Source: Marvania coccoides
Taxonomy: Eukaryota; Chlorophyta; Trebouxiophyceae; Chlorellales; Chlorellaceae
Assembly: GCA_963854735.1 (NCBI GenBank)
Contig: OY978099.1
Location: forward strand, 2,170,001-2,234,000
Direction: 5' to 3'
DNA length: 64,000 nt
The notes beneath the pieces are model-generated. The model did no database searches. It saw only the letters and a list, made by a program, of their open reading frames with translations, and was not told the DNA's origin. The position numbers were made by a program, and so were the translations under genes. This document shows, piece after piece, positions 1 through 64,000 of the stretch; position 1 is the first letter of the stretch; each line of letters begins with the position of its first letter.

Positions 1-647
1 TAGAGCTCAACATACCACCAAATAGTGCCAGAATGGAGGAGGTTCTCCGTGCACTGCATCTTTCTGTTAGAAGCAATCCTAATTTGCATTATGTCTTCAT
101 TGCCAGTGACCCTAGCTTGGTTTCTTTAAAGTTTGACTTTCGTCATGATATTTGGCACTGCCCAGAAGTCCTATATGGAACTCTCCTTGACATTGGAAAT
201 ACATATACTGGTGTTAAAATAGCCTCCAGTGCTGATAACTGGTTTCCTACTATTGATTTTAAGTGCTTATTCTCCTTTGAAAACAAACCAGTGGCTTATC
301 TGTTATCCCGTCAAGAATCGGGTGAGTACTCAGAGAGGAATGCTTCATGTACACTTTACTTTAAAAAAGGGAGCTGGGATGGTATTATCTTCGAAACTGT
401 TACCAAAGATGTCCTTGATGGAATGCGCTTTGCAAGGAATTATTGGGGTGCAGAAAATGTAGCTGCATGGGTTCTTCAAAATGCAGGATACATGCTGTAT
501 AATTTATGTCCAAAATATTCACCTGTCCATGTGCATAAAACGAACAGAACCGATTTTCGTGTGAGAGTTAATTATCGCTCAAATTCTCTTGGTAGTGGCC
601 AAGTGCGCTCCATTTTGGATCAACCCAAATTGTGTAATTTTTTGTAA
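1..647 (+). CDS. C-terminal part of a glycosyltransferase-like protein (runs off left edge)
   Basis: The frame is already open at base 3, so the Met at 33 is probably internal and this is the tail of a larger gene cut by the window edge. About 214 residues are visible, ending at the stop at 645-647. The useful segment is near the C-terminus: an SWDGIIF block, then GAENVAAWVLQNAGY, then N-x-CP and VHVH. This resembles the C-terminal signature of GT-A-type transferases in which an 'S-D-x-x-F' stretch is followed by G-x-(D/E)-N, AGY, N-P/CP and H-x-H before the end. NKT-type N-glycosylation sites fit a lumenal protein. No membrane anchor is visible because the N-terminus is missing. It keeps company with other glycan enzymes further right. 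The family assignment is by pattern only; the coding call is good. Confidence 0.5.
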   Translation, partial: ELNIPPNSARMEEVLRALHLSVRSNPNLHYVFIASDPSLVSLKFDFRHDIWHCPEVLYGTLLDIGNTYTGVKIASSADNWFPTIDFKCLFSFENKPVAYLLSRQESGEYSERNASCTLYFKKGSWDGIIFETVTKDVLDGMRFARNYWGAENVAAWVLQNAGYMLYNLCPKYSPVHVHKTNRTDFRVRVNYRSNSLGSGQVRSILDQPKLCNFL

Positions 648-2137
648 TTCTTTGCAATTGCTGTTAGTATTGCGGTTACATCAAACATTTCACTCTCAAA
701 ACTCTAAGCACCTTTGCCATCCTCATTCTGATAACCAGGAATTTATAATCGTCGTTGATTTTCGTAGAATATGCACCCATTAGAATAGTAAATAAGTAAT
801 AAAAAATTGCATGTATATTGTAAGCTTTGACCTTCTGCCCATTCCCACACATAAATGAGACATCAAGTTGGTGTAATTCGAAATTACTTTTTCTGCCTGA
901 GAAACTCAGTTGAGAACAAGAAAGAATTGTCATTTCTTAAGTATATGGCAGCCAATATTAGGATCACGAAACTGAATACATAATTATTGGGTTGTGGAAA
1001 GCCCGGGTTCTTGTTAGGAAATAATATTCTTATGTGTGGAAGACAAATTTAAATATCATTTTTACCTTTGGGTGCCTTGTTATATCATTAAGTGCAGCAC
1101 CACTGAAATTGACATGTCCAGTGTATTCATGGGGGAACGTGCCCAATTAACACCCATTTTCTTTTTCTTTAATAGCAAAGAGGGTAGTGACAAGAACGTG
1201 GCATGGCTATGTTGGATGAAAAATGTGAGAGTTGTCAACATATCGTTACGATAATCGTAGCCTAAACGAATGATGTACCTTGAGAAAGGAGTGGAGAAGA
1301 ATAGAGAAGTGATAATGCTGAAATAGAAGTGAAATGTGATGAAAATAAAACAGAAAAGAGCGATTGCACAATCTGGTTCAAGACAGCGGTTACGCAATGG
1401 TTGGCAATTAAATCATCATGTTGTCTGCTAAGGAAATTGAATATAAAAGAATCTCTTTTTGCCGCCTGTAGTCATTGAGTGACCGTATATGCTTGGACCC
1501 GCTTTATAACATAGGTTGCGCAGCGTTTGAGAAAAACATTTGCGAAGATAAGTGAGATTGGAGAGCTGCCATGGCGAAAGAGAAGGTAAATGGGCGAAGA
1601 GTATGACATGGGATAGAATTTGATAGCGCCATGTGGTGTTCATCCGGAAACATTAAGAAATCCGGTCCAAGTTGCGATGAACAAGTTGAATGAGACGAAA
1701 ATTGAAACAAAATTTTGAACACGGTGTTGGAGACATGAATGGTACATTAATGAACGGGTACCAAATAAAAAATCACGATGTTATGAAGAATTAAGAACAA
1801 ATTTTGATTCCCCCCCAAAGTAGTGGTTGAACCCTTTTTTTTATAGCGAGGCTTGTGTTTCTTCGGTCTTTAACTTATGGGTTGAAGAAAGCCCGGGTTT
1901 TCGCCAATAAAAAAAATATATTTGAGTGGAAGATTTAATCATCTCTGCGTGTGTGATTTATGTGATTGAGGGAATAAAATGTTACACTAGGGGGGGGGGG
2001 GTTGAAGAAAAGAAGAAAAAAAAGTTGTTTTGAAGAGACAGAAAGACAGGATGCCGACGATCTGTATGTGTAAAATTATGGTTTCAATTATTTTTGTATT
2101 CCTGTCCGACCAGTTTTCCTTCTCCTCCTCCAAGCGC
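648..2137. other. Intergenic, no gene recognised
   Basis: AT-rich sequence with only short, unconvincing open frames on both strands. A 12-base G run sits at about 1990. I see no splice-consistent reading frame and no element that recurs elsewhere in the window. Confidence 0.5.
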
Positions 2138-3315
2138 CTAATTAGGCTGTCGGCCGAATTCTTGGGCACCTTGGCGATCATGGTAGGGGAGCAGCCGAAC
2201 CTTCTCCAGGCGGCGCATCTGCGAAGAGGTGGGCACTTTTTTGGCTTCCAGGAGCCCCGTGATGACGACGCTTGCCAAGGAACTGTTCACCAGCTCGTCG
2301 CCGTGGTACCTACAAATGTATTGTGGACGCGTTGAGCTGAGCGGTTTGTCTAAAATATTTAATTGCATGCTTGGAAATTGGCTTACCCAAGGTCTTTGCA
2401 GAGCTCACGGGGAGAAAGGATAGAATAAATTGGCAATGAATCTGTGAAGTGTAACCTGCAGTTTCAACTACAGCCCGTGCCCTTTGCATAGCAACAGCTG
2501 GAATGACATCATCGCCGAAAACTGGGAAGGCTACTGCGCTCATGAAGCGTTGAGTACATTCGGACGTACTGGTTGGTAGCTTTCATCAAATTGATGATAG
2601 TGTTGAGAAGGTCGGTATTCGTCGTGGTCTGCGTCATGAGGAGGGGGCCCAGGAATCCACTCAGCTCAGATGGCATGGTGGCGTTTGGGTAGTGGCCGCC
2701 ACGTGGGTTGAGCTGGACCACTATTATAGGTGTTATCAAGCTCGAAAGCATGAGGGATTTGCTTGGGACGCATCTGATTGTCTGTTAAACGAGGAGGTGA
2801 GCGTTGTTGGGTATTAAATTTGAGTTCGGTCGGAGAGTAAGTATAAATCAATCATGTACAGATTTTAGAATTTACCTTCATTAGCCATGACGGAGTTCGA
2901 AGCATGTATCTCCACTTAGAGTTAGAAATTGCCAACTTGACCTTCGGCTCTTTTGATGCAGCATTTAGTGCAGCAACGAACTTGCGTGACAGAAGACACT
3001 CGGGTTTGTTTTGTGCGAATTAGCGGCTTATTGTGCGGCGTTCGCACAGCTGGAAGATTGTCGATGTCGATGTCCCATCGTAAGGAATCCACCGGAAGCC
3101 CTGCGATGCCATAGCGCTGTCACCAAAGGCTACAATGCCAGACTGACAGCACATGACTGCCGCGGAGAGGCGCGACTGCATATACTTGCCGAACACCTTT
3201 CTCCTGTCTAGCAATGACGGCATAAGGCTGAGGATCGTGGCCCACGCCCAACAAACGGCAGGTGGAGATGGGATGGCGTGTTCTCTAGGAAAAACTTCGA
3301 AGGGACGCGTGCGCA
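2138..3315 (-). pseudogene. Spliced gene relic of unknown function, one in-frame stop
   Basis: Read on the reverse strand, an acceptor (TTAGCAG) opens an exon at 3315 that runs to a GTAAAT donor at 2876. A 94-nt intron (2782-2875) ends in AACAG, and the next exon (2781 to about 2456) continues in the same frame to a stop at 2509-2511. The first exon is interrupted once, by TAA at 3018-3020; otherwise about 240 codons are open across the splice. A shifted frame continues through 2543-2456, and a further open stretch starts after a TTTGTAG acceptor near 2312. The conceptual protein has no motif I recognise. Frame conservation across a consensus intron argues for a former gene rather than chance. 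The in-frame stop and late frame change suggest decay, or an exon boundary I have missed. Confidence 0.45.
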
Positions 3316-3609
3316 CTGCTAATAAGGGATGGTATATGTATATATCTATTATTATTTGCAGCGATGAATTTAGAAATAGCGCGGGAAATATTTTAAATTT
3401 GGCAAATCTTACAAGTGCATGGTTAGACCCGGTTTTCTTTTAGCGAGGCTTGTGTTTATTCTGTCTTTCAAATACATAATAGGGTTTAATGTGAACACAC
3501 AGAGGCAAATTTGGCACATATGTGCTCAGCTGTTCTAAAATATTTCATAAACTTTAAACCCTGAAATGTATGTATGTATGCATAATTTTGGATGCAAATA
3601 TTTAGCAAG

Positions 3610-4584
3610 TCACCAGACGTTCACAAGAGCATCAACTGGCAAAGTCGCTTGACCTTTGCCTATTTTATTTGAGTATGTATTCGGTAAATGGTGCGTCCAC
3701 ATTGACTCACTCACAGAGCCATTAATCAACTCGACGTACCGCTTCCAATTAATTCCAAACAGCGTGGCTGCATTTTCACGGGTCTGCATGAAAGGAACCT
3801 TACTTTTAACATCTAAGAAATTGGTATTAGGAAGTAAAACAAATCGCGGCATTATCCAAAACCCCTGGTAAGGATTTTTCAGAGAAATAAATTGCCGCCC
3901 TTCCAAGTTCAGTACCCATGAAGTTCTAATATTCATTGTCCGATAATTATCGACGTTGATGAAATCGGAATTCTTTTGTTCAACACGAATGCAGGCAGGA
4001 AGACCATGCTTTGGCCACAAAAAATTGAAATTGTCTAAGTAGCGCCACAGTGTTGACAGCGGTACTTCAATATCATCTTCTACATACATATATACGTCAT
4101 ACTTATCGGTTTTAACAAGTTCTGCAACACGGTCTCGATGCTGCCAAGTGAGATTAAATGGATCACTTAAATTGTGAACAACTATTTCAGCACGTTTAGA
4201 TATAAATGCATCTTTACTCGTTTGAGGCGAATCAGTATCGATGACAATATGGACTTTGGGGATTAATGCGTTGTAGCTCATTGTTGTAGAGATGACGCGC
4301 TTCAGATATGGCAATCTTGCTTGATCATAGTGAAAGGCTATGGAGATGAGAATTCCACGGTACGATGATTGATTTTGATGACTAATGCTGGGCAAAATAC
4401 TCTGTGCTGATTGGCTACCACAGGGTAAATGCAAGTCTTCCTTAAAATAATGAACGCCAATTATAATAAAGCTAAGGAAAAAAATGGAACTGCAGAAGTT
4501 TAAATCTAATATTTTTCTCATTGTACACAGTTTAATTGACTTTGATAATTGAATTCTTGCAATTATGACCTGGATTTGATACAA
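3610..4584 (-). CDS. Type II membrane glycosyltransferase, GT-A-like with EDD motif
   Basis: 324 codons on the reverse strand. Two starts are possible; Met22 (base 4521) is preferred because it places a hydrophobic anchor (residues 30-47) directly behind a basic MRK start, the classic Golgi type II layout. A lumenal domain follows: a beta strand with GILISIAFHY, a VHIVIDTD strand, WQHRDRVAELV, then MYVEDDIEV with EDD at 169-171. The EDD is read as the DxD-type metal and nucleotide-sugar site of GT-A enzymes. Near the C-terminus HHLPNTYSNKIG follows NGS, a glycosylation sequon. The fold assignment rests on these motifs; donor and acceptor are unknown. The gene is a single exon and AT-rich. About 330 bp downstream in genome order (4913) is a repeat that recurs next to the 37-38 kb transferase. 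Confidence 0.65.
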   Translation of the reverse strand: MYQIQVIIARIQLSKSIKLCTMRKILDLNFCSSIFFLSFIIIGVHYFKEDLHLPCGSQSAQSILPSISHQNQSSYRGILISIAFHYDQARLPYLKRVISTTMSYNALIPKVHIVIDTDSPQTSKDAFISKRAEIVVHNLSDPFNLTWQHRDRVAELVKTDKYDVYMYVEDDIEVPLSTLWRYLDNFNFLWPKHGLPACIRVEQKNSDFINVDNYRTMNIRTSWVLNLEGRQFISLKNPYQGFWIMPRFVLLPNTNFLDVKSKVPFMQTRENAATLFGINWKRYVELINGSVSESMWTHHLPNTYSNKIGKGQATLPVDALVNVW

Positions 4585-4912
4585 AACGTTGATGAATTAT
4601 TAGATTAATTTGATATATGTAAAATAAGATTTGTTTAGTTGTTCTGTAGACATATTTCTATTACAATAAGAACTATTTTAATACCTCAAGCACACCACCT
4701 ACAGCAATAAATATTTAAGACTTTAAGACCTTAACAATTCATTTAGATGATAAGAACATCTATCTTTCACTTCTCTCACTTTTTTTCCCCCTACTTAGTT
4801 ACAAAGAAGAAATTTGGAAAATGTGTGAAAAAATATGTGAAAAATGATGGGTGATTGCGATAGGGCCTGGATGTGCCTTGCTTATGTTGGAGGACCAACA
4901 CTAGCAACCGTG
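4585..4912. other. Upstream region of the 3.6-4.6 kb transferase, nothing recognised
   Basis: AT-rich sequence that should hold the promoter of the reverse-strand transferase. No certain motif could be assigned. Confidence 0.4.
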
Positions 4913-5235
4913 CCAGCCGATTTGCTCATTTGGAAATGAGGGGTCTACACTCATTTCTATAGGGGACCTAAGATGTTGAAGTTGTCGATTTTTTTGGCAG
5001 CTTCAGGGCCTTATTGCACTTCAGGGCCGGCTACACAGAAAACGCCTCATTTTAAATCCCTTCCAAACTCTGCTGAAAGCAAGAATTTGCCTTTTTGCCG
5101 TCGCATCCTCATTTTTGGAAAAAATGTGATTCTCGCCATGCTCTGGGCCCGCTTTCCCAGCCCCTGCCGCTTTATATGATGCACACTGGCCCCCTTGCCT
5201 GCGCGCCAAAACCAGCCATTGCCCAAAAGCAGTTT
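4913..5235 (+). repeat. Dispersed repeat, copy 1 (also at 38.3-38.7 kb)
   Basis: From GCCAGCCGATTTGCTC through AAATGAGGGGTC, AAGATGTTGAAG, CCTCATTTTAAATCCCTT, GGGCCCGCTTT and TTATATGATGCAC to CCAAAACCAGCCATTG, this stretch matches 38,273-38,716 in the same order and orientation. The second copy has about 130 bp of extra sequence in the middle. It has no coding potential and no terminal structure I could pin down. The open frames across it are chance. Confidence 0.6.
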
Positions 5236-6229
5236 GCTTATGATTCTTATGACTCTTCGAAGGAGCCACAATTGTTCGGACCCCACCACCCATTTAAGAC
5301 GCCGCAACTCGTGGGTTCCCCAAGCTTTTGCCGCGGGTCCTCAACGGGTATTGTTAAATATCTATTCCTTTCATTACCCCCTTTTATTGGTGTAGTATGC
5401 CCCCGAAACAAAGGGGTACTCCGTTCATCCCCCATTGTGAAAAAGGGGTCGAATGGCCCTTTCCTTGCTAGTGCAAGATAGCAATGGCTCCAGCCAAGAT
5501 GAGAGAATTATGAAACAGTTCGAAAGTTAGCAGGCTTCCAGGGCTGCGGGGAGAGAGGGGCGATGGCGCGGAGGACGATCATTTTTCTCCTTTTGGGATC
5601 CAGTGGATCGCCAGCCTTTTATATTTGAAGGTGCAAAAAACTCGATTTTTTAAAGGTGCTCGAAATCTGAATTTAAGCTGAAATGCCTGCAATTTTCATT
5701 TGCAAACGTTTTTTATCTTGAGCGTTTGGTGCGTGTTAGAAGGCCCTCTCCGCCTCCATTTCCTGTAGAAATATCAAGGCGTGCATGCTGCTGAGCAAAC
5801 GATAGAGTTCCCTGAATAATTGTATGTGCTCCTGGATGGGATTAGTGTAACAGCACAAGCTGCACCTCCCCGTTTCATCCCTTACTATGGATAGCATTAA
5901 ATGTGTTTTCCTCTAAGGTTTCCAAATATATCCAGGTAAAACGAATTTAAAATGATATAAATTCAGTCGTCCGGGAATGACGGGCCGTTTCAGGCGGCGC
6001 CGCACCCCACCCCTCACCCCCCCTCACATTTAAATGGCCCGAGTGTAGTTTTGGCAAAGTTACAAGGCCGCAGGAGCGGCCGATGCCGTGATGGAGGAAT
6101 TTTCCAAAAAGTCGGTAGGAGCGAACTCGGTACTGTACCACTAATCAAAGACGAGAGTATACAATATGTTTTCCCACAGAGGAGGTTGGCGCGGATCCAT
6201 CTCCCCGCGAGGTCAATGCTGAATTACTG
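5236..6229. other. Intergenic; short LTR-like remnant near 5847
   Basis: No gene seen. At 5847-5880 the sequence TGTAACAGCACAAGCTGCA resembles the start of the 294-bp LTR family found at 17.8 kb, so an eroded LTR end may lie here. The rest is unassigned. Confidence 0.35.
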
Positions 6230-6520
6230 CAAGGTGATCTCAGAGTTGAGGATGCCAAGAGAGACTCCAGCTTGATGTTGTGTGAGTGAAGCCAGGTCAC
6301 TCCGCCGATGGAGGCGTTGAACTTGGCGGCTTCCTCAGCGTTGATGATTTTTTTCTCCTACCGGAGTACAATATCCGTCGCTAGGGAGGCGCAGAGGGTG
6401 GCGAGCATGGTTTTTCGCTCTTTGTTGGTGGCTGTGCGGAGGTTCCAGGAGACCAGGTAGGTGGTGTCCGCCTTGGTGCCGTATATTGATTGTTTGTTGT
6501 GAAGGTTGATGGCCTGCATT
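6230..6520 (-). pseudogene. Exon-like relic of unknown function
   Basis: On the reverse strand an ACAATGCAG acceptor is followed by about 50 open codons containing TYLVSWNLRTATNKERK. An in-frame TAG follows, and then about 60 further codons in the same frame containing EEAAKFNASIGGVTWLHSH. The composition is protein-like and the frame is kept across the stop, so this looks like part of a decayed spliced gene or transposon gene. No family recognised. Confidence 0.3.
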
Positions 6521-7169
6521 GTTGAATAGAGTACCTGCAGACGTGCAAAAGTTAGACGAGCGCGAGTTCAAGCACAGTAACTTCCTGCTGTGCGACAAGG
6601 CGCACTGCTAAGCCGTATTCCAGACTAGGCGGGTGTGTCTATCTATGGCGCGAGAGGGCCGCCGCGCGTCGATCACTGCCGAGGCAGGTTTTTAGATGTT
6701 TACATATTTTTTTTTTGGTAGAGTCAATCTCGTCGCCCTCCCCCGGGAGGGGGCAGGTAAGGGTTCCAAACCTGATCACTTGTAAAATTAAAAATACATT
6801 ATAAACGAAAATTAAAAAATAAACGCACCCTCTTCCCGAGGCACAATATTGCGTATTTACAACCAAAACTACTTGATTATACAGATATGACATGTATCAG
6901 AGCTGAAATCCGCCCGGAAAATCTAGTTTTAGAAGTAGCATTCGTTTCGACCATATTACAATGACCGAAAACCCGAATCGCCTGGTAGGGTGACCTATGG
7001 GTGTGGGTGGGAGGTCGATTTTTTAAACTTCAAATTCGTAATATGTTTGCGATGACATACGCTCGCGCGCTCCAAGATGAATGGGCAAATAATATATTTG
7101 GCTACCCCTCAGATCTTATCGTTTTTATGTGACTATGTGATTTTGGAGGAAGGTTTTAATTGAGTAACG
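6521..7169. other. Intergenic, no gene recognised
   Basis: Mixed-composition sequence with a short CCCTCCCCCGGGAGGGGGC palindrome near 6738-6756. The region just before 7170 should carry the promoter of the FkbM gene; no specific motif is assignable. Confidence 0.35.
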
Positions 7170-8054
7170 ATGCGGATACGGTATTGTACGTTTTTATTAA
7201 TATCCTTCTCTCTTATATTTTACTTTCAAGTCAACATTTCACCCCAAGTAGATTATTCTGCGAAGAAGAACGATGTTTCTCGACTGTTTAAAGACCTTGC
7301 TATAAATATTGACAATGGTGTCAGCCAACTCCTTCATCACAATGGCCGTGGGCAGATAGTAATTGACATTGGTCTCCTTGACGGCGGCGAAACTATTCTT
7401 GCTGCTCAGAATGGGTTCACAGTCTTTTCCTTTGAACCGATTCGAGGATTTGTGGATAAAATTCAGAATCGATTACAAAGCAGCAATATATCATACACAT
7501 ATATAAATAATCCTGACCAAAAATGCCCAGAGAAAATGGCAAACGAAAAACATGTCTATCTTTTTCACACCGCTTTGGGGAATCAAAGTGCAAATTTAGA
7601 AATCGAAATTGCTGAGGGTGGCTCATCGCTTGTGGATAAAGTCAATACAGGCAAAACAGAGAAAGTTCATGTACGGATGCTGGATAATTTTATTGATTGT
7701 TTTCCCAAACAAGATATTTTTCTTTTAAAAATTGATACACAAGGCTTTGATCTTTTTGCTTTGCAAGGTGCAAGCCGTTTATTAGCTGCGTTTCATGTCC
7801 AATATTTAGCTGTCGAACTTTATCCTAGAGGATTGAAAGCAGCAGGGGTAGATGTCCAGATGCTTATCGATTTTATCATTGATAAGGGATTTTTATGTTT
7901 TGATGTGAAGAATGAAGAATCGAATGGAATTCCAGCCCACCACCCAGAAACAAGAAAAGACTACTCATTATTTGTCGAAAGTCTGGCCCTAAAAGCGGCT
8001 GGAAGGTTCGGCATTTGGGATGATTTATTGTGTGTAAATTTGAAAGCACGGTGA
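7170..8054 (+). CDS. FkbM-family methyltransferase, membrane anchored
   Basis: 294 codons. Residues 7-22 form a hydrophobic signal anchor (CTFLLISFSLIFYF), followed by a lumenal Rossmann-type methyltransferase domain. The SAM-binding glycine loop is IVIDIGLLDGGET (63-75) and the acidic end of strand 2 is SFEP (87-90). The FkbM signature LLKIDTQGFDLFALQG lies at 185-200, where most members have K-I/V-D-V/I-E-G; here the Glu is Gln. LAVELYP follows at 213-219. FkbM enzymes methylate hydroxyl groups, often on sugars, so a sugar O-methyltransferase role in the secretory pathway is inferred. The gene is a single exon. Its 3' half is duplicated at 12,437, where it is broken. It faces a truncated esterase-like gene, the remains of a convergent pair. 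Confidence 0.75.
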   Translation: MRIRYCTFLLISFSLIFYFQVNISPQVDYSAKKNDVSRLFKDLAINIDNGVSQLLHHNGRGQIVIDIGLLDGGETILAAQNGFTVFSFEPIRGFVDKIQNRLQSSNISYTYINNPDQKCPEKMANEKHVYLFHTALGNQSANLEIEIAEGGSSLVDKVNTGKTEKVHVRMLDNFIDCFPKQDIFLLKIDTQGFDLFALQGASRLLAAFHVQYLAVELYPRGLKAAGVDVQMLIDFIIDKGFLCFDVKNEESNGIPAHHPETRKDYSLFVESLALKAAGRFGIWDDLLCVNLKAR

Positions 8055-8839
8055 ACATATCTAAACGAACACCTGGACCTGCGCTGTTCAGGTCATCTTA
8101 GTTCTCTGCACCAATTCTTATTCCTAAGACCCAAATTCTCTGCAGAGACTTATTCTCTACATATTACATATATAATGCATACATATATGCATTATATCAA
8201 CGCAAAAATTAGTAATTATACCATAAATTTCAGATAAGCTCATTAGGTAATGCAATATTGTTAGCATGCTACGAAATGAGACAGATCCCAGACTCCTCTC
8301 CTTCTCCAAAAGTCACACAGCCCCCCCCCCCCCTCTATACACACAAGCAAGCAATGCCTCACAGCAGGCTGGCACCAAAGCGCATGCAGACATTAATATG
8401 AGTATTCGTATGTTCAGAACGTTTAACACAGCTAAATACGCAAGGAACGCTCTTAAGGAACGCTGCAGCGATGTGCTTCAGCCGATCAGGGGGGCAATTG
8501 AAGTATCTGAGCCCACATATTATATGAACGGTTGAAGCTGCTATGGCTACTTTATTTTCTAGGGTGCTTAAATTATCCTTTATTTACGAACCTAGTCTGT
8601 ACATTGCAAGTATGTCTATATTGCAAGTATATCTGTATATACTGACGGCTTTTGAAGGGGTATTAAGCATTCTAAGAGAAAAGAAAATTACAAAATGCAT
8701 CAGGAGTAATAAAAACCACCGTGATTTAGAGATAAGAAAAACATTTTGGCTATTTCTCTATAACTCCAAGATTGAAGATGGACATGGTCGTCAGATGTAT
8801 AAAAAATCGCTTCCGTCATCTCAAACGCATCTAAAATAG

Positions 8840-8936
8840 TGTAACAGCGCCGGTGGTGCAACTCCATGCCTTACATACTGAGGCTAACAACAAGTGTTGT
8901 CGAAGGTCCGGTCAGCCTTTTGAGACGCCTGTTACA
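8840..8936. mobile_element. 97-bp MITE-like insertion with 5-bp target duplication
   Basis: The element begins TGTAACAGCGCC and ends GACGCCTGTTACA, giving imperfect inverted termini of about 10 bp. It is flanked by AATAG on both sides (8835-8839 and 8937-8941). The unoccupied site is seen in the second duplication copy, where CTAAAACAGGGACAAG runs through with one substitution. TG...CA ends with a 5-bp duplication would also fit a minimal LTR remnant. Confidence 0.8.
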
Positions 8937-8960
8937 AATAGGGACAAGATTTGGCACAAG

Positions 8961-10472
8961 CTCTAGTGGAGGCTGTGGTTAGTTTCCTAAGGCTTCCTAA
9001 GAATTTTTCTTAGGAAGCCAAAGTTCCTCCTAAGCAAGACGCAGGGTGAAACCGTCTCCTAAGGTTTCCCTTGGTGCACCTTCAAAAGCTCAGGAAACAT
9101 TGGCAGAGGCAATTTTGGTGGCGCGGGGATGGAAATGGGGGTTTCTGTTGGTTAAGCTCTGCACCTGTGGTGGTACAAATGTTCGTAATTGCGGGTACTG
9201 AAATATCTATATAGTGGCCTTCAAACCCATGCACTCTGGTTGTTTGGCCACATCATGGGCGGTTGCAGAAGCGCATCTTCTGGAAATAAGGCTTCTTTTT
9301 TGAGACCTTGGAAAGCATACTTGCTACAATTTGTCATATACATTTGGTGGCGAACTTTTAGTGATTATTAATAACGTTACACAGGGGTTTGTCAGGGGAC
9401 CCTCCATCAAGGAAATTTCGCCTGTGGTGCTGTTTTCCACCCGCAAACCGTTAGGCGCACATGTGAGTGCAGAGACAGTGTCACACAGCTTTGCAAACAT
9501 GTATTCATATAAAGTCTACACTTGCGATGAGTCACTGAGGTTGCTGCACGCAATTGTCACCCTGGGCGGACTTGCATCTTCAACATTTAAGGCGTGCAGT
9601 CGTGAGCTGAGAGGATGACCATGATCCATTTTGAGGTATGCTACATCACTTATTTTTAGACTGCACCGAGCACTGGCGCTGGGAGAAGCACTTCTCCTCG
9701 CCCCCCAAAAATTCCCAACCGCTCTCTCTCCCCTTCATCCTTCTATGCAGGAGCCACCCTTCTACAGTCTACGTCCAGCCACGTTGTATTCCTTGTATTC
9801 ACAAGGGATAGCGGCCCTTATATTCCCAGGAACTACGTTCCCAGCTCCCCACTGCATTCTCCCCTGCGCTGACGGCCTATGACCCCTCGAAGTGGAGGGA
9901 CAGCGTCTCGACAGCAGTCCCCGTGCTGTCGCTGTTCCACTGGGGTGTCGGCGGCCGTATAGACTGCCCAGGGGCGTTGAGGGAGGGCTGGGCTGCCGAG
10001 GTCGTGCGGGGCACACAGCAGGGTGGCGGCGTATATATATATTTTTTTTTTGTCTAAGTCCAGAAATCAGATTATGGACGAAGGCCTCGCTTCCTCATTG
10101 CTGATTGATTCATTTATTGATTCATTTATTGCTATTATGCTACATTAGAATGCTGCATGTCGATACTACTAGTACAACTGCAGTGTGGGTACAACTGCAG
10201 CCGGGAGGCTGGGGAGCCATGTAACAATATATATTTCCTAAGGCGTTCCTAAGGTCACCTAAGAAATACCCCCTTAGGAGATATCTTAGGTAAAAAGTGG
10301 TTATAAGAAAAATCTTAGGAAAAACCTTTAAAAAAATCCTGGTTTCTTAGGAATAAAATGGCGTTTTTCTGAGGAGCAGCTTTTTCCTAAGGTTTTTCTT
10401 AGGAGCGTTCCTTAGCAACCCATTCAACCAAGAAATCATTTCTTAGGAAATTGAAGTTTACCTCCACCAGAG
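8961..10472. mobile_element. 1.5-kb non-autonomous TIR transposon with 3-bp target duplication
   Basis: The left end reads CTCTAGTGGAGG and the right end, reverse complemented, CTCTGGTGGAGG. The termini extend imperfectly into TTTCCTAAG. AAG flanks both sides (8958-8960 and 10,473-10,475). The second duplication copy shows the empty site CACAAGAGTGG, so the boundaries are exact. Subterminal regions at both ends are packed with CCTAAG/CTTAGG hexamers in both orientations (8985-9075 and 10,230-10,450). The interior contains short open frames but no transposase I recognise. The 3-bp duplication is compatible with PIF/Harbinger or CACTA-type transposases, but the terminal motif matches neither clearly. 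Confidence 0.85.
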
Positions 10473-10573
10473 AAGAGTGGACAACGCAGTATCACGGAAC
10501 ATTCGAGCACGCACATTGTTCCTAGGTATAATGAGTTTCTCTGGGTTAGTCTTAAATGAATTCACAGCGTTAA

Positions 10574-11278
10574 CAAAGTCCGATTCCAATTCTTCTGTAG
10601 ATTGTGCCATTGCCTATAGTATGAGGACTCCTGCAGTAGATGCACATATTCACCACCACCCCCAGCCGCGGGCTGCCAAGAAGAAGACGAAGGAGCAACC
10701 ATCGGCCGCGGGAGCGGGGTTTAAGAAGCGTCTGGGTTTAGAAGAAGCGGCGGCACAAGCAGCAAGGACCCTACTGCACAGACATCGAAGAAGAAGGCTG
10801 CTGGGGCGAAGGCGAAGACGGGGAGTGTAGACGAGGAGTGACCAGGGCACCACTAATGATGACAAGGATGGCGAGTATGAGAGCGCATCATAAGGCGCCT
10901 AATCGAGCCTTTCTTATGCATGCGGTTTCTCCCATCATTATTGTATAAGCATTGTCTTGACTAGATTCCTTTATAAGCCTTTGGCTGACTGTAATACAAT
11001 TTTTAAGCTTTAGGGTTAAGCTGTATTTGTAAGCCATGGCTGTACATCACTTTGGCTTATTCTGGATGAAAAGAAGCAGAGGCTTATCTTTGGCTTGCAT
11101 TACATGGAAGATAAGCAAAGGCTTATTTTTGGTTTTCAAACAGGCTTATGGCGCAATTGAAGACAGAAGTAAGCCATAATGTATAAGCCAAAACTTAAGC
11201 CAGAATTAAGCTAGGGACTTTACCAAAGTGCAGGTAGCGAGCTTTATTTTGCATTGTGGTTGCTGTGTACAGTCCTGA
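10574..11278. other. Repeat fragment, KR-rich coding relic and TAAGCC-rich block
   Basis: 10,570-10,640 is a reverse-orientation piece of the dimeric repeat described at 35 kb. 10,650-10,835 is GC-rich and, in one frame, encodes a lysine-rich and acidic tail (KKKAAGAKAKTGSVDEE before a stop) like the end of the 62.6-kb gene. 10,890-11,235 is dense in TAAGCC/GGCTTA hexamers in both orientations and ends with TTAAGCTAGGGACTTTA, which is shared with the block at 23,440. Together this looks like one end of a DNA transposon. Confidence 0.45.
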
Positions 11279-12286
11279 TTAATTATTGCATGAGACGACG
11301 ATTTCTGGTATTGTCCAATAGTTGTGGTCAGTCAAAAACTTTTTTTTGCTTTCAAATCCAACAAGAAAATTGGCATGTATCCAAGCAGATGTTTTGTTAA
11401 ATAAATCGAAATCCTTACCATTCGGGTAGACCGTTCTTGGTAAAACATTCAACTTGATTTCATTATTTTTTCTCAAAATTTCCAAAGCATCATTAAATGC
11501 AGGTTGATCATTGGCTCGTTTGCTGACCTGCTGCGAAGATATCCATGTAGAAATAAGTTTGAATGCTGCTTGAGTTGGTGTCATGAAGACAAGACACGTA
11601 CATAGGTATTTACTGGTATAGTGGAGCTCACTAGAATTATCGTCAGCTGATACAACATCAAAACCTCTTGGAATATACAATAGTGGATACTCAAGAACAA
11701 CACTGTCAATATCTTGCCAGAGAACAGAGTAGCCACGGTTGAGAAAGTAATGCATATAAAATGGCCGCATTTGTGTGAGATTTTTGAAACCTGGAGAATC
11801 AAATTCTTGAGCACGTGGAAAATTGTTGAAAAGGGGGGGTGCTACGTGATATGGGCCAACATGAGATAATAAAATTTCGAATGCATTGCAATCCTCAGCT
11901 AAAAAGACTAAATTTGAATATTTTAGTTTTTGATACGCTTTCCACAAATTAAATGCAAACGGTAAATATTCACAATTAACGTTGGAAATTATTAAAACGT
12001 TGTCTCTTTCTACCCTTTTACCATGACCGAACCATGCATACGAACTGGATGCCCAGGTGTTCGTACTCAAATTACATTTGTTCTCCGGATTCCAGCGAAG
12101 AAAAGGATCCAAGTCCTGGACAAAAGTTTTTTCACGAACATCAGAGCGTAGAATTTCCGTACTGAATGCAAAATGTTGAGCAGCAAAGCCAGTTATGTGT
12201 AGAGATATGGCTGCTGTTGCATATAAAAAAATGATAAGCAGAAGGCGTTTGTACACTCGCTCACATTGGAGTCTTTTTATCGACAT
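11279..12286 (-). CDS. GT77-type nucleotide-diphospho-sugar transferase, membrane anchored
   Basis: 335 codons. Residues 15-33 (LLLIIFLYATAAISLHITG) form a type II anchor behind a basic tail. The lumenal domain has the layout of the nucleotide-diphospho-sugar transferase family (PF03407-like, CAZy GT77). VLIISNVNCEYLPFAFNLW begins the domain. SVLWQDIDSVVLEYPL carries the DxD at 192-194. A strand reads DVVSADDNS, then CLVFMTP, a W...NDQPAFN helix region (248-265), VLPRTVYPNGKDF and WIHANFLVGFESK. The order and spacing are normal for the family. Family members transfer arabinose, galactose or xylose in plants and algae; the sugar here cannot be told. Single exon. It lies between the two copies of the FkbM/SGNH duplication, on the strand opposite FkbM. 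Confidence 0.8.
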   Translation of the reverse strand: MSIKRLQCERVYKRLLLIIFLYATAAISLHITGFAAQHFAFSTEILRSDVREKTFVQDLDPFLRWNPENKCNLSTNTWASSSYAWFGHGKRVERDNVLIISNVNCEYLPFAFNLWKAYQKLKYSNLVFLAEDCNAFEILLSHVGPYHVAPPLFNNFPRAQEFDSPGFKNLTQMRPFYMHYFLNRGYSVLWQDIDSVVLEYPLLYIPRGFDVVSADDNSSELHYTSKYLCTCLVFMTPTQAAFKLISTWISSQQVSKRANDQPAFNDALEILRKNNEIKLNVLPRTVYPNGKDFDLFNKTSAWIHANFLVGFESKKKFLTDHNYWTIPEIVVSCNN

Positions 12287-12436
12287 TATTTAAATAAACA
12301 CATTTATAATAAAATAAGCACTGGAAATATGTAATTGTTTATAATACCTCTTTGCGGGCAAGTTGAGTTGAAGGTCACTAATACTTACCTCAATAGCCAC
12401 CCACTCCAATCCCCCCCCCCCCCCTCCCCTTGTCTC
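12287..12436. other. Short intergenic stretch with C-tract
   Basis: Upstream of the GT77 gene; a run of 15 C's at 12,411-12,425 sits at the edge of the duplicated segment. Confidence 0.4.
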
Positions 12437-12867
12437 GGCTCATCGCTTGTGGATAAAGTCAGGCAAAACAGAGAAAGTTCATGTACGGATGCTGGATAAT
12501 TTTATTGATTGTTTTCACAAACAAGGTATTTTTCTTTTAAAAATTGATACACAAGGCTTTGATCTTTTTGCTTTGCAAGGTGCAAGCCGTTTATTAGCTG
12601 CGTTTCATGTCCAATAATTAGCTGTCGAACTTTATCCTAGAGGATTGAAAGCAGCAGGGGTAGATGTCCAGATGCTTATCGATTTTATCATTGATAAGGG
12701 ATTTTTATGTTTTGATGTGAAGAATGAAGAATCGAATGGAATTCCAGCCCACCACCACCCAGAAACAAGAAAAGACTACTCATTATTTGTCGAAAGTCTG
12801 GCCCTAAAAGCGGCTGGAAGGTTCGGCATTTGGGATGATTTATTGTGTGTAAATTTGAAAGCACGGT
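12437..12867 (+). pseudogene. Truncated FkbM methyltransferase (3' half, copy 2)
   Basis: This is the duplicate of bases 7620-8054 and starts in mid-gene, so the anchor and SAM loop are absent. It carries a 5-base deletion (GTCAGGC for GTCAATACAGGC), a stop created by CAATAATTAG where copy 1 has CAATATTTAG, and an extra histidine codon in the HH run. It retains the signature region (ATTGATACACAAGG) but cannot encode an enzyme. Confidence 0.9.
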
Positions 12868-13774
12868 GAACATATCTAAACGAACACCTGGACCTGCGCT
12901 GTTCAGGTCATCTTAGTTCTCTGCACCAATTCTTATTCCTAAGACCCAAATTCTCTGCAGAGACTTATTCTCTACATATTACATATATAATGCATACATA
13001 TATGCATTATATCAACGCAAAAATTAGTAATTATACCATAAATTTCAGATAAGCTCATTAGGTAATGCAATATTGTTAGCATGCTACGAAATGAGACAGA
13101 TCCCAGACTCCTCTCCTTCTCCAAAAGTCACACAGCCCCCCCCCCCCCCCTCTATACACACAAGCAAGCAATGCCTCACAGCAGGCTGGCACCAAAGCGC
13201 ATGCAGAACATTAATATGAGTATTCGTATGTTCAGAACGTTTAACACAGCTAAATACGCAAGGAACGCTCTTAAGGAACGCTGCAGCGATGTGCTTCAGC
13301 CGATCAGGGGGGCAATTGAAGTATCTGAGCCCACATATTATATGAACGGTTGAAGCTGCTATGGCTACTTTATTTTCTAGGGTGCTTAAATTATCCTTTA
13401 TTTACGAACCTAGTCTGTACATTGCAAGTATGTCTATATTGCAAGTATATCTGTATATACTGACGGCTTTTGAAGGGGTATTAAGCATTCTAAGAGAAAA
13501 GAAAATTACAAAATGCATCAGGAGTAATAAAAACCACCGTGATTTAGAGATAAGAAAAACATTTTGGCTATTTCTCTATAACTCCAAGATTGAAGATGGA
13601 CATGGTCGTCAGATGTATAAAAAATCGCTTCCGTCATCTCAAACACATCTAAAACAGGGACAAGATTTGGCACAAGAGTGGACAACGCAATATCACGGAA
13701 CATTCGAGCACGCACATTGTTCCTAGGTATAATGAGTTTCTCTGGTTTAGTCTTAAATGAATTCACAGCGTTAA
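12437..13774 (+). repeat. Segmental duplication, copy 2 (uninterrupted)
   Basis: Direct repeat of 7620-8960 joined to 10,473-10,573. It preserves the pre-insertion state of both transposon sites found in copy 1. In this copy the SGNH-like gene is complete and the FkbM gene is truncated, the reverse of copy 1. Confidence 0.9.
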
Positions 13775-14789
13775 TAGTTCTAAACTGTATAACTGTATTA
13801 TTTTTTTCGAGAGCTAACGCCCACTTATTAAGATTATCGAATTGCGTCCGCCAATAGTCTTCACCTTCCAAGTATTCCTCATGAAGACCACAGGATACAC
13901 TGATGAAATGATTTGAGAGGTTTTTTTCAAGTTCCAATAGTTTTGGAATGAAGTCACATCCACAGCCTTTGAGAGTGCATGTGCTGACAAAGTTTATATG
14001 TTGACAGCGAGAAAGACTGGTGTGCTTTTCGTGGGGAACTTCCCTTTCTTGAAGAGCATAACAAATGTGATCGAATAGTTTCCGACTTTCAGACGTTCCC
14101 ATAAGCCAAATTTTATCATACTTGCTCATACCGGTCAGATCAAATTCGCTTGATAAATTACCAAATTTTTCACCAGTCCAAGTATTACTAAAGTTTGAGA
14201 AGTTAATACCAGACAACTTATCCATTGCACAATTTTCTTCGTGTGAACATTGCGTATCATTGTATGTCGGCAGGTTTATGGCCATATTCAAATTTGTAAC
14301 CGCGTTTATTTCAAAAAATTGAATTGTTGGCGAATATGAGACGTCTGAGTTCTCGACCCAGTGAGCAGAATTTAAAAGTTCACTATGCAACACATTCTTA
14401 TAAACTGTGATTAATGCATTGTCTATTGCACCCATGTCATACGGCCAAAACAGACGATTGGGCGGAATAATATGTGCCAACTGAGTTGTTCCATTTTTTT
14501 TATTGTTCAATGCCACTGTACCAATAAATCCATTGCAGTTGCCGTCAAACACTATTATCCCTGCAGTAGGGCTTGTTTGATTCAGCGCAATACTACAGGA
14601 TATATTTGAACGAGTGGTATGCAGAAAAATACAAGCTGGCTTTGCATACGACTTCATCTGAATATAATCCATGCATAGCACTTTTTGGGGGGGGCGGCTG
14701 AAATCGAACCGTACAAGAATAATGCTGATACAAACTAGAGTCCCTATCACCTTTCTGTTTTGCATTGAAAATTTGCAAATCATATTCAT
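13518..14789 (-). CDS. SGNH/PC-esterase-like protein, membrane anchored
   Basis: 423 codons. A hydrophobic segment at 14-27 (VIGTLVCISIILVR) gives a type II topology, followed by a sequon-rich lumenal region. The first landmark of an SGNH-type fold is KIWLMGTSESRKLFDHICYAL, with G-T-S-E-S-R at 231-236 replacing the usual G-D-S. The second is near the C-terminus: YTSDDHVHLQSWSYREIAKMF, with an Asp-x-x-His pair in SDDHVHL at 393-399 as catalytic candidates. FISVSCGLHEEY (295-306) may be the third block. Distant relatives act as carbohydrate O-acetyl transferases or esterases, so acylation or deacylation of glycans is inferred. An 8-base G run near 14,690 falls inside the coding region. The last roughly 80 codons are duplicated at 8700-10,573. 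Confidence 0.6.
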   Translation of the reverse strand: MNMICKFSMQNRKVIGTLVCISIILVRFDFSRPPQKVLCMDYIQMKSYAKPACIFLHTTRSNISCSIALNQTSPTAGIIVFDGNCNGFIGTVALNNKKNGTTQLAHIIPPNRLFWPYDMGAIDNALITVYKNVLHSELLNSAHWVENSDVSYSPTIQFFEINAVTNLNMAINLPTYNDTQCSHEENCAMDKLSGINFSNFSNTWTGEKFGNLSSEFDLTGMSKYDKIWLMGTSESRKLFDHICYALQEREVPHEKHTSLSRCQHINFVSTCTLKGCGCDFIPKLLELEKNLSNHFISVSCGLHEEYLEGEDYWRTQFDNLNKWALALEKNNTVIQFRTINAVNSFKTKPEKLIIPRNNVRARMFRDIALSTLVPNLVPVLDVFEMTEAIFYTSDDHVHLQSWSYREIAKMFFLSLNHGGFYYS

Positions 14790-15202
14790 GCCAATTTTTT
14801 AGTTTCTGACTGACGTATACATGTTAATTATTTGAACAGGGATGAATTGATTTCCATGCGATAAAATTACTGTCAAATTAAAAAAATGATTCATAAATTA
14901 CTAATGTAGTCGACTCCGTAGAACCGCGACTGGTGGCCATGTTTATTATTAAATCAACCCCTTCTTGATAATTTGCTACGAATACAAATACTTCAGATTT
15001 GTTACTTAAGCACCACCAATAGTATGGAATCAACGGGGGCTGAATTGATTATAAAATGATAGGGCAAACTACAATGCTACATATACATGTATTAATTTGT
15101 ATATGAATTTTATAAATTCTCCGAGCTATTATACATAATATATTATACATATATATTCACACCTCCGTGTGTTTAAAGAGAAAAGGTAATAAGTGAATGG
15201 AT
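14790..15202. other. Intergenic, no gene recognised
   Basis: AT-rich upstream region of the SGNH-like gene, with a TATACAT-rich stretch near 15,075-15,155. Nothing else is assignable. Confidence 0.4.
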
Positions 15203-15362
15203 CTCACCTGCAAAGTTGTCGGGAAATAAGGGTGAAAAAAGCGTCCAAGAAACGGGGGTTTCCGGACAACAATTTCTCGCCGCCTTTCATCTATATTTGC
15301 GAAAATTCGGGCGCACAAAACATTGCGCCAAAATTGAAAGCATGCATATTAGGAGGAGGTGT
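15203..15362 (+). repeat. Short repeat, inverted partner at 34.78-34.93 kb
   Basis: CTCACCTGCAAAGTTGT...GGGGGTTTCCGGACAAC...CGCCTTTCATCTATATTTG...GGAGGAGGTG is the reverse complement of 34,785-34,938 with scattered changes. Both copies lie beside a LINE 3' fragment, so they may belong to one larger element. No coding potential stands out. Confidence 0.6.
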
Positions 15363-15474
15363 ATATTATGCATGATTCTCTTGAGGGCTGTTGCCCATAT
15401 TTAGGTTGATTATGTGCTGCATACATACATTATTATTATTGATTATGTGCTGCATACATACATTATTATGTGCT

Positions 15475-15859
15475 GCATACATGCATTACAGGTTTAAAGT
15501 CCGCACAAAGAAGCAACTAAGGCTACATAGCAGACTGGCACCGATGTGCAAGCAGAAATAAATTGGTGAATGAAATGGTAAAATGAAATTAAAGAGAGAC
15601 CAAAGAAAAACCAACCGCTAAAAGAAACAGAGAAAAGAAAAACAAGGGAAAAGAATAGAAAAGCTTATGTCCAACCACGGAGCTTCTCGTACTCGCCAGC
15701 GTCATGGCTGGCTTTAATGAAAGAAGCAACCGGCTTCGGAGCTTGCTGCAAAAACTGAAAAGGATTCGAAGAGGAAGAAGAAGATGGCGCATCAGGGAAA
15801 AAAGATGGGCAGGATTCACGCAGTGCTACCAAAGAAGGGCATGTGCAATGAAAAACCAT
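15475..15859 (-). mobile_element. 5'-truncated LINE 3' end
   Basis: Reverse-orientation copy of the dominant LINE: a CATACATGCATTACAGG tail, the TTTAAAGTCCGCAC 3' UTR, and the last roughly 70 codons of ORF2 (ending near 15,662). It is truncated just before the zinc-knuckle region, and its 5' end abuts an LTR fragment at 15,861. Confidence 0.85.
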
Positions 15860-15860
15860 A

Positions 15861-15956
15861 TGTAGCATCACAAGCTGCTCCTCTTTGTTATATATATAAT
15901 ACAGTGATTATTGATACCTTTCTAAGTCTCTAATTCTGTGTATTGCATTCCAGTTG
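15861..15956 (+). repeat. Partial LTR, TGAAGCAGC/TGTAGCA type
   Basis: TGTAGCATCACAAGCTGCTCC followed by TATATATAATACAGTGATTA matches the first roughly 95 bases of the 263-bp LTR at 27,711. The match stops near 15,956, giving way to a short GC-rich stretch (15,957-16,119) with no recognised content. Confidence 0.65.
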
Positions 15957-16119
15957 TCTTATCGACGCGGCGCCGGCGCAACATTCGGCAGTGGAGCTAA
16001 CCGAATACTTACCGAGCAGCTCCACGGTGGAGACCAGCACGTGGGCGATGGCGAGGGGGCGATCCCCATCCCCACGCTGCTGGCGGCATTGTGTGGCGAC
16101 GGCAAAATCTTGAACAAAA

Positions 16120-16601
16120 TTTTTTTATTACAAATTTTGAGGGTTTATCCTCTGCACAGAGACGGCAACAAAGGTCACACAGCAGAGTGGTAAGCTTGGT
16201 CCTAACAATTAAGTTAGGAGCTTACTGCCGCACTGGTTTGGCTCAAATTGGATCCCCAAAGCCTCGCATTGTATCTGCTTCCTGCCGGCCCCTAGCATAA
16301 AAACACCTCATTATAGCAGCCCCCACTATACATGAGCAGAAAAACTACTAGGATCAATGTCCCGACTTCCAAGAAGCGAGATTTCACGGCAACATGCACT
16401 TGGACGGAGCCTAACGACCCTAATACAGACCTAAGCATATATCTATCCAAGCCCCATGTATATTCTCCACCGAAGTGAAGTAATATGGAATCCAAGCGCA
16501 GGAAATTTCCGCAGGGATCGGTCCACTGTAGTATATTTAACAGGGTTTAGAACCCTGCACCGGTCAATGCAGAATCCAGGGACTTTCCAGCCACCAAGGC
16601 C
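16120..16601 (-). mobile_element. tRNA-derived SINE, copy 1
   Basis: Reverse-orientation copy of the element at 57,512-57,982, aligned over its whole length from the GGCCTTGGTGGCTGG head to the GGATAAACCCTC end. Here the B-box is slightly degenerate (GGTTCTAAACC on the reverse strand) and only a few ATT units remain. It lies directly against LINE reverse-transcriptase coding sequence at 16,602. Confidence 0.8.
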
Positions 16602-17115
16602 GACCAGGAATTCGCGGAGGAAGAGGTCCATGCAGGCATCATGCGGCTGAAGAATAACATGGCGGTGGCGGGCAGTTTGGACCTGCCGCATCTCAAGGTG
16701 GCCACAGCAGAGCTGGCTCCCACGCTGGCTGCGCTGTTTAACGCGGTGGTGCGAACCAAGACCATGCCTTTTGACATATATATGGCGCTGGGTGTGATTA
16801 CCATGGTTCCCAAGCCGCGGGCGGCCACCACTGCGCTCGAGCACCGTAGCATAACCATTGGTAGCATCTTAGATAAACTTTACATGACTTGTTTGACAAG
16901 GCGCGTCGGCTCTTGGGGAGAGGACAATAATTTGCGTGCTGACTCAAACTGGATTTCGGCGTGACCACAGGACTGAGGATAGCATTTTTACCCTGCGTGC
17001 ATTGATTGAACGCCACCAGGCTGGTGATTCACCACTTTACGTTGCTTTCGTAGATTTCAAAAAGGCATATGATACCGTGCCGCGCGATAAACTTTGGGCT
17101 AAACTACAGGCTGGC
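16602..17115 (+). pseudogene. LINE reverse-transcriptase N-terminal fragment
   Basis: Open frames on the + strand give the first RT motifs of a non-LTR element: MRLKNNMAVAGS, PFDIYMALGVITMVPK and ILDKLYMTCLTRR. After a frame change near 16,935 come QTGFRRDHRTEDSIFTLR and VAFVDFKKAYDTVPRDKLW (motif A with its Asp). The homology ends at about 17,110, where Ty3-type RT begins in the same frame. This part of the RT is missing from the other LINE copies in the window, so the family link is likely but unproven. Confidence 0.75.
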
Positions 17116-17773
17116 AAAGGACGACATCCCCAACCGACCGCTATCCGCACCCGCTACGGCTCCTTCGAGTTTATCGGCATGCCCTTTGGCCTGACCAACG
17201 CTCCAGCCACCTTCCAGACCCTCATGAGCGACATCTTCCGCGAGCATCTCGACGACTTCATCGTTATCTACCTTGACGACCTCCTCGTATTTTCCAAAAA
17301 CCCCGCCGACCACGAAAAATACCTCCGCATCGTATTCGAAACCCTTTGCCGCCACAGCCTCTACGCCCAAGGCCCAAAGTGCGACCTCTGTATGACGCAG
17401 CTCCCCTTCCTTGGTCACGTGATATCTGGCAACGGCGCTTCCACAGAGCCTGCCAAGTCTGACGCCATTGCCAACTGGGCCACGCCTGCTAACCGCCAAG
17501 ACCTCTAGTCCTTTTTGGGTTTCTGCAACTTCTACCGCCGCTTTGTACCCAGCTTCTCCAAGATTGCCCAGCCCCTCCAAGACCTCCTCAAAGGCGAGAA
17601 CCCCTACATCTGGGACCAAGCGCAACAAGACTTCACCACCCTCAAACAAGCCTTCGCCACGGACCCAGTTCTACGCCTACCTGACTTCTCCAAAGACTTC
17701 ATCTTAACCACGGACGCCTCCGACTACGCCATCGGCGCTGTACTGCAACAAGAGTTCGACGACGGGCCCCAGC
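17116..17773 (+). pseudogene. Ty3-type reverse transcriptase / RNase H fragment
   Basis: FIGMPFGLTNAPATFQTLM and DDFIVIYLDDLLVFS (YLDD catalytic box) identify a Ty3-like RT palm, followed by HVISG. After a TAG at 17,506-17,508 come LGFCNFYRRFVPSFSKIAQPL and FILTTDASDYAIGAVLQQE, the start of RNase H. The frame is otherwise open, so one stop and the missing 5' half make it non-functional. It is cut at 17,774 by the LTR element. The matching integrase zinc-finger piece reappears at 21,217. Confidence 0.85.
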
Positions 17774-18067
17774 TGTAGCAGCACAAGCTGCACTCCTTTG
17801 TTTCTCCTTACTTTAATCCCATCGAATAGCCATCTGACTTAGCATTCCAAATATGCCTCCACCTCTCTTTGATTCCTATTGCATGGCTAGTCATGCCACT
17901 TCCCTTTCAGACACAAGCCCACGTATGCATTCTCCCTTTCTTTGCACACGTCTCGCACGCGCCTCCCTTTTATAAGACTGCGCCTCCCCATTCTCGGGGC
18001 ATTAGTTATTATTCCCATAATTAGTCCTGTAAATACTCATACTAATAGAACTAGTCCCTCTATTACA
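17774..18067 (+). repeat. 5' LTR of gag-only element
   Basis: Starts TGTAGCAGCACAAGCTGCA and ends CTATTACA. It contains a TATA-like CCCTTTTATAAGACTGCG (about 17,966-17,983), a plausible promoter for the element transcript. Confidence 0.9.
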
Positions 18068-18069
18068 CT

Positions 18070-18087
18070 TGGTTTCGACTCATTTGC
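18070..18087 (+). other. Primer-binding-site-like sequence
   Basis: TGGTTTCGACTCATTTGC lies 2 bases after the LTR. The same 18 bases follow the LTR of the 58-kb element at 58,175-58,192, and the TGG start fits pairing with a tRNA CCA end. The primer tRNA was not identified. Confidence 0.55.
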
Positions 18088-18365
18088 AAAAAGAACATAT
18101 CAAGGTCCTTGAACGAGCACGTATATCGGCGCTATTCAAGTGCTCACCTCCCCATTCATATTTTCATACACTGGTAGAAGGTTTTGTGCCGTGCCAGAGA
18201 CACACTTCAACCTCTAGACTACTATATCTAGAATATTCTAGAACACCCAATCGAAAAGAAAAAACGCGTACGCACAATTTCTATCAGTCCTAAACACACT
18301 AGGCTTAACTTCAACACGAGGCTAAACTCAACTTCAAGCCCTACCCACAACACCCATCCACCCAC

Positions 18366-18490
18366 TGTTACAGTGTGGACAGCATGCGCAGCATGTACGA
18401 GGATCTTACTTAGAAAGGCCTCATCACCCGCACCCGACTGATTCCTCCTTAGTTCTTAATATACAGAAATATAGATAAGAGCCTGTAACA
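18366..18490 (+). repeat. Solo LTR, 125 bp, nested in the gag-only element leader
   Basis: Begins TGTTACAGTGTGGACAGC and ends GAGCCTGTAACA, matching the 123-bp LTR at 50,951-51,073 throughout. CCCAC directly flanks both ends (18,361-18,365 and 18,491-18,495), a 5-bp target duplication, so this is a solo LTR formed after insertion into the leader. Confidence 0.9.
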
Positions 18491-18523
18491 CCCACCCACC
18501 TTTCATCAAGACCCCCCCCTGCA

Positions 18524-19522
18524 ATGGAGCCCCCTCAACCAGCGCCTGCATTGGAGCAGCCCAGCGTTGCAGAGGTATTGGCCCACTTACGCCAACTCAC
18601 CATCCAACAGGAGGATTTGGCGAACCAACTACGCATCCTCCACGGCGAGAACGCCATTCTCCGTCAAACCGTCAGCGAGCGCCCACCCCCTTCCCAAGCC
18701 ACTGCCTTCATCCAACAAGAAGCCAAAGTGTCCAAGTTCTCTGGAGAAGCCACCACTATCACGGCTGAGGACTTTCTCAAGGAGCTGCGCGCAGTTGCGT
18801 TCCACGCTCGCCAACTGGGTCCCCAGGAGAAGATCGCCTTTGCAGTGCGCAACACTGTCGGCCCTGCACGCGAGTGGGTCGTTAACGTGTCTAGTAAATC
18901 CTCCCCCAACGACCCCTTCCACACCTTTGAAGACTTTGCTGCCGCCCTCACCAAGCAATTTGCGAGCGTCAACTCCAAAGACATCGCCGCCAACGCCTTG
19001 CGCGCCATCAACCAAGACACCAAGGCGTCTACCACCGCCTTCTACACAAGGTTCATCCACGGGGTGCAGCGCTACGAGACAGCTGGGGGACAGCTCTCCG
19101 ACGACACCAAACTCGAGAAATTCAAGTTCCAGCTTTTGCGCCCCCACCACATGGCTTTAGACAACCACATCGCTGGCAAGCGCGCAGACGACCCTACATA
19201 CGACATCACGCTCGACGGCGCACTCCGCTTTCTCGCGCAGCTGGAGGGTAACCCCCTTCAGTTTGAAGAACACGGCGCCTCCTACACCCCCATGGAGATC
19301 AATGCTTTCCTTTCCAACCCCTACTTCAACAACAAGCGTGGCGATAGGCGCCTGCCACAACATGCGCGCGTGTACCACTACAACGCGCAACAGCGGTCCT
19401 TCAACGAAGACCGCACCAATGACAACCATGACGACAAGCCCCCAACCAAGACCACCAAGACTTGCTTCAAGTGCGGAGCCCCCAACTGGGCCGACGGCCA
19501 CCAATGCGCAACCAAGTGGTGA
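18524..19522 (+). CDS. Ty3-like Gag with zinc knuckle
   Basis: 332 codons. The N-terminal 60 residues are predicted helical and Q/L-rich. The capsid-like region runs from about 65 (FIQQEAKVSKFSGEA) through EDFLKELRAV, AFAVRNTVGPAREW, FEDFAAALTKQFASV and LRAINQDTKAS to about residue 245. A CCHC-like knuckle, CFKCGAPNWADGHQC, lies just before the stop. The protein packages the element RNA and forms the particle. It is clearly related to the Gag at 58,355-59,581, with which it shares FIQQEAKVSKFSGEA exactly. No protease or polymerase follows. Confidence 0.9.
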   Translation: MEPPQPAPALEQPSVAEVLAHLRQLTIQQEDLANQLRILHGENAILRQTVSERPPPSQATAFIQQEAKVSKFSGEATTITAEDFLKELRAVAFHARQLGPQEKIAFAVRNTVGPAREWVVNVSSKSSPNDPFHTFEDFAAALTKQFASVNSKDIAANALRAINQDTKASTTAFYTRFIHGVQRYETAGGQLSDDTKLEKFKFQLLRPHHMALDNHIAGKRADDPTYDITLDGALRFLAQLEGNPLQFEEHGASYTPMEINAFLSNPYFNNKRGDRRLPQHARVYHYNAQQRSFNEDRTNDNHDDKPPTKTTKTCFKCGAPNWADGHQCATKW

Positions 19523-20907
19523 ATTAGCAACTTGCGTCGCACGGCTTCTTGCAGCAACGACTTTGCTATCGTGTCTACCATTTCACTTTGCTTACTGTCT
19601 AAGCAGCTGACCATATCTACCCTACTTGTTTAGACTTCTTCACTAGCGGCTCCACCACCCCGCCCCTCCAATGGCATCCATTCAAGTTCAAGTTTCAACT
19701 TAAAGTTCCAAGTTCCAAGTTTCATCTTCTTCAAGTTTCACGACTTGTGCCCATGGATTCACCACCAAGGGCACATGAAAGACCAACCTACAAACATCCT
19801 TGCGCATTTGCCACACATGGCCGCTCTTAGGGCCAAGTCGACGAGCGTATTTACCAGCAGACAAGCCCTGCATGGCATCCTCCATCAGCGAGACCATCTC
19901 TACCAACGAGAATGCGCAACAATCGCGCTAGTAGCCCGCGCCGCAGCTTGATCCCCTGCCGCCAAGGCCAAGAAAACCACACCTCTCCACATCCGCCCTA
20001 CCTAGACTCCACCACCTTTATTACAGACCACCCTTCAGCATGCCCAGAAATCACGGAGCCATCGAAGACGCGAGCCTCACTCTTCAGCATGCCCATAGGT
20101 GGCCACTTAATGGAGCCATCGAAGCTTAACGCCGCCCTTCAGCATGCCCGGATATCACGGTGCCATTGAAGCCGTCCATTAAGACCAAGCTCACGTTTAT
20201 CTTCCTTCTCACCGCAATCAAATTTCATCGACATTTTTCTGAGACCAAACTCATGACCACACCGTTGCCAACATGGACCTTTCCTACCTACGTGTCACCC
20301 TTGGGCCCCAGTGATACCCACCTTGCATTCTCCTCCACTGCCTCCGATTTTAAAGGGAGAACGGGCATCGCCAAGACCAAGAACTGATTTGCACCATGCA
20401 AGCCCTGCTCCCAATTGACATCATCAAGATCTATAGCTTATTGTGCCTGCTTGAAAGAGTAAAAGGGCGTTGCCACGGCATTTTAGCCAGCTGACACCCC
20501 TTCACCTCTGTCGTAGCACCACGCCACTTGCAGCTACCATTCCACCTCCGCGCCTCCCAAGTTACAAGATTCATCAACGATTCCATCATGGGTCCTACCC
20601 AATGCCTTCAATGCTTACCACGCGAATTACTAGACCAAGACGTTCTAGGTCCTCCCTGTCGTCCTCTGCCAAGTCTACACAATAACATCTTAAGACCAAG
20701 ACCAAAACACAATATCAAGACCCCGCCAAGCACTTCTATGTGACATTAATATGTATCACATCACTCTAGGAAAATTCGCTTTGACTTTTGCATTATTCAA
20801 CTTATTCCCATCCATCTACGCTCCCTAGCGAACAACCACTCGCATTTTCAATTGAAATGTTTCATTACGTTTCTATGCTCGTGCCTTCAAAGAGGACGTA
20901 GCTCTTT
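19523..20907 (+). other. Post-gag region of the gag-only element, no intact gene
   Basis: A stretch at about 19,795-19,880 (CCACACATGGCCGCTCTTAG...GACAAGCCCTG) matches the linker between gag and protease at 59,785-59,850. This shows that the element derives from a gag-pro ancestor and lost the rest. The sequences beyond it are C-rich and show only short open frames. A CTTCAGCATGCCC motif recurs three times at 20,032-20,150. Confidence 0.6.
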
Positions 20908-20922
20908 AGGAGGGAGGAAAGT

Positions 20923-21216
20923 TGTAGCAGCACAAGCTGCACTCCTTTGTTTCTCCTTACTTTAATCCCATCGAATAGCCATCTGACTTAGCATTCCAAA
21001 TATGCCTCCACCTCTCTTTGATTCCTATTGCATGGCTAGTCATGCCACTTCCCTTTCAGACACAAGCCCACGTATGCATTCTCCCTTTCTTTGCACACGT
21101 CTCGCACGCGCCTCCCTTTTATAAGACTGCGCCTCCCCATTCTCGGGGCATTAGTTATTATTCCCATAATTAGTCCTGTAAATACTCATACTAATAGAAC
21201 TAGTCCCTCTATTACA
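20923..21216 (+). repeat. 3' LTR of gag-only element
   Basis: I found no difference from the 5' LTR over its 294 bp. It is preceded by the purine tract at 20,908-20,922. Confidence 0.9.
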
Positions 21217-21388
21217 CCACCCTCCTCCGAGAATACCACAACACCGCTTACGCCGGCCATCTCGGCCGTGACAAGACCTACCAGGCCCTCTCTCAAACCT
21301 ACTTTTGGCCCAAGATGAGGGAGGAAGTGGAGCACTACGTGCGCACTTGTCCTCAATGCCAGCTTGTCAAGCCTTCCAACAAGCCCCC
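21217..21388 (+). pseudogene. Ty3-type integrase HHCC zinc-finger fragment
   Basis: In one frame the sequence gives EYHNTAYAGHLGRDKTYQAL, FWPKMREEV and VRTCPQCQLVK, that is H-x-x-H and C-x-x-C of the integrase N-terminal domain. It is probably the continuation of the Ty3 element cut at 17,774. The part between RNase H and integrase is missing. Confidence 0.8.
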
Positions 21389-21682
21389 TGTAATAGAGGG
21401 ACTAGTTCTATTAGTATGAGTATTTACAGGACTAATTATGGGAATAATAACTAATGCCCCGAGAATGGGGAGGCGCAGTCTTATAAAAGGGAGGCGCGTG
21501 CAAGACGTGTGCAAAGAAAGGGAGAATGCATACGTGGGCTTGTGTCTGAAAGGGAAGTGGCATGACTAGCCTTGCAATAGGAATCAAAGAGAGGTAGAGG
21601 CATATTTGGAATGCGTAGAGAGGTGGCTATTTGATGGGATTAAAGTAAGGAGAAACAAAGGAGTGCAGCTTGCGCTGCTACA
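21389..21682 (-). repeat. 294-bp LTR in reverse orientation, older copy
   Basis: The reverse complement matches the 17,774 LTR over its whole length, but with several substitutions (for example CAGCGCAAG for CAGCACAAG), so it is older than the pair on its left. Neither flank shows a target duplication. Confidence 0.85.
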
Positions 21683-22183
21683 GCAGCTGTCAAGAAAACC
21701 CGTGCCTGTCGACGATTGCAACAGCAGCAGAAGCGCCAGCGGGAGCGTTTGCAGCAGCAGGAAGTGCAGTTCCTCGCAGCAGCTCACTCCACGCGTGTTG
21801 CCAGCAAGAACATCCTTGTGTGCTCCAAGGCTAGTATCGAAACCGCCCAGGAAACAGTCAAGGCGGCCGAAGCTACTGCCCGCGCAGCGCTGAATAATCG
21901 CAAGACCGCGGAGATCCAGAGCAAGAACAACAGGACCGCCAGAAACGTCGCAGAAGTGGCCAACGACGCTTCGCACCTCCTTTACAACTTACTACAACAA
22001 CGAGATCGACCGGAAAGCTGCCCTCACAAGAGACCACGACAACCTCTTGCAGCAGAACCGCTTTTTTGCTGGTCAGCTACATATTGCAGTCCGAAAGGCG
22101 ACAGCGGGCCTAGTCACGGCGCAGGTAGAAACGCAGGCCAAATCAAGCAGGCGAAGCAGCTTGCCGCCGAACGGGACACCTAG
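21683..22183 (+). CDS. Gln/Ala-rich coiled-coil-like open frame, unknown
   Basis: From Met at 21,716 there are 155 codons. The first 60 are glutamine- and arginine-rich (QQQQKRQRERLQQQEVQ) and then alanine-rich with heptad-like spacing (ETVKAAEATARAALNNRKTAE), which would fold as a helix or coiled coil up to about residue 90; after that the composition looks random. No family recognised. It stands directly beside an LTR, so it may be a fragment of a transposon Gag or of a host coiled-coil gene. Confidence 0.3.
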   Translation, partial: AAVKKTRACRRLQQQQKRQRERLQQQEVQFLAAAHSTRVASKNILVCSKASIETAQETVKAAEATARAALNNRKTAEIQSKNNRTARNVAEVANDASHLLYNLLQQRDRPESCPHKRPRQPLAAEPLFCWSATYCSPKGDSGPSHGAGRNAGQIKQAKQLAAERDT

Positions 22184-22445
22184 AGAGGGGAGGTCAAAAG
22201 TCTCAGGGCGCAGCACAACCATTTGAAGCGGAGCGCAGAAGATTCTACTTTGTTGATCATCAACGCGGACCTGTATTCTGCGTTGTGCTAATCAACGTTC
22301 GCTCCCAACCTCGGTCGTACCCGTCCGCGTGGTATAAGAAGTCAGCTTTTCAGTGGGACGCCACCAAGAAAACTTTTGTATCGAGACACGTGCCGCAGGA
22401 CTTCCAGTAGTGGGATGCGTTACATCATTTTGCAGAATGTTACAG

Positions 22446-22697
22446 CTACGCGTTGCTGCACGTAGGTGACTGCGGCTCTGAAGTCTGCTTCGCGCTTTCC
22501 AGTTGCACAACTAATTTCTTCCCCTGCTCAACCAAATTCTGCGAATCCACACCAGCGTCTTCGTCAGATGAAGATGGAAGAATGCGAGAATCAGGACCGT
22601 GGTATATCGGGCTAGATATCGCAGGCAAATCCTGCTGCCTGTAATATTCAGCAAAATGCGCCAGCGCCTCCCACTGCTCGAATGTTTTCGGGTCTGC
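22446..22697 (-). pseudogene. Fragment of unknown coding sequence, copy 1
   Basis: The reverse strand encodes an acidic, serine-rich stretch including KTFEQWEALAHFAEYYRQQ and SSSDEDAGVDSQN, ending in a stop at 22,446. The same sequence occurs on the + strand at 25,785-25,836 plus 26,507-26,707, where a LINE splits it. It is probably part of a mobile element; no domain recognised. Confidence 0.5.
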
Positions 22698-22699
22698 TG

Positions 22700-23370
22700 T
22701 ACATACATACATACATTACAGGGTTAAAGTCCGCACAAAGAAGCAACTAAGGCAACATAGCAGACTGGCACCGAAGTGCAAGCAGATATAATAATAATAA
22801 ATTGATGAATGAAAATGAGAACAAAGAAAGACCAAAGAAAAACCAACCGCTAAAAGAAACAGAGAAAAGAATAACAAAGGAAAAGAAAAGAAAAGCTTAT
22901 ATCCAACCACGCAGCTTCTCGTACTCGCCAGCGTCATGGCTGGCTTTAATGAAAGAAGCAACCTGCTTCGGAGCTTGCTGCAGGACCTGAAAAAGATTCG
23001 GAGGAGATGAAGGGGAAGAGGAAGAAGAAGATGGCGCGTCAGGGAATAAAGATGGGTAGGATGCCCGCATTGCTACCAAAGAAGGGCGTGTGCAATGAAA
23101 AGCCATGTGCTCTTCGTCCTCGCAAGAACCAGAAGCACACAAGCGGCATGTCCGCTGCGAATGCGGCCGCCCAACGTAGCGCCCCGTCTCCACCCCAAGA
23201 TGATGCGAGCTGCAGCGGAATCTTGCCAAAGAGACCCGCCGCGGAACGGAAAGGACAGAAGAAAGGTACGGCTGCAAAATATAAGAACTCATTGTGGTAT
23301 CACCGCCTCGTATTGTTGCCTTGTAAAAGTCAGTTTTCGTCCCCGATTGTTGACGGTAAAAATCCATGTA
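22700..23370 (-). mobile_element. 5'-truncated LINE 3' end (about 670 bp)
   Basis: Reverse-orientation LINE piece: ATAC-repeat tail, 3' UTR and about 150 codons of ORF2, including the RRM-less zinc knuckle CRLCASGSCEDEEHMAFHC and a serine run. The 5' truncation point (ATACATGGATTTTTACCG on the sense strand) is the same as in the copy ending at 26,506. Confidence 0.9.
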
Positions 23371-23463
23371 TCGCAAAATCGTAAGCCATGGGTAAGCCAG
23401 ACTTAAGCTAGGCTTAGGACCATAAGCCCGACTTAAGCTAGACTTAAGCTAGGGACTTTAACC
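23371..23463 (+). repeat. TAAGCC-rich block, inverted partner at 33,981-34,072
   Basis: CGCAAAATCGTAAGCC ... GGGACTTTAACCACAGTGG is the reverse complement, with a few changes, of 33,981-34,072. Several TAAGCC and CTTAAG words lie between. Similar blocks lie at 10.9-11.2, 39.3, 60.7-60.9 and 62.5 kb. Confidence 0.7.
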
Positions 23464-24306
23464 ACAGTGGTAGTCTGTCTCACCCACCTTGGATTACTTC
23501 TATCAACGCAAATCATGCCTTCATAGCACGAACTGCACCATCTCCTCTCGGCATTACAACATTGCGGCCTGTAGCGCCTGTACGAAGCTGATTTTGTTGT
23601 GGACCGGTATTCTCTGCCGACGTGATCTGTCAACCTGCTCAGCGTATGCTCGTTGGCACATTCCATGCCAACCGTCCGCCACCGCACGAACGGGTCTTGC
23701 ACTCTGCAGACCAGGTGTTGCCCGCCACCAACTTGAGCAAAACTGAGGGGGAGCAAGGATCGTCTGATGAACTGCCACCGTCCACATAATTCTGAAGCCA
23801 AAACCAGGTTGCTCCAACCCACAAAACATCATACTTCGCCGCAGTTCTCTTGGTCCATGCGATATAAATGCCACCCTCCGCAATCCAATTTTACTTCCAC
23901 ACCGCCTAGCTAGTTTGATTTCACCCAATCATCAGTTTCCATTCACATTTCACCCATGCCAACCCGTCATTTCCATTTCATCGTCCTGCCACCACGACCT
24001 GTGCACTTCTTGTTGCCACCTTGCTTCTCTCTCGCTCCAGAAAAGCGTCCCTTCGTGCAGCCAATTTTGACGGTTCCGGGTTTTCTCATTTGATGCACTC
24101 CACTGAGTTATAGTGTTATTTGGGCTTATGGCCTGGGTCAGATGATTTGTTCACTTTATTCAAATATCCACTCCATTCTATATTTCCTTGCCTCCGAATT
24201 TTTCAGTGCCCGATTCGGGCAATTGTGTATGAAACCTGAATGAAATAAGGATAAGGGGAAGAAAATAAAACAGTATATTACATTTCGCGAAGAAGGAAAT
24301 GTCAAA
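23464..24306. other. Downstream region of the METTL24-like gene, no gene recognised
   Basis: Open frames of 60-130 codons exist on both strands at 23,433-23,928 but share no motif with known families. I cannot tell a decayed element from chance. Confidence 0.35.
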
Positions 24307-25576
24307 TCAGACATTCAAAGGTACCCGCAGTAATGTAAGCTCTGAACAATGCGAATGGTTTGGGTTATCTTCACGTGATACAATCGCATATCCCATATTC
24401 GCTAAATGGCTTATAAATAGAGCAAGGTCGCTCAGGGAGGGCTCATGTCCAGGCCAAAGAAGATTGCTGAAATCTTTTGTATTATTGAACGATTTTGTTC
24501 CCCAATACACGCCTCGATAATGCACTTCCATGGATATTTGCTCTGGCAAGCTCAGCGCATCCAAATGCCATGAAGAAAACACATCATATTCGAATCCTTC
24601 GATGTCTATTTTTAAAAGTGCCAATTTGGAATGTCCAAGTTCTTGCATGGCACCTTCAAGTGTAACCCATGTTTTTGGCAAAGCCTGCAATTAACGTAGA
24701 GTACATGGTAGGGTGACAAATTGGTGGATGTCATGTGTGCATGAACTCCCCTTACCTTCATTCGTTCAGAAGTACCAAGGCACTTCGGTACGAATTTATG
24801 CCGGGCATTGATTTCATGAGCTTGTGAAGTACAATCGAAGGATACAACCTGAAAATTAATTAGAAATTTCAATAGAAATAGTAGAATTCATACGTTGCAG
24901 TTTTCATGATGCAATATATATTTTTCGCAGGACCTCACCTCACAAGGTGTCTTATTTAAAATATCCTCTTCAAATTTGAAATTGTTGCGGCTTCCCAGCG
25001 AATATACTACACAGCCAGGGAGGAATACAGACGGGCACAGGGATTTTCCACCTGCATGGGTTAATAAGCAAGATCGTATATTGTTATATTGTTAAAGGTG
25101 GAAATCATGTACATACAAAAAAAAAACTCACCATTCCCACGTCCACCGTATTTGGTCAGCTGTTTATTGTCTGGACATTTAATGATTGGAGAAAATAGAT
25201 CCCAACGTCGAGTTCCCTGAGGCTCGGTTTGGCTGAATGTTTCTTTTTCGACCTCCTTGTAGAGCTGCATGGTGCGTAAAAAAATGCTAGACCGCCATTT
25301 TGTGAGGTTTGATGCAGCGTCCTTGGCGAATGCATCAGAAAAAAAAAATCCGGCTGTGTTCTCCAGTTGCCGGTTCTTAAGACTATATTCAAAAGGATCT
25401 ATGGAGGAATTTACTGAAGAATGAATCAATTTAGAGTACAGTAAATGTAAAATGACACCAAAGGCAATATAATAAATGAGCATGTGTAATCGACGAGGGC
25501 GATTTTTAACAACCCGACCCATTTTAATAAAGACGCATATGGTCTCTTCAGCAACGTTGTAGTTTGTGTGTAACAA
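24307..25576 (-). CDS. METTL24/FkbM-like methyltransferase, four exons, membrane anchored
   Basis: Exons on the reverse strand: 25,576-25,132, 25,051-24,939, 24,848-24,756 and 24,684-24,307. Introns of 80, 90 and 71 nt all start GTGAG or GTAAG and end in CAG. The joined frame is open for 342 codons, or 324 if the Met at 25,522 is used, which I prefer because it gives a basic start before the anchor LIYYIAFGVILHLLY. The lumenal part has the METTL24-type order. KYGGRGNGGKSLCP spans exon junction 1. CVVYSLGSRNNFKFEEDIL and CEVVSFDCT follow. Then come ALPKTWVTLEGAMQELGH and the FkbM-type core LALLKIDIEGFEYDVFSSW with an intact K-I-D-I-E-G. A methyltransferase fold in the secretory pathway is well supported; the substrate is unknown. 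It is the only FkbM-type gene here with introns. Confidence 0.85.
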
Positions 25577-25784
25577 AGTGCGCGGGGTTTTTATACGATG
25601 GTGACGCGCTTTGGGCGCCGTTTCTGGACACCCTGGGGTTCATTTGATTTGTTTGCTTTATGTTCGAAAAAACATACGATTAGCGTTTTGTTTTATTTCC
25701 TTTTGAATGCGTTTTAAATAAAGAGCCTCGGCTGCAAAAAATCAGCTGGTTGACATTTTGTGTTTTTTTTCAATATGATACAGC
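25577..25784. other. Upstream region of the METTL24-like gene
   Basis: About 200 AT-rich bases. GACGCGCTTTGGGCGCCGTTTCTGGACACCC resembles the sequence about 70-110 bases before the transferase start at 37,066 (GACGCGCGTTTTCAGCGCAGTTTCTAGAGACACCCC), as does the following TTTGTTTGCTTTA/TTTTGTTTACA. It may be a shared promoter element. Confidence 0.45.
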
Positions 25785-26707
25785 AGACCCGAAAACATTC
25801 GAGCAGTGGGAGGCGCTGGCGCATTTTGCTGAATATACACATACATACATACATTACAGGTTTAAAGTCCGCACAAAGAAGCAGCTAAGGCAACATAGCA
25901 GACTGGCACCGAAGTGCAAGCAGAAATAATAATAATAAATTGATGAATGAAAATGAGAATAAAGAAAGACCAAAGAAAAACCAACCGCTAAAAAAAAAAG
26001 AGAAAAGAATAACAAAGGAAAAGAAAAGAAAAGCTTATATCCAACCACGCAGCTTCTCGTACTCGCCAGCGTCATGGCTGGCTTTAATGAAAGAAGCAAC
26101 CTGCTTCGGAGCTTGCTGCAGAAACTGAAAAAGATTCAAAGGAGAAAAAGGGGAAGACGAAGAAGAAGATGGCGCGTCAGGGAATAAAGATGGGTAGGAT
26201 GCCCGCATTGCTACCAACGAAGGGCATGTGCAATGAAAAACCATGTGCTCTTCGTCCTCGCAAGAACCAGAAGCACACAAGCGGCATGTCCGATGCGAAT
26301 GCGGCCGCCCAATGTAGCGCCCCGTCTCCACCCCAAGATGATGAGAGCTGCAGCGGAATCTTGCCAAAGAGACCCGCCGCGGAACCGAAAGGACAGAAGA
26401 AAGGTACGGCTGCAAAATATAAGAACTCATTGTGGTATCACCGCCTCGTATTGTTGACTTGTAAAAGTCAGTTTTCGTCCCCGATTGTTGACGGTAAAAA
26501 TCCATGTATTACAGGCAGCAGGATTTGCCTGCGATATCTAGCCCGATATACCACGGTCCTGATTCTCGCATTCTTCCATCTTCATCTGACGAAGACGCTG
26601 GTGTGGATTCGCAGAATTTGGTTGAGCAGGGGAAGAAATTAGTTGTGCAACTGGAAAGCGCGAAGCAGACTTCAGAGCCGCAGTCACCTACGTGCAGCAA
26701 CGCGTAG
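25785..26707 (+). pseudogene. Fragment of unknown coding sequence, copy 2, split by a LINE
   Basis: 25,785-25,836 and 26,507-26,707 together equal the reverse complement of 22,446-22,697. The uninterrupted copy shows that the LINE between them inserted at GAATAT/TACAGG. The two copies diverge after GCGTAGCTG at 26,710. Confidence 0.75.
25837..26506 (-). mobile_element. LINE 3'-end insertion with readable target site
   Basis: 670-bp, 5'-truncated reverse-orientation LINE. The target word TAT is present on both sides (25,834-25,836 and 26,507-26,509) and once in the unoccupied copy near 22,645. It encodes the same 150-residue ORF2 tail as the 22,700 copy, with an A-run variant in the 3' UTR. 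Confidence 0.9.
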
Positions 26708-26801
26708 CTGGGGTGCCGACTTTATTTTGGCAGACTTGAGAAGAGAGAAAGAAATTATTTTTTCAATTTTTATTTTAAGAAAATTGAGTATTTGATTTGA
26801 A

Positions 26802-27710
26802 ATGGTGCCTTTGACAAGGGCAGAACAAGTCCGCCGTGCGGGGCTGACTGACGAACAGCGTGCGGCGGAGGAATTGGACGATGAGGCGCGTGAGGAAGCT
26901 GAGGAAGAAGCGCGCCGAGTCCTGGAGGAGGCGCGCGAGGAAGCTGCGGCTGAAGCGCGCCGCGTTGAGTCCGCAAGCGGTAGTTTGGCGGCGCGTCTGG
27001 CGGCCTTGCAGGCCGAGATCGCAGCCGTGACCGCAGAACGCAATGCTCTGCAGCAAGCTGCTAGCGCAGGAGGTAGCGGCGGCGGCCAGGGAGGCGGAAG
27101 AGGCGGCGACAGCACCGACACCGGCAGCCAGAAGTCCGTCGAGGACCAGATGCAGGGAGCTTTTCGCATGTTCAAGCCGGACAAGCTGGCCAGCTTCAGT
27201 GCCACTGCTGAACAGCTGACGTGGGACAAGTTCATGCCCTACCAGAAGACAGCAGCAGCCAAATGTCGCCTTGCCAACCTGACTAGCGGTTACGCGCAAG
27301 CTAGGTTCGTAACGTCATATTTTGACGGGCGTGCGCGCGAGCTCATGGAAGCCTTGCGTGACGCTGAGTGGCCAGAAACGCTGGAGCAGCTGTGGTCCCT
27401 GGTGGAGCGGCGGGGCGCTCCACCGCATCAAGCAAGATGCCACTGAGTCAGTCATTGACTTCACGCCGCGCTTTGAGATGGTGTGTGCCGCAGCTGGAGT
27501 TGAAAGTGATGACGAACGCCTGGAGAGGTTTCGCATCGCCATCCTCCCTGCTCTGGAAAACGAGCTCCGCCTGGTGGAACTCCAGTCCATGGACGCAGAG
27601 GGCCGCACCACGCCCAAGGGCTACCGCACCATGCTGACGATCGCAGCCAACGTGGAGCGCCTGCGCCCACCACCACCCGCCAAACCGGAGTACCGTGGCA
27701 GGAGGCCGTA
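26802..27710 (+). pseudogene. Chromovirus-type Gag fragment
   Basis: The first 214 codons start with an acidic coiled-coil-like segment (EELDDEAREEAEEEARRVLEE), then a glycine-rich linker, then a capsid-like domain (FKPDKLASFSATAEQLTWDKF, GRARELMEALRDAEWPETLEQLWSLV). A one-base frame change near 27,415 is needed to continue into RIKQDATESVIDFTPRFEMVC and LERFRIAILPALENELRLVEL. The piece stops at 27,710, where an LTR of another family begins. It may belong with the chromodomain integrase at 49.7-50.7 kb; this is inference. Confidence 0.7.
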
Positions 27711-27973
27711 TGAAGCAGCACCAGCTGCTCCTCTTTGTTTATATATAATACAGTGATTAATGACCTTTCTATGGCTCTAATTCTGTATTTTGCATTCCTT
27801 TTGTCTTGTCATCTTATTCTCTCTTTCTATTTTCATGCATTCAAGACCACTCCCCAAAACTGAACAGGGGGGCTTATTAAATATAATATAACGTCTTGCT
27901 GTAAATCCTATCGCTTTAGCAAGCAGAGCTCGGCACTCAAGTAGAGCTGGGCTCCTTTTCACAAACTATTACA
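27711..27973 (+). repeat. 263-bp LTR, related to the 294-bp family
   Basis: Starts TGAAGCAGCACCAGCTGC and ends AACTATTACA. The ends match the 294-bp LTR while the middle differs. No target duplication (CCGTA left, TCGTC right), and different elements lie on each side, so the junctions reflect rearrangement. Confidence 0.75.
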
Positions 27974-30900
27974 TCGTCTCTGGCCACAAGGGGCAATACA
28001 ATGCGCCCATCACCGACCAGATCGCCGGCATCATGCCAGACACTGAGGACCAGCGCGTGCTTCCCGTGCAAGTCCGCGCCAGACTCCGCGTGAACGCGAC
28101 AGCGGGCGGCGGAGGTGGCGGCGGTGAAGGAGAGAGAGCAGTGCACCCCCCCGTAAGGAATTTCGTAGTGCGCGCCCAAGGCACTGGTGCTCCTGGTGAC
28201 TTTGTGACCATTAGCTCCGCCTTCCCATACGTGGATGCCCTGCATTTCCCGCTGCACCACCCATACGGTGAGCGATGCTGGAAGCCAGAGTGGTTTGGAG
28301 TTCTGAACCATAAGATTACTCCGCGAGGGTACGCTGCGTTCTTCATGCATGACCGAGGGCCCCAAGAACATTGCCTGATCACCTACGGTGGCCGCCTATT
28401 TCAGGAGTGGTGCATCAACCAGTACAGCAGAGTCGAGGCCGACCGCTTACTGTTGATGAGTCTCAACCAAGCTAACCTCCGCACGGATCTCTACGCCAAC
28501 GTGAACAGGGCGGCACAGGCGGGCGCCGAAGACAGCTCCAACTTAGGGCGGCAGTTCATTTTGCCCTCCTCGGTGGTGGGCAGCCCCAGGTACGGCGCCC
28601 ACGTGATGTTATACTTCGTCGTGGTGTAGTTTCGTCTATTGCATGCCCTCTAAACTGAGCCCTGCTTTTTTATATGTGGATGCAGCAACTCTTCCAAGAC
28701 GCCATGGCCATTGTCCGCGCTCTGGGGAAGCCTGGCCTCTTCATTACCATGACATGCAGCCCCATGTGGCCCGAGATTGTGGCCGCCTTGCAGCCGGGAG
28801 AAACTGCGAATGACCGCCCTGACTTGGTCGCCCGCGTTTTCCGGCTCAAGCTCGATAGCCTCCTCAAGTTCATCAAGAGTGGCAAATTCTGCGGCAAGGT
28901 GCTTGGCGTGGTGCATGGGGTGGAGTTCCAGAAGAGGGGTCTCCCCCATGCCCACATTTTGGTCATCCAGTCCCGTGAAGACAAGTTCGCCCACCCCGAC
29001 GAGATCGACGACTTTGCGTGCGCTGAGCTGCCGGACAAAAATGAAGCTCCAGAGCTCCATGAGCAGGTTGTGGCGCAAATGCTGCATGGCCCGTGCGGGG
29101 CTGCCAATCCTGCGTGCCCCTGCAGGGAGAAAGGCAGCGACGGCGTGGCACGGTGCTCCAAGACGTTTCCCAAGGAGTTTCGGGCTGAGACCGACACCAC
29201 CAAGCCTGGCTATCCCCAGTACCGCAGAAGAAATGAGGGCGCTTCCCACCTCAAGTGCGTGTGTTCTAGCTTTCTTCCTGTTCCTTTCATATCTTTTTCT
29301 TCCTTCTTTCTTCCTTCATCTTTCTTATTTAATTACTATTTCTGCCGCCATTCATTTATCCAGGAGGGTGCGTGGGCCGGAAGGGCGCCAGGTGGAGTTT
29401 AACTTCACCAACCAGTGGGTGGTGCCCTACAACAAGATGCTGCTGCTCAAGTACCGCTGCCACATCAACGTCGAGGTTTCCACCTCCGTTTCCGCCGTCA
29501 AGTGCATTTATAAGTACGTGTACAAGGGCCCGGACAGGTTGGAGGTGGCCTTGGTGCAGGCCGGCGCCGAGGCTGGAGTGCGGCCGCCCAGGGACGAGAT
29601 TCAAGAGTACGTAGACAGTCGGTTCTACAGCTCCCCATAAGCATGCTGGCGACTTAACGGATTTGACCTGCACGGCAGAAGCCCACCGGTGATGCGGCTG
29701 GCCATCCACCTAGAAAACCAGCAGCCTGTCATCCTTCCTGAGACTGCCAACCCCGAGGACGTGATTCGCCAAGGCGTAAACACGACTCTTACCGCGTGGT
29801 TTGCCTTTGTGGCGAAGGTGAGGGCCGAGTATGAGGCTGCGCTCGCCAACGACCCTGCCGCCCCCAAGCCGCCCGCCTTACTGTGCACCTTCATGGACGC
29901 ACCCTCCGTCAGCACCTGGAACGCCGGCACCAAGACGTGGAAGGCGCGCATGAATGCCATGAAGTTCCCCCGAGTGGGCAGGATCTACAGTATCGCGCCA
30001 AGCCAGGAGGAGCTGTTTTTTTTTAGGACCCTGCTGTGCCAAGTGAAGGGCGCTGCGAGCTATTCGGAGCTGAGGACCACCATTAGGGGCACCCCCCAGG
30101 CTGTGGTTCACAGTACCTACAAGGAGGCGTGCCGCGCTTTGGGGCTGCTGGAGGACGACGCTGAGTGGCGGCGCTGCATGGTGGACGCTGCTGCCAAAGA
30201 TAGCGCCAAAGCTACCAGGCAGTTCTTCTGCAATCTGCTCAACTACAACAGCGTCAGGGACCCCTTGGACCTGTGGGAAGAGTTCAAGGAGGCCATGGCA
30301 GAGGACTTTTTGTGGCAGGGGCAGCGGGCAAACCCCGGCCGTGGCTACGACGACGACATCTTCGCCCACGCCCTGCGAGACATCGAGCAGCACCTGCAGC
30401 AGTTCCGACATTCCATGGCGAGCTTCAAACTCCCAACGCCCCCTCCCCTCCCTGCGGCTGCCATCATCGATAATGAACGGGGAAAGTACCCAGCCCAGGT
30501 GGAGGCCGCGCGGCGGGATGACATTGTGGCATCCCTGAATGATGATCAGCGGAGGGTGTACGACGCTGTCGTAGACGCCATCCACACCAGGCAACCCCGC
30601 GTGATGTTTGTCGATGCCGTTGGCGGTGCCGGCACGACCCACACCTACACTGCCATTTTGCACGGCGTGCGTGCGAAGGGCAAGATTGCGCTGCATGTGG
30701 CCTCTTCTGGCATTGCGGCACTGCTCCTTTCTGGCGGCAAGACCGCCCATTCCAGGTTTCAGATCCCGGTGAAGGACCTCAACGAGTCTTCTACCTCCTA
30801 CACCTCCACGAGCGATCCCATGGCGGACCTATTGCGAGAGGCAGAGCTGATCGTTTGGGACGAGGCCCCCATGATGCACACGTGGGTGTACGAGGCTGTT

Positions 30901-31924
30901 GACAGGTCGCTGCGGGACTTGGTGAAGCCGCTGGGCCAGGGATTGGAGAACCAGCCGTTTGTGTGGTGGCAAGGTGGTGGTGTTGGGCGGCGATTTCAGG
31001 CAGATTGTGCCGGTCATCATGAGAGGACGCAGGGCTGACAACGTCAACGCCACCTTCAACTAGTCGGAGATCATCTGGCTTCAAGCTCCACCAGAACATG
31101 CGTGTCAACCGCCTTCTAAATGCTGGCGGCCCTGATGCGCAGGCCAACGCCGAGAAGCAGCAGCGCTGGGCAGAGTTCTTGCACAGGGTGGGCAGCGAAC
31201 CTGTGCTGCACGCAGAGGAGGGCGGCGACCACATCACATCCCTTTAGACCTGTGCTGGGGCGGGCGGCATAGATACAGCAGAGTAGAGGGAGTTCATCAC
31301 TGGCAGGGCGATTCTGTGCCCGCTCAACGCTGATGTGGACATGGTGAACTCTTTGGCCAGCGATAAAATCCGGCTGACCAAGGAGGATGGCGCGCCTGCG
31401 ACGCGCAGGGATATGTTGAGCGTTGACTCGGTGGTAGAGCATGAGCAGCGCGAGTACTACCTAAGCTGGATTTACAAGAAGTTGCCCCCATCATTTTGCT
31501 GCGCGACATGTCCAATGGGCTGGCCAACGGCACCAGGCTCATCGTGAAGCAGATTAGTGATACGCTCCTTGAGGCGGTTGTGGCCACTGGGCCGCTCAAA
31601 TGTGACACCGTTTACATTCCTCGGCTCGCCATCACCCCCTCCGACACCGACACGCTGCCCTTCACCCTCCGACGCCGGCAATTCCCTGTGCGCTGCACCT
31701 TCGCCATGACCGTCAACAAGTCCCAGGGGCAGACGCTGGAGCGCGTTGGTGTTTACTTGCCCAATCCGTTCTTCTCGCACGGCCAGCTCTACGTGGCGCT
31801 CTCCCGCTGTGGTTCTCCTGTCGGCGTCTTCATCTTGGTGCCTGGATGCGATGCTGCTGCGAACACCCCCCCTGGCCTGTATCCAAGTAACGTGGTGTAC
31901 AGAGAAGTTTTAATGAATGATTGA
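27974..31924 (+). pseudogene. Helitron Rep/helicase (RepHel), decayed
   Basis: Blocks in order: DALHFPLHHPYGERCW; YGGRLFQEWCINQYSRVEADRL; LPSSVVGSPRY. After a probable intron ending TGGATGCAG at 28,684 come QLFQDAMAIVRALGKPGLFIT, the HUH motif in EFQKRGLPHAHIL (about 28,924-28,962), and a second probable intron (GTGCGTG...ATCCAG, about 29,255-29,361). The KYVYKGPDR Rep-tyrosine region lies near 29,510. A TAA interrupts at 29,638-29,640. The helicase follows: Walker A is VGGAGTTHTY (about 30,618-30,647), lacking the invariant lysine, and Walker B is LIVWDEAPMM. A frameshift near 30,965 precedes LGGDFRQIVPV. Stops follow at 31,061, 31,245 and 31,284. The C-terminus is nearly intact, with FAMTVNKSQGQTLERVGVYLP and HGQLYVALSR. 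The family is certain; it cannot act now. Confidence 0.92.
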
Positions 31925-32065
31925 TATATGTATAGAAGCTGTAAATGAAAAAGCTGCATCTTTTTGTTTTGTTTTTTTTTCACCTTTTTTCCCACCACCT
32001 TTTTCACCTGTAAATGCGCATAGCCACTCGATCATTAATTCGTTTACACCATAAATTCATTGCAC

Positions 32066-32097
32066 AAACCGCAGCGGAGCGCGGGTTTCACTACTAG
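32066..32097 (+). other. Helitron 3' hairpin and CTRR terminus
   Basis: The stem AAACCGC/GCGGGTTT contains one bulged G and an 8-base loop; a CACTA spacer leads to CTAG. Position and form match the canonical Helitron end. Confidence 0.8.
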
Positions 32098-32177
32098 TAT
32101 TATTAAATTATCAAATCATAATGAATATTATTTAACGTATCATACGTAACTTATAATATAAAAAAAATCAGGCAGTA

Positions 32178-32345
32178 GAAAGGGTAGGGGGGGGAGCACC
32201 CGCCGCCGTCAATTTGTTGCTGCTAAAAGATGGGGGGTGGGGGACACTTCAGGCTTGCGGCTGCGCAGCGGCGTATTTTTGGGGGGGGGGGTGGGGGGAT
32301 GGGGGGTGGGGTGGGGGAGTACCACCTCCAACCGCCCCAAATGGT
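32178..32345 (+). other. G-rich stretch with several long G runs
   Basis: Runs of 8 to 12 G's near 32,190, 32,230 and 32,280-32,327 on the + strand could form G-quadruplexes. The complementary open frame (proline-rich) is chance. It lies 260 bp upstream of the RWP-RK gene. Confidence 0.6.
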
Positions 32346-32586
32346 CATTCCTTCCCAGGGTATATTCCCTTTCAAATCCAGGTTCTCATAAGAACTGGTT
32401 TCGACAGTCTCTATCATCATTCTGCGCAACCTCTTTGATGTCACCCCATGGTAAGCAACTCAAGAGTGGTTCAAGTGACGAATTAAACTTCTCCGGCTGC
32501 CCTACATACTAATCTAATTCCTTGCTTGCCTTTGTTCTATCTTTTCAATTTCCATATGACTTCGAGCTGTAACATTAATTCGAGAC

Positions 32587-33271
32587 ATGGCCGATATTTT
32601 GCATGAACCGAATATTCCAAACGTGGAATCGACCCGCACTTCCTGCCGGCGCAGGAGAACAAAGCAGTGAGTTCAACGTTATTGCGAATATCTTAAGAAT
32701 CCAACAATTTTTTGAATTTTTCTCGATCATTATGTCAAATTAATTTTTGATTTCATTGCATGAAAGTGGGCGCTATGCTACGGACATTTCCCAGGAAGAG
32801 ATCCGCAAATATTTCCACATGCCTTTGGATTCAGCTGCCGAAAAACTGGGCCTATGTAAGCACTCTTTCTCTGATGCTTATTAAAAAACCGTGTATATAA
32901 TCAATTCATTAAATAACGCATATTCTTATAATTTACTTTGCAATCCGTGCAGCGCGAACAAAATTAAAACAAATCTGCCGAACGTATGGCATCAAGCGGT
33001 ATGTGTAACATCAAGGTCCCCCGCAGATTTCCAAATATTTCTGTATTGCATTCAACAGTTGATATTATTATGCAGGTGGCCATACCAACAAAGCGATTTA
33101 AATGATAAACGCACTGAGGATTATTTTTGCAACTTCTCCAGTCTTTTAGATGATTACCCTTTCCGAATGATTCAAATAGACGATATTGCTCAGGCGACCT
33201 ACTTGAACGACTCCAGCCAAATGCTGGACAGTATCTCATTAGATCTTGCATTTGAGGAACCCCTGACATAA
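32587..33271 (+). CDS. RWP-RK domain transcription factor, four exons, 136 residues
   Basis: Exons 32,587-32,666, 32,767-32,855, 32,953-32,998 and 33,076-33,271 join in frame. The introns are 100, 97 and 77 nt, with GTGAGT, GTAAGC and GTATGT donors and AAAG, GCAG and GCAG acceptors. The protein begins with a basic patch (CRRRRTKHGR, residues 20-29) suited to nuclear import. The RWP-RK domain follows from about 33: ISQEEIRKYFHMPLDSAAEK, LGL at 54-56, RTKLKQICRTYGIK at 58-71 and RWP at 72-74. The usual RWPxRK ends here as RWPYQQ. The C-terminal 60 residues are acidic (SSLLDDYPF, MIQIDDIAQ). It is a predicted DNA-binding regulator; relatives control nitrogen and gamete programmes in green plants. 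It is short for the family but complete: ATG, stop and all junctions are consistent. Confidence 0.88.
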
Positions 33272-33980
33272 ATGGAGCAGTCATTTTTGTAATCTGCGTT
33301 GCAAAATACAAAACACTAGTCAGTGACACCATGTGCAAGCTTAAGAGCCAATCTCACATTGAGCGTAATGCATGGTGGCCATCATATTCATAGCAATGTT
33401 GCTCTGGCTGATCATAGCAATTGTTGAACAGGAAGAACACGCTTTTGCATGCATGCATATATCTTCATGTCCAATAAGCACCGAGGAATATTAAGCTCAG
33501 TATTTATTATATACGTATGCATTCGTTCGTTGTTTCTTTTGGCAGTTGATGTTCGTATTATCACTTCAAAACCATTTTAATTAGTTCAATTTGCACTTCG
33601 TGCCAGTCTGCTACACGGCATTAGTTGCCCTTTTTGCGGATTTCAAACCTTGTGTATGTATTTAAATGCCCAAAGAACACCGATGATAATTTAAGCTCAT
33701 CTTATTTCACAACAAAAATAAGATTTAAAGAGAGGTGTGTGAACGTGTGGGATCACGAAGCCACAATTCAGGCATTTTTATAGGCTCCAGAAATTATCAA
33801 AAACTACGTCGTGAAAGATTTGATGCAAGCATCAAGGCTTGATTTTTTTTTTCGCTCTATTCCCTACGCTGCAGGCGTGTACACCTTCCCAGCAATTTAT
33901 TGTTGTCAAGTCGAGCGAAAAGATAGCGACTTTTGCTCCAAGTGTTGGTCAGTCGGCAGCCACAAAATATGCACAAATGC
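33272..33980. other. Intergenic with tail fragments of the dimeric repeat
   Basis: 33,470-33,505 (CCAATAAGCACCGAGGAATATTAAGCTCAG) and 33,670-33,735 (ACACCGATGATAATTTAAGCTC...AAGATTTAAAGAGAG) are reverse-orientation ends of the repeat at 39,061. A LINE-like 3' piece (TGCACTTCGTGCCAGTCTGC) lies at about 33,592. No gene seen. Confidence 0.55.
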
Positions 33981-34072
33981 AGTGGCCACTGTGGCTTAAC
34001 TCCCTAGATTAAGTCAAACTTAAGTCTGGCTTATGGTCCTAAGCCTGGCTAAGTCTGGCTTACGATTTTGCG
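33981..34072 (-). repeat. TAAGCC-rich block, inverted partner of 23,371-23,463
   Basis: CCACTGTGGCTTAACTCCC ... GGCTTACGATTTTGCG. It differs from its partner by substitutions and small gaps but is aligned end to end. Confidence 0.7.
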
Positions 34073-34540
34073 GTACTTCAATTTTGTAAAACGACGGTGG
34101 GAGCCCCTTACGACGTTGGGAGACCTCCCCACACACCCTTGAAGCCAATGCGCAAACGTTTTTGGAATGGCTTAAGGATGGCTTACAGAAATGCGAGGGA
34201 AAAAATGACGAACTCGGCACCAACGACGTGTATGATACAGGCACGACAGAATATACTTGAGGCACTTTTTAGCATGGAAACATGTTGCATGGAAGCATGA
34301 TAAAGACGAGGGGAGGTTGAAAAATATCGAATATCATGCTGAAATGAAAAGGAGACAAGACCACAATGGGGTCCCACTCCAAGCTCAGGTGGTTCTCCAA
34401 GCTGCTGTGGGTGGGTGCCCATTGTGCACGGCCATTTTTTACATGAAATATATTTTTACCATGAAATTTTACCATCGCCACGAATCGCGCGAGCCAATTG
34501 AAGATCTTTCTGGTTCATGATGACACGCTTGGCGTGGACG
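34073..34540. other. Intergenic, no gene recognised
   Basis: Overlapping open frames of 70-90 codons on both strands share no motif with any other feature. Nothing to support a gene. Confidence 0.35.
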
Positions 34541-34544
34541 CCAT

Positions 34545-34785
34545 TTTCTTCTTTTTCCCCTTCGAATATTTTTCAGTTTTTGCAGCAAGCTCCGAAGCAG
34601 GTTGCTTCTTTCATTAAAGCCAGCCATGACGCTGGCGAGTAAGAGAAGCTGCGTGTTTGGACAAGCTTTTCTTTTCTTTTCCTTTGTTTTTCTTTTCTCT
34701 GTTTCCCTTAGCGGTTGGTTTTTCTTTGTTCTTTCTTTAGTTATACCATTTTCATTCATCAATCTATTGCTTGCACTCACCTCCT
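34545..34785 (+). mobile_element. 5'-truncated LINE 3' fragment
   Basis: Last roughly 45 codons of ORF2 (FLQQAPKQVASFIKASHDAGE region) and part of the 3' UTR in + orientation. It breaks off at TTGCTTGCACT and passes into the inverted repeat shared with 15.2 kb. Confidence 0.85.
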
Positions 34786-34938
34786 CCTGTTATGCATGCC
34801 TTTAATTTTTGGCGCAACGTTTATTGCGCCCGAATTTTCGCAAATATAGATGAAAGGCGGCGAGAAATTGTTGTCCGGAAAACCCCCGTTTCTTGGACGC
34901 TTTTCTCACCCGTCTTTCCCTACAACTTTGCAGGTAAG
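34786..34938 (-). repeat. Short repeat, inverted partner of 15,203-15,362
   Basis: See the partner. It ends ACAACTTTGCAGGTAAG, which resembles a 3' splice site followed directly by a donor, so the repeat may derive from an exon. A 20-base T run follows at about 34,946-34,966. Confidence 0.55.
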
Positions 34939-35065
34939 CAGCCATTTTTTTTTTTTTTTTTTTTTCAAACCTTTTCCTTTGCCTTTTTCTTGTACAAACA
35001 CCGGGGGGTGTAGAGTTCTGGACCAGATGTTTCTATATTTTTACACATATTGCGAAGTTAACACC

Positions 35066-35360
35066 ACATCTATAGAAGATTAGGAAGATCTTTGATGTGG
35101 TAAAGTATTTGGACGAGGGAAACGTTTGAGTAGGAACAGTGCACCTACTTTAGGCGTCTTTTTACATTTTAGCCATAATCTACAGAAGAATTGGAATCGG
35201 TCTTTGATTGTGGTACACTCGATAAGTGACTGAACGAGGGAAACCTTTATGAGTAGGAACTGTGCACCTACTATAGGAGTCCTCCCCCTGGGGTCTCTTT
35301 AAATCTTATTTATGTTGAGAAATAAGACTGAGCTTAATTATCCTTGGTGCTTATTGGGCA
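35066..35360 (+). repeat. Dimeric repeat, full copy 1
   Basis: Two related monomers of about 100 bp: CTATAGAAGATTAGGAAGATC...(35,066-35,160) and CTACAGAAGAATTGGAATCGG...(35,180-35,285). A common tail follows (GGGGTCTCTTTAAATCTTA ... CTTAATTATCCTTGGTGCTTATTGG). Each monomer contains the hairpin AGTAGG/CCTACT around a 9-base loop. It is non-coding and may be a SINE or a short terminal repeat. Copies at 36.3 and 39.1 kb; fragments at 10.6 and 33.5 kb. Confidence 0.75.
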
Positions 35361-35366
35361 TATAAA

Positions 35367-35478
35367 AAAATCAATTTATTATTCTGCTTGCACTTCGGTG
35401 CCAGTCTGCTATGTTGCCTTCGTTGCTTCTTTGTGCGGACTGTAAACCTGTAATGTATGTATGTATGTATGTATTTTA
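35367..35478 (+). mobile_element. LINE 3' terminal fragment with ATGT tail
   Basis: Last 110 bases of the LINE (TTCTGCTTGCACTTCGGTGCC ... GCGGACTGTAAACCTGTA) followed by an ATGT repeat. It starts directly at the end of the dimeric repeat. Confidence 0.85.
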
Positions 35479-35744
35479 GGCTACAATTTAAATTCTCTCG
35501 GGCATAAAATTGATATTGAATGCGGCGAAATATGCCGAAACACTCAGAAAAGGGCGGCCGGTCCTTGACAGTGGTGGGCCAGTAATAGGGTTGCTGCATT
35601 AGAATTAGCTAAGAAAAAGTATTATAAATTAGAAATAAAAAAATATAAAATATGTATATTTATTTAACCCAACCGTGATATTGTACTTATACCCCAAGCA
35701 AACCTTTTGGGAACGATCGCGGTAAGATGGTTAAGAACAAAATG

Positions 35745-36318
35745 ATAAGAAAAGAGAAAAAGCCCGCGCTAGATGTTTTAGTGCCCCTCGAATTCAATGA
35801 TAGGAGTGTTGTTTTCAAATGGACACTTTCCCGGATTGCGGAGTTCCGGGCGCAGTCAACGCAATCATCACGGGCTCAGCTGTCGGTCCTAGACCCTAGC
35901 CGGCTCCACAGCCTGAGCAGCCGCGCCAACCATCCCCCTCAGTCACACACACACCGGAGCTGCCCGCTCCCGCCGCCAACGCCCCCACTGCGGCGTCGCC
36001 ATCACCGCAGAAGGAACGAATTGTCGTCTATGGCTTGAGGCATAGAGTCAATGACAGCCTACCCACCGCAAGGGGAAGTTTTCGGAATTTTCTCGCAGCC
36101 TCTTGCAAATTGAATCTCTTGATGGCGTGCGTGCTCTAGAGACACTCGTCTCTGACGACCTTTCGGCCGTTCCCGCTCAGTTCTCGACCTTGAATTCCCC
36201 CACACAACCCGAAAAGCGATCTGGTGCACAAAACCCCAACTCCCAGGCTACATCCAGGTGTCCATTGACTACCACGTCGACTACTTGGCCCACCGTGCCC
36301 GCATCGCTCAACGGCAAC
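35745..36318 (+). pseudogene. LINE ORF1 fragment
   Basis: Homologous to 45,680-46,235 of the main LINE: LDVLVPLEFNDRSVVFKWTLS matches LDVLVPREFNDRTVFKWTVS. Frameshifts break it throughout, and it passes straight into a dimeric repeat at 36,324. Confidence 0.8.
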
Positions 36319-36323
36319 ACCAC

Positions 36324-36620
36324 CATCTATAGAAGATTTGGAAGATCTTTGATGTGGTAAAGTATTTGGACGAGGAAGACCTTTGAGTAGAAACGGTGCA
36401 TCTCCTATAGGAGTCCTCATACTATAGGCAACGCCACAAGCTACAGAAGAATTGGAATCGGTCTTTGATTGTGGTATACTCGATAAGTGACTGGACGAGG
36501 GAAACCTTTGAGCAGGAACCGTGCACCTACTATTGGGCGTTCCCCTGGGGTCTCTTTAAATCTTTTGTTTGTAGAGAAATAAGACTGAGCTTAATTATCC
36601 TCGGTGCTTATTGGCCATGT
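36324..36620 (+). repeat. Dimeric repeat, full copy 2
   Basis: Same two-monomer layout and tail as 35,066-35,360. In the first monomer the hairpin is degenerate (AGTAGA...TCTCCT). It sits at the broken end of a LINE ORF1 fragment. Confidence 0.75.
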
Positions 36621-37065
36621 TTTTTCATATGCCGCTCGGCCATGGGTCGCCCATACTGCGCACTCAGATAGTACCCCTATGATTTTTTTCAATCTCGCCT
36701 TGTTTATTGTTATAATAATTCGAGTGGCTACCGATGCTTATTATCGCAGTGCAACTTTTGATAAATGTTTCTCGGCCAACTTGTCCCAATAGTTCAAGTT
36801 CATCACACTTTATTCAGTCTTCGAAAAAGTCTGCGAAAAGCAAAAAGAAAATTTACGACCCGATTGGGGTGAATTTTGTCAATAGTCCATAATTCAAGCA
36901 TTGCGTTATGTGTATATTTTATACGAGGATTTACCTTAACACTAAACATTAAAATTAAGTGACGCGCGTTTTCAGCGCAGTTTCTAGAGACACCCCGCTT
37001 GGTGTCTCATTTGTTTTGTTTACACAAAGGGTTGGGTTTAGGGTTTACACATAAGGACGACAGAG
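36621..37065. other. Upstream region of the 37-kb transferase
   Basis: AT-rich. Bases 36,957-37,022 contain GTGACGCGCG...GTTTCTAGAGACACCCC...TTTGTTTTGTTTACA, which resembles the stretch upstream of the METTL24-like gene at about 25,590-25,665 and may be a common promoter element. Confidence 0.4.
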
Positions 37066-38193
37066 ATGTATTTGCAAGGAAATTTCGAGAAAAAAAACGT
37101 TTCTTGCATTTCTCAAATATTTTTCGTCTTGGGTTGCTCATTTTTTTTTGCGTTTGCTCTGCATGAGACACTTGCCCATAACGCTAGTTTAGTAGTTCGT
37201 CCATATATTCATCAATCTGAAATAGATTCGTGCCCGCGGTATGCATACGTTAAAATTACGACACGAATTGCTGGCCTTGGTCATCGATTTTCAGATCTTG
37301 TTTTTGGGTATATTTTTGCTCGTGAGAACAATTCAACGTTCATTCTTGAAGGCCGTGACGTATTTGGGTTGGATACAAGCCCCAAAGGATTCCCTGTTCG
37401 TAAATATCCTTGGTTTGCTGATTTTTTTGGGCTCTCCTCCATGCTAACAATAGACGACGTCTTGCAGACTCATCCAGGCATTGTGCGTAAATATGTTGAT
37501 GTTTGGGAACATGCACCAAAGTATTCACATGCTTGTGGAGTGATTATTGAAACATGCGATTTGTGCTGCACCGATATTCGCAAAAGAGCATTCAATGAGA
37601 CAAACTGGTGTTTTGTTTCTAAATTTGGAGCATATAATCAAGCCAAGCCATTTTTCAATGCAAAGTTCCACAATTTGATACAGTATCATCCAAAAATTGA
37701 TGCATTTAATGTTAGTAAGGCAGCAAACGAAATCACTATAGCCTGGCATATTAGGATTGGTGATATTGTATTGACACAAGCATCCAACTACGCATTTGTT
37801 AAAAAAGTATTTGATCAATTGCATATCATACTCTCCAATATAAAATACCGTTTATTTATTTTCTCCGATGGTAATCTTGACTGGCGATTTCGACATTTTG
37901 GTCAGTATAATCCTGTTTATGTGAACTATATGGATGAAAAAGATGGTATGTATCACCTCGCACATGCTGATATACTCGTGACATCCGGAAGTAGTTTTGC
38001 TGCAGTAGCAGCTCTTTTGGCCAAGGATGGCAGTATTGTCCTTCAGGCTCGCCCAAAAGAACAAATTTTGGGCGTATATGATTTATACGACCAAGGTTTT
38101 TTAGATGATGATGGAGTTATCTTGAAACCGCCTCTATCTGTGTTAGCTTTAAAAGCTCAAGAACTAGCAATTAAAGCAAATAAAACACCGTAA
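37066..38193 (+). CDS. Fucosyltransferase-like glycosyltransferase 1, membrane anchored
   Basis: 375 codons. Residues 15-32 (SQIFFVLGCSFFFAFALH) are the anchor after a short basic tail. Key motifs follow the order of the GT11/GT23/GT65/GT68 GT-B superfamily: IAGLGHRFSDLVFGY near the start of the domain (68-82), WHIRIGD at 227-233 (the H-x-R-x-G-D box that binds GDP-fucose in this superfamily), a SDG strand at 267-269, and ADILVTSGSSFAAVAALLA at 301-319. Six cysteines between 157 and 182 suggest disulphides. Predicted action: transfer of fucose or a similar deoxysugar in the Golgi. Single exon, AT-rich. It is related to the gene at 41,989, whose corresponding motifs are GLGHAF, HIRRGD and SDILVTG. 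The exact family within the superfamily is not resolved. Confidence 0.72.
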   Translation: MYLQGNFEKKNVSCISQIFFVLGCSFFFAFALHETLAHNASLVVRPYIHQSEIDSCPRYAYVKITTRIAGLGHRFSDLVFGYIFARENNSTFILEGRDVFGLDTSPKGFPVRKYPWFADFFGLSSMLTIDDVLQTHPGIVRKYVDVWEHAPKYSHACGVIIETCDLCCTDIRKRAFNETNWCFVSKFGAYNQAKPFFNAKFHNLIQYHPKIDAFNVSKAANEITIAWHIRIGDIVLTQASNYAFVKKVFDQLHIILSNIKYRLFIFSDGNLDWRFRHFGQYNPVYVNYMDEKDGMYHLAHADILVTSGSSFAAVAALLAKDGSIVLQARPKEQILGVYDLYDQGFLDDDGVILKPPLSVLALKAQELAIKANKTP

Positions 38194-38270
38194 TTGTTAA
38201 ATTTGACAATGTAAATCTAGTTCCTAAGTTATTTTGATAAATCCCACGTACGAAATATGAATATTACAAC

Positions 38271-38720
38271 TGGGCCAGCCGATTTACTCCTGTGGAAATG
38301 AGGGGTCCATACTCATTTCTACATATAAGGTCTCTAAGATGTTGAAGCTGTCGATTGATGGGGGAGCTTCAGGGCCATCTTGCAGCCTGCTGTACGAAAA
38401 ATGCCTCATTTTAAATCCCTTACAAACTCAGCTGAAAGCACGAATTTGACTTGTGGTGTCACAGCCGCATTCTTGAAAAATTGCAATTCTAGCCAAGCTC
38501 TGAGTGTGAGGGATGCGACATCTAGTCAGCAATAGAGGTCTTCATACTTGCAATTCAACCAACATCAGCTAACTCTGCACAGCAGAGCACCTACTATATA
38601 AGAGAGGTGCTCAAATGGAAGAAAGAGTGAAGGCTCCCATAACACTGGGCCCGCTTTTTCCCCAGCCCCTGCCGTTTTATATGATGCACGCCAAAACCAG
38701 CCATTGCACTAAAGCAGCCC
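38271..38720 (+). repeat. Dispersed repeat, copy 2 (also at 4.9-5.2 kb)
   Basis: Same order of motifs as copy 1, with about 130 bp of extra sequence at about 38,495-38,640. It begins 78 bp after the transferase stop. Confidence 0.6.
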
Positions 38721-39060
38721 AGCAGAAGCTCTCAGGAGCCAGCGCAACACCTCCAGTTTAATACCAATTTTAAAGGGCGCTCCACCGATTCAGTTGGAGC
38801 TGCCCACAGAGCTGCGGCCATATTTTTATCATATTGCACCCCCCAAAAAGTGGGGCAAAAATGCAGCCAGCAGTCCCCCCAAACACACAATTCAAATTCT
38901 CGAGCAATCACCCCCAAAACCCAAGTCCCGAGTGAACGAAAAAAGGAGAAACCACAGAGGCGCAGGGGCGTCGGAAAATTACAAGCACGTCATCGGCTTG
39001 CCTCCCATACCCGATTTTAGCTCCTCTCACTCATTAAAATTATGCTATTTTTTCATGTAC
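38721..39060. other. Intergenic, no gene recognised
   Basis: Open frames of 60-100 codons exist on both strands, with no recognisable motif. Confidence 0.3.
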
Positions 39061-39252
39061 CCAATAGGCACCGAGGATAATTATGCTCAGTCTTGTTTCT
39101 CAACATAAATAAGATTTAAAGAGACCCCAGGGGGAGGACGCCTATAGTAGGTACACAGTTCCTACTGAAAGAGGTTTTCCTCGTCCAATACCTATTGGGT
39201 GTACCACAATCAAAGACCGATTCCTATTCTTCTGTAGATTGTGGCGTTGCCG
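39061..39252 (-). repeat. Dimeric repeat, second monomer and tail, reverse orientation
   Basis: Reverse complement of the tail and second monomer of the 35-kb copy, from CCAATAGGCACCGAGGATAA to CTGTAGATTGTGGCG. The first monomer is absent. Confidence 0.75.
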
Positions 39253-39779
39253 TCGCAATATGCACTTTGACGAAGGGGGTGTGCTTATGCAGGGCTTAGT
39301 GAGGGCGTACCAGTAAGCACCTTACCTGGCCAAGGCTTACCCTAGGCTTATCCCGGAGGGGGTAATAAAACAGCGGGAAAAGGGCTCCCCTACATATGCT
39401 ATAATATCCATTAACAATGCATCCCTTTGCTTAAATTCAATTTTCATCCATTTTGAAAAATTAAGGCCCCCTAGGCTTACGGGTGTCAGAAATCATATAT
39501 TATTGACACATATCTGCTCACAGGCAAGAAAATATGATAATTAGCTGGCCTACAAAGCCTATATTTGACAAAACAGTACGAGTCTCGATCAAGCTAAATT
39601 AATTTGCAATCGGGCAACGGACCTCCAAAACGGCCCCCCATGCTGAATTGGAGGTCCGTTAACCCAGCGCCCAAATTTTTCCCTCTTCATTGGTAACCAT
39701 AAAAGTATAAGGTGAACATCGGGTTGCTATTAATTCATATGGAAATGCAGATATTGGAAGAGCGGCAGAGTCGCCTAGG
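39253..39779. other. Intergenic with a TAAGCC-type block
   Basis: 39,283-39,360 begins GTGCTTATGCAGGGCTTAG, like the start of the 60.73-kb block, and contains several GGCTTA words. 39,620-39,662 holds GGTCCGTT/GGACCTCCAAAACGG inverted pieces. No gene seen. Confidence 0.45.
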
Positions 39780-40770
39780 TGTGTAATGGCAAAGGGCAGA
39801 TCATCAATGAAGAACCAAAAAGATCACAGCTGGCAGGGTCGCCCTGCTTCAACCCCAAAGTGGACAGGAATGGGGCTGAAAGACCCTCCAAGTCGCTCCG
39901 GACGTTCTTGTAAAAATGTGGCGTAGTCCTTGACTTGGTCAATCGTGATCATGAATCTACTGCATGGAGGGAGCAAGGGAATTGAGTTAGTAGGGGCGGT
40001 TGTGTGAGTAGGTCGTACCTGATAGAAATCATGGAGGCTGAGCCTGAGGGGGCAGTGTTCCAGCCTCTCCTGCGGCGGGGGTCCCTCTATCTCGAGGCTA
40101 GCCTTGGACAGGAGGTCTTGGTCGAGTAAAATATAGTCGGTGGTAGATTTTTGGTTACATGAATTCCAGAAAGTAAAGTTACCAGAGGTTTCGCCGGCGA
40201 CTCTACCGTTAGCAATGAAGAAACTTCGGCAATGGCCTCCTCCATGCCCAAAATCCATTTCCCCATCTCATTTAGCGGCCGCACAACATCTTCGTTTCGC
40301 CGCTGCGCCGACGCTCCAGTGTGCGCGTTAAAGTCGCCAGCGACGATTACGTTGCACATTCCACTCGCTTGGGCAACCTATTGTTTCAAGCATGCGTCAG
40401 TCATGTCAGGGTCATTTGGTTTAAAATAGCAGGCGGCAATAAACAAATCCTGGGGCAGTCCGGCCTCTTTATCAAATCGGAGCCAAGAAAAAAATTGGCC
40501 ACCGTGGCAGTGTTCCTCTGGCCAAAGGGTGGCAAATGAGTCCAGGTCCAGAGAAACGTAGACCGCCACTCCCCCGCGGGCACCTCCCGCCACCGTTGTT
40601 GACGCTGTTGGGCGAGGGAAATAGTAGGCGCGGTAGTTTGGCACCGTTGGGGGAGTGTCTTCGTCGCTCAGCCATGTTTCTGTGAGGTGACTAGGCGCTC
40701 CCCTCGAAAAAGTGAGAAAACAGTGGACGGCTCGCTGCGGAGGAGGCCTTTGCGTTGAGCAGGAGAAGCC
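39780..40770 (-). pseudogene. LINE endonuclease/RT relic
   Basis: Reverse-strand copy of the LINE ORF2 N-terminus: LSDEDTPPTVPNYRAYYF, GGARGGVAVYVSLDLDSF, DLFIAACYFKPNDPDMT, VIVAGDFNAHTGASAQRRNED (split by a frameshift), STTDYILLDQDLLSK and LEHCPLRLSLHDFYQV. The segment then passes, after a gap, into an RT motif-B remnant at 39,795-39,890. Compared with the 46.6-kb copy it keeps the SLDLDSFATLWPEE stretch that the other has partly lost. Confidence 0.85.
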
Positions 40771-41988
40771 AGGGGCTGAGGCGGACTATAGTCAACGTAT
40801 TAAAATTCAGGGAAATTTAATTGAGAAGAGTGAATAACCTATGTGTGTTGTTAGACTTGTTGGCTGTCAGAAAGTTGAGAAACTTGCCAGGCTTCAATAC
40901 GAGGGAAACTAGAGGTTGACATTCTGAATCAATTTTCCCACCTTGGAGGTGTGTGAGGCAGTTGCAAAACAGGTGCTATAAGGGCAAGACGCTAATCTTA
41001 CCGATTGGGCTTCCTATTCTCCGATTTCAAAGGCTTGGCAACTACTGTATGGATGGGAAAAAAACCATTGTGTTAAGAAGGTGAAATTGGGAAGGTCAAA
41101 GGAATACAGATTGTTCAACAATTGTAGAGGTTGTCGAGCTGATGAGGAGCGATGAGAGTATGAGGCTGCTTAAAGCGTATAGTACGCATTGGTTTGTCCT
41201 TTAAATATATCGTAGTTATGTAGCAATGGGAGCTGCGAGGGGATGCCACACTTTTTCCGGGATTCATCAGTTGCTCAGCAGCTAAAGGCGTGAGGAAAGG
41301 CAGTCAACACTCGACCAGACTTACGCGGGACAACCGGACTCGTAAACAGGAATTATGCCAAAGGTCGACCACGGATAATGCTAACTGAGCAACTGCACCA
41401 GCAGTGGCGGAAATTGAAATGGTTAGTGTGAAGACCAATCAATACCGATAATTCAACTTATAACTGTCAAATGACTCGGTTAAGTTTCGCATTTATTTCC
41501 TAGCCAGAATTAACAATCGCGTTTTTTGTAGCCAATTTGGAACTGTACCTGCCAACCGTTTTTTTGAAGTTAACCATGAACTGTGCGATGTAAGGGAAGT
41601 ATCTCCCTTCATTGTATTTTACATTATTGATCAAGGGGGGCTGAAGTTTTCCGGAAATAGTGATTTTCCGGGTCTTCATTCCTTTAGTGGAATAAAAGAA
41701 TGAGGTTGAATATCACGGTCAATCATAAATTAAAAAAGTTTCAATTCAATCTGCGAATACACTCAATAATTGTTGACCACATTTCAATTTATAACCCTAT
41801 TCTTAACCATTTTCATAACCCGATTTATATGCGCCTTGTTTTTAATGCTCGCCTGCAAAGTATGCATCACTCGCCTGGTTATTTTTGTAGCATGACGGAA
41901 ACTGGATTCATCTAATACAAACTTGGTGTGAAGTGACTTTCTTGATGATACGGCGCTTTAAACTTTAAGCTTTTAGCTTTTTTTAAAG
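40771..41988. other. Intergenic, no gene recognised
   Basis: About 1.2 kb of AT-rich sequence with no frame longer than 72 codons and no match to other features. The final 50 bases (CTTTAAGCTTTTAGC) form the leader of the next gene. Confidence 0.4.
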
Positions 41989-43152
41989 ATGGCAGGGAAT
42001 GCGTTTATGCTAATAACATTTTTATTCGTTATTATTTTATTTGCCTCTGTATATTATGACTACAATGGAAATAGTTCTGCGAGACGACTCGAATTTAACT
42101 ATATATATCAGACGAAATTATTTAAAAAGTCATGCAAGGGCAACTGGAGTGAATGGTCGGCTGCCCTTCAAACTGTTGATAAAGTCTGTCCACTGATCCT
42201 CAGGGGCACTCATGACCTTGCAGGGCTTGGACACGCATTTTTGACTTTTAACAACCTTATTATAGCTGCGAGTATTTTGAACCTTACCATCGATGCACAG
42301 TTTCCAAGTGTGTTGCCGTATGGTGGTCGAAATAAGGCGGCTGTGATTGCGGAAACGTCAGCCTTCTTCTTTGCAGGTGCTTTTCAGGCAAATATATCTT
42401 GTGTTGAGGTTCTTGTTGAAGATTTTGAGACACTCTCTGTTGAAGTAGTCAAGTATAGAAAGAGATGTCCTTCTGCTCAGGCCGTTTGCTTTCGACTCCA
42501 AAGTGCAGCACCCTGGACTTCACATGGAGTTAATGTATTCAAATATAGGCAGGCATACACAATGGCAAGGCACCCTTTGAAAACTTTGTATGGAGGTAAA
42601 ACTCATCCAAAGGAAATTACAATTGCCACTCATATTCGAAGGGGCGATACGCAAGGGCAAAGCGGTATGGCATTCCGTTGGGCAAGTAATGAGGCATATG
42701 TGCACTTGCTAACGGCCATTATTACTCATTTAAGCAAACACTCGAACAATATTGACATTATGATAATTTTGATAGTTGAAGGAGCGAGCACTGTGGAATC
42801 GGTGCCCAATGCAGATGGGTCAACAGCTACAAATTTCTCGACACTAGCTGGGGCCCGAGTAATATTAGGCTCCAGTGACATGCTGGAGGCCTTTGCCCAA
42901 ATGTGTTATAGCGATATTCTTGTTACCGGGGTCAGTGGATTTTCCTATCTTGCATCGCTCCTTTGTGATAAACCTAAAATAGTTGCACTTCCTTTCTGGC
43001 TATCTTATGATTCAATACCAAATGCTATCACCGTATCTCAAGTCGAATACAGAAATAAATCTATAGTGGACTTAAATATCATTGAAAATGAGTTTGAACC
43101 CTTTTGGGCGCACCGGGGGGAAAAGAGCTGTAGCCCATCATCTACAACGTGA
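41989..43152 (+). CDS. Fucosyltransferase-like glycosyltransferase 2, membrane anchored
   Basis: 387 codons. Residues 5-22 (AFMLITFLFVIILFASVY) form the anchor. The lumenal domain has HDLAGLGHAFLTFNNLI (75-91), ATHIRRGDTQG with the H-I-R-R-G-D box at 215-220, a MIILIVEG strand (258-265), and CYSDILVTGVSGFSYLASLL (306-325). This is the pattern of GDP-fucose-using GT-B enzymes with an R-x-G-D box; the SDILVTG...S block is where GT11 and FUT8-like proteins have their second conserved region. Sequons NGS, NLT, NIS and NFS fit glycosylation. It is a paralogue of the gene at 37,066, more canonical in the arginine box but with low overall identity. Single exon. Confidence 0.75.
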   Translation: MAGNAFMLITFLFVIILFASVYYDYNGNSSARRLEFNYIYQTKLFKKSCKGNWSEWSAALQTVDKVCPLILRGTHDLAGLGHAFLTFNNLIIAASILNLTIDAQFPSVLPYGGRNKAAVIAETSAFFFAGAFQANISCVEVLVEDFETLSVEVVKYRKRCPSAQAVCFRLQSAAPWTSHGVNVFKYRQAYTMARHPLKTLYGGKTHPKEITIATHIRRGDTQGQSGMAFRWASNEAYVHLLTAIITHLSKHSNNIDIMIILIVEGASTVESVPNADGSTATNFSTLAGARVILGSSDMLEAFAQMCYSDILVTGVSGFSYLASLLCDKPKIVALPFWLSYDSIPNAITVSQVEYRNKSIVDLNIIENEFEPFWAHRGEKSCSPSSTT

Positions 43153-43947
43153 AGAACATCCGATTTCTCCAGTACAGAAAGCGACATAATACGGATAGCG
43201 GCCGTCTTGCATACATGTACAGCTGTTCTATTGATTTGTGGTAGTTTCGAAGTAATGATCGCAGTATTAAGACCTCGAGACAATGCTCGTCAACATCGAA
43301 CAAGCAGAAACTGCAAATTGTGTATTGTTTAATATTGTCGAAGAAATGGGATAAGAAAGTCAACAATATTTTCATCAATTTTTACCCAAACTATGTTCGA
43401 AGAAGTGGGGGGGGAAATCTACTACCCAGATTTCCTCACCGATATCTTCATAGAATATTGATGTGTTAATGTTAAATGCGCATTGCAGCTAACTCCTTTC
43501 TATTCTGTCCAATCGGAGATGCACTGAGATGGTCATATTCCAACAGATAACCTCCTCCAGCAGCATAGGCAGGTGCTTAGGGAACTTGTCATCTTGTGCT
43601 CGGCGGCATGCACGAGAATCTGCGAGAAACGAAGTATTCCAATTTCTTCCTTACCAAAAATATCGAATTAAGCCTGCTTTAATCCTCAAAATATAAATCA
43701 TTAATATTTGTAATGATGAAAGTCGAACATGATGCCAGGCTGCCGAAGTCCAAAAGTCTCTATCGCACACAGGGACTCACATCCTCGATTGATGCGTGAC
43801 CAAAATCCGCTGGGACTCTACTTTTTCGAGCTGAAACAGGGCAATATTGGTATTTTATGGTATTTACAAGTGTAAGAGATGCAGTGGTGCGCTTTGCAGT
43901 GCATTCTGAACTTATTTTGAACCATGGTGTTGGAAGGGACTGATAAA
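43153..43947. other. Intergenic, no gene recognised
   Basis: AT-rich sequence between the transferase stop and a LINE tail; no supported gene or repeat. Confidence 0.4.
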
Positions 43948-44951
43948 TACATACATACATACATTACAGGTTTGAAGTCCGCACTAAGAAGCAACTAAGG
44001 CAACATAGCAGACTGGCACCGAAGTGCAAGCAGAAATAGTAATAATAAATTGATGAATGAACATGATAATGAAGAAAGACCAAAGAAAAAACCAACCGCT
44101 AAAAGAAACAGAGAAAAGAATAACAAAGGAAAAGAAAAGAGAAGCCTATATCCAACCACGCAGTTTCTCGTACTCGCCAGCGTCATGGCTGGCTTTAATG
44201 AAAGAAGCAACCTGCTTCGGAGCTTGCTGCAGAAACTGAAAAATATTCAGAGGAGAAGAAGGGGAAGAGGAAGAAGAAGATTGCGCGTCAGGGAATAAAG
44301 ATGGGTAGGATGCACGCATTGCTACCAAAGAAGGGCATGTGCAATGAAAAACCATGTGCTCTTCGTCGTCGCAAGAACCAGAAGCACACAAGCGGCATGT
44401 CCGCTGCGAATGCGGCCGCCCAACGTAGCGCCCCGTCTCCACCCCAAGATGATGCGAGCTGCAGCGGAATCTTGCCAAAGAGACCCGCACCGGGACCGAA
44501 AGGACAGAAGAAAGGTACTGCTGCAAAATATAAGAACTCATTGTGGTGTCGCCTCGAATTGCTGCCTTGTAAAAGTCAGTTTTCGTCCCCGATTGTTGAC
44601 GGTAAAAATCTATGTAGCGTTGGCGCATGGCCGCCTCTGCCAGCCTGGGGTCGTCCAGGTCGTCGCTCCCCGCGGGCACCACGCCGCTTTCCGCCACACC
44701 GCTTTCAAGACCTAAAGCGTCGATCAGGCACAGCACTTGCGCCGCCCAACAGCGCTGCGAAGATGAGTTTTGCAGCGCCAGCGCAAGGTTGTCCCGAAAT
44801 GCTGCCTTGAGCGTCACCCTGGTGTCAAGCAAGGTGTGGAGTCGCTCCCAGTACCCATTGATACGTTTTGACCAAGCGCACGCCAATGGGAAGCGACCAA
44901 ATCCCCCCAGTGTGACCACGTTGGCCGTGCCTTTGCGCACTACCAACACAT
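43948..44951 (-). mobile_element. 5'-truncated LINE 3' end, 1 kb
   Basis: Reverse-orientation copy with ATAC tail, 3' UTR and a single open frame (44,146-44,982) covering the last roughly 265 residues of ORF2, from the thumb (RKGTANVVTLGGFGRFPLACAW) through the zinc knuckle CRLCASGSCDDEEHMVFHC to the end. The frame is undamaged, so this is a young copy. It is truncated at CCAACACA, 44,951. Confidence 0.9.
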
Positions 44952-45285
44952 TTGCATATAAACGATCAGATACAACAAGCATTTAAGCAGAAACAAAATT
45001 ATAAAAATATTTCATCTAATCAACCCGGACGAAACCAAATTTTAACGCACCCCAAGCATATATATCTAACCATAACATTCCCCCCTTCATTTGCATCCCA
45101 TAACCAACCTATTCCCCAACCTTTTTCGCCAGCCTTACATTAGATCTTAGAAACTCCAACCGCTAATCTTCTTAAATCTCGTCCAATTTTATTTTATCTC
45201 CCATCAGTAATTCAACCTAATTTGTGTTTTTCCTCCTTTCCTCCTACCTTTCGATTGTATTGTTTGATTTCCGTCACCTAGAAGA

Positions 45286-46617
45286 ATGTTTTCGATTAGC
45301 AGTAATCTCATCTCATCTTCCCGTACCGTCATCAACACCTTGGGCAACAATAAGAAACATACTGATGCGCACAGCAAACTCCGTCGTGAACACTCTCTTA
45401 GTATCCCTACTTTGCCCCAGCTTCCATTTGGGAAGCAGAAATGCATTTACAATCGCGCAACTTTTGATGCAGCAGCGCTCGTGGCTCATTACTACGAGTC
45501 TGGCTGTGAGGCAGCAGGTGTCCCCACCAAAATCACCGGCCGCATCCGAACCACGGCCTGCGGCAAGCATCTTCTTGGTGTTGCCTTCCCCATCCCACGC
45601 TCTGAGTGGGACGGGACGGCCAACGCGCTTCCCCCCGGACCGCCGGTGATTGGTGTAGCTGTCAAACAACGCATGTACAAGTCACAGCCCGCTCTGGATG
45701 TCCTAGTGCCCCGCGAATTCAATGATAGGACTGTTTTCAAGTGGACAGTCTCTCGGATTGCGGATTTCCGGGCGCAACCTTCCCCAACGCCGCTGCCGGC
45801 CACCCCAGCCGGCCCCACACCGGTCCCACAGCCTGAGCATCCGCGTCAACTCTCTCCCTTAGTCACTATCCCCCCGGAGCTGCCCGCTCCCGCCGCCAAC
45901 GCCACCAACGCTGCCACGGCATCGCCATCATTGCGGATGAAAAAAATTGTCGTATATGGGCTGGACCATAGAATCAACGACAGCCTCCACACCGCTTTGG
46001 GGAAGTTTAAGGAGTTCTCTCGCAACTGTTTAAATATCGAATCCCTTGATGGCGTGTGTGCTCTGGAAACCCTTGTCTCTCACGACTTTTTTGGCCGCCC
46101 CCGCTCAGTTGTCGTCCTCGACGTCCCCCACGCAACCCGAAAAGCGATCTGGTGCGCGAAATCCCGGCTCTCAAGCTACGTCCAGGTGTCCATCGACTAT
46201 CACGTCGACCACCTGGCCCACCGCGCCCGCATCGCTCAACGCAGACGCCCCGCTGTGCTACACCGCTCAGACCGCGACTGCTGGAGGCGCCCTCACCCGG
46301 CGCCCACCCCCGATTTTAACCCGCCGTGTATCATCATCCCTATGGCGTGCCCCACCCCCCAGCAGCATGTCTGCTTTCCCCCGAGGGCACCCAGACGGCA
46401 CGGTCAGCTTCCCCGCTCCCGCCCCCAATGCCGCCCCCACACGCGTCCTACTCGTGATGGGCAAGCGGCTGTCCCACCACGCCAGCCTGTCCCCTCCACC
46501 GCGGTGCGCGCCGTCCCACAGCACCACCCGCGGCGGGGAAATGACAACCAGGCCGGCCCAAATCGCGCGGCCCCAGACCGCACGCCGGGTGTCACCACAC
46601 CCGTAAACTCTCAATAG
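45286..46617 (+). CDS. LINE ORF1 protein
   Basis: 443 codons. The N-terminal third (to about 140) is of mixed composition with GRIRTTACGKHLLGVAFPIP, followed by LDVLVPREFNDRTVFKWTVS. A proline-rich linker occupies about 165-220. A folded-looking stretch follows (KKIVVYGLDHRINDSLHTAL to about 330) that may be an RNA-binding fold, ending in an R/P-rich tail. ORF1 proteins of LINEs bind element RNA; that role is assumed from position. The frame may shift near 46,240, because an alternative frame continues smoothly there. A damaged copy lies at 35,745. Confidence 0.65.
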   Translation: MFSISSNLISSSRTVINTLGNNKKHTDAHSKLRREHSLSIPTLPQLPFGKQKCIYNRATFDAAALVAHYYESGCEAAGVPTKITGRIRTTACGKHLLGVAFPIPRSEWDGTANALPPGPPVIGVAVKQRMYKSQPALDVLVPREFNDRTVFKWTVSRIADFRAQPSPTPLPATPAGPTPVPQPEHPRQLSPLVTIPPELPAPAANATNAATASPSLRMKKIVVYGLDHRINDSLHTALGKFKEFSRNCLNIESLDGVCALETLVSHDFFGRPRSVVVLDVPHATRKAIWCAKSRLSSYVQVSIDYHVDHLAHRARIAQRRRPAVLHRSDRDCWRRPHPAPTPDFNPPCIIIPMACPTPQQHVCFPPRAPRRHGQLPRSRPQCRPHTRPTRDGQAAVPPRQPVPSTAVRAVPQHHPRRGNDNQAGPNRAAPDRTPGVTTPVNSQ

Positions 46618-46647
46618 GGGGGCGGGAGTCAAGGGGAAACGGCCACC

Positions 46648-48692
46648 GTGGTCCGCCGCAGCCCCTGGCTTCTCCTGCTCAACGTAAAAGGCCTCCTCCA
46701 AAGCGAGCCGTCCGCTGTTTTCTCACTTTTTCGAGGGGAGCGCCTTGTCATCCTTACAGAAACATGGCTGAGCGACGAAGAAACTCCCCCAACGGTGCCA
46801 AACTACCGCGCCTACAATTTCCCACGCCCAACCGCGTCAACAACGGCGGCGGGAGGCGCCCGCGGGGGAGTGGCGGTCTACGTTTCTCTGGACCTGGAAT
46901 CATTGGCCAGAGGAACACTACCACGGTGGCCAATTTTCTTGGCTCCGATTTGATAAAGAGGCCGGACTGCCCCAGGATTTGTTTATTGCCGCCTGCTATT
47001 TTAAACCAAATGACCCTGACATGACTGACGCGTGCTTTTGCTTGGAACAACAGGTTGCCCAAGCGAGTGGAATGGGCAACGTAATCGTCGCTGGTGACTT
47101 TAACGCGCACACCGGAGCGTCGGCGCAGCGGCGGAATGAAGATGTTGCGCGGCCGCTAAACGAGATGGGGAAATGGATTTTAGGCATGGAGGAGGCCATT
47201 GCCGAAATCTTCATCGCCAACGGTAGAGTCGCCGGCGACACCTCTGGTAACTTTACTTTCTGGAATTCACGTAACCAAAAATCTACCACGGACTATATTT
47301 TACTTGACCAAGACCTCCTTTCCAAGGCTAGCCTCGAGATAGAGGGACCCCCACCGCACGAGAGGCTGGACCACTGCCCCCTCAGGCTCAGCCTCCATGA
47401 TTTCTATCAGATGATCTGGCGCTGGTGGCCACGAGCATCGAGGGGCTACAATTGCAGCTGGCGGCACTTTCGGAATACGCAGCGGAGTGGGACCTCACCG
47501 TGAGCCTGGCAAAGACAAAGGTGATGTCGCTGGGGGGGGGGGAGGCGGACCTATAATCGTTCGGGTCACCTACAGGGGGGTGCAGCTGGAGGAGGTGGCA
47601 GAGTTCAAATATTTAGGCGTGATATTTACGACTGGAAGGGATTTTGGTGCTGTGGCAGCGGCGGCACGGCTGAAAACAGCGAGGGGGGCGCTGGCGGTGA
47701 TGTGGCGGCGGTGCGCACAGCTGGGGATCACATCGGCACGACTTCTTGGCGAATTCTTTAATGCGGTGGTGATCCCAACATTGGGATACGGAGTAGAGAC
47801 CTGGGGGCCAGCCCAGGTGGCAGCTGCGGTGGGCGGTGACGGCAACGACAAGTGCGAGATATTCTACCGAGCCTTCTTGCGGCGTGTGTTGGGAGTACGC
47901 AAAGGCACGGCCAACGTGGTCACACTGGGGGAATTTGGTCGCTTCCCCTTGGCGTGCGCTTGGGCGAAACGTATCTATAGGTACTGGGAGCGACTCCACA
48001 CCTTGCGTGACACCAGGGTGACGCTCAAGGCAGCATTTCGGGACAACCTTGCGCTGGCGCTGCAAAATTCATCTTCGCAGCGCTGTTGGGCGGCGCAAGT
48101 GCTGTGCCTGATCGACGCTTTAGGTCTGGAAAGCGGTGTGGCGGAAAGCGGCGTGGTGCCCGCGGGGAGCGACGACCTGGACGACCCCAGGCTGGCAGAG
48201 GCGGCCATGCGCCAACGCTACATGGATTATTACCGTCAACAATCGGGGACGAAAACTGACTTTTACAAGGCAACAATACGAGGCGGTGATACCACAATGA
48301 GTTCTTATATTTTGCAGCCGTACCTTTCTTCTGTCCTTTCGGTTCCGCGGCGGGTCTCTTTGGCAAGATTCCGCTGCAGCTCGCATCATCTTGGGGTGGA
48401 GACGGGGCGCTACATTGGGCGGCCGCATTCGCAGCGGACATGCCGCTTGTGTGCTTCTGGTTCTTGCGAGGACGAAGAGCACATGGTTTTTCACTGCACA
48501 TGCCCTTCTTTGGTAGCAATGCGTGCATCCTACCCATCTTTATTCCCTGACGCGCAATCTTCTTCTTCGTCTTCCCCTTCTTTTCCTCCGAATCTTTTAC
48601 AGTTTCTGCAGCAAGCTCCGAAGCAGGTTGCTTCTTTCATTAAAGCCAGCCATGACGCTGGCGAGTACGAGAAGCTGCGTGGTTGGATATAA
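46648..48692 (+). pseudogene. LINE ORF2 (endonuclease - deleted RT - C-terminal domain)
   Basis: The endonuclease starts LLLLNVKGL and ILTETWLSDEETPP. After a deletion/frameshift at about 46,905-46,960 it continues with FIAACYFKPNDPDMT, VIVAGDFNAHTGAS, STTDYILLDQDLL and LDHCPLRLSLHDF, which carry the expected N, D-Y and H residues. RT motifs 1 to B are deleted. DDLALVATSIEGLQLQ follows in another frame, then, after a poly-G run at 47,530, the long open frame 47,487-48,692: YRGVQLEEVAEFKYLGVIFTT, LGYGVETWGPAQ, ACAWAKRIYRYWERLHTL, and the zinc knuckle CRLCASGSCEDEEHMVFHC. The C-terminal 60 residues are serine-rich and end GEYEKLRGWI. Confidence 0.88.
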
Positions 48693-48900
48693 GATTTTCT
48701 TTTCTTTTCCTTTGTTATTCTTTCTCTGTTTCTTTTAGCGGTTGGTTTTTCTTTGGTCTTTCTTTATTCTCATTTTCATTCATCAATTTATTATTATTAT
48801 TTCTGCTTGCACTTCGGTGCCAGTCTGCTATGTTGACTTAGTTGCTTCTTTGTGCGGACTTTAAACCTGTAATGTATGTATGTATGTATGTACACGCCGC

Positions 48901-49547
48901 AAGAAGGCTCGGTAGAAAATCTCGCACTTGTCGTTGCCGTCACCGCCCACCGCAGCAGCCACCTGGGCTGGCCCCCAGGTCGCTACTCCGTACCCCAATG
49001 CTGGGATCACCACCGCATTAAAGATTTCACCAAGAAGTCGTGCCGGTGTGATCCCCAGCTGTGCGCACCGCCGCCACATCACCGCCAGCGCCCCCCTCGC
49101 TGTTTTCAGCCGTGTCGCCGATGCCACAGCACCAAAATCCCTTCCAGTCGTAAATATTACGCCTAAATATTTGAACTCTGCCACCTCCTCCAGCTGCACC
49201 CCCCTGTAGGTGACCCGAACGATTATAGGTCCGCCTCCCCCCCCCCCAGCGACATCACCTTTGTCTTTGCCAGGCTCACGGTGAGGTCCCACTCCGCTGC
49301 GTATTCCGAAAGTGCCGCCAGCTGCAATTGTAGCCCCTCGATGCTCGTGGCCACCAGCGCCAGATCATCTGCATGGAGGAGAGGGGGGACGGTGTCGTGC
49401 AATTGTTGGCAGATTTGCAGAGTCTCCTTGGCGTAAAATGGCATAGGAAAGATCATCAATGTAGAAACCAAACAGGTCACAGCTGGCAGGGTCTCCCTGC
49501 TTCAGCCCCAAAGTGGACAGGAATGGGGCTGAAAGACCCTCCAAAGT
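48901..49547 (-). pseudogene. LINE RT fragment (left arm)
   Basis: Reverse-strand LINE piece covering RT motif B (TLGLKQGDPASCDLFGFYIDD), motif C (HADDLALVATSIEG) and the start of the thumb (FKYLGVIFTT to FYRAFL). It carries frame damage at a one-base insertion near 49,402 and at the poly-C run. It supplies part of the RT missing from the 45-48.9 kb element. Confidence 0.88.
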
Positions 49548-49738
49548 GCTGAAGGAACTGCGGATTTGCTGCTGGACGCAGTTGTTCGCCTGCATGGAGT
49601 GCCCAAGGTTATCATTCATATCATTTGCTTCTTTGTGCGGACTTTAAACCTGTAATGTATGTATGTATGCTGAAGGAACTGCGGATTTGCTGCTGGACGC
49701 AGTTGTTCGCCTGCATGGAGTGCCCAAGGTTATCATTT
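49548..49738 (+). repeat. 70-bp direct repeat flanking a 47-bp LINE tail
   Basis: GCTGAAGGAACTGCGGATTT ... CCAAGGTTATCAT occurs at 49,548-49,617 and again at 49,669-49,738. Between them lies only CTTCTTTGTGCGGACTTTAAACC plus the TGTATG tail of a LINE. This reads as a severely 5'-truncated LINE insertion into Ty3 integrase with an unusually long target duplication. Mirrored at 56,617-56,807. Confidence 0.85.
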
Positions 49739-50950
49739 CGGACATGGACTCTAAATTTACGTCTAACTTTTGGCGGCAATGGTGGTGGGCTTTGGCACGG
49801 AGTTGGCCATGACCACCGCCATGCACCCAGAAGCCGACGGGCTGGCTGAGCGAAATCATCGCTCCATAGAAGCCATGTTGCGGCCCTATGTTGACACGCA
49901 TGCCACGGACTGGGACACGCGGTTGCCCTTGCTAGAGTTTGCCTATAACAACTCCAAGCACAGCGCGACCGGCGCAACCCCGTTCATGCTGTTGTACGGA
50001 TTCACCCCCCGCACACCAGCATCCCTGCTGGCAGAGTCTGCAGCGCCGCAGATGGACAACCCCCTGGCGGAAGAACGGTTGACAAAGCAGCGCGCCGCGC
50101 TGGCAGCGGCAAACGAGTGCCTGCCGTGCAAAGCGGCGCATGAAGGACAGGGTGGACCTGCACAGATCAGAGCACACCTTCCAGGTGGGCGACAAGGTGT
50201 TAGTCAACTGCAAGTTTTTGAAACTGCCTGACACTGGCCCTGGCGAGAAGCTGATGCCGCCATTCTGGGGACCGTTTGAAGTCACAGCAGTGCCACCCCG
50301 TGTCAACGTGCGTTTGAAGCTGCCTGATGGATCAAGGAGGAGCCCTACATTCCACACCTCGCAGTTGAAGGTCTGGGTTGGGGATGACGGCTCTTTCCCT
50401 GGGCGCGAGCTGGAGGAGCCGGGGCCCGCAGAGTGGGATGATGAAAGAGAAGAACACTACACGGTGGGGCGTTTTTTTGAAGCGTCGCACGCGGAAGTTT
50501 AGGGGCGTGGAGCACGAGCGCATCTTGGTGCGCTGGGCTGGCTACGGGCCGGAAGGTGATTTGTGGTTGAGGAGAGATTTGTGGTTGAGGAGATTTGGTA
50601 AAGGATATTGATCCTGAAACCTTTACAATATTATAATCTGAAATGGAGCAGGCTGTGGTGATTCCCACAGCAACACCGCAAGTTAGAGGCGGCAGGCGTG
50701 GACGCAAGAAAAACACCTAGCTGCTGCCACAGAAATTTACCTGAAGAAATTCACCTGAACTACATGGCATGAAGCATTTTGCTTGAAGATTTTCCACGTT
50801 TTATTTTCATTCTATCTATTATTATGCATGTTTTTCTTGAGGGCTGTTGCCCATGTTTGATTTTTATGCTGCGTGAGAGTTTCTCATGCATGCTTGTCTT
50901 GAAGAATAGTATGAACGACGAGGACGTCTGTTTCTTAAAGGAGGGGATGA
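49669..50950 (+). pseudogene. Chromovirus integrase C-terminus and chromodomain (left arm)
   Basis: Integrase core end: LLLDAVVRLHGVPKVIISDM and SKFTSNFW, then HPEADGLAERNHRSIEAMLR with the catalytic Glu region, and LLEFAYNNSKHSATGATPFML. After a one-base frame change near 50,125 a GPY/F module follows (FQVGDKVLVNCKFLKL, FWGPFEVTAV, FHTSQLKVW). After another near 50,470 comes a chromodomain, GVEHERILVRWAGYGPEGD. The purine tract AAAGGAGGGGATGA (50,937-50,950) precedes the LTR. Two frame changes and the missing 5' part make it inactive. Confidence 0.88.
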
Positions 50951-51073
50951 TGTTACAGTGTGGACAGCATGCGCAGCATGATCGGAAGGTTCTTATTCAA
51001 GGCCTCATCACCCGCACCCTACTGATTCCTCCTTAGTTCTTAGTATACATAATATAGTGAAGAGCCTGTAACA
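50951..51073 (+). repeat. 3' LTR of chromovirus (left arm)
   Basis: 123 bp, TGTTACAGTGTGGACAGC ... GAGCCTGTAACA, nearly the same as the solo LTR at 18,366. It carries the 3' end of the element; no 5' LTR lies in the arm. Confidence 0.9.
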
Positions 51074-51270
51074 AATATATTTTTGTAAATTCCTAGGACC
51101 ACCCTGCCGCTTTTGCACGGCCTCCTTAGGGCACTCCCCCTAGGGCAGATCGAATACCAGAGTTTCTGGCTTATATTTTACACAATTTCAAACGGCGTGT
51201 TGTTCTGTTTTTTTGTAAAATTTTAATCGTTCCAGTTTTGGTGACATTAACAAACCATTATCTGAACTAT

Positions 51271-52242
51271 TTATTGAGAAGAAATGGCTTCAGTCGGTGT
51301 ACGCAAGTGAACAGTGTTTTGACTGTCTAAAAATGACTTGGTGTATTCATGCATATTCAAGAAATTTGTGACGCTCATCAATTTGGGAGACGAAAGGTGA
51401 ATGTGCTCATATGTAATTGCAACTGGATCAACAAAATCCAAAGGCAGCGATGTGACAATTGCATCATCAATGCCTTCAACATCGATTTGAATGTATCCAT
51501 AATCCACGTTATAATTACTGAGAAGTTTGCTAACACGCACAGTGGGCACAACATGAGCATCTATGAGAGCAAAAGGATCAGTTTTTTTCAAATTGACATA
51601 AAATGTTGTGAAGAGTTGGCTCATGTTGACTGAACATGCTTGATTCATCCATGTCGCTGATTGGTACCCATGCCGTGCAAAGAGCTCGTCATCCACATTT
51701 CCATCAGTCTTCATTTTCCAGCAATATAGTTGAATTGACGTGACATTGGACGAGTCGGGTACAATAGCAGCATGGACCGCAACTGCATTTGGAATATCTT
51801 TGATATTTTGTTGTAGCTTTTTGAAGAGTAGTGGATTCGCCTCGACCAATATTTTTTTCCAGCCTGCAAATTTGGTTCCAAACATAGAAAAACCGGGATC
51901 ATTGGCAACTGGACCAACATTTGCACCAATCACCAAGTAAGCAGGAGCGCAAGATGCAGTGGGTTGAACTAGTTCAGACAGATGAATCAGTACTTTTGTC
52001 AAATTGTGCTTGTGTTCTGCAGTTGTTGCCAGAACGCCACTGCTGCTTATTTCCGAGAACTTGCAGCGACTACTATACATGGGTTGGCCGAGGAAATTAT
52101 CAAATACCATATTGATACTCAGCTTCTGCCGTGAAATGACCCGACATGCAAACCATATGAAGAACACTGATAATATCACAGCTATTAAATTAGCAGGCTG
52201 CGAGTTTCGTCGCAACCGCCGAAAGCTATACAAGCACGTCAT
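51271..52242 (-). CDS. FkbM-family methyltransferase, membrane anchored (left palindrome copy)
   Basis: 323 codons, single exon. The anchor lies at 18-34 (NLIAVILSVFFIWFACR) after a basic tail. The SAM-binding strand-loop is LVIGANVGPVAND (103-115), VEANP at 133-137 ends strand 2, and AVAVHAAIVPD follows. TVRVSKLLSNYNVDYGYIQI leads into DVEGIDDAIVTSLP (254-267), the FkbM signature with intact D-V-E-G. The C-terminus is YEHIHLSSPKLMSV. Sugar O-methylation in the Golgi is inferred from family and anchor. Its protein is identical to that of the right-arm copy, so the two are a very recent duplicate or are kept alike by gene conversion. It differs strongly from the FkbM protein at 7170. Confidence 0.78.
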   Translation of the reverse strand: MTCLYSFRRLRRNSQPANLIAVILSVFFIWFACRVISRQKLSINMVFDNFLGQPMYSSRCKFSEISSSGVLATTAEHKHNLTKVLIHLSELVQPTASCAPAYLVIGANVGPVANDPGFSMFGTKFAGWKKILVEANPLLFKKLQQNIKDIPNAVAVHAAIVPDSSNVTSIQLYCWKMKTDGNVDDELFARHGYQSATWMNQACSVNMSQLFTTFYVNLKKTDPFALIDAHVVPTVRVSKLLSNYNVDYGYIQIDVEGIDDAIVTSLPLDFVDPVAITYEHIHLSSPKLMSVTNFLNMHEYTKSFLDSQNTVHLRTPTEAISSQ

Positions 52243-53119
52243 TTGAAGGAGAATATAACTATTTTATTATTAAAATGAAATTGTGGAACCACGCGAAGTC
52301 TAATCTTTGAACTGCTTAGATGTTTGTGATTGATTGAATCGCGTGGAAGAAGATATGTATGTATCTATCTGCATAATTAGATTTTGAAGGAGCGCAACAT
52401 TATCACGTGTACAATAATAATGATGCGGCAGGTCGGAAAAAAATATAGGCAGAATGGAGAAATGTGTGCAATTCAAATGTACATAAGTACACTTATACTA
52501 GTTAAAGACACTCTCTCGATGTTCTGCGGTTCTGTTCGTTCAGCGCAGATTGCTGTCTTTGTAACCAAGAGATAGCTGTCAGGTGCCCCAGGGCGGGCTG
52601 GCCGCTGGGCAATGTCCGAGTGTAATGAAGCTCTGTCTTCACTTCCAAAGCACGTTCAAATAAAAAAATAATGAATTGATATGCCCTGCTATATACGCGC
52701 GTTTTCCTCTCGAGGAAAAGCTGTCACCATTCTCGCTAGGCTATTTCTGGCTGTGTTTAATGCTGTTTTCGTGTTAGCTGTTACAATTAATAATAATAAA
52801 TATGAAACCAGACATCAGCGCGGCGCCTTGAGGTCTTCAGAGGAGGTCACTCTGGTCAAGGCGCTGACCAACCAACATCCACAAGGAAACAAAGCAAAAT
52901 AATCTTGCAAACACACCAACAAAGCAAATGTATATAAGCAACACATGGTAGTTGTATGCAGCCGGCGTCCCTGCCCATACAGAGTGTAGGACTTAGACAC
53001 AATAGGGGCGGGGCTGGCTCCGCATGGTCTTTTCTTATAACTTCCATCCTTGGCAATGGCCAGGGCCGCATCTCTGCACAAGGAACGCAAAAAAAATCAA
53101 ACTTCAGTGCCAGTCTGCT
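52243..53119. other. Inner palindrome arm, intergenic
   Basis: Upstream region of the left FkbM gene. Short open frames (one of 73 codons with a hydrophobic stretch at 52,681-52,902, mirrored in the other arm) lack known motifs. The innermost 20 bases (CTTCAGTGCCAGTCTGCTA) match the LINE 3' UTR. Confidence 0.45.
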
Positions 53120-53235
53120 ACGGGGCCTTAGTTGCCCTTTTGTGCGGACTTTCCACCGTTATGGCTGTAAGTTGTATGAAGTGCACGTACAAAGAGTCAA
53201 CATCTTTTCAGCCACACCGACCCCTGCATTTTTTT
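53120..53235. other. Palindrome spacer, 116 bp
   Basis: Unique sequence between the arms. Its left part (CCTTAGTTGCCCTTTTGTGCGGACTTT) continues the LINE 3' UTR that starts in the left arm, so the palindrome centre sits in a LINE end. Confidence 0.85.
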
Positions 53236-54112
53236 AGCAGACTGGCACTGAAGTTTGATTTTTTTTGCGTTCCTTGTGCAGAGATGCGGCCCTGGCCATT
53301 GCCAAGGATGGAAGTTATAAGAAAAGACCATGCGGAGCCAGCCCCGCCCCTATTGTGTCTAAGTCCTACACTCTGTATGGGCAGGGACGCCGGCTGCATA
53401 CAACTACCATGTGTTGCTTATATACATTTGCTTTGTTGGTGTGTTTGCAAGATTATTTTGCTTTGTTTCCTTGTGGATGTTGGTTGGTCAGCGCCTTGAC
53501 CAGAGTGACCTCCTCTGAAGACCTCAAGGCGCCGCGCTGATGTCTGGTTTCATATTTATTATTATTAATTGTAACAGCTAACACGAAAACAGCATTAAAC
53601 ACAGCCAGAAATAGCCTAGCGAGAATGGTGACAGCTTTTCCTCGAGAGGAAAACGCGCGTATATAGCAGGGCATATCAATTCATTATTTTTTTATTTGAA
53701 CGTGCTTTGGAAGTGAAGACAGAGCTTCATTACACTCGGACATTGCCCAGCGGCCAGCCCGCCCTGGGGCACCTGACAGCTATCTCTTGGTTACAAAGAC
53801 AGCAATCTGCGCTGAACGAACAGAACCGCAGAACATCGAGAGAGTGTCTTTAACTAGTATAAGTGTACTTATGTACATTTGAATTGCACACATTTCTCCA
53901 TTCTGCCTATATTTTTTTCCGACCTGCCGCATCATTATTATTGTACACGTGATAATGTTGCGCTCCTTCAAAATCTAATTATGCAGATAGATACATACAT
54001 ATCTTCTTCCACGCGATTCAATCAATCACAAACATCTAAGCAGTTCAAAGATTAGACTTCGCGTGGTTCCACAATTTCATTTTAATAATAAAATAGTTAT
54101 ATTCTCCTTCAA

Positions 54113-55084
54113 ATGACGTGCTTGTATAGCTTTCGGCGGTTGCGACGAAACTCGCAGCCTGCTAATTTAATAGCTGTGATATTATCAGTGTTCTTCATAT
54201 GGTTTGCATGTCGGGTCATTTCACGGCAGAAGCTGAGTATCAATATGGTATTTGATAATTTCCTCGGCCAACCCATGTATAGTAGTCGCTGCAAGTTCTC
54301 GGAAATAAGCAGCAGTGGCGTTCTGGCAACAACTGCAGAACACAAGCACAATTTGACAAAAGTACTGATTCATCTGTCTGAACTAGTTCAACCCACTGCA
54401 TCTTGCGCTCCTGCTTACTTGGTGATTGGTGCAAATGTTGGTCCAGTTGCCAATGATCCCGGTTTTTCTATGTTTGGAACCAAATTTGCAGGCTGGAAAA
54501 AAATATTGGTCGAGGCGAATCCACTACTCTTCAAAAAGCTACAACAAAATATCAAAGATATTCCAAATGCAGTTGCGGTCCATGCTGCTATTGTACCCGA
54601 CTCGTCCAATGTCACGTCAATTCAACTATATTGCTGGAAAATGAAGACTGATGGAAATGTGGATGACGAGCTCTTTGCACGGCATGGGTACCAATCAGCG
54701 ACATGGATGAATCAAGCATGTTCAGTCAACATGAGCCAACTCTTCACAACATTTTATGTCAATTTGAAAAAAACTGATCCTTTTGCTCTCATAGATGCTC
54801 ATGTTGTGCCCACTGTGCGTGTTAGCAAACTTCTCAGTAATTATAACGTGGATTATGGATACATTCAAATCGATGTTGAAGGCATTGATGATGCAATTGT
54901 CACATCGCTGCCTTTGGATTTTGTTGATCCAGTTGCAATTACATATGAGCACATTCACCTTTCGTCTCCCAAATTGATGAGCGTCACAAATTTCTTGAAT
55001 ATGCATGAATACACCAAGTCATTTTTAGACAGTCAAAACACTGTTCACTTGCGTACACCGACTGAAGCCATTTCTTCTCAATAA
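54113..55084 (+). CDS. FkbM-family methyltransferase, membrane anchored (right palindrome copy)
   Basis: Identical in its 323-residue translation to the left-arm gene on the opposite strand. The two genes point away from each other with their starts 1870 bp apart across the spacer, so both promoters lie inside the inner palindrome. It has the same anchor (18-34), SAM loop (103-115) and FkbM signature (251-260). Both copies appear functional by sequence. Confidence 0.78.
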   Translation: MTCLYSFRRLRRNSQPANLIAVILSVFFIWFACRVISRQKLSINMVFDNFLGQPMYSSRCKFSEISSSGVLATTAEHKHNLTKVLIHLSELVQPTASCAPAYLVIGANVGPVANDPGFSMFGTKFAGWKKILVEANPLLFKKLQQNIKDIPNAVAVHAAIVPDSSNVTSIQLYCWKMKTDGNVDDELFARHGYQSATWMNQACSVNMSQLFTTFYVNLKKTDPFALIDAHVVPTVRVSKLLSNYNVDYGYIQIDVEGIDDAIVTSLPLDFVDPVAITYEHIHLSSPKLMSVTNFLNMHEYTKSFLDSQNTVHLRTPTEAISSQ

Positions 55085-55281
55085 ATAGTTCAGATAATGG
55101 TTTGTTAATGTCACCAAAACTGGAACGATTAAAATTTTACAAAAAAACAGAACAACACGCCGTTTGAAATTGTGTAAAATATAAGCCAGAAACTCTGGTA
55201 TTCGATCTGCCCTAGGGGGAGTGCCCTAAGGAGGCCGTGCAAAAGCGGCAGGGTGGTCCTAGGAATTTACAAAAATATATT

Positions 55282-55404
55282 TGTTACAGGCTCTTCACTA
55301 TATTATGTATACTAAGAACTAAGGAGGAATCAGTAGGGTGCGGGTGATGAGGCCTTGAATAAGAACCTTCCGATCATGCTGCGCATGCTGTCCACACTGT
55401 AACA
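55282..55404 (-). repeat. 3' LTR of chromovirus (right arm)
   Basis: Mirror of 50,951-51,073. Confidence 0.9.
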
Positions 55405-56686
55405 TCATCCCCTCCTTTAAGAAACAGACGTCCTCGTCGTTCATACTATTCTTCAAGACAAGCATGCATGAGAAACTCTCACGCAGCATAAAAATCAAAC
55501 ATGGGCAACAGCCCTCAAGAAAAACATGCATAATAATAGATAGAATGAAAATAAAACGTGGAAAATCTTCAAGCAAAATGCTTCATGCCATGTAGTTCAG
55601 GTGAATTTCTTCAGGTAAATTTCTGTGGCAGCAGCTAGGTGTTTTTCTTGCGTCCACGCCTGCCGCCTCTAACTTGCGGTGTTGCTGTGGGAATCACCAC
55701 AGCCTGCTCCATTTCAGATTATAATATTGTAAAGGTTTCAGGATCAATATCCTTTACCAAATCTCCTCAACCACAAATCTCTCCTCAACCACAAATCACC
55801 TTCCGGCCCGTAGCCAGCCCAGCGCACCAAGATGCGCTCGTGCTCCACGCCCCTAAACTTCCGCGTGCGACGCTTCAAAAAAACGCCCCACCGTGTAGTG
55901 TTCTTCTCTTTCATCATCCCACTCTGCGGGCCCCGGCTCCTCCAGCTCGCGCCCAGGGAAAGAGCCGTCATCCCCAACCCAGACCTTCAACTGCGAGGTG
56001 TGGAATGTAGGGCTCCTCCTTGATCCATCAGGCAGCTTCAAACGCACGTTAACACGGGATGGCACTGCTGTGACTTCAAACGGTCCCCAGAATGGCGGCA
56101 TCAGCTTCTCGCCAGGGCCAGTGTCAGGCAGTTTCAAAAACTTGCAGTTGACTAACACCTTGTCGCCCACCTGGAAGGTGTGCTCTGATCTGTGCAGGTC
56201 CACCCTGTCCTTCATGCGCCGCTTTGCACGGCAGGCACTCGTTTGCCGCTGCCAGCGCGGCGCGCTGCTTTGTCAACCGTTCTTCCGCCAGGGGGTTGTC
56301 CATCTGCGGCGCTGCAGACTCTGCCAGCAGGGATGCTGGTGTGCGGGGGGTGAATCCGTACAACAGCATGAACGGGGTTGCGCCGGTCGCGCTGTGCTTG
56401 GAGTTGTTATAGGCAAACTCTAGCAAGGGCAACCGCGTGTCCCAGTCCGTGGCATGCGTGTCAACATAGGGCCGCAACATGGCTTCTATGGAGCGATGAT
56501 TTCGCTCAGCCAGCCCGTCGGCTTCTGGGTGCATGGCGGTGGTCATGGCCAACTCCGTGCCAAAGCCCACCACCATTGCCGCCAAAAGTTAGACGTAAAT
56601 TTAGAGTCCATGTCCGAAATGATAACCTTGGGCACTCCATGCAGGCGAACAACTGCGTCCAGCAGCAAATCCGCAGTTCCTTCAGC
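55405..56686 (-). pseudogene. Chromovirus integrase C-terminus and chromodomain (right arm)
   Basis: Mirror of 49,669-50,950 with the same two frame changes and at least one amino-acid difference (Ser for Pro after FEVTAV). The shared damage shows that the element was already broken before the arms duplicated. Confidence 0.88.
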
Positions 56687-56807
56687 ATACATACATACAT
56701 TACAGGTTTAAAGTCCGCACAAAGAAGCAAATGATATGAATGATAACCTTGGGCACTCCATGCAGGCGAACAACTGCGTCCAGCAGCAAATCCGCAGTTC
56801 CTTCAGC
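56617..56807 (-). repeat. 70-bp direct repeat around LINE tail (right arm)
   Basis: Mirror of 49,548-49,738. Confidence 0.85.
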
Positions 56808-57454
56808 ACTTTGGAGGGTCTTTCAGCCCCATTCCTGTCCACTTTGGGGCTGAAGCAGGGAGACCCTGCCAGCTGTGACCTGTTTGGTTTCTACATTGAT
56901 GATCTTCCCTATGCCATTTTACGCCAAGGAGACTCTGCAAATCTGCCAACTTTGCACGACACCGTCCCCCCTCTCCTCCATGCAGATGATCTGGCGCTGG
57001 TGGCCACGAGCATCGAGGGGCTACAATTGCAGCTGGCGGCACTTTCGGAATACGCAGCGGAGTGGGACCTCACCGTGAGCCTGGCAAAGACAAAGGTGAT
57101 GTCGCTGGGGGGGGGGGAGGCGGACCTATAATCGTTCGGGTCACCTACAGGGGGGTGCAGCTGGAGGAGGTGGCAGAGTTCAAATATTTAGGCGTAATAT
57201 TTACGACTGGAAGGGATTTTGGTGCTGTGGCATCGGCGACACGGCTGAAAACAGCGAGGGGGGCGCTGGCGGTGATGTGGCGGCGGTGCGCACAGCTGGG
57301 GATCACATCGGCACGACTTCTTGGCGAATTCTTTAATGCGGTGGTGATCCCAACATTGGGGTACGGAGTAGCGACCTGGGGGCCAGCCCAGGTGGCTGCT
57401 GCGGTGGGCGGTGACGGCAACGACAAGTGCGAGATTTTCTACCGAGCCTTCTTG
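56808..57454 (+). pseudogene. LINE RT fragment (right arm)
   Basis: Mirror of 48,901-49,547. Here the motif B to motif C frame is continuous (GLKQGDPASCDLFGFYIDDL through LLHADDLALVA) because the one-base insertion of the left arm is absent. It still breaks at the poly-G run. Confidence 0.88.
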
Positions 57455-57511
57455 AATCCTATTGGTTTAGCAAGCCGAGCTGGGAACTCAAGTAGAGCGG
57501 GGCTCCTTCAT

Positions 57512-58159
<648 letters not shown>

Positions 58160-58354
58160 CAAACTATTACAACTTGGTTTCGACTCATTTGCAAAGAACC
58201 ATTACACTCGAGGAACTCGAGAATATACCTTGCGCAACTCAAGTACACACCTCCAAGCACACATACAAAACCCGGTAGAAGACAAGGATAGATTCCGCTT
58301 CTATCCAACTACTTCCCCCGGTCCCGCCGACTACTTCCCCCTCGACCTACTTAT

Positions 58355-59581
58355 TTGCCGGCCATGACAGACCCCAACATCTCCGCCGGCTCCGTCCAAG
58401 TGGACCAGGCGACCTTCAATCATATACTCTCCCAAGTCCATGTCCTCACCAACCAACAAGAAGGGTTGCGGGCACACGTGGAAACCCTCAGCCAAGAAAG
58501 AGACTCTCTCCGCCAAGCCGCTGCCTCCGCCAACGCGGCCCTTCGTCAAGCAAGCACCGCCTTCATCCAACAAGAGGCCAAGGTGTCCAAATTCTCGGGC
58601 GAGGCTAACACCATCACCGGAGAAGACTTCCTCAAAGAAGTCTCGGCTGTCGCCTTCCTCGGACGCACGCTCACACACCACGAGAAGATCTCCATCGCCG
58701 TGCGCAGCACCTCTGGCCCCGCGCGCGAATGGTGGGTCACCGTTTCCACCCAAGCTTACCCCGCCGGCCCCTTCGCATCGTTTGAAGATTTCGCCACGGC
58801 CCTCAAGCAGCAGTTTGCCATCGTGATCTCCAAGGACATCGCCGCCAACGCCCTGCGCACCATCAAGCAGAAGTCCAACGAGTCTGTCGCCGCCTACCAA
58901 ACCCGCTTCGCCTCCAAGGACTCCGAGCTCGACACGTTCAAGTGGTCAATCCTCCGCAGCAACCGCCTAGCCCTGGACACCCTCGTCACTGGAAAGCGCG
59001 CCGAAGACCCGGCCTACGAGATCAAGCTTAACGGCGCTGTCCGTTACCTCGCGCAGCTGGAGGGCAACCCCTACCCGCTGCAGCACGACTCCTACACCCC
59101 CATGGAAGTCAACGCTTTCCGTAACAACCCCCATCTCGGCCACCGCCGCCACAGCTTTTACAACCAACAGCAGCTACTGCCGGATCACCTGCGCGTAAAT
59201 AACAACTCTCGTTCCTCCCGCAGCCCCAACGGCTACCGCAGCTTCAACGGCTCCAACGGCGTCCACAGCTCCCATCGCTCCAACAGCTCCAACAACCCTG
59301 GCCACTCCAACTGGCGCGGCAACAACCAGCAGCCGGCCAACCAGCGCTTTAGGGTAAACCCTAAACCGCCCCGCCGGAGTGGGCCACCCCTGCTTCCGGT
59401 GCAACTTGCCCAACTGGACTCCAGGCCACCAGTTCGTCCCAAACGCCAACCGGACTCAGTAGTGCCCGCTGAGTCCGCCTCCCCAAGACCGCCGCCGCCC
59501 CCGACTACTACTACCACGCCTACCGTGACAACTACTACCAAGCCTACCCTGACTACTACTACTGCCCCGACCGCACCTTGA
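58355..59581 (+). CDS. Ty3-like Gag
   Basis: 408 codons. Coiled-coil-like N-terminus (ILSQVHVLTNQQEGLRAHVE), then the capsid-like region: FIQQEAKVSKFSGEANTITG, EDFLKEVSAVAFLGRTL, SIAVRSTSGPAREWWVTVS, FEDFATALKQQFAIVISKDI and ALRTIKQKSNESVAAYQTRF. After that come a serine/asparagine-rich segment and a threonine/proline tail. A knuckle-like CFRCNLPNWTPGH at about 59,390-59,430 lies in the +1 frame, not in this one, so either a frameshift occurred or the frame changes on translation there. Related to the Gag at 18,524. Confidence 0.85.
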   Translation: MPAMTDPNISAGSVQVDQATFNHILSQVHVLTNQQEGLRAHVETLSQERDSLRQAAASANAALRQASTAFIQQEAKVSKFSGEANTITGEDFLKEVSAVAFLGRTLTHHEKISIAVRSTSGPAREWWVTVSTQAYPAGPFASFEDFATALKQQFAIVISKDIAANALRTIKQKSNESVAAYQTRFASKDSELDTFKWSILRSNRLALDTLVTGKRAEDPAYEIKLNGAVRYLAQLEGNPYPLQHDSYTPMEVNAFRNNPHLGHRRHSFYNQQQLLPDHLRVNNNSRSSRSPNGYRSFNGSNGVHSSHRSNSSNNPGHSNWRGNNQQPANQRFRVNPKPPRRSGPPLLPVQLAQLDSRPPVRPKRQPDSVVPAESASPRPPPPPTTTTTPTVTTTTKPTLTTTTAPTAP

Positions 59582-60727
59582 GAAGCATCCACATCATACT
59601 CAAGACCCCCTGCCGCACCCATTCCTGACCAATACTGGCGCCCAACGGCCGCGCCTCGCCACCGCCCAGCGCAAGAAGAAATTTCTCAAGACAAGTTCAA
59701 GTACCCCCGTACCCCTCTGCGCCGCACGCCAGAGCCTCGCGCAGCTCCCAGCAGCAATCCAACAACTAGTTATTACGTGCCAATTGCCACACATGGCCGC
59801 TCTGAGGGCGAAGACGAAGAGCGTATTTCACCGGCAGACAAGCCCTGCCCGGTAGCCTCCGCCCGCGAGGATTTCTCCGTAGATAAGACCGCGCCGCCAC
59901 CGCGCCACCTGCCCGCGCCACAGCCTGATCACCTGTCGCCCGAGGCCAGCACCTCTACTGCTGCCGCATGCAGCACCGACCTGCCACAGGCCTGCACCAA
60001 GACCATGGCCAGGCCAGCCACCAAGACCCCGGCGAGGCCTGCCGCCGAAACCACGGCCAATACGACCGCCAAGACCCACGCCAGCGCCGCCCAGCCCAAG
60101 GCCAACGCCGCAGCCACCGCCGCTGCCAAGAAAAACAAGAACAAGACCAGCCGCCTCCCGTGCCCCATCCAAGAGCACCTGGACATCATGAGCAACGACA
60201 TTGAGCTCCAATGACTCTACGCCTACACGGATGCCATCCTCCCCAGGGAGTTTTGCCGCCGCCTCCCCACCTTTTGTCTCCCCGGCCGCATCGGCGCCAT
60301 CGACGACGCCAACGTCCTTTTTGACTCTGGCGCTACGGGCAGCACCCTTATCTCCCAGGCCACCGCCAAGCGGCACGGTTTCACCATTGCCCCCGGCCCC
60401 CCACGTTCCGTCGAAGTTGCCGATGGCCGCGTCACCATCCAAAGCGACATTGTCCCCCGCTTGGACCTGGAGATCCGCACCTCCACGGGCACCTTCTCGA
60501 CAACCCTTTCCAACGTGTTAGTTCTGCCCTTAGCCAATTATGACATCACCCTCGGCGAATATTTCTTCGAACAACATCAAGTAGACCTCTCCACCAGCCG
60601 CAAATCCGTCACCCTCGGCCCCATTGGCACCCGCACCGCCCTTGCCATCGGCGAGCCCGCTCCCCCGCGGCCATCCCTGGTCTCCGCCTCCGCGCTCCAC
60701 CGCTCTCTCCGCCACCACTATGATTAA
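59582..60727 (+). pseudogene. Linker and aspartic protease of the Ty3-like element
   Basis: Same frame as gag. A Pro/Ala/Thr-rich linker (to 60,211, ending SNDIELQ) is followed by TGA, then the protease: VLFDSGATGSTLISQATAKR with the catalytic D-S-G at about 60,324, VEVADGRVTIQSDIV, LVLPLANYDITLGEYFFEQH, and a stop at 60,725-60,727. The domain is intact apart from the upstream TGA. It would cleave Gag; with no polymerase the element is non-autonomous. Confidence 0.75.
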
Positions 60728-60924
60728 GGGGGGGTGCTTATGCAGGTCTTACGAAATTGCTTACAGTAGGCGTATGCATAGGCTTACCGTAGGCTTACCA
60801 AAAATATGTAAGCCTATTGTAAGCCTAGAGCTCTTGTAAGCATAGGCTTGTGCAGGGCTTATGCAGGGCTTAACTTGGCACAAACGTAGTCCAGGCTTAC
60901 GATTTGTAAGCCATGCTTACAACC
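60728..60924 (+). repeat. TAAGCC/GGCTTA-rich block
   Basis: Begins GGTGCTTATGCAGGTCTTACG (compare 39,284) and contains about a dozen TAAGCC, GGCTTA or CTTATGCAGG words in both orientations, ending GTAAGCCATGCTTAC. Dense short inverted words of this type are usual in subterminal regions of DNA transposons. Confidence 0.6.
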
Positions 60925-61563
60925 ACAAATCTAGAAAGCCACGAATATGGGTTTAATGGGTTTACATCTGGTTGTTACGTCTCCTACAGAAGGTGCTCTT
61001 ATAGAGACCTGCAAGGCGACGTGCCACTTCCCGCCACAGTAAGGCGGGTACCCCCTTCCATCCGCTGGGATCGACCCCCGGTACGGTGGACGTACGGATA
61101 CTGCCACTACGCCGGTGACCGCTCCGCCGCCCACAGTTAAGGCTCTGGCCCCCGCCTTCCGGAGTCCCCCAGCGGCGCGACCGACTAAAATTAAGGGAAA
61201 AGCAGGGTTCTCCTGACGGCAACGGCCCGTCAGGTTTGGGGTTCACGCTTGGGCAATGCTGGCCCGCCCAGCACCCCTCCCATCTACAGCGGTCACTCAA
61301 CCCCTGGCTAAAGGGTTTTTGATGTAGTACCCGGTGTGCTCACTGAAATAAGTGGCGCCAGCCTTTTGTACCCGTCCATTAGAGACTGCGATACCACGGG
61401 GAAGTGATGCATCCGACGTTGCAGTGCAGTAAACTACCAAAGTTTACGCACTGGCAGCTTCAATGAGCTAACTAGTAGGGAGCGCGAACCACCGAACGTG
61501 CATACATAATAAATGGAAGTTAAATAAACAGACTCATCTCGCAAAGTTTCATCTCATAACTTG
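60925..61563. other. No gene recognised; GC-rich then AT-rich
   Basis: 60,950-61,300 is GC-rich with short frames on both strands and no motif. 61,300-61,560 looks like a 3' UTR or leader. No repeat partner in the window. Confidence 0.35.
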
Positions 61564-62525
61564 GCTCTCTCTCTCTGTCTCTCTCTCTCTCCGTGCGCCA
61601 GTCTTGTACGCCTCCTACACGTCCTCCAGGATTGCCCGCACCAGGGCCGCCACCTGGGTGAGTTCTGCCTCCTCCAGCTCCAGCAGGCTTCTCGTCGTTG
61701 GTGATGCAGCCAGCGCTGCAGTCGCCGGAGCGCGCGCTTGGAGGAGGGCGGGGCAGGTACGCAGGATGTGCGCGTCATGGTGCTGGCCCTGCTCCGCGCA
61801 GAGCGGGCACTGAGCTGGTGGGTGCCAAACTCCGCTCTCCCCCGCTCGTGGGACACGAATCCACCGCACCCCAAGCCGAAAGCGCGACAGCGCTGCTCTG
61901 TCCGCTCGCTGCAGCAAGCTGAGGTGGCGGTGCTGCTCGTACGCCTCGACGGTGAGCGGCATTTGGTACCAGGTGTCGAGGTAGTGGCGCATCTGCTGGC
62001 TGGGCGACGTCATCAGTGCTGCCAGCCACTTCTCCTCGGCGTTGGTGTGCAGCAGCTCGGAGGCGTCGTCCTTGAGAGCCCCGGCAATGGTCATGACACC
62101 CATCGCTTGCAGCATAGCGCGCGCCTCCGCTGCCCAGCACGGTGGTGCCGCCGCCCTCGGCGCCGCCGCTTGCAGCCCAACCGCCGCCGCCGCCGCCGCC
62201 GTCACCTCCGCTGCTGCTCGCATCGCCTCATCTCCCTCCGCCATCTCCACGCTGGCCAGGAACGCCTGGCGGGCGAGGTGGTCCTCTGGGAGCTCGTGCA
62301 GCCGAGTCCAAAAGCGCAGCACCGCTGTAGCGAAACGGATTTCCACCGGCCACATCGCTGCCTCCACCAGCAGCGCCGCCGTATTGATCCCCATCGTTGG
62401 AACCCCCAGCAGCGGGCGCAGAAAACACATGAGCAGGCGGTGGCTGCCTATATGGCTGCTGCCCAGCGGGTCTGCCGCCCACGCCGTCGCTGCTGCAGCC
62501 CCCCACACCTCCGTGCCCATAAGCA
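61564..62525 (-). pseudogene. C-terminal end of a second LINE family
   Basis: Reverse-strand frame of about 300 codons down to 61,615: MCFLRPLLGVPTMGINTAAL, a thumb-like IRFATAVLRFWTRLHEL, an alanine-rich linker, LLQRADRAALSRFRLGVRW, then a C-x-x-C-x(7)-H-x(4)-C knuckle (CPLCAEQGQHHDAHILRTC). The layout equals the C-terminus of the main LINE, but the identity is low, so it is a different family. The 3' end is a CT/GA-rich stretch at 61,561-61,594. The part upstream of the thumb is missing. Confidence 0.75.
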
Positions 62526-62592
62526 TGTTTACGAATAGTAAGCCTCCGGTAAGCCCATTGCCGCAAGCCTGTGGTAAGCCATGGCTTCCCAC
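62526..62592 (-). repeat. TAAGCC-rich block next to the 62.6-kb gene
   Basis: AGTAAGCCTCCGGTAAGCCC ... GTGGTAAGCCATGG, directly behind the stop of the gene at 62,634. The same hexamer word lies in a comparable position behind the KR-rich relic at 10.65-10.83 kb. Confidence 0.55.
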
Positions 62593-62633
62593 AGCCATAC
62601 CAACAATCGTGCTCCTCCACGCCCCCCTCCACG

Positions 62634-64000
62634 CTACTCTGCCCCGCTGTCGTTCTGCTCGTCGCCGCTGGGGCCATCCCTGTCTTCCTCGTTTTCGCCC
62701 TTGTTCTTCTTCTGCTGGCGCCGCTTCTTGGCCGGATCCTTCTGCTTCGCCCCACCCCTCTTGCCCTTGGCTCCCTTTGCGGTGGTGGTAGTAGGGCGAG
62801 GGTCCACCGTGGAGCCGCCAGCCAAGGCCTGAAATTCAGCAAAGTCATTTTTCAATGGGAGATATACAAATTCTCGCGTAATAGGAATATAGTCGTACCT
62901 CGTCAAGGTTGCGGCAAGCTCCAACGCTGCCCTCGTCTGCGCTATCTTTGCTAGTTGTTGGCGCAGCAGCAACTGTGCGGCTGCGCTGCGCCGTTGCCAG
63001 CTGGCTGGGGACCTTGCGGGGAGAGCGGCGCAGGGTGGGGATGTCGAGCTTGCCCCATTCGTCAGGAATGTCGCCGGTTCTCACGTGGTTGCCGTACCTA
63101 AATAGGGGAAAAGGAGAAGAAAAAACCTGGTGGCAGCAAATGTCATATGTGTTCATCAGCTTTCAGTAATACACGATAAATACGTCTTCCAGAAGTGCTT
63201 GGCGTGTCCGAGGAAGGTGTCCAGGTACCGCTGCTCCTTGGGGGTCAGCTTGCGGGGTGTCCTTTTCTGGGCAGCGGCCGCCACCTTCCTCAGCCGGTTG
63301 TTCACCCCCTGCATGTAGCGTATCATCTTCCGCCGCACCTGCTTGGTGTTGAGGGGTTTGGGGAATATCCTCCTCGGGTGCCCAGAGGCCATCACCCGGT
63401 TGAGGGCGGCAGCGAGCCCAGGGGCCCACTGGTTGTCCTCTGGGTCGCCTGACTACACCCCCTCAAACTCCCCAGTCTCGTCATTCATCTTGCAGAAGGT
63501 CCGGCACGCCTCGTGAATCTCCCCGTCGAGGCCTACAAAATATGGGCAACGGGGCTCCAAATTCAGGCAGACTCAGCATAAACAGTGTGGTATTGGAGGG
63601 CCGATGCCCAGTAGTGTATTTTCTGGTTTTAAGAATAATTTACCACTGTTTTGGGGAGCGCGCTTCCTCGACCCGTCCCCCTCTCCAGGGTCTTCTTGCT
63701 CAGGGTCCTCCTCCCCTGCCTCCGGGTGGGCGGGCGTGCAGGCGGCTGCCGCAGCGCGGTGGGCAGAAGAACTATCCCCCACAACTACCTGGTAAAACAG
63801 ATCTGCCTTGGCCATACCCGCTTTCCTGCGCGCAGTAAAAAACGGCAATTCTTTATTTGCAGACAAGTATAAAATGAGACCATGTCATAAACTTACTGCA
63901 GCTGAGCACCAAGAAGTTCCTTGGCCAAATCCTCGTCCTCGATGGCGAGGGCGAGGTGCTCCACAATCTCCTCTGCCGTGAAGACCGTGTAGTCATCTGC
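62634..64000 (-). CDS. Multi-exon gene of unknown function (runs off right edge), one in-frame TAG
   Basis: Exons on the reverse strand: beyond 64,000 to 63,897; 63,825-63,644; 63,532-63,175; 63,097-62,899; 62,828-62,634. The introns are 71, 111, 77 and 70 nt, all GT-AG, and every junction keeps the frame (about 345 codons visible). The only break is TAG at 63,453-63,455; a 30-nt GT...CAG segment around it (63,427-63,456) would restore the frame if removed. The start of the visible part is acidic-helical (IVEHLALAIEDEDLAKELL). The middle is E/D/P-rich, then comes a basic helical domain (RRIFPKPLNTKQVRRKMIRY, LTPKEQRYLDTFLGHAKHFW), then YGNHVRTGDIPDEWGKLDIP. The C-terminal tail is lysine-rich (KKRRQQKKNKGE) and ends acidic. 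No known domain recognised. Its position behind a TAAGCC block suggests a transposon gene. Confidence 0.6.

What the first reader, a model, noticed from the sequence alone, without database searches (positions are those of the whole stretch)
48901..57454. 8.5-kb near-perfect palindrome with divergent identical FkbM genes
Arms of about 4219 bp mirror around base 53,177.5 with a 116-bp spacer. The FkbM proteins are identical, whereas the LINE portion at the outer ends has several differences and one-base indels. This is either a recent inverted duplication kept alike by gene conversion or an assembly/sequencing artefact (a hairpin read). Arm-specific substitutions and different outer junctions (LINE tail on the left, Ty3 LTR on the right) favour a real structure.
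Basis: seen in the sequence. Interest (0 to 1): 0.75.

Follow-up and report, generated by a model that had tools for sequence, protein, structure and literature searches.

The report
Inverted gene duplication near algal telomere
A green alga carries an FkbM-like (methyltransferase-like) gene twice, as near-perfect mirror copies near a transposon-rich chromosome end; the mirror looks like a real product of faulty break repair, of a kind known from yeast and from another green alga.

Summary
The palindrome is real in the assembly: arms 48900-53120 and 53235-57454, 99.79% identical (8 substitutions, 1 indel), spacer 114 bp. It lies about 85 kb from the right telomere of a telomere-to-telomere 2.31-Mb chromosome of a green alga, trebouxiophyte by one marker gene. 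Each arm holds one identical, divergent FkbM-like gene with no other match in the genome, among LINE and Ty3 debris. The left outer edge is a LINE inserted in an older LINE, so the left arm sits in its original setting. The right outer edge is not a transposon end: the Ty3-like element there is cut internally. The centre joins a truncated LINE tail to about 82 bp resembling one place on C4, then turns back, with 2-3 bp microhomologies. I read the right arm as an inverted copy made during break repair with template switching. A sequencing hairpin is unlikely but cannot be excluded without reads. Gene conversion is not shown. The chromosome end holds 11 of 29 FkbM matches in 2.7% of the genome, resembling in content the outlier chromosome of Ostreococcus tauri, which also has large inverted duplications.

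The parts
43944..44950 (-). 3' part of an older LINE copy, LINE(-); its other half is 48892-about 49544 in the left arm
   Evidence: Matches LINE positions 48892-47885 at 95.5%
44951..48892 (+). LINE(+) copy inserted in LINE(-), about 3-4 bp target duplication (CAC/ACAC, my reading); its tail end is the left outer edge
   Evidence: 5' start shared, within about 10 bp, with two further copies that have other upstream sequence (window-scale -3915 and 67357); flanks read; endonuclease domain by Pfam in 46979-47503
48900..53120 (.). Left arm of the palindrome (read as the original)
48892..49544 (-). LINE(-) stretch, reverse transcriptase by my reading of the translation (no Pfam test), outer end of the left arm
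   Evidence: 43 genome matches listed, a lower bound; translation
49547..49737 (.). 70-bp direct repeat around a 51-bp insert that holds a LINE tail (45-bp match); present in both arms
49669..51075 (+). Ty3-like 3' fragment; SH3-like domain by Pfam, integrase part by my reading only (no Pfam match in 49770-50231)
   Evidence: PF24626 E = 2.3e-10 in 50140-50502; the four longest other copies 89-92%
51082..51170 (.). About 89-bp short repeat dispersed over many chromosomes
51271..52242 (-). FkbM-like gene, left copy, 323 aa, hydrophobic N-terminal stretch (my reading)
   Evidence: PF05050 E = 3.3e-4, 21.3 bits, under the cut-off of 22.7
53101..53152 (+). Truncated LINE 3' tail (52 bp); only its first 20 bp are mirrored in the right arm
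53153..53234 (.). About 82-bp filler, 85% like one place on C4; no other match in the genome search
53121..53234 (.). Spacer (114 bp)
53235..57454 (.). Right arm of the palindrome (read as the inverted copy)
54113..55084 (+). FkbM-like gene, right copy, same protein
57455..57508 (+). Start of the Ty3-like element, cut at its 5' side; right outer breakpoint is 57454|57455
   Evidence: Four other copies run on upstream of this base (L060, L061, C3:2160 kb, window 27840), alike for about 90 to 400 bp
57509..58158 (+). Separate (ATT)n-tailed repeat nested in the Ty3-like element
58292..59578 (+). gag frame of the Ty3-like element
   Evidence: PF03732 and PF19259 in 58355-59581; open frame

Best explanation
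A genuine local inverted duplication. A chromosome break left an end inside a LINE tail (53152) on the left side and an end inside a Ty3-like element (57455) on the right side, and whatever lay between was lost. Repair synthesis from the left end switched template twice: first about 82 bp from a copy of an element like the one at C4:1172282, then back onto the left arm in inverted orientation, 32 bp inward from the break. It copied about 4.2 kb outward and was joined to the Ty3 side. The result is two divergent, complete FkbM-like genes. Shown: geometry, element identities, truncated elements at the centre and right edge, the left arm's original context. Inferred: the break, the template switches, the direction of copying, and loss of the sequence in between.
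For: The left arm's LINE(-) continues across the LINE(+) insertion to its 3' end and into nearly single-copy flank, so the left arm is in situ. The right arm ends at a base that is internal to the Ty3-like element in four other copies. At the centre the left side runs 32 bp further into the LINE tail than the right side, then a non-symmetric 82-bp filler. Microhomology: TTT and TA at the two central joins; TCTTG is shared by the two partners close to the right join. The 51-bp insert between 70-bp repeats is in both arms and so is older than the duplication.
Against: The right join is not a perfect microhomology join (5 bp usual in the Ty3-like copies is absent). The right arm stops 8 bp short of the mirrored LINE(+)/LINE(-) junction, an unexplained coincidence that may point to another order of events. 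The left arm holds most of the polarised changes (6 left, 1 right, 1 ambiguous), whereas a freshly copied right arm might be expected to hold them; this imbalance is not significant (two-sided sign test 0.125, my arithmetic). Such short microhomologies are weak evidence by themselves.
Confidence: 0.6

Rival explanations
1. Sister-chromatid fusion or fold-back priming at a short inverted repeat made a hairpin-capped and then dicentric chromosome; a later break in the second copy was healed by joining to a chromosome end that begins in the Ty3-like element (breakage-fusion-bridge).
For: This route is demonstrated in yeast, with inverted duplications centred on short inverted repeats and ends healed by repeat-mediated telomere capture (PMC10622511, abstract and passages). 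A 20-bp inverted repeat sits at the centre here, and the locus is near a telomere.
Against: The filler between the arms is a separate element, and the arm is only 4.2 kb; no pre-existing inverted repeat can be shown in an ancestral sequence. It cannot be told from the best explanation by sequence alone.
Confidence: 0.2
2. An older and longer palindrome, trimmed at its right end (perhaps by cleavage at the LINE insertion site, which lies within 8 bp of both outer edges) and kept alike by gene conversion between arms.
For: Outer edges differ by only 8 bp in arm coordinates; all 8 substitutions lie in the outer third.
Against: The left flank beyond the LINE has no second copy apart from a 318-bp partial match elsewhere on C3. 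Right of 57454, up to C3:2244000, only LINE tail pieces were found (67424-67552, 71794-72009), not the mirrored LINE 3' half; beyond that the DNA was not read. The skew rests on about three clusters. Conversion was not shown directly.
Confidence: 0.12
3. Sequencing or assembly artefact (hairpin read or misjoined haplotypes).
For: No reads were available; identical arms hinder polishing (recalled, no call); most polarised changes are in one arm and clustered.
Against: A template-complement read is not expected to have a 114-bp non-symmetric spacer; the two outer flanks are different genomic sequence; the left edge is a natural insertion junction; each arm has at least one private change (50296 left, 50304 right); the contig has telomere repeats at both ends.
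Confidence: 0.07
4. The palindrome is itself a mobile element with 4.2-kb terminal inverted repeats carrying FkbM (fold-back type).
For: Shape only.
Against: One locus in the genome; outer ends inside a LINE; no matching target duplication at the two ends.
Confidence: 0.01

Closest known systems
Large inverted repeat region of the small outlier chromosome (chr 19) of Ostreococcus tauri (PMC5082852, passages read)
   Same: Green alga; inverted duplication of surface-glycan genes in a transposon-bearing region; a predicted FkbM methyltransferase (ostta19g00560) lies in a block transcribed in virus-resistant lines
   Different: There about 180 kb on its own small chromosome with expression data; here 8.5 kb with one gene at the end of a 2.31-Mb chromosome of an alga that one marker places among trebouxiophytes; no expression or virus data
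Break-induced inverted duplications (fold-back inversions) in yeast (PMC10622511, abstract and passages read)
   Same: Interrupted palindrome, short inverted repeat at the centre
   Different: Here a foreign 82-bp filler in the centre, a short arm, and a right join inside a transposon
ODIRA inverted amplification (PMC10766186, passages read)
   Same: Interrupted palindromic junction
   Different: ODIRA starts as an inverted triplication with junctions at 5-6-bp inverted repeats 40-80 bp apart; here two copies, a 20-bp repeat and a filler

Membership tests
Break-induced inverted duplication (fold-back or template-switch class) | Near-identical inverted arms with a short non-symmetric spacer | tested here: met
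Break-induced inverted duplication (fold-back or template-switch class) | Distal breakpoint that is not a transposon terminus | tested here: met
Break-induced inverted duplication (fold-back or template-switch class) | Pre-existing inverted repeat or microhomology at the switch points | tested here: inconclusive
   2-3 bp at the two central joins, 5 bp near the right join; no ancestral allele to check
Palindrome maintained by gene conversion | Arms more alike than their age allows | tested here: inconclusive
   Skew of differences; no outgroup to give an age
Fold-back transposon | Several copies or a target-site duplication at the ends | tested here: not met
FkbM methyltransferase (PF05050) | Pfam match over the curated cut-off | tested here: not met
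   21.3 bits against 22.7, E = 3.3e-4; not among the 29 genome matches
FkbM methyltransferase (PF05050) | Invariant residues of clear FkbM proteins of the same genome | tested here: inconclusive
   10 columns invariant among 5 proteins, including G105, G109, N135, P136, D253, G256, at 15-21% identity to the other four; hhalign 71.8% over residues 27-171
Mamiellales-type small outlier chromosome | Separate small low-GC chromosome | tested here: not met
   The locus is the end of a 2.31-Mb chromosome; GC samples are patchy
Mamiellales-type small outlier chromosome | Enrichment in surface-glycan and methyltransferase genes and transposons | tested here: inconclusive
   11 of 29 FkbM matches and 18 of 43 listed LINE matches in the last part of C3; glycosyltransferases were not searched

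The most novel reading that the evidence does not exclude
The end of chromosome C3 is an independently evolved counterpart of the virus-immunity outlier chromosome in a trebouxiophyte. Recurrent inverted duplication between transposon tails changes the dose of lineage-only, Golgi-type glycan methyltransferase genes, and the palindrome is a live, reversible copy-number state under selection by viruses.
Probability: 0.1. Interest if true: 0.8.

Novelty: new member of a known kind. Interest (0 to 1): 0.4.

Why it matters
Long interrupted palindromes are described as unstable and rare in natural genomes (PMC10766186, passage). This one keeps enough junction detail to infer how it formed and in what order some of its transposons arrived. 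It duplicates a gene for which no relative was found in the searches made, in a region rich in FkbM matches. If strains differ here, it would extend the link between glycan-gene turnover and rearrangement from Ostreococcus to another green-algal class.

Tried and rejected
Structure of the FkbM-like protein: folded without an alignment, mean pLDDT 34.4, useless, so no fold search was run. Homologues: none at E <= 0.001 among 818 candidates in the protein search, which reaches only relatives sharing short exact words; none in viral contigs; none in PDB sequences at E <= 1. Rfam over 43000-62000 at the gathering threshold: nothing. Mirrored left flank elsewhere: only a 318-bp partial match on C3. 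Mobile-element reading: rejected. Left-arm states borrowed from other LINE copies by conversion: at 5 of 6 columns no other copy with a letter there (9 or 11 of 11 rows) has the left state; at 49029 four of 11 have it. An earlier count said all six are left-derived and that the inner 3716 bp have 2 differences; the calls show five plus one ambiguous, and 3 differences. Two species guesses, Porphyridium and Choricystis: the first dropped after the marker search gave green algae, the second because its published assembly is 14.6 Mb (abstract in the listing). The 18S search did not complete, so the organism is placed by one uridine kinase tree only.
Full report
Observation. Self-comparison of the window finds one dominant inverted repeat: 48900-53120 against 53235-57454, 4221 columns, 8 mismatches and 1 gap. 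The substitutions are at 49001, 49025, 49029, 49046, 49404, 49448, 50296 and 50304 in left-arm coordinates, with a one-base indel at 49403. The spacer is 114 bp. The two divergent 323-aa ORFs have the same translation. In the genome, this protein matches only these two places, and the DNA 51100-53240 has no other long match.

Setting. The window is C3:2170001-2234000 of a 22.46-Mb genome in 15 contigs. C3 is 2,312,286 bp and starts with CCCTAAA and ends with TTTAGGG repeats, so it is telomere to telomere, and the palindrome ends about 85 kb from the right telomere. A uridine kinase from C3 was placed in a tree of 23 rows: its closest rows are two unnamed records (98/96); an MMETSP transcript and a further unnamed record join at 95/94; Chlorella and Parachlorella join at 87/92. 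One gene is thin evidence; I call it a trebouxiophyte green alga with that caveat.

Anatomy of an arm, from the outside inward (left arm coordinates): a LINE stretch on the minus strand, reverse transcriptase by my reading (48892-49544); a 70-bp direct repeat around a 51-bp insert that holds a LINE tail (49547-49737); a Ty3-like 3' fragment (49669-51075; PF24626 in part of it); a dispersed short repeat (51082-51170); the FkbM-like gene; about 0.86 kb of upstream DNA; a truncated LINE tail starting at 53101. The inner arm is 41.2% GC against 54.6% in a 10-kb sample of mid-C3.

Left outer edge. LINE(-) is split: 43944-44950 holds its 3' part and 48892-49544 its continuation. Between them sits a LINE copy in plus orientation, 44951-48892. 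Two further copies share its 5' start but, apart from a few bases, not the sequence before it (the query began at 44951, so that call alone could not show this). The flanks give a 3-4 bp target duplication by my reading. Left of 43944 the DNA has no second copy apart from a 318-bp partial match. So the left arm sits in its original context.

Right outer edge. The arm stops at 57454 in the same LINE, 8 bp short of where LINE(+) is inserted on the left. Then comes a Ty3-like element starting at AATCC. In four other copies the element runs on upstream of that base, alike for about 90 to 400 bp. The edge is therefore a breakpoint within the element, not an insertion end. A nested (ATT)n-tailed repeat occupies 57509-58158, and gag follows.

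Centre. The left side runs on to 53152 in the LINE tail, whereas the right arm starts back at the mirror of 53120. Between lies about 82 bp that is 85% like C4:1172282-1172369 and has no other match in the genome search. The joins share TTT and TA with their presumed templates; at the right edge both partners have TCTTG close by. An unrelated filler is hard to get from a hairpin read and easy to get from template switching (inference).

Which arm changed. In the LINE stretch, at 5 of 6 columns no other copy with a letter there has the left arm's base (9 of 11 rows have letters at two of these columns, 11 of 11 at three); at 49029 four of 11 have it. Two copies, L044 and L045, identical to L046, were merged with it; one 147-bp match was dropped as too short; and only the copies returned as loci (15 of 43 matches, arms included), plus the window, were aligned. 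At 50296 the left arm, and at 50304 the right arm, departs from four other Ty3 copies. So 6 left, 1 right, 1 ambiguous; the indel was not polarised. Both arms have own changes, which speaks against a read artefact, but the imbalance is not significant. All 8 substitutions lie in the outer third of the arm: about 1e-4 if independent, 0.037 if taken as three clusters. This may reflect conversion of the inner part, or clustered mutation, or selection; it is open.

The gene. PF05050 matches at E = 3.3e-4 but under the curated cut-off. Against four other FkbM-type proteins of the same genome it is 15-21% identical, with 10 invariant columns; a profile comparison gives 71.8% over residues 27-171. 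The N-terminal hydrophobic stretch (about residues 16-40, a helix in the otherwise useless model) suggests a type II membrane protein, by inference. No homologue was found in the protein, viral or PDB searches.

Neighbourhood. Of 29 PF05050 matches in the genome, 11 lie in the last 0.62 Mb of C3, 2.7% of the genome (binomial tail 1.5e-10; the boundary was chosen after seeing the data). Of 43 listed LINE matches, 18 lie in C3:1.97-2.31 Mb (arms included; the list is a lower bound). Right of the palindrome are a methyltransferase and a PC-esterase match under its cut-off. GC samples are patchy, not a clean step. In O. tauri, chromosome 19 carries glycan genes, methyltransferases, transposons and a large inverted repeat region of about 180 kb, and an FkbM gene lies in a block transcribed in virus-resistant lines (PMC5082852, passages). 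The likeness is in content; the separate small chromosome is not met here.

Mechanism. I favour break repair with two template switches and about 4.2 kb of inverted copying, with the right arm as the copy (0.6). Fold-back or sister fusion followed by breakage (PMC10622511, abstract and passages) is the nearest rival (0.2). Two searches aimed at palindromes or inverted duplications in green or micro-algae listed none that I recognised as the same; I saw 12 of 85 and 10 of 289 papers, titles and starts of abstracts only, so no claim of absence is made.

Verdict. Real in the assembly, probably real in the cell, well explained by known processes. Its worth lies in the legible junctions and in the region around it.

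Noticed in passing
7620-8839 and 12437-13657: Direct 1.2-kb duplication at 98.7% overlapping two further FkbM matches (7371-7892; 12453-12704, the latter with a stop): another FkbM duplication in the window.
   Followed up: partly
C3:1695955-2312286 (window within): 11 of 29 FkbM-domain matches of the genome and many LINE copies cluster at this chromosome end.
   Followed up: partly
48892 and 57454: The left LINE insertion point and the right breakpoint fall within 8 bp in arm coordinates; unexplained coincidence.
   Followed up: partly
49547-49737 (mirror 56618-56808): Exact 70-bp direct repeat around a 51-bp insert holding a LINE tail; an unusually long target duplication if that is what it is.
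   Followed up: no
51082-51170: About 89-bp repeat, roughly 85-96% alike, on many chromosomes; no Rfam match at the gathering threshold; nature unknown.
   Followed up: partly
47408-47410; C12:207076-207553; C11:380426-380903; 40019-40786: LINE(+) seems to lack a stretch that the arms hold; copies on C12 and C11 stop at the same query base (480) and one at 40019-40786 ends at 47410, hinting at a non-autonomous subfamily.
   Followed up: no
C5:649479, C3:109969, C1:1395802: Three LINE copies on three chromosomes identical over 656 bp: the family was active recently.
   Followed up: no
57983-58158: Perfect (ATT)58.7 tract at the end of a repeat family found on many chromosomes with varied 5' ends.
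   Followed up: no
L031:5127-6026 and L031:9079-9999: Methyltransferase (PF13489) and PC-esterase-like protein under its cut-off, right of the palindrome: further possible surface-glycan genes.
   Followed up: partly
22443-22646 and 26507-26710: 204-bp perfect inverted repeat next to 97% direct LINE copies, another possible small rearrangement.
   Followed up: no
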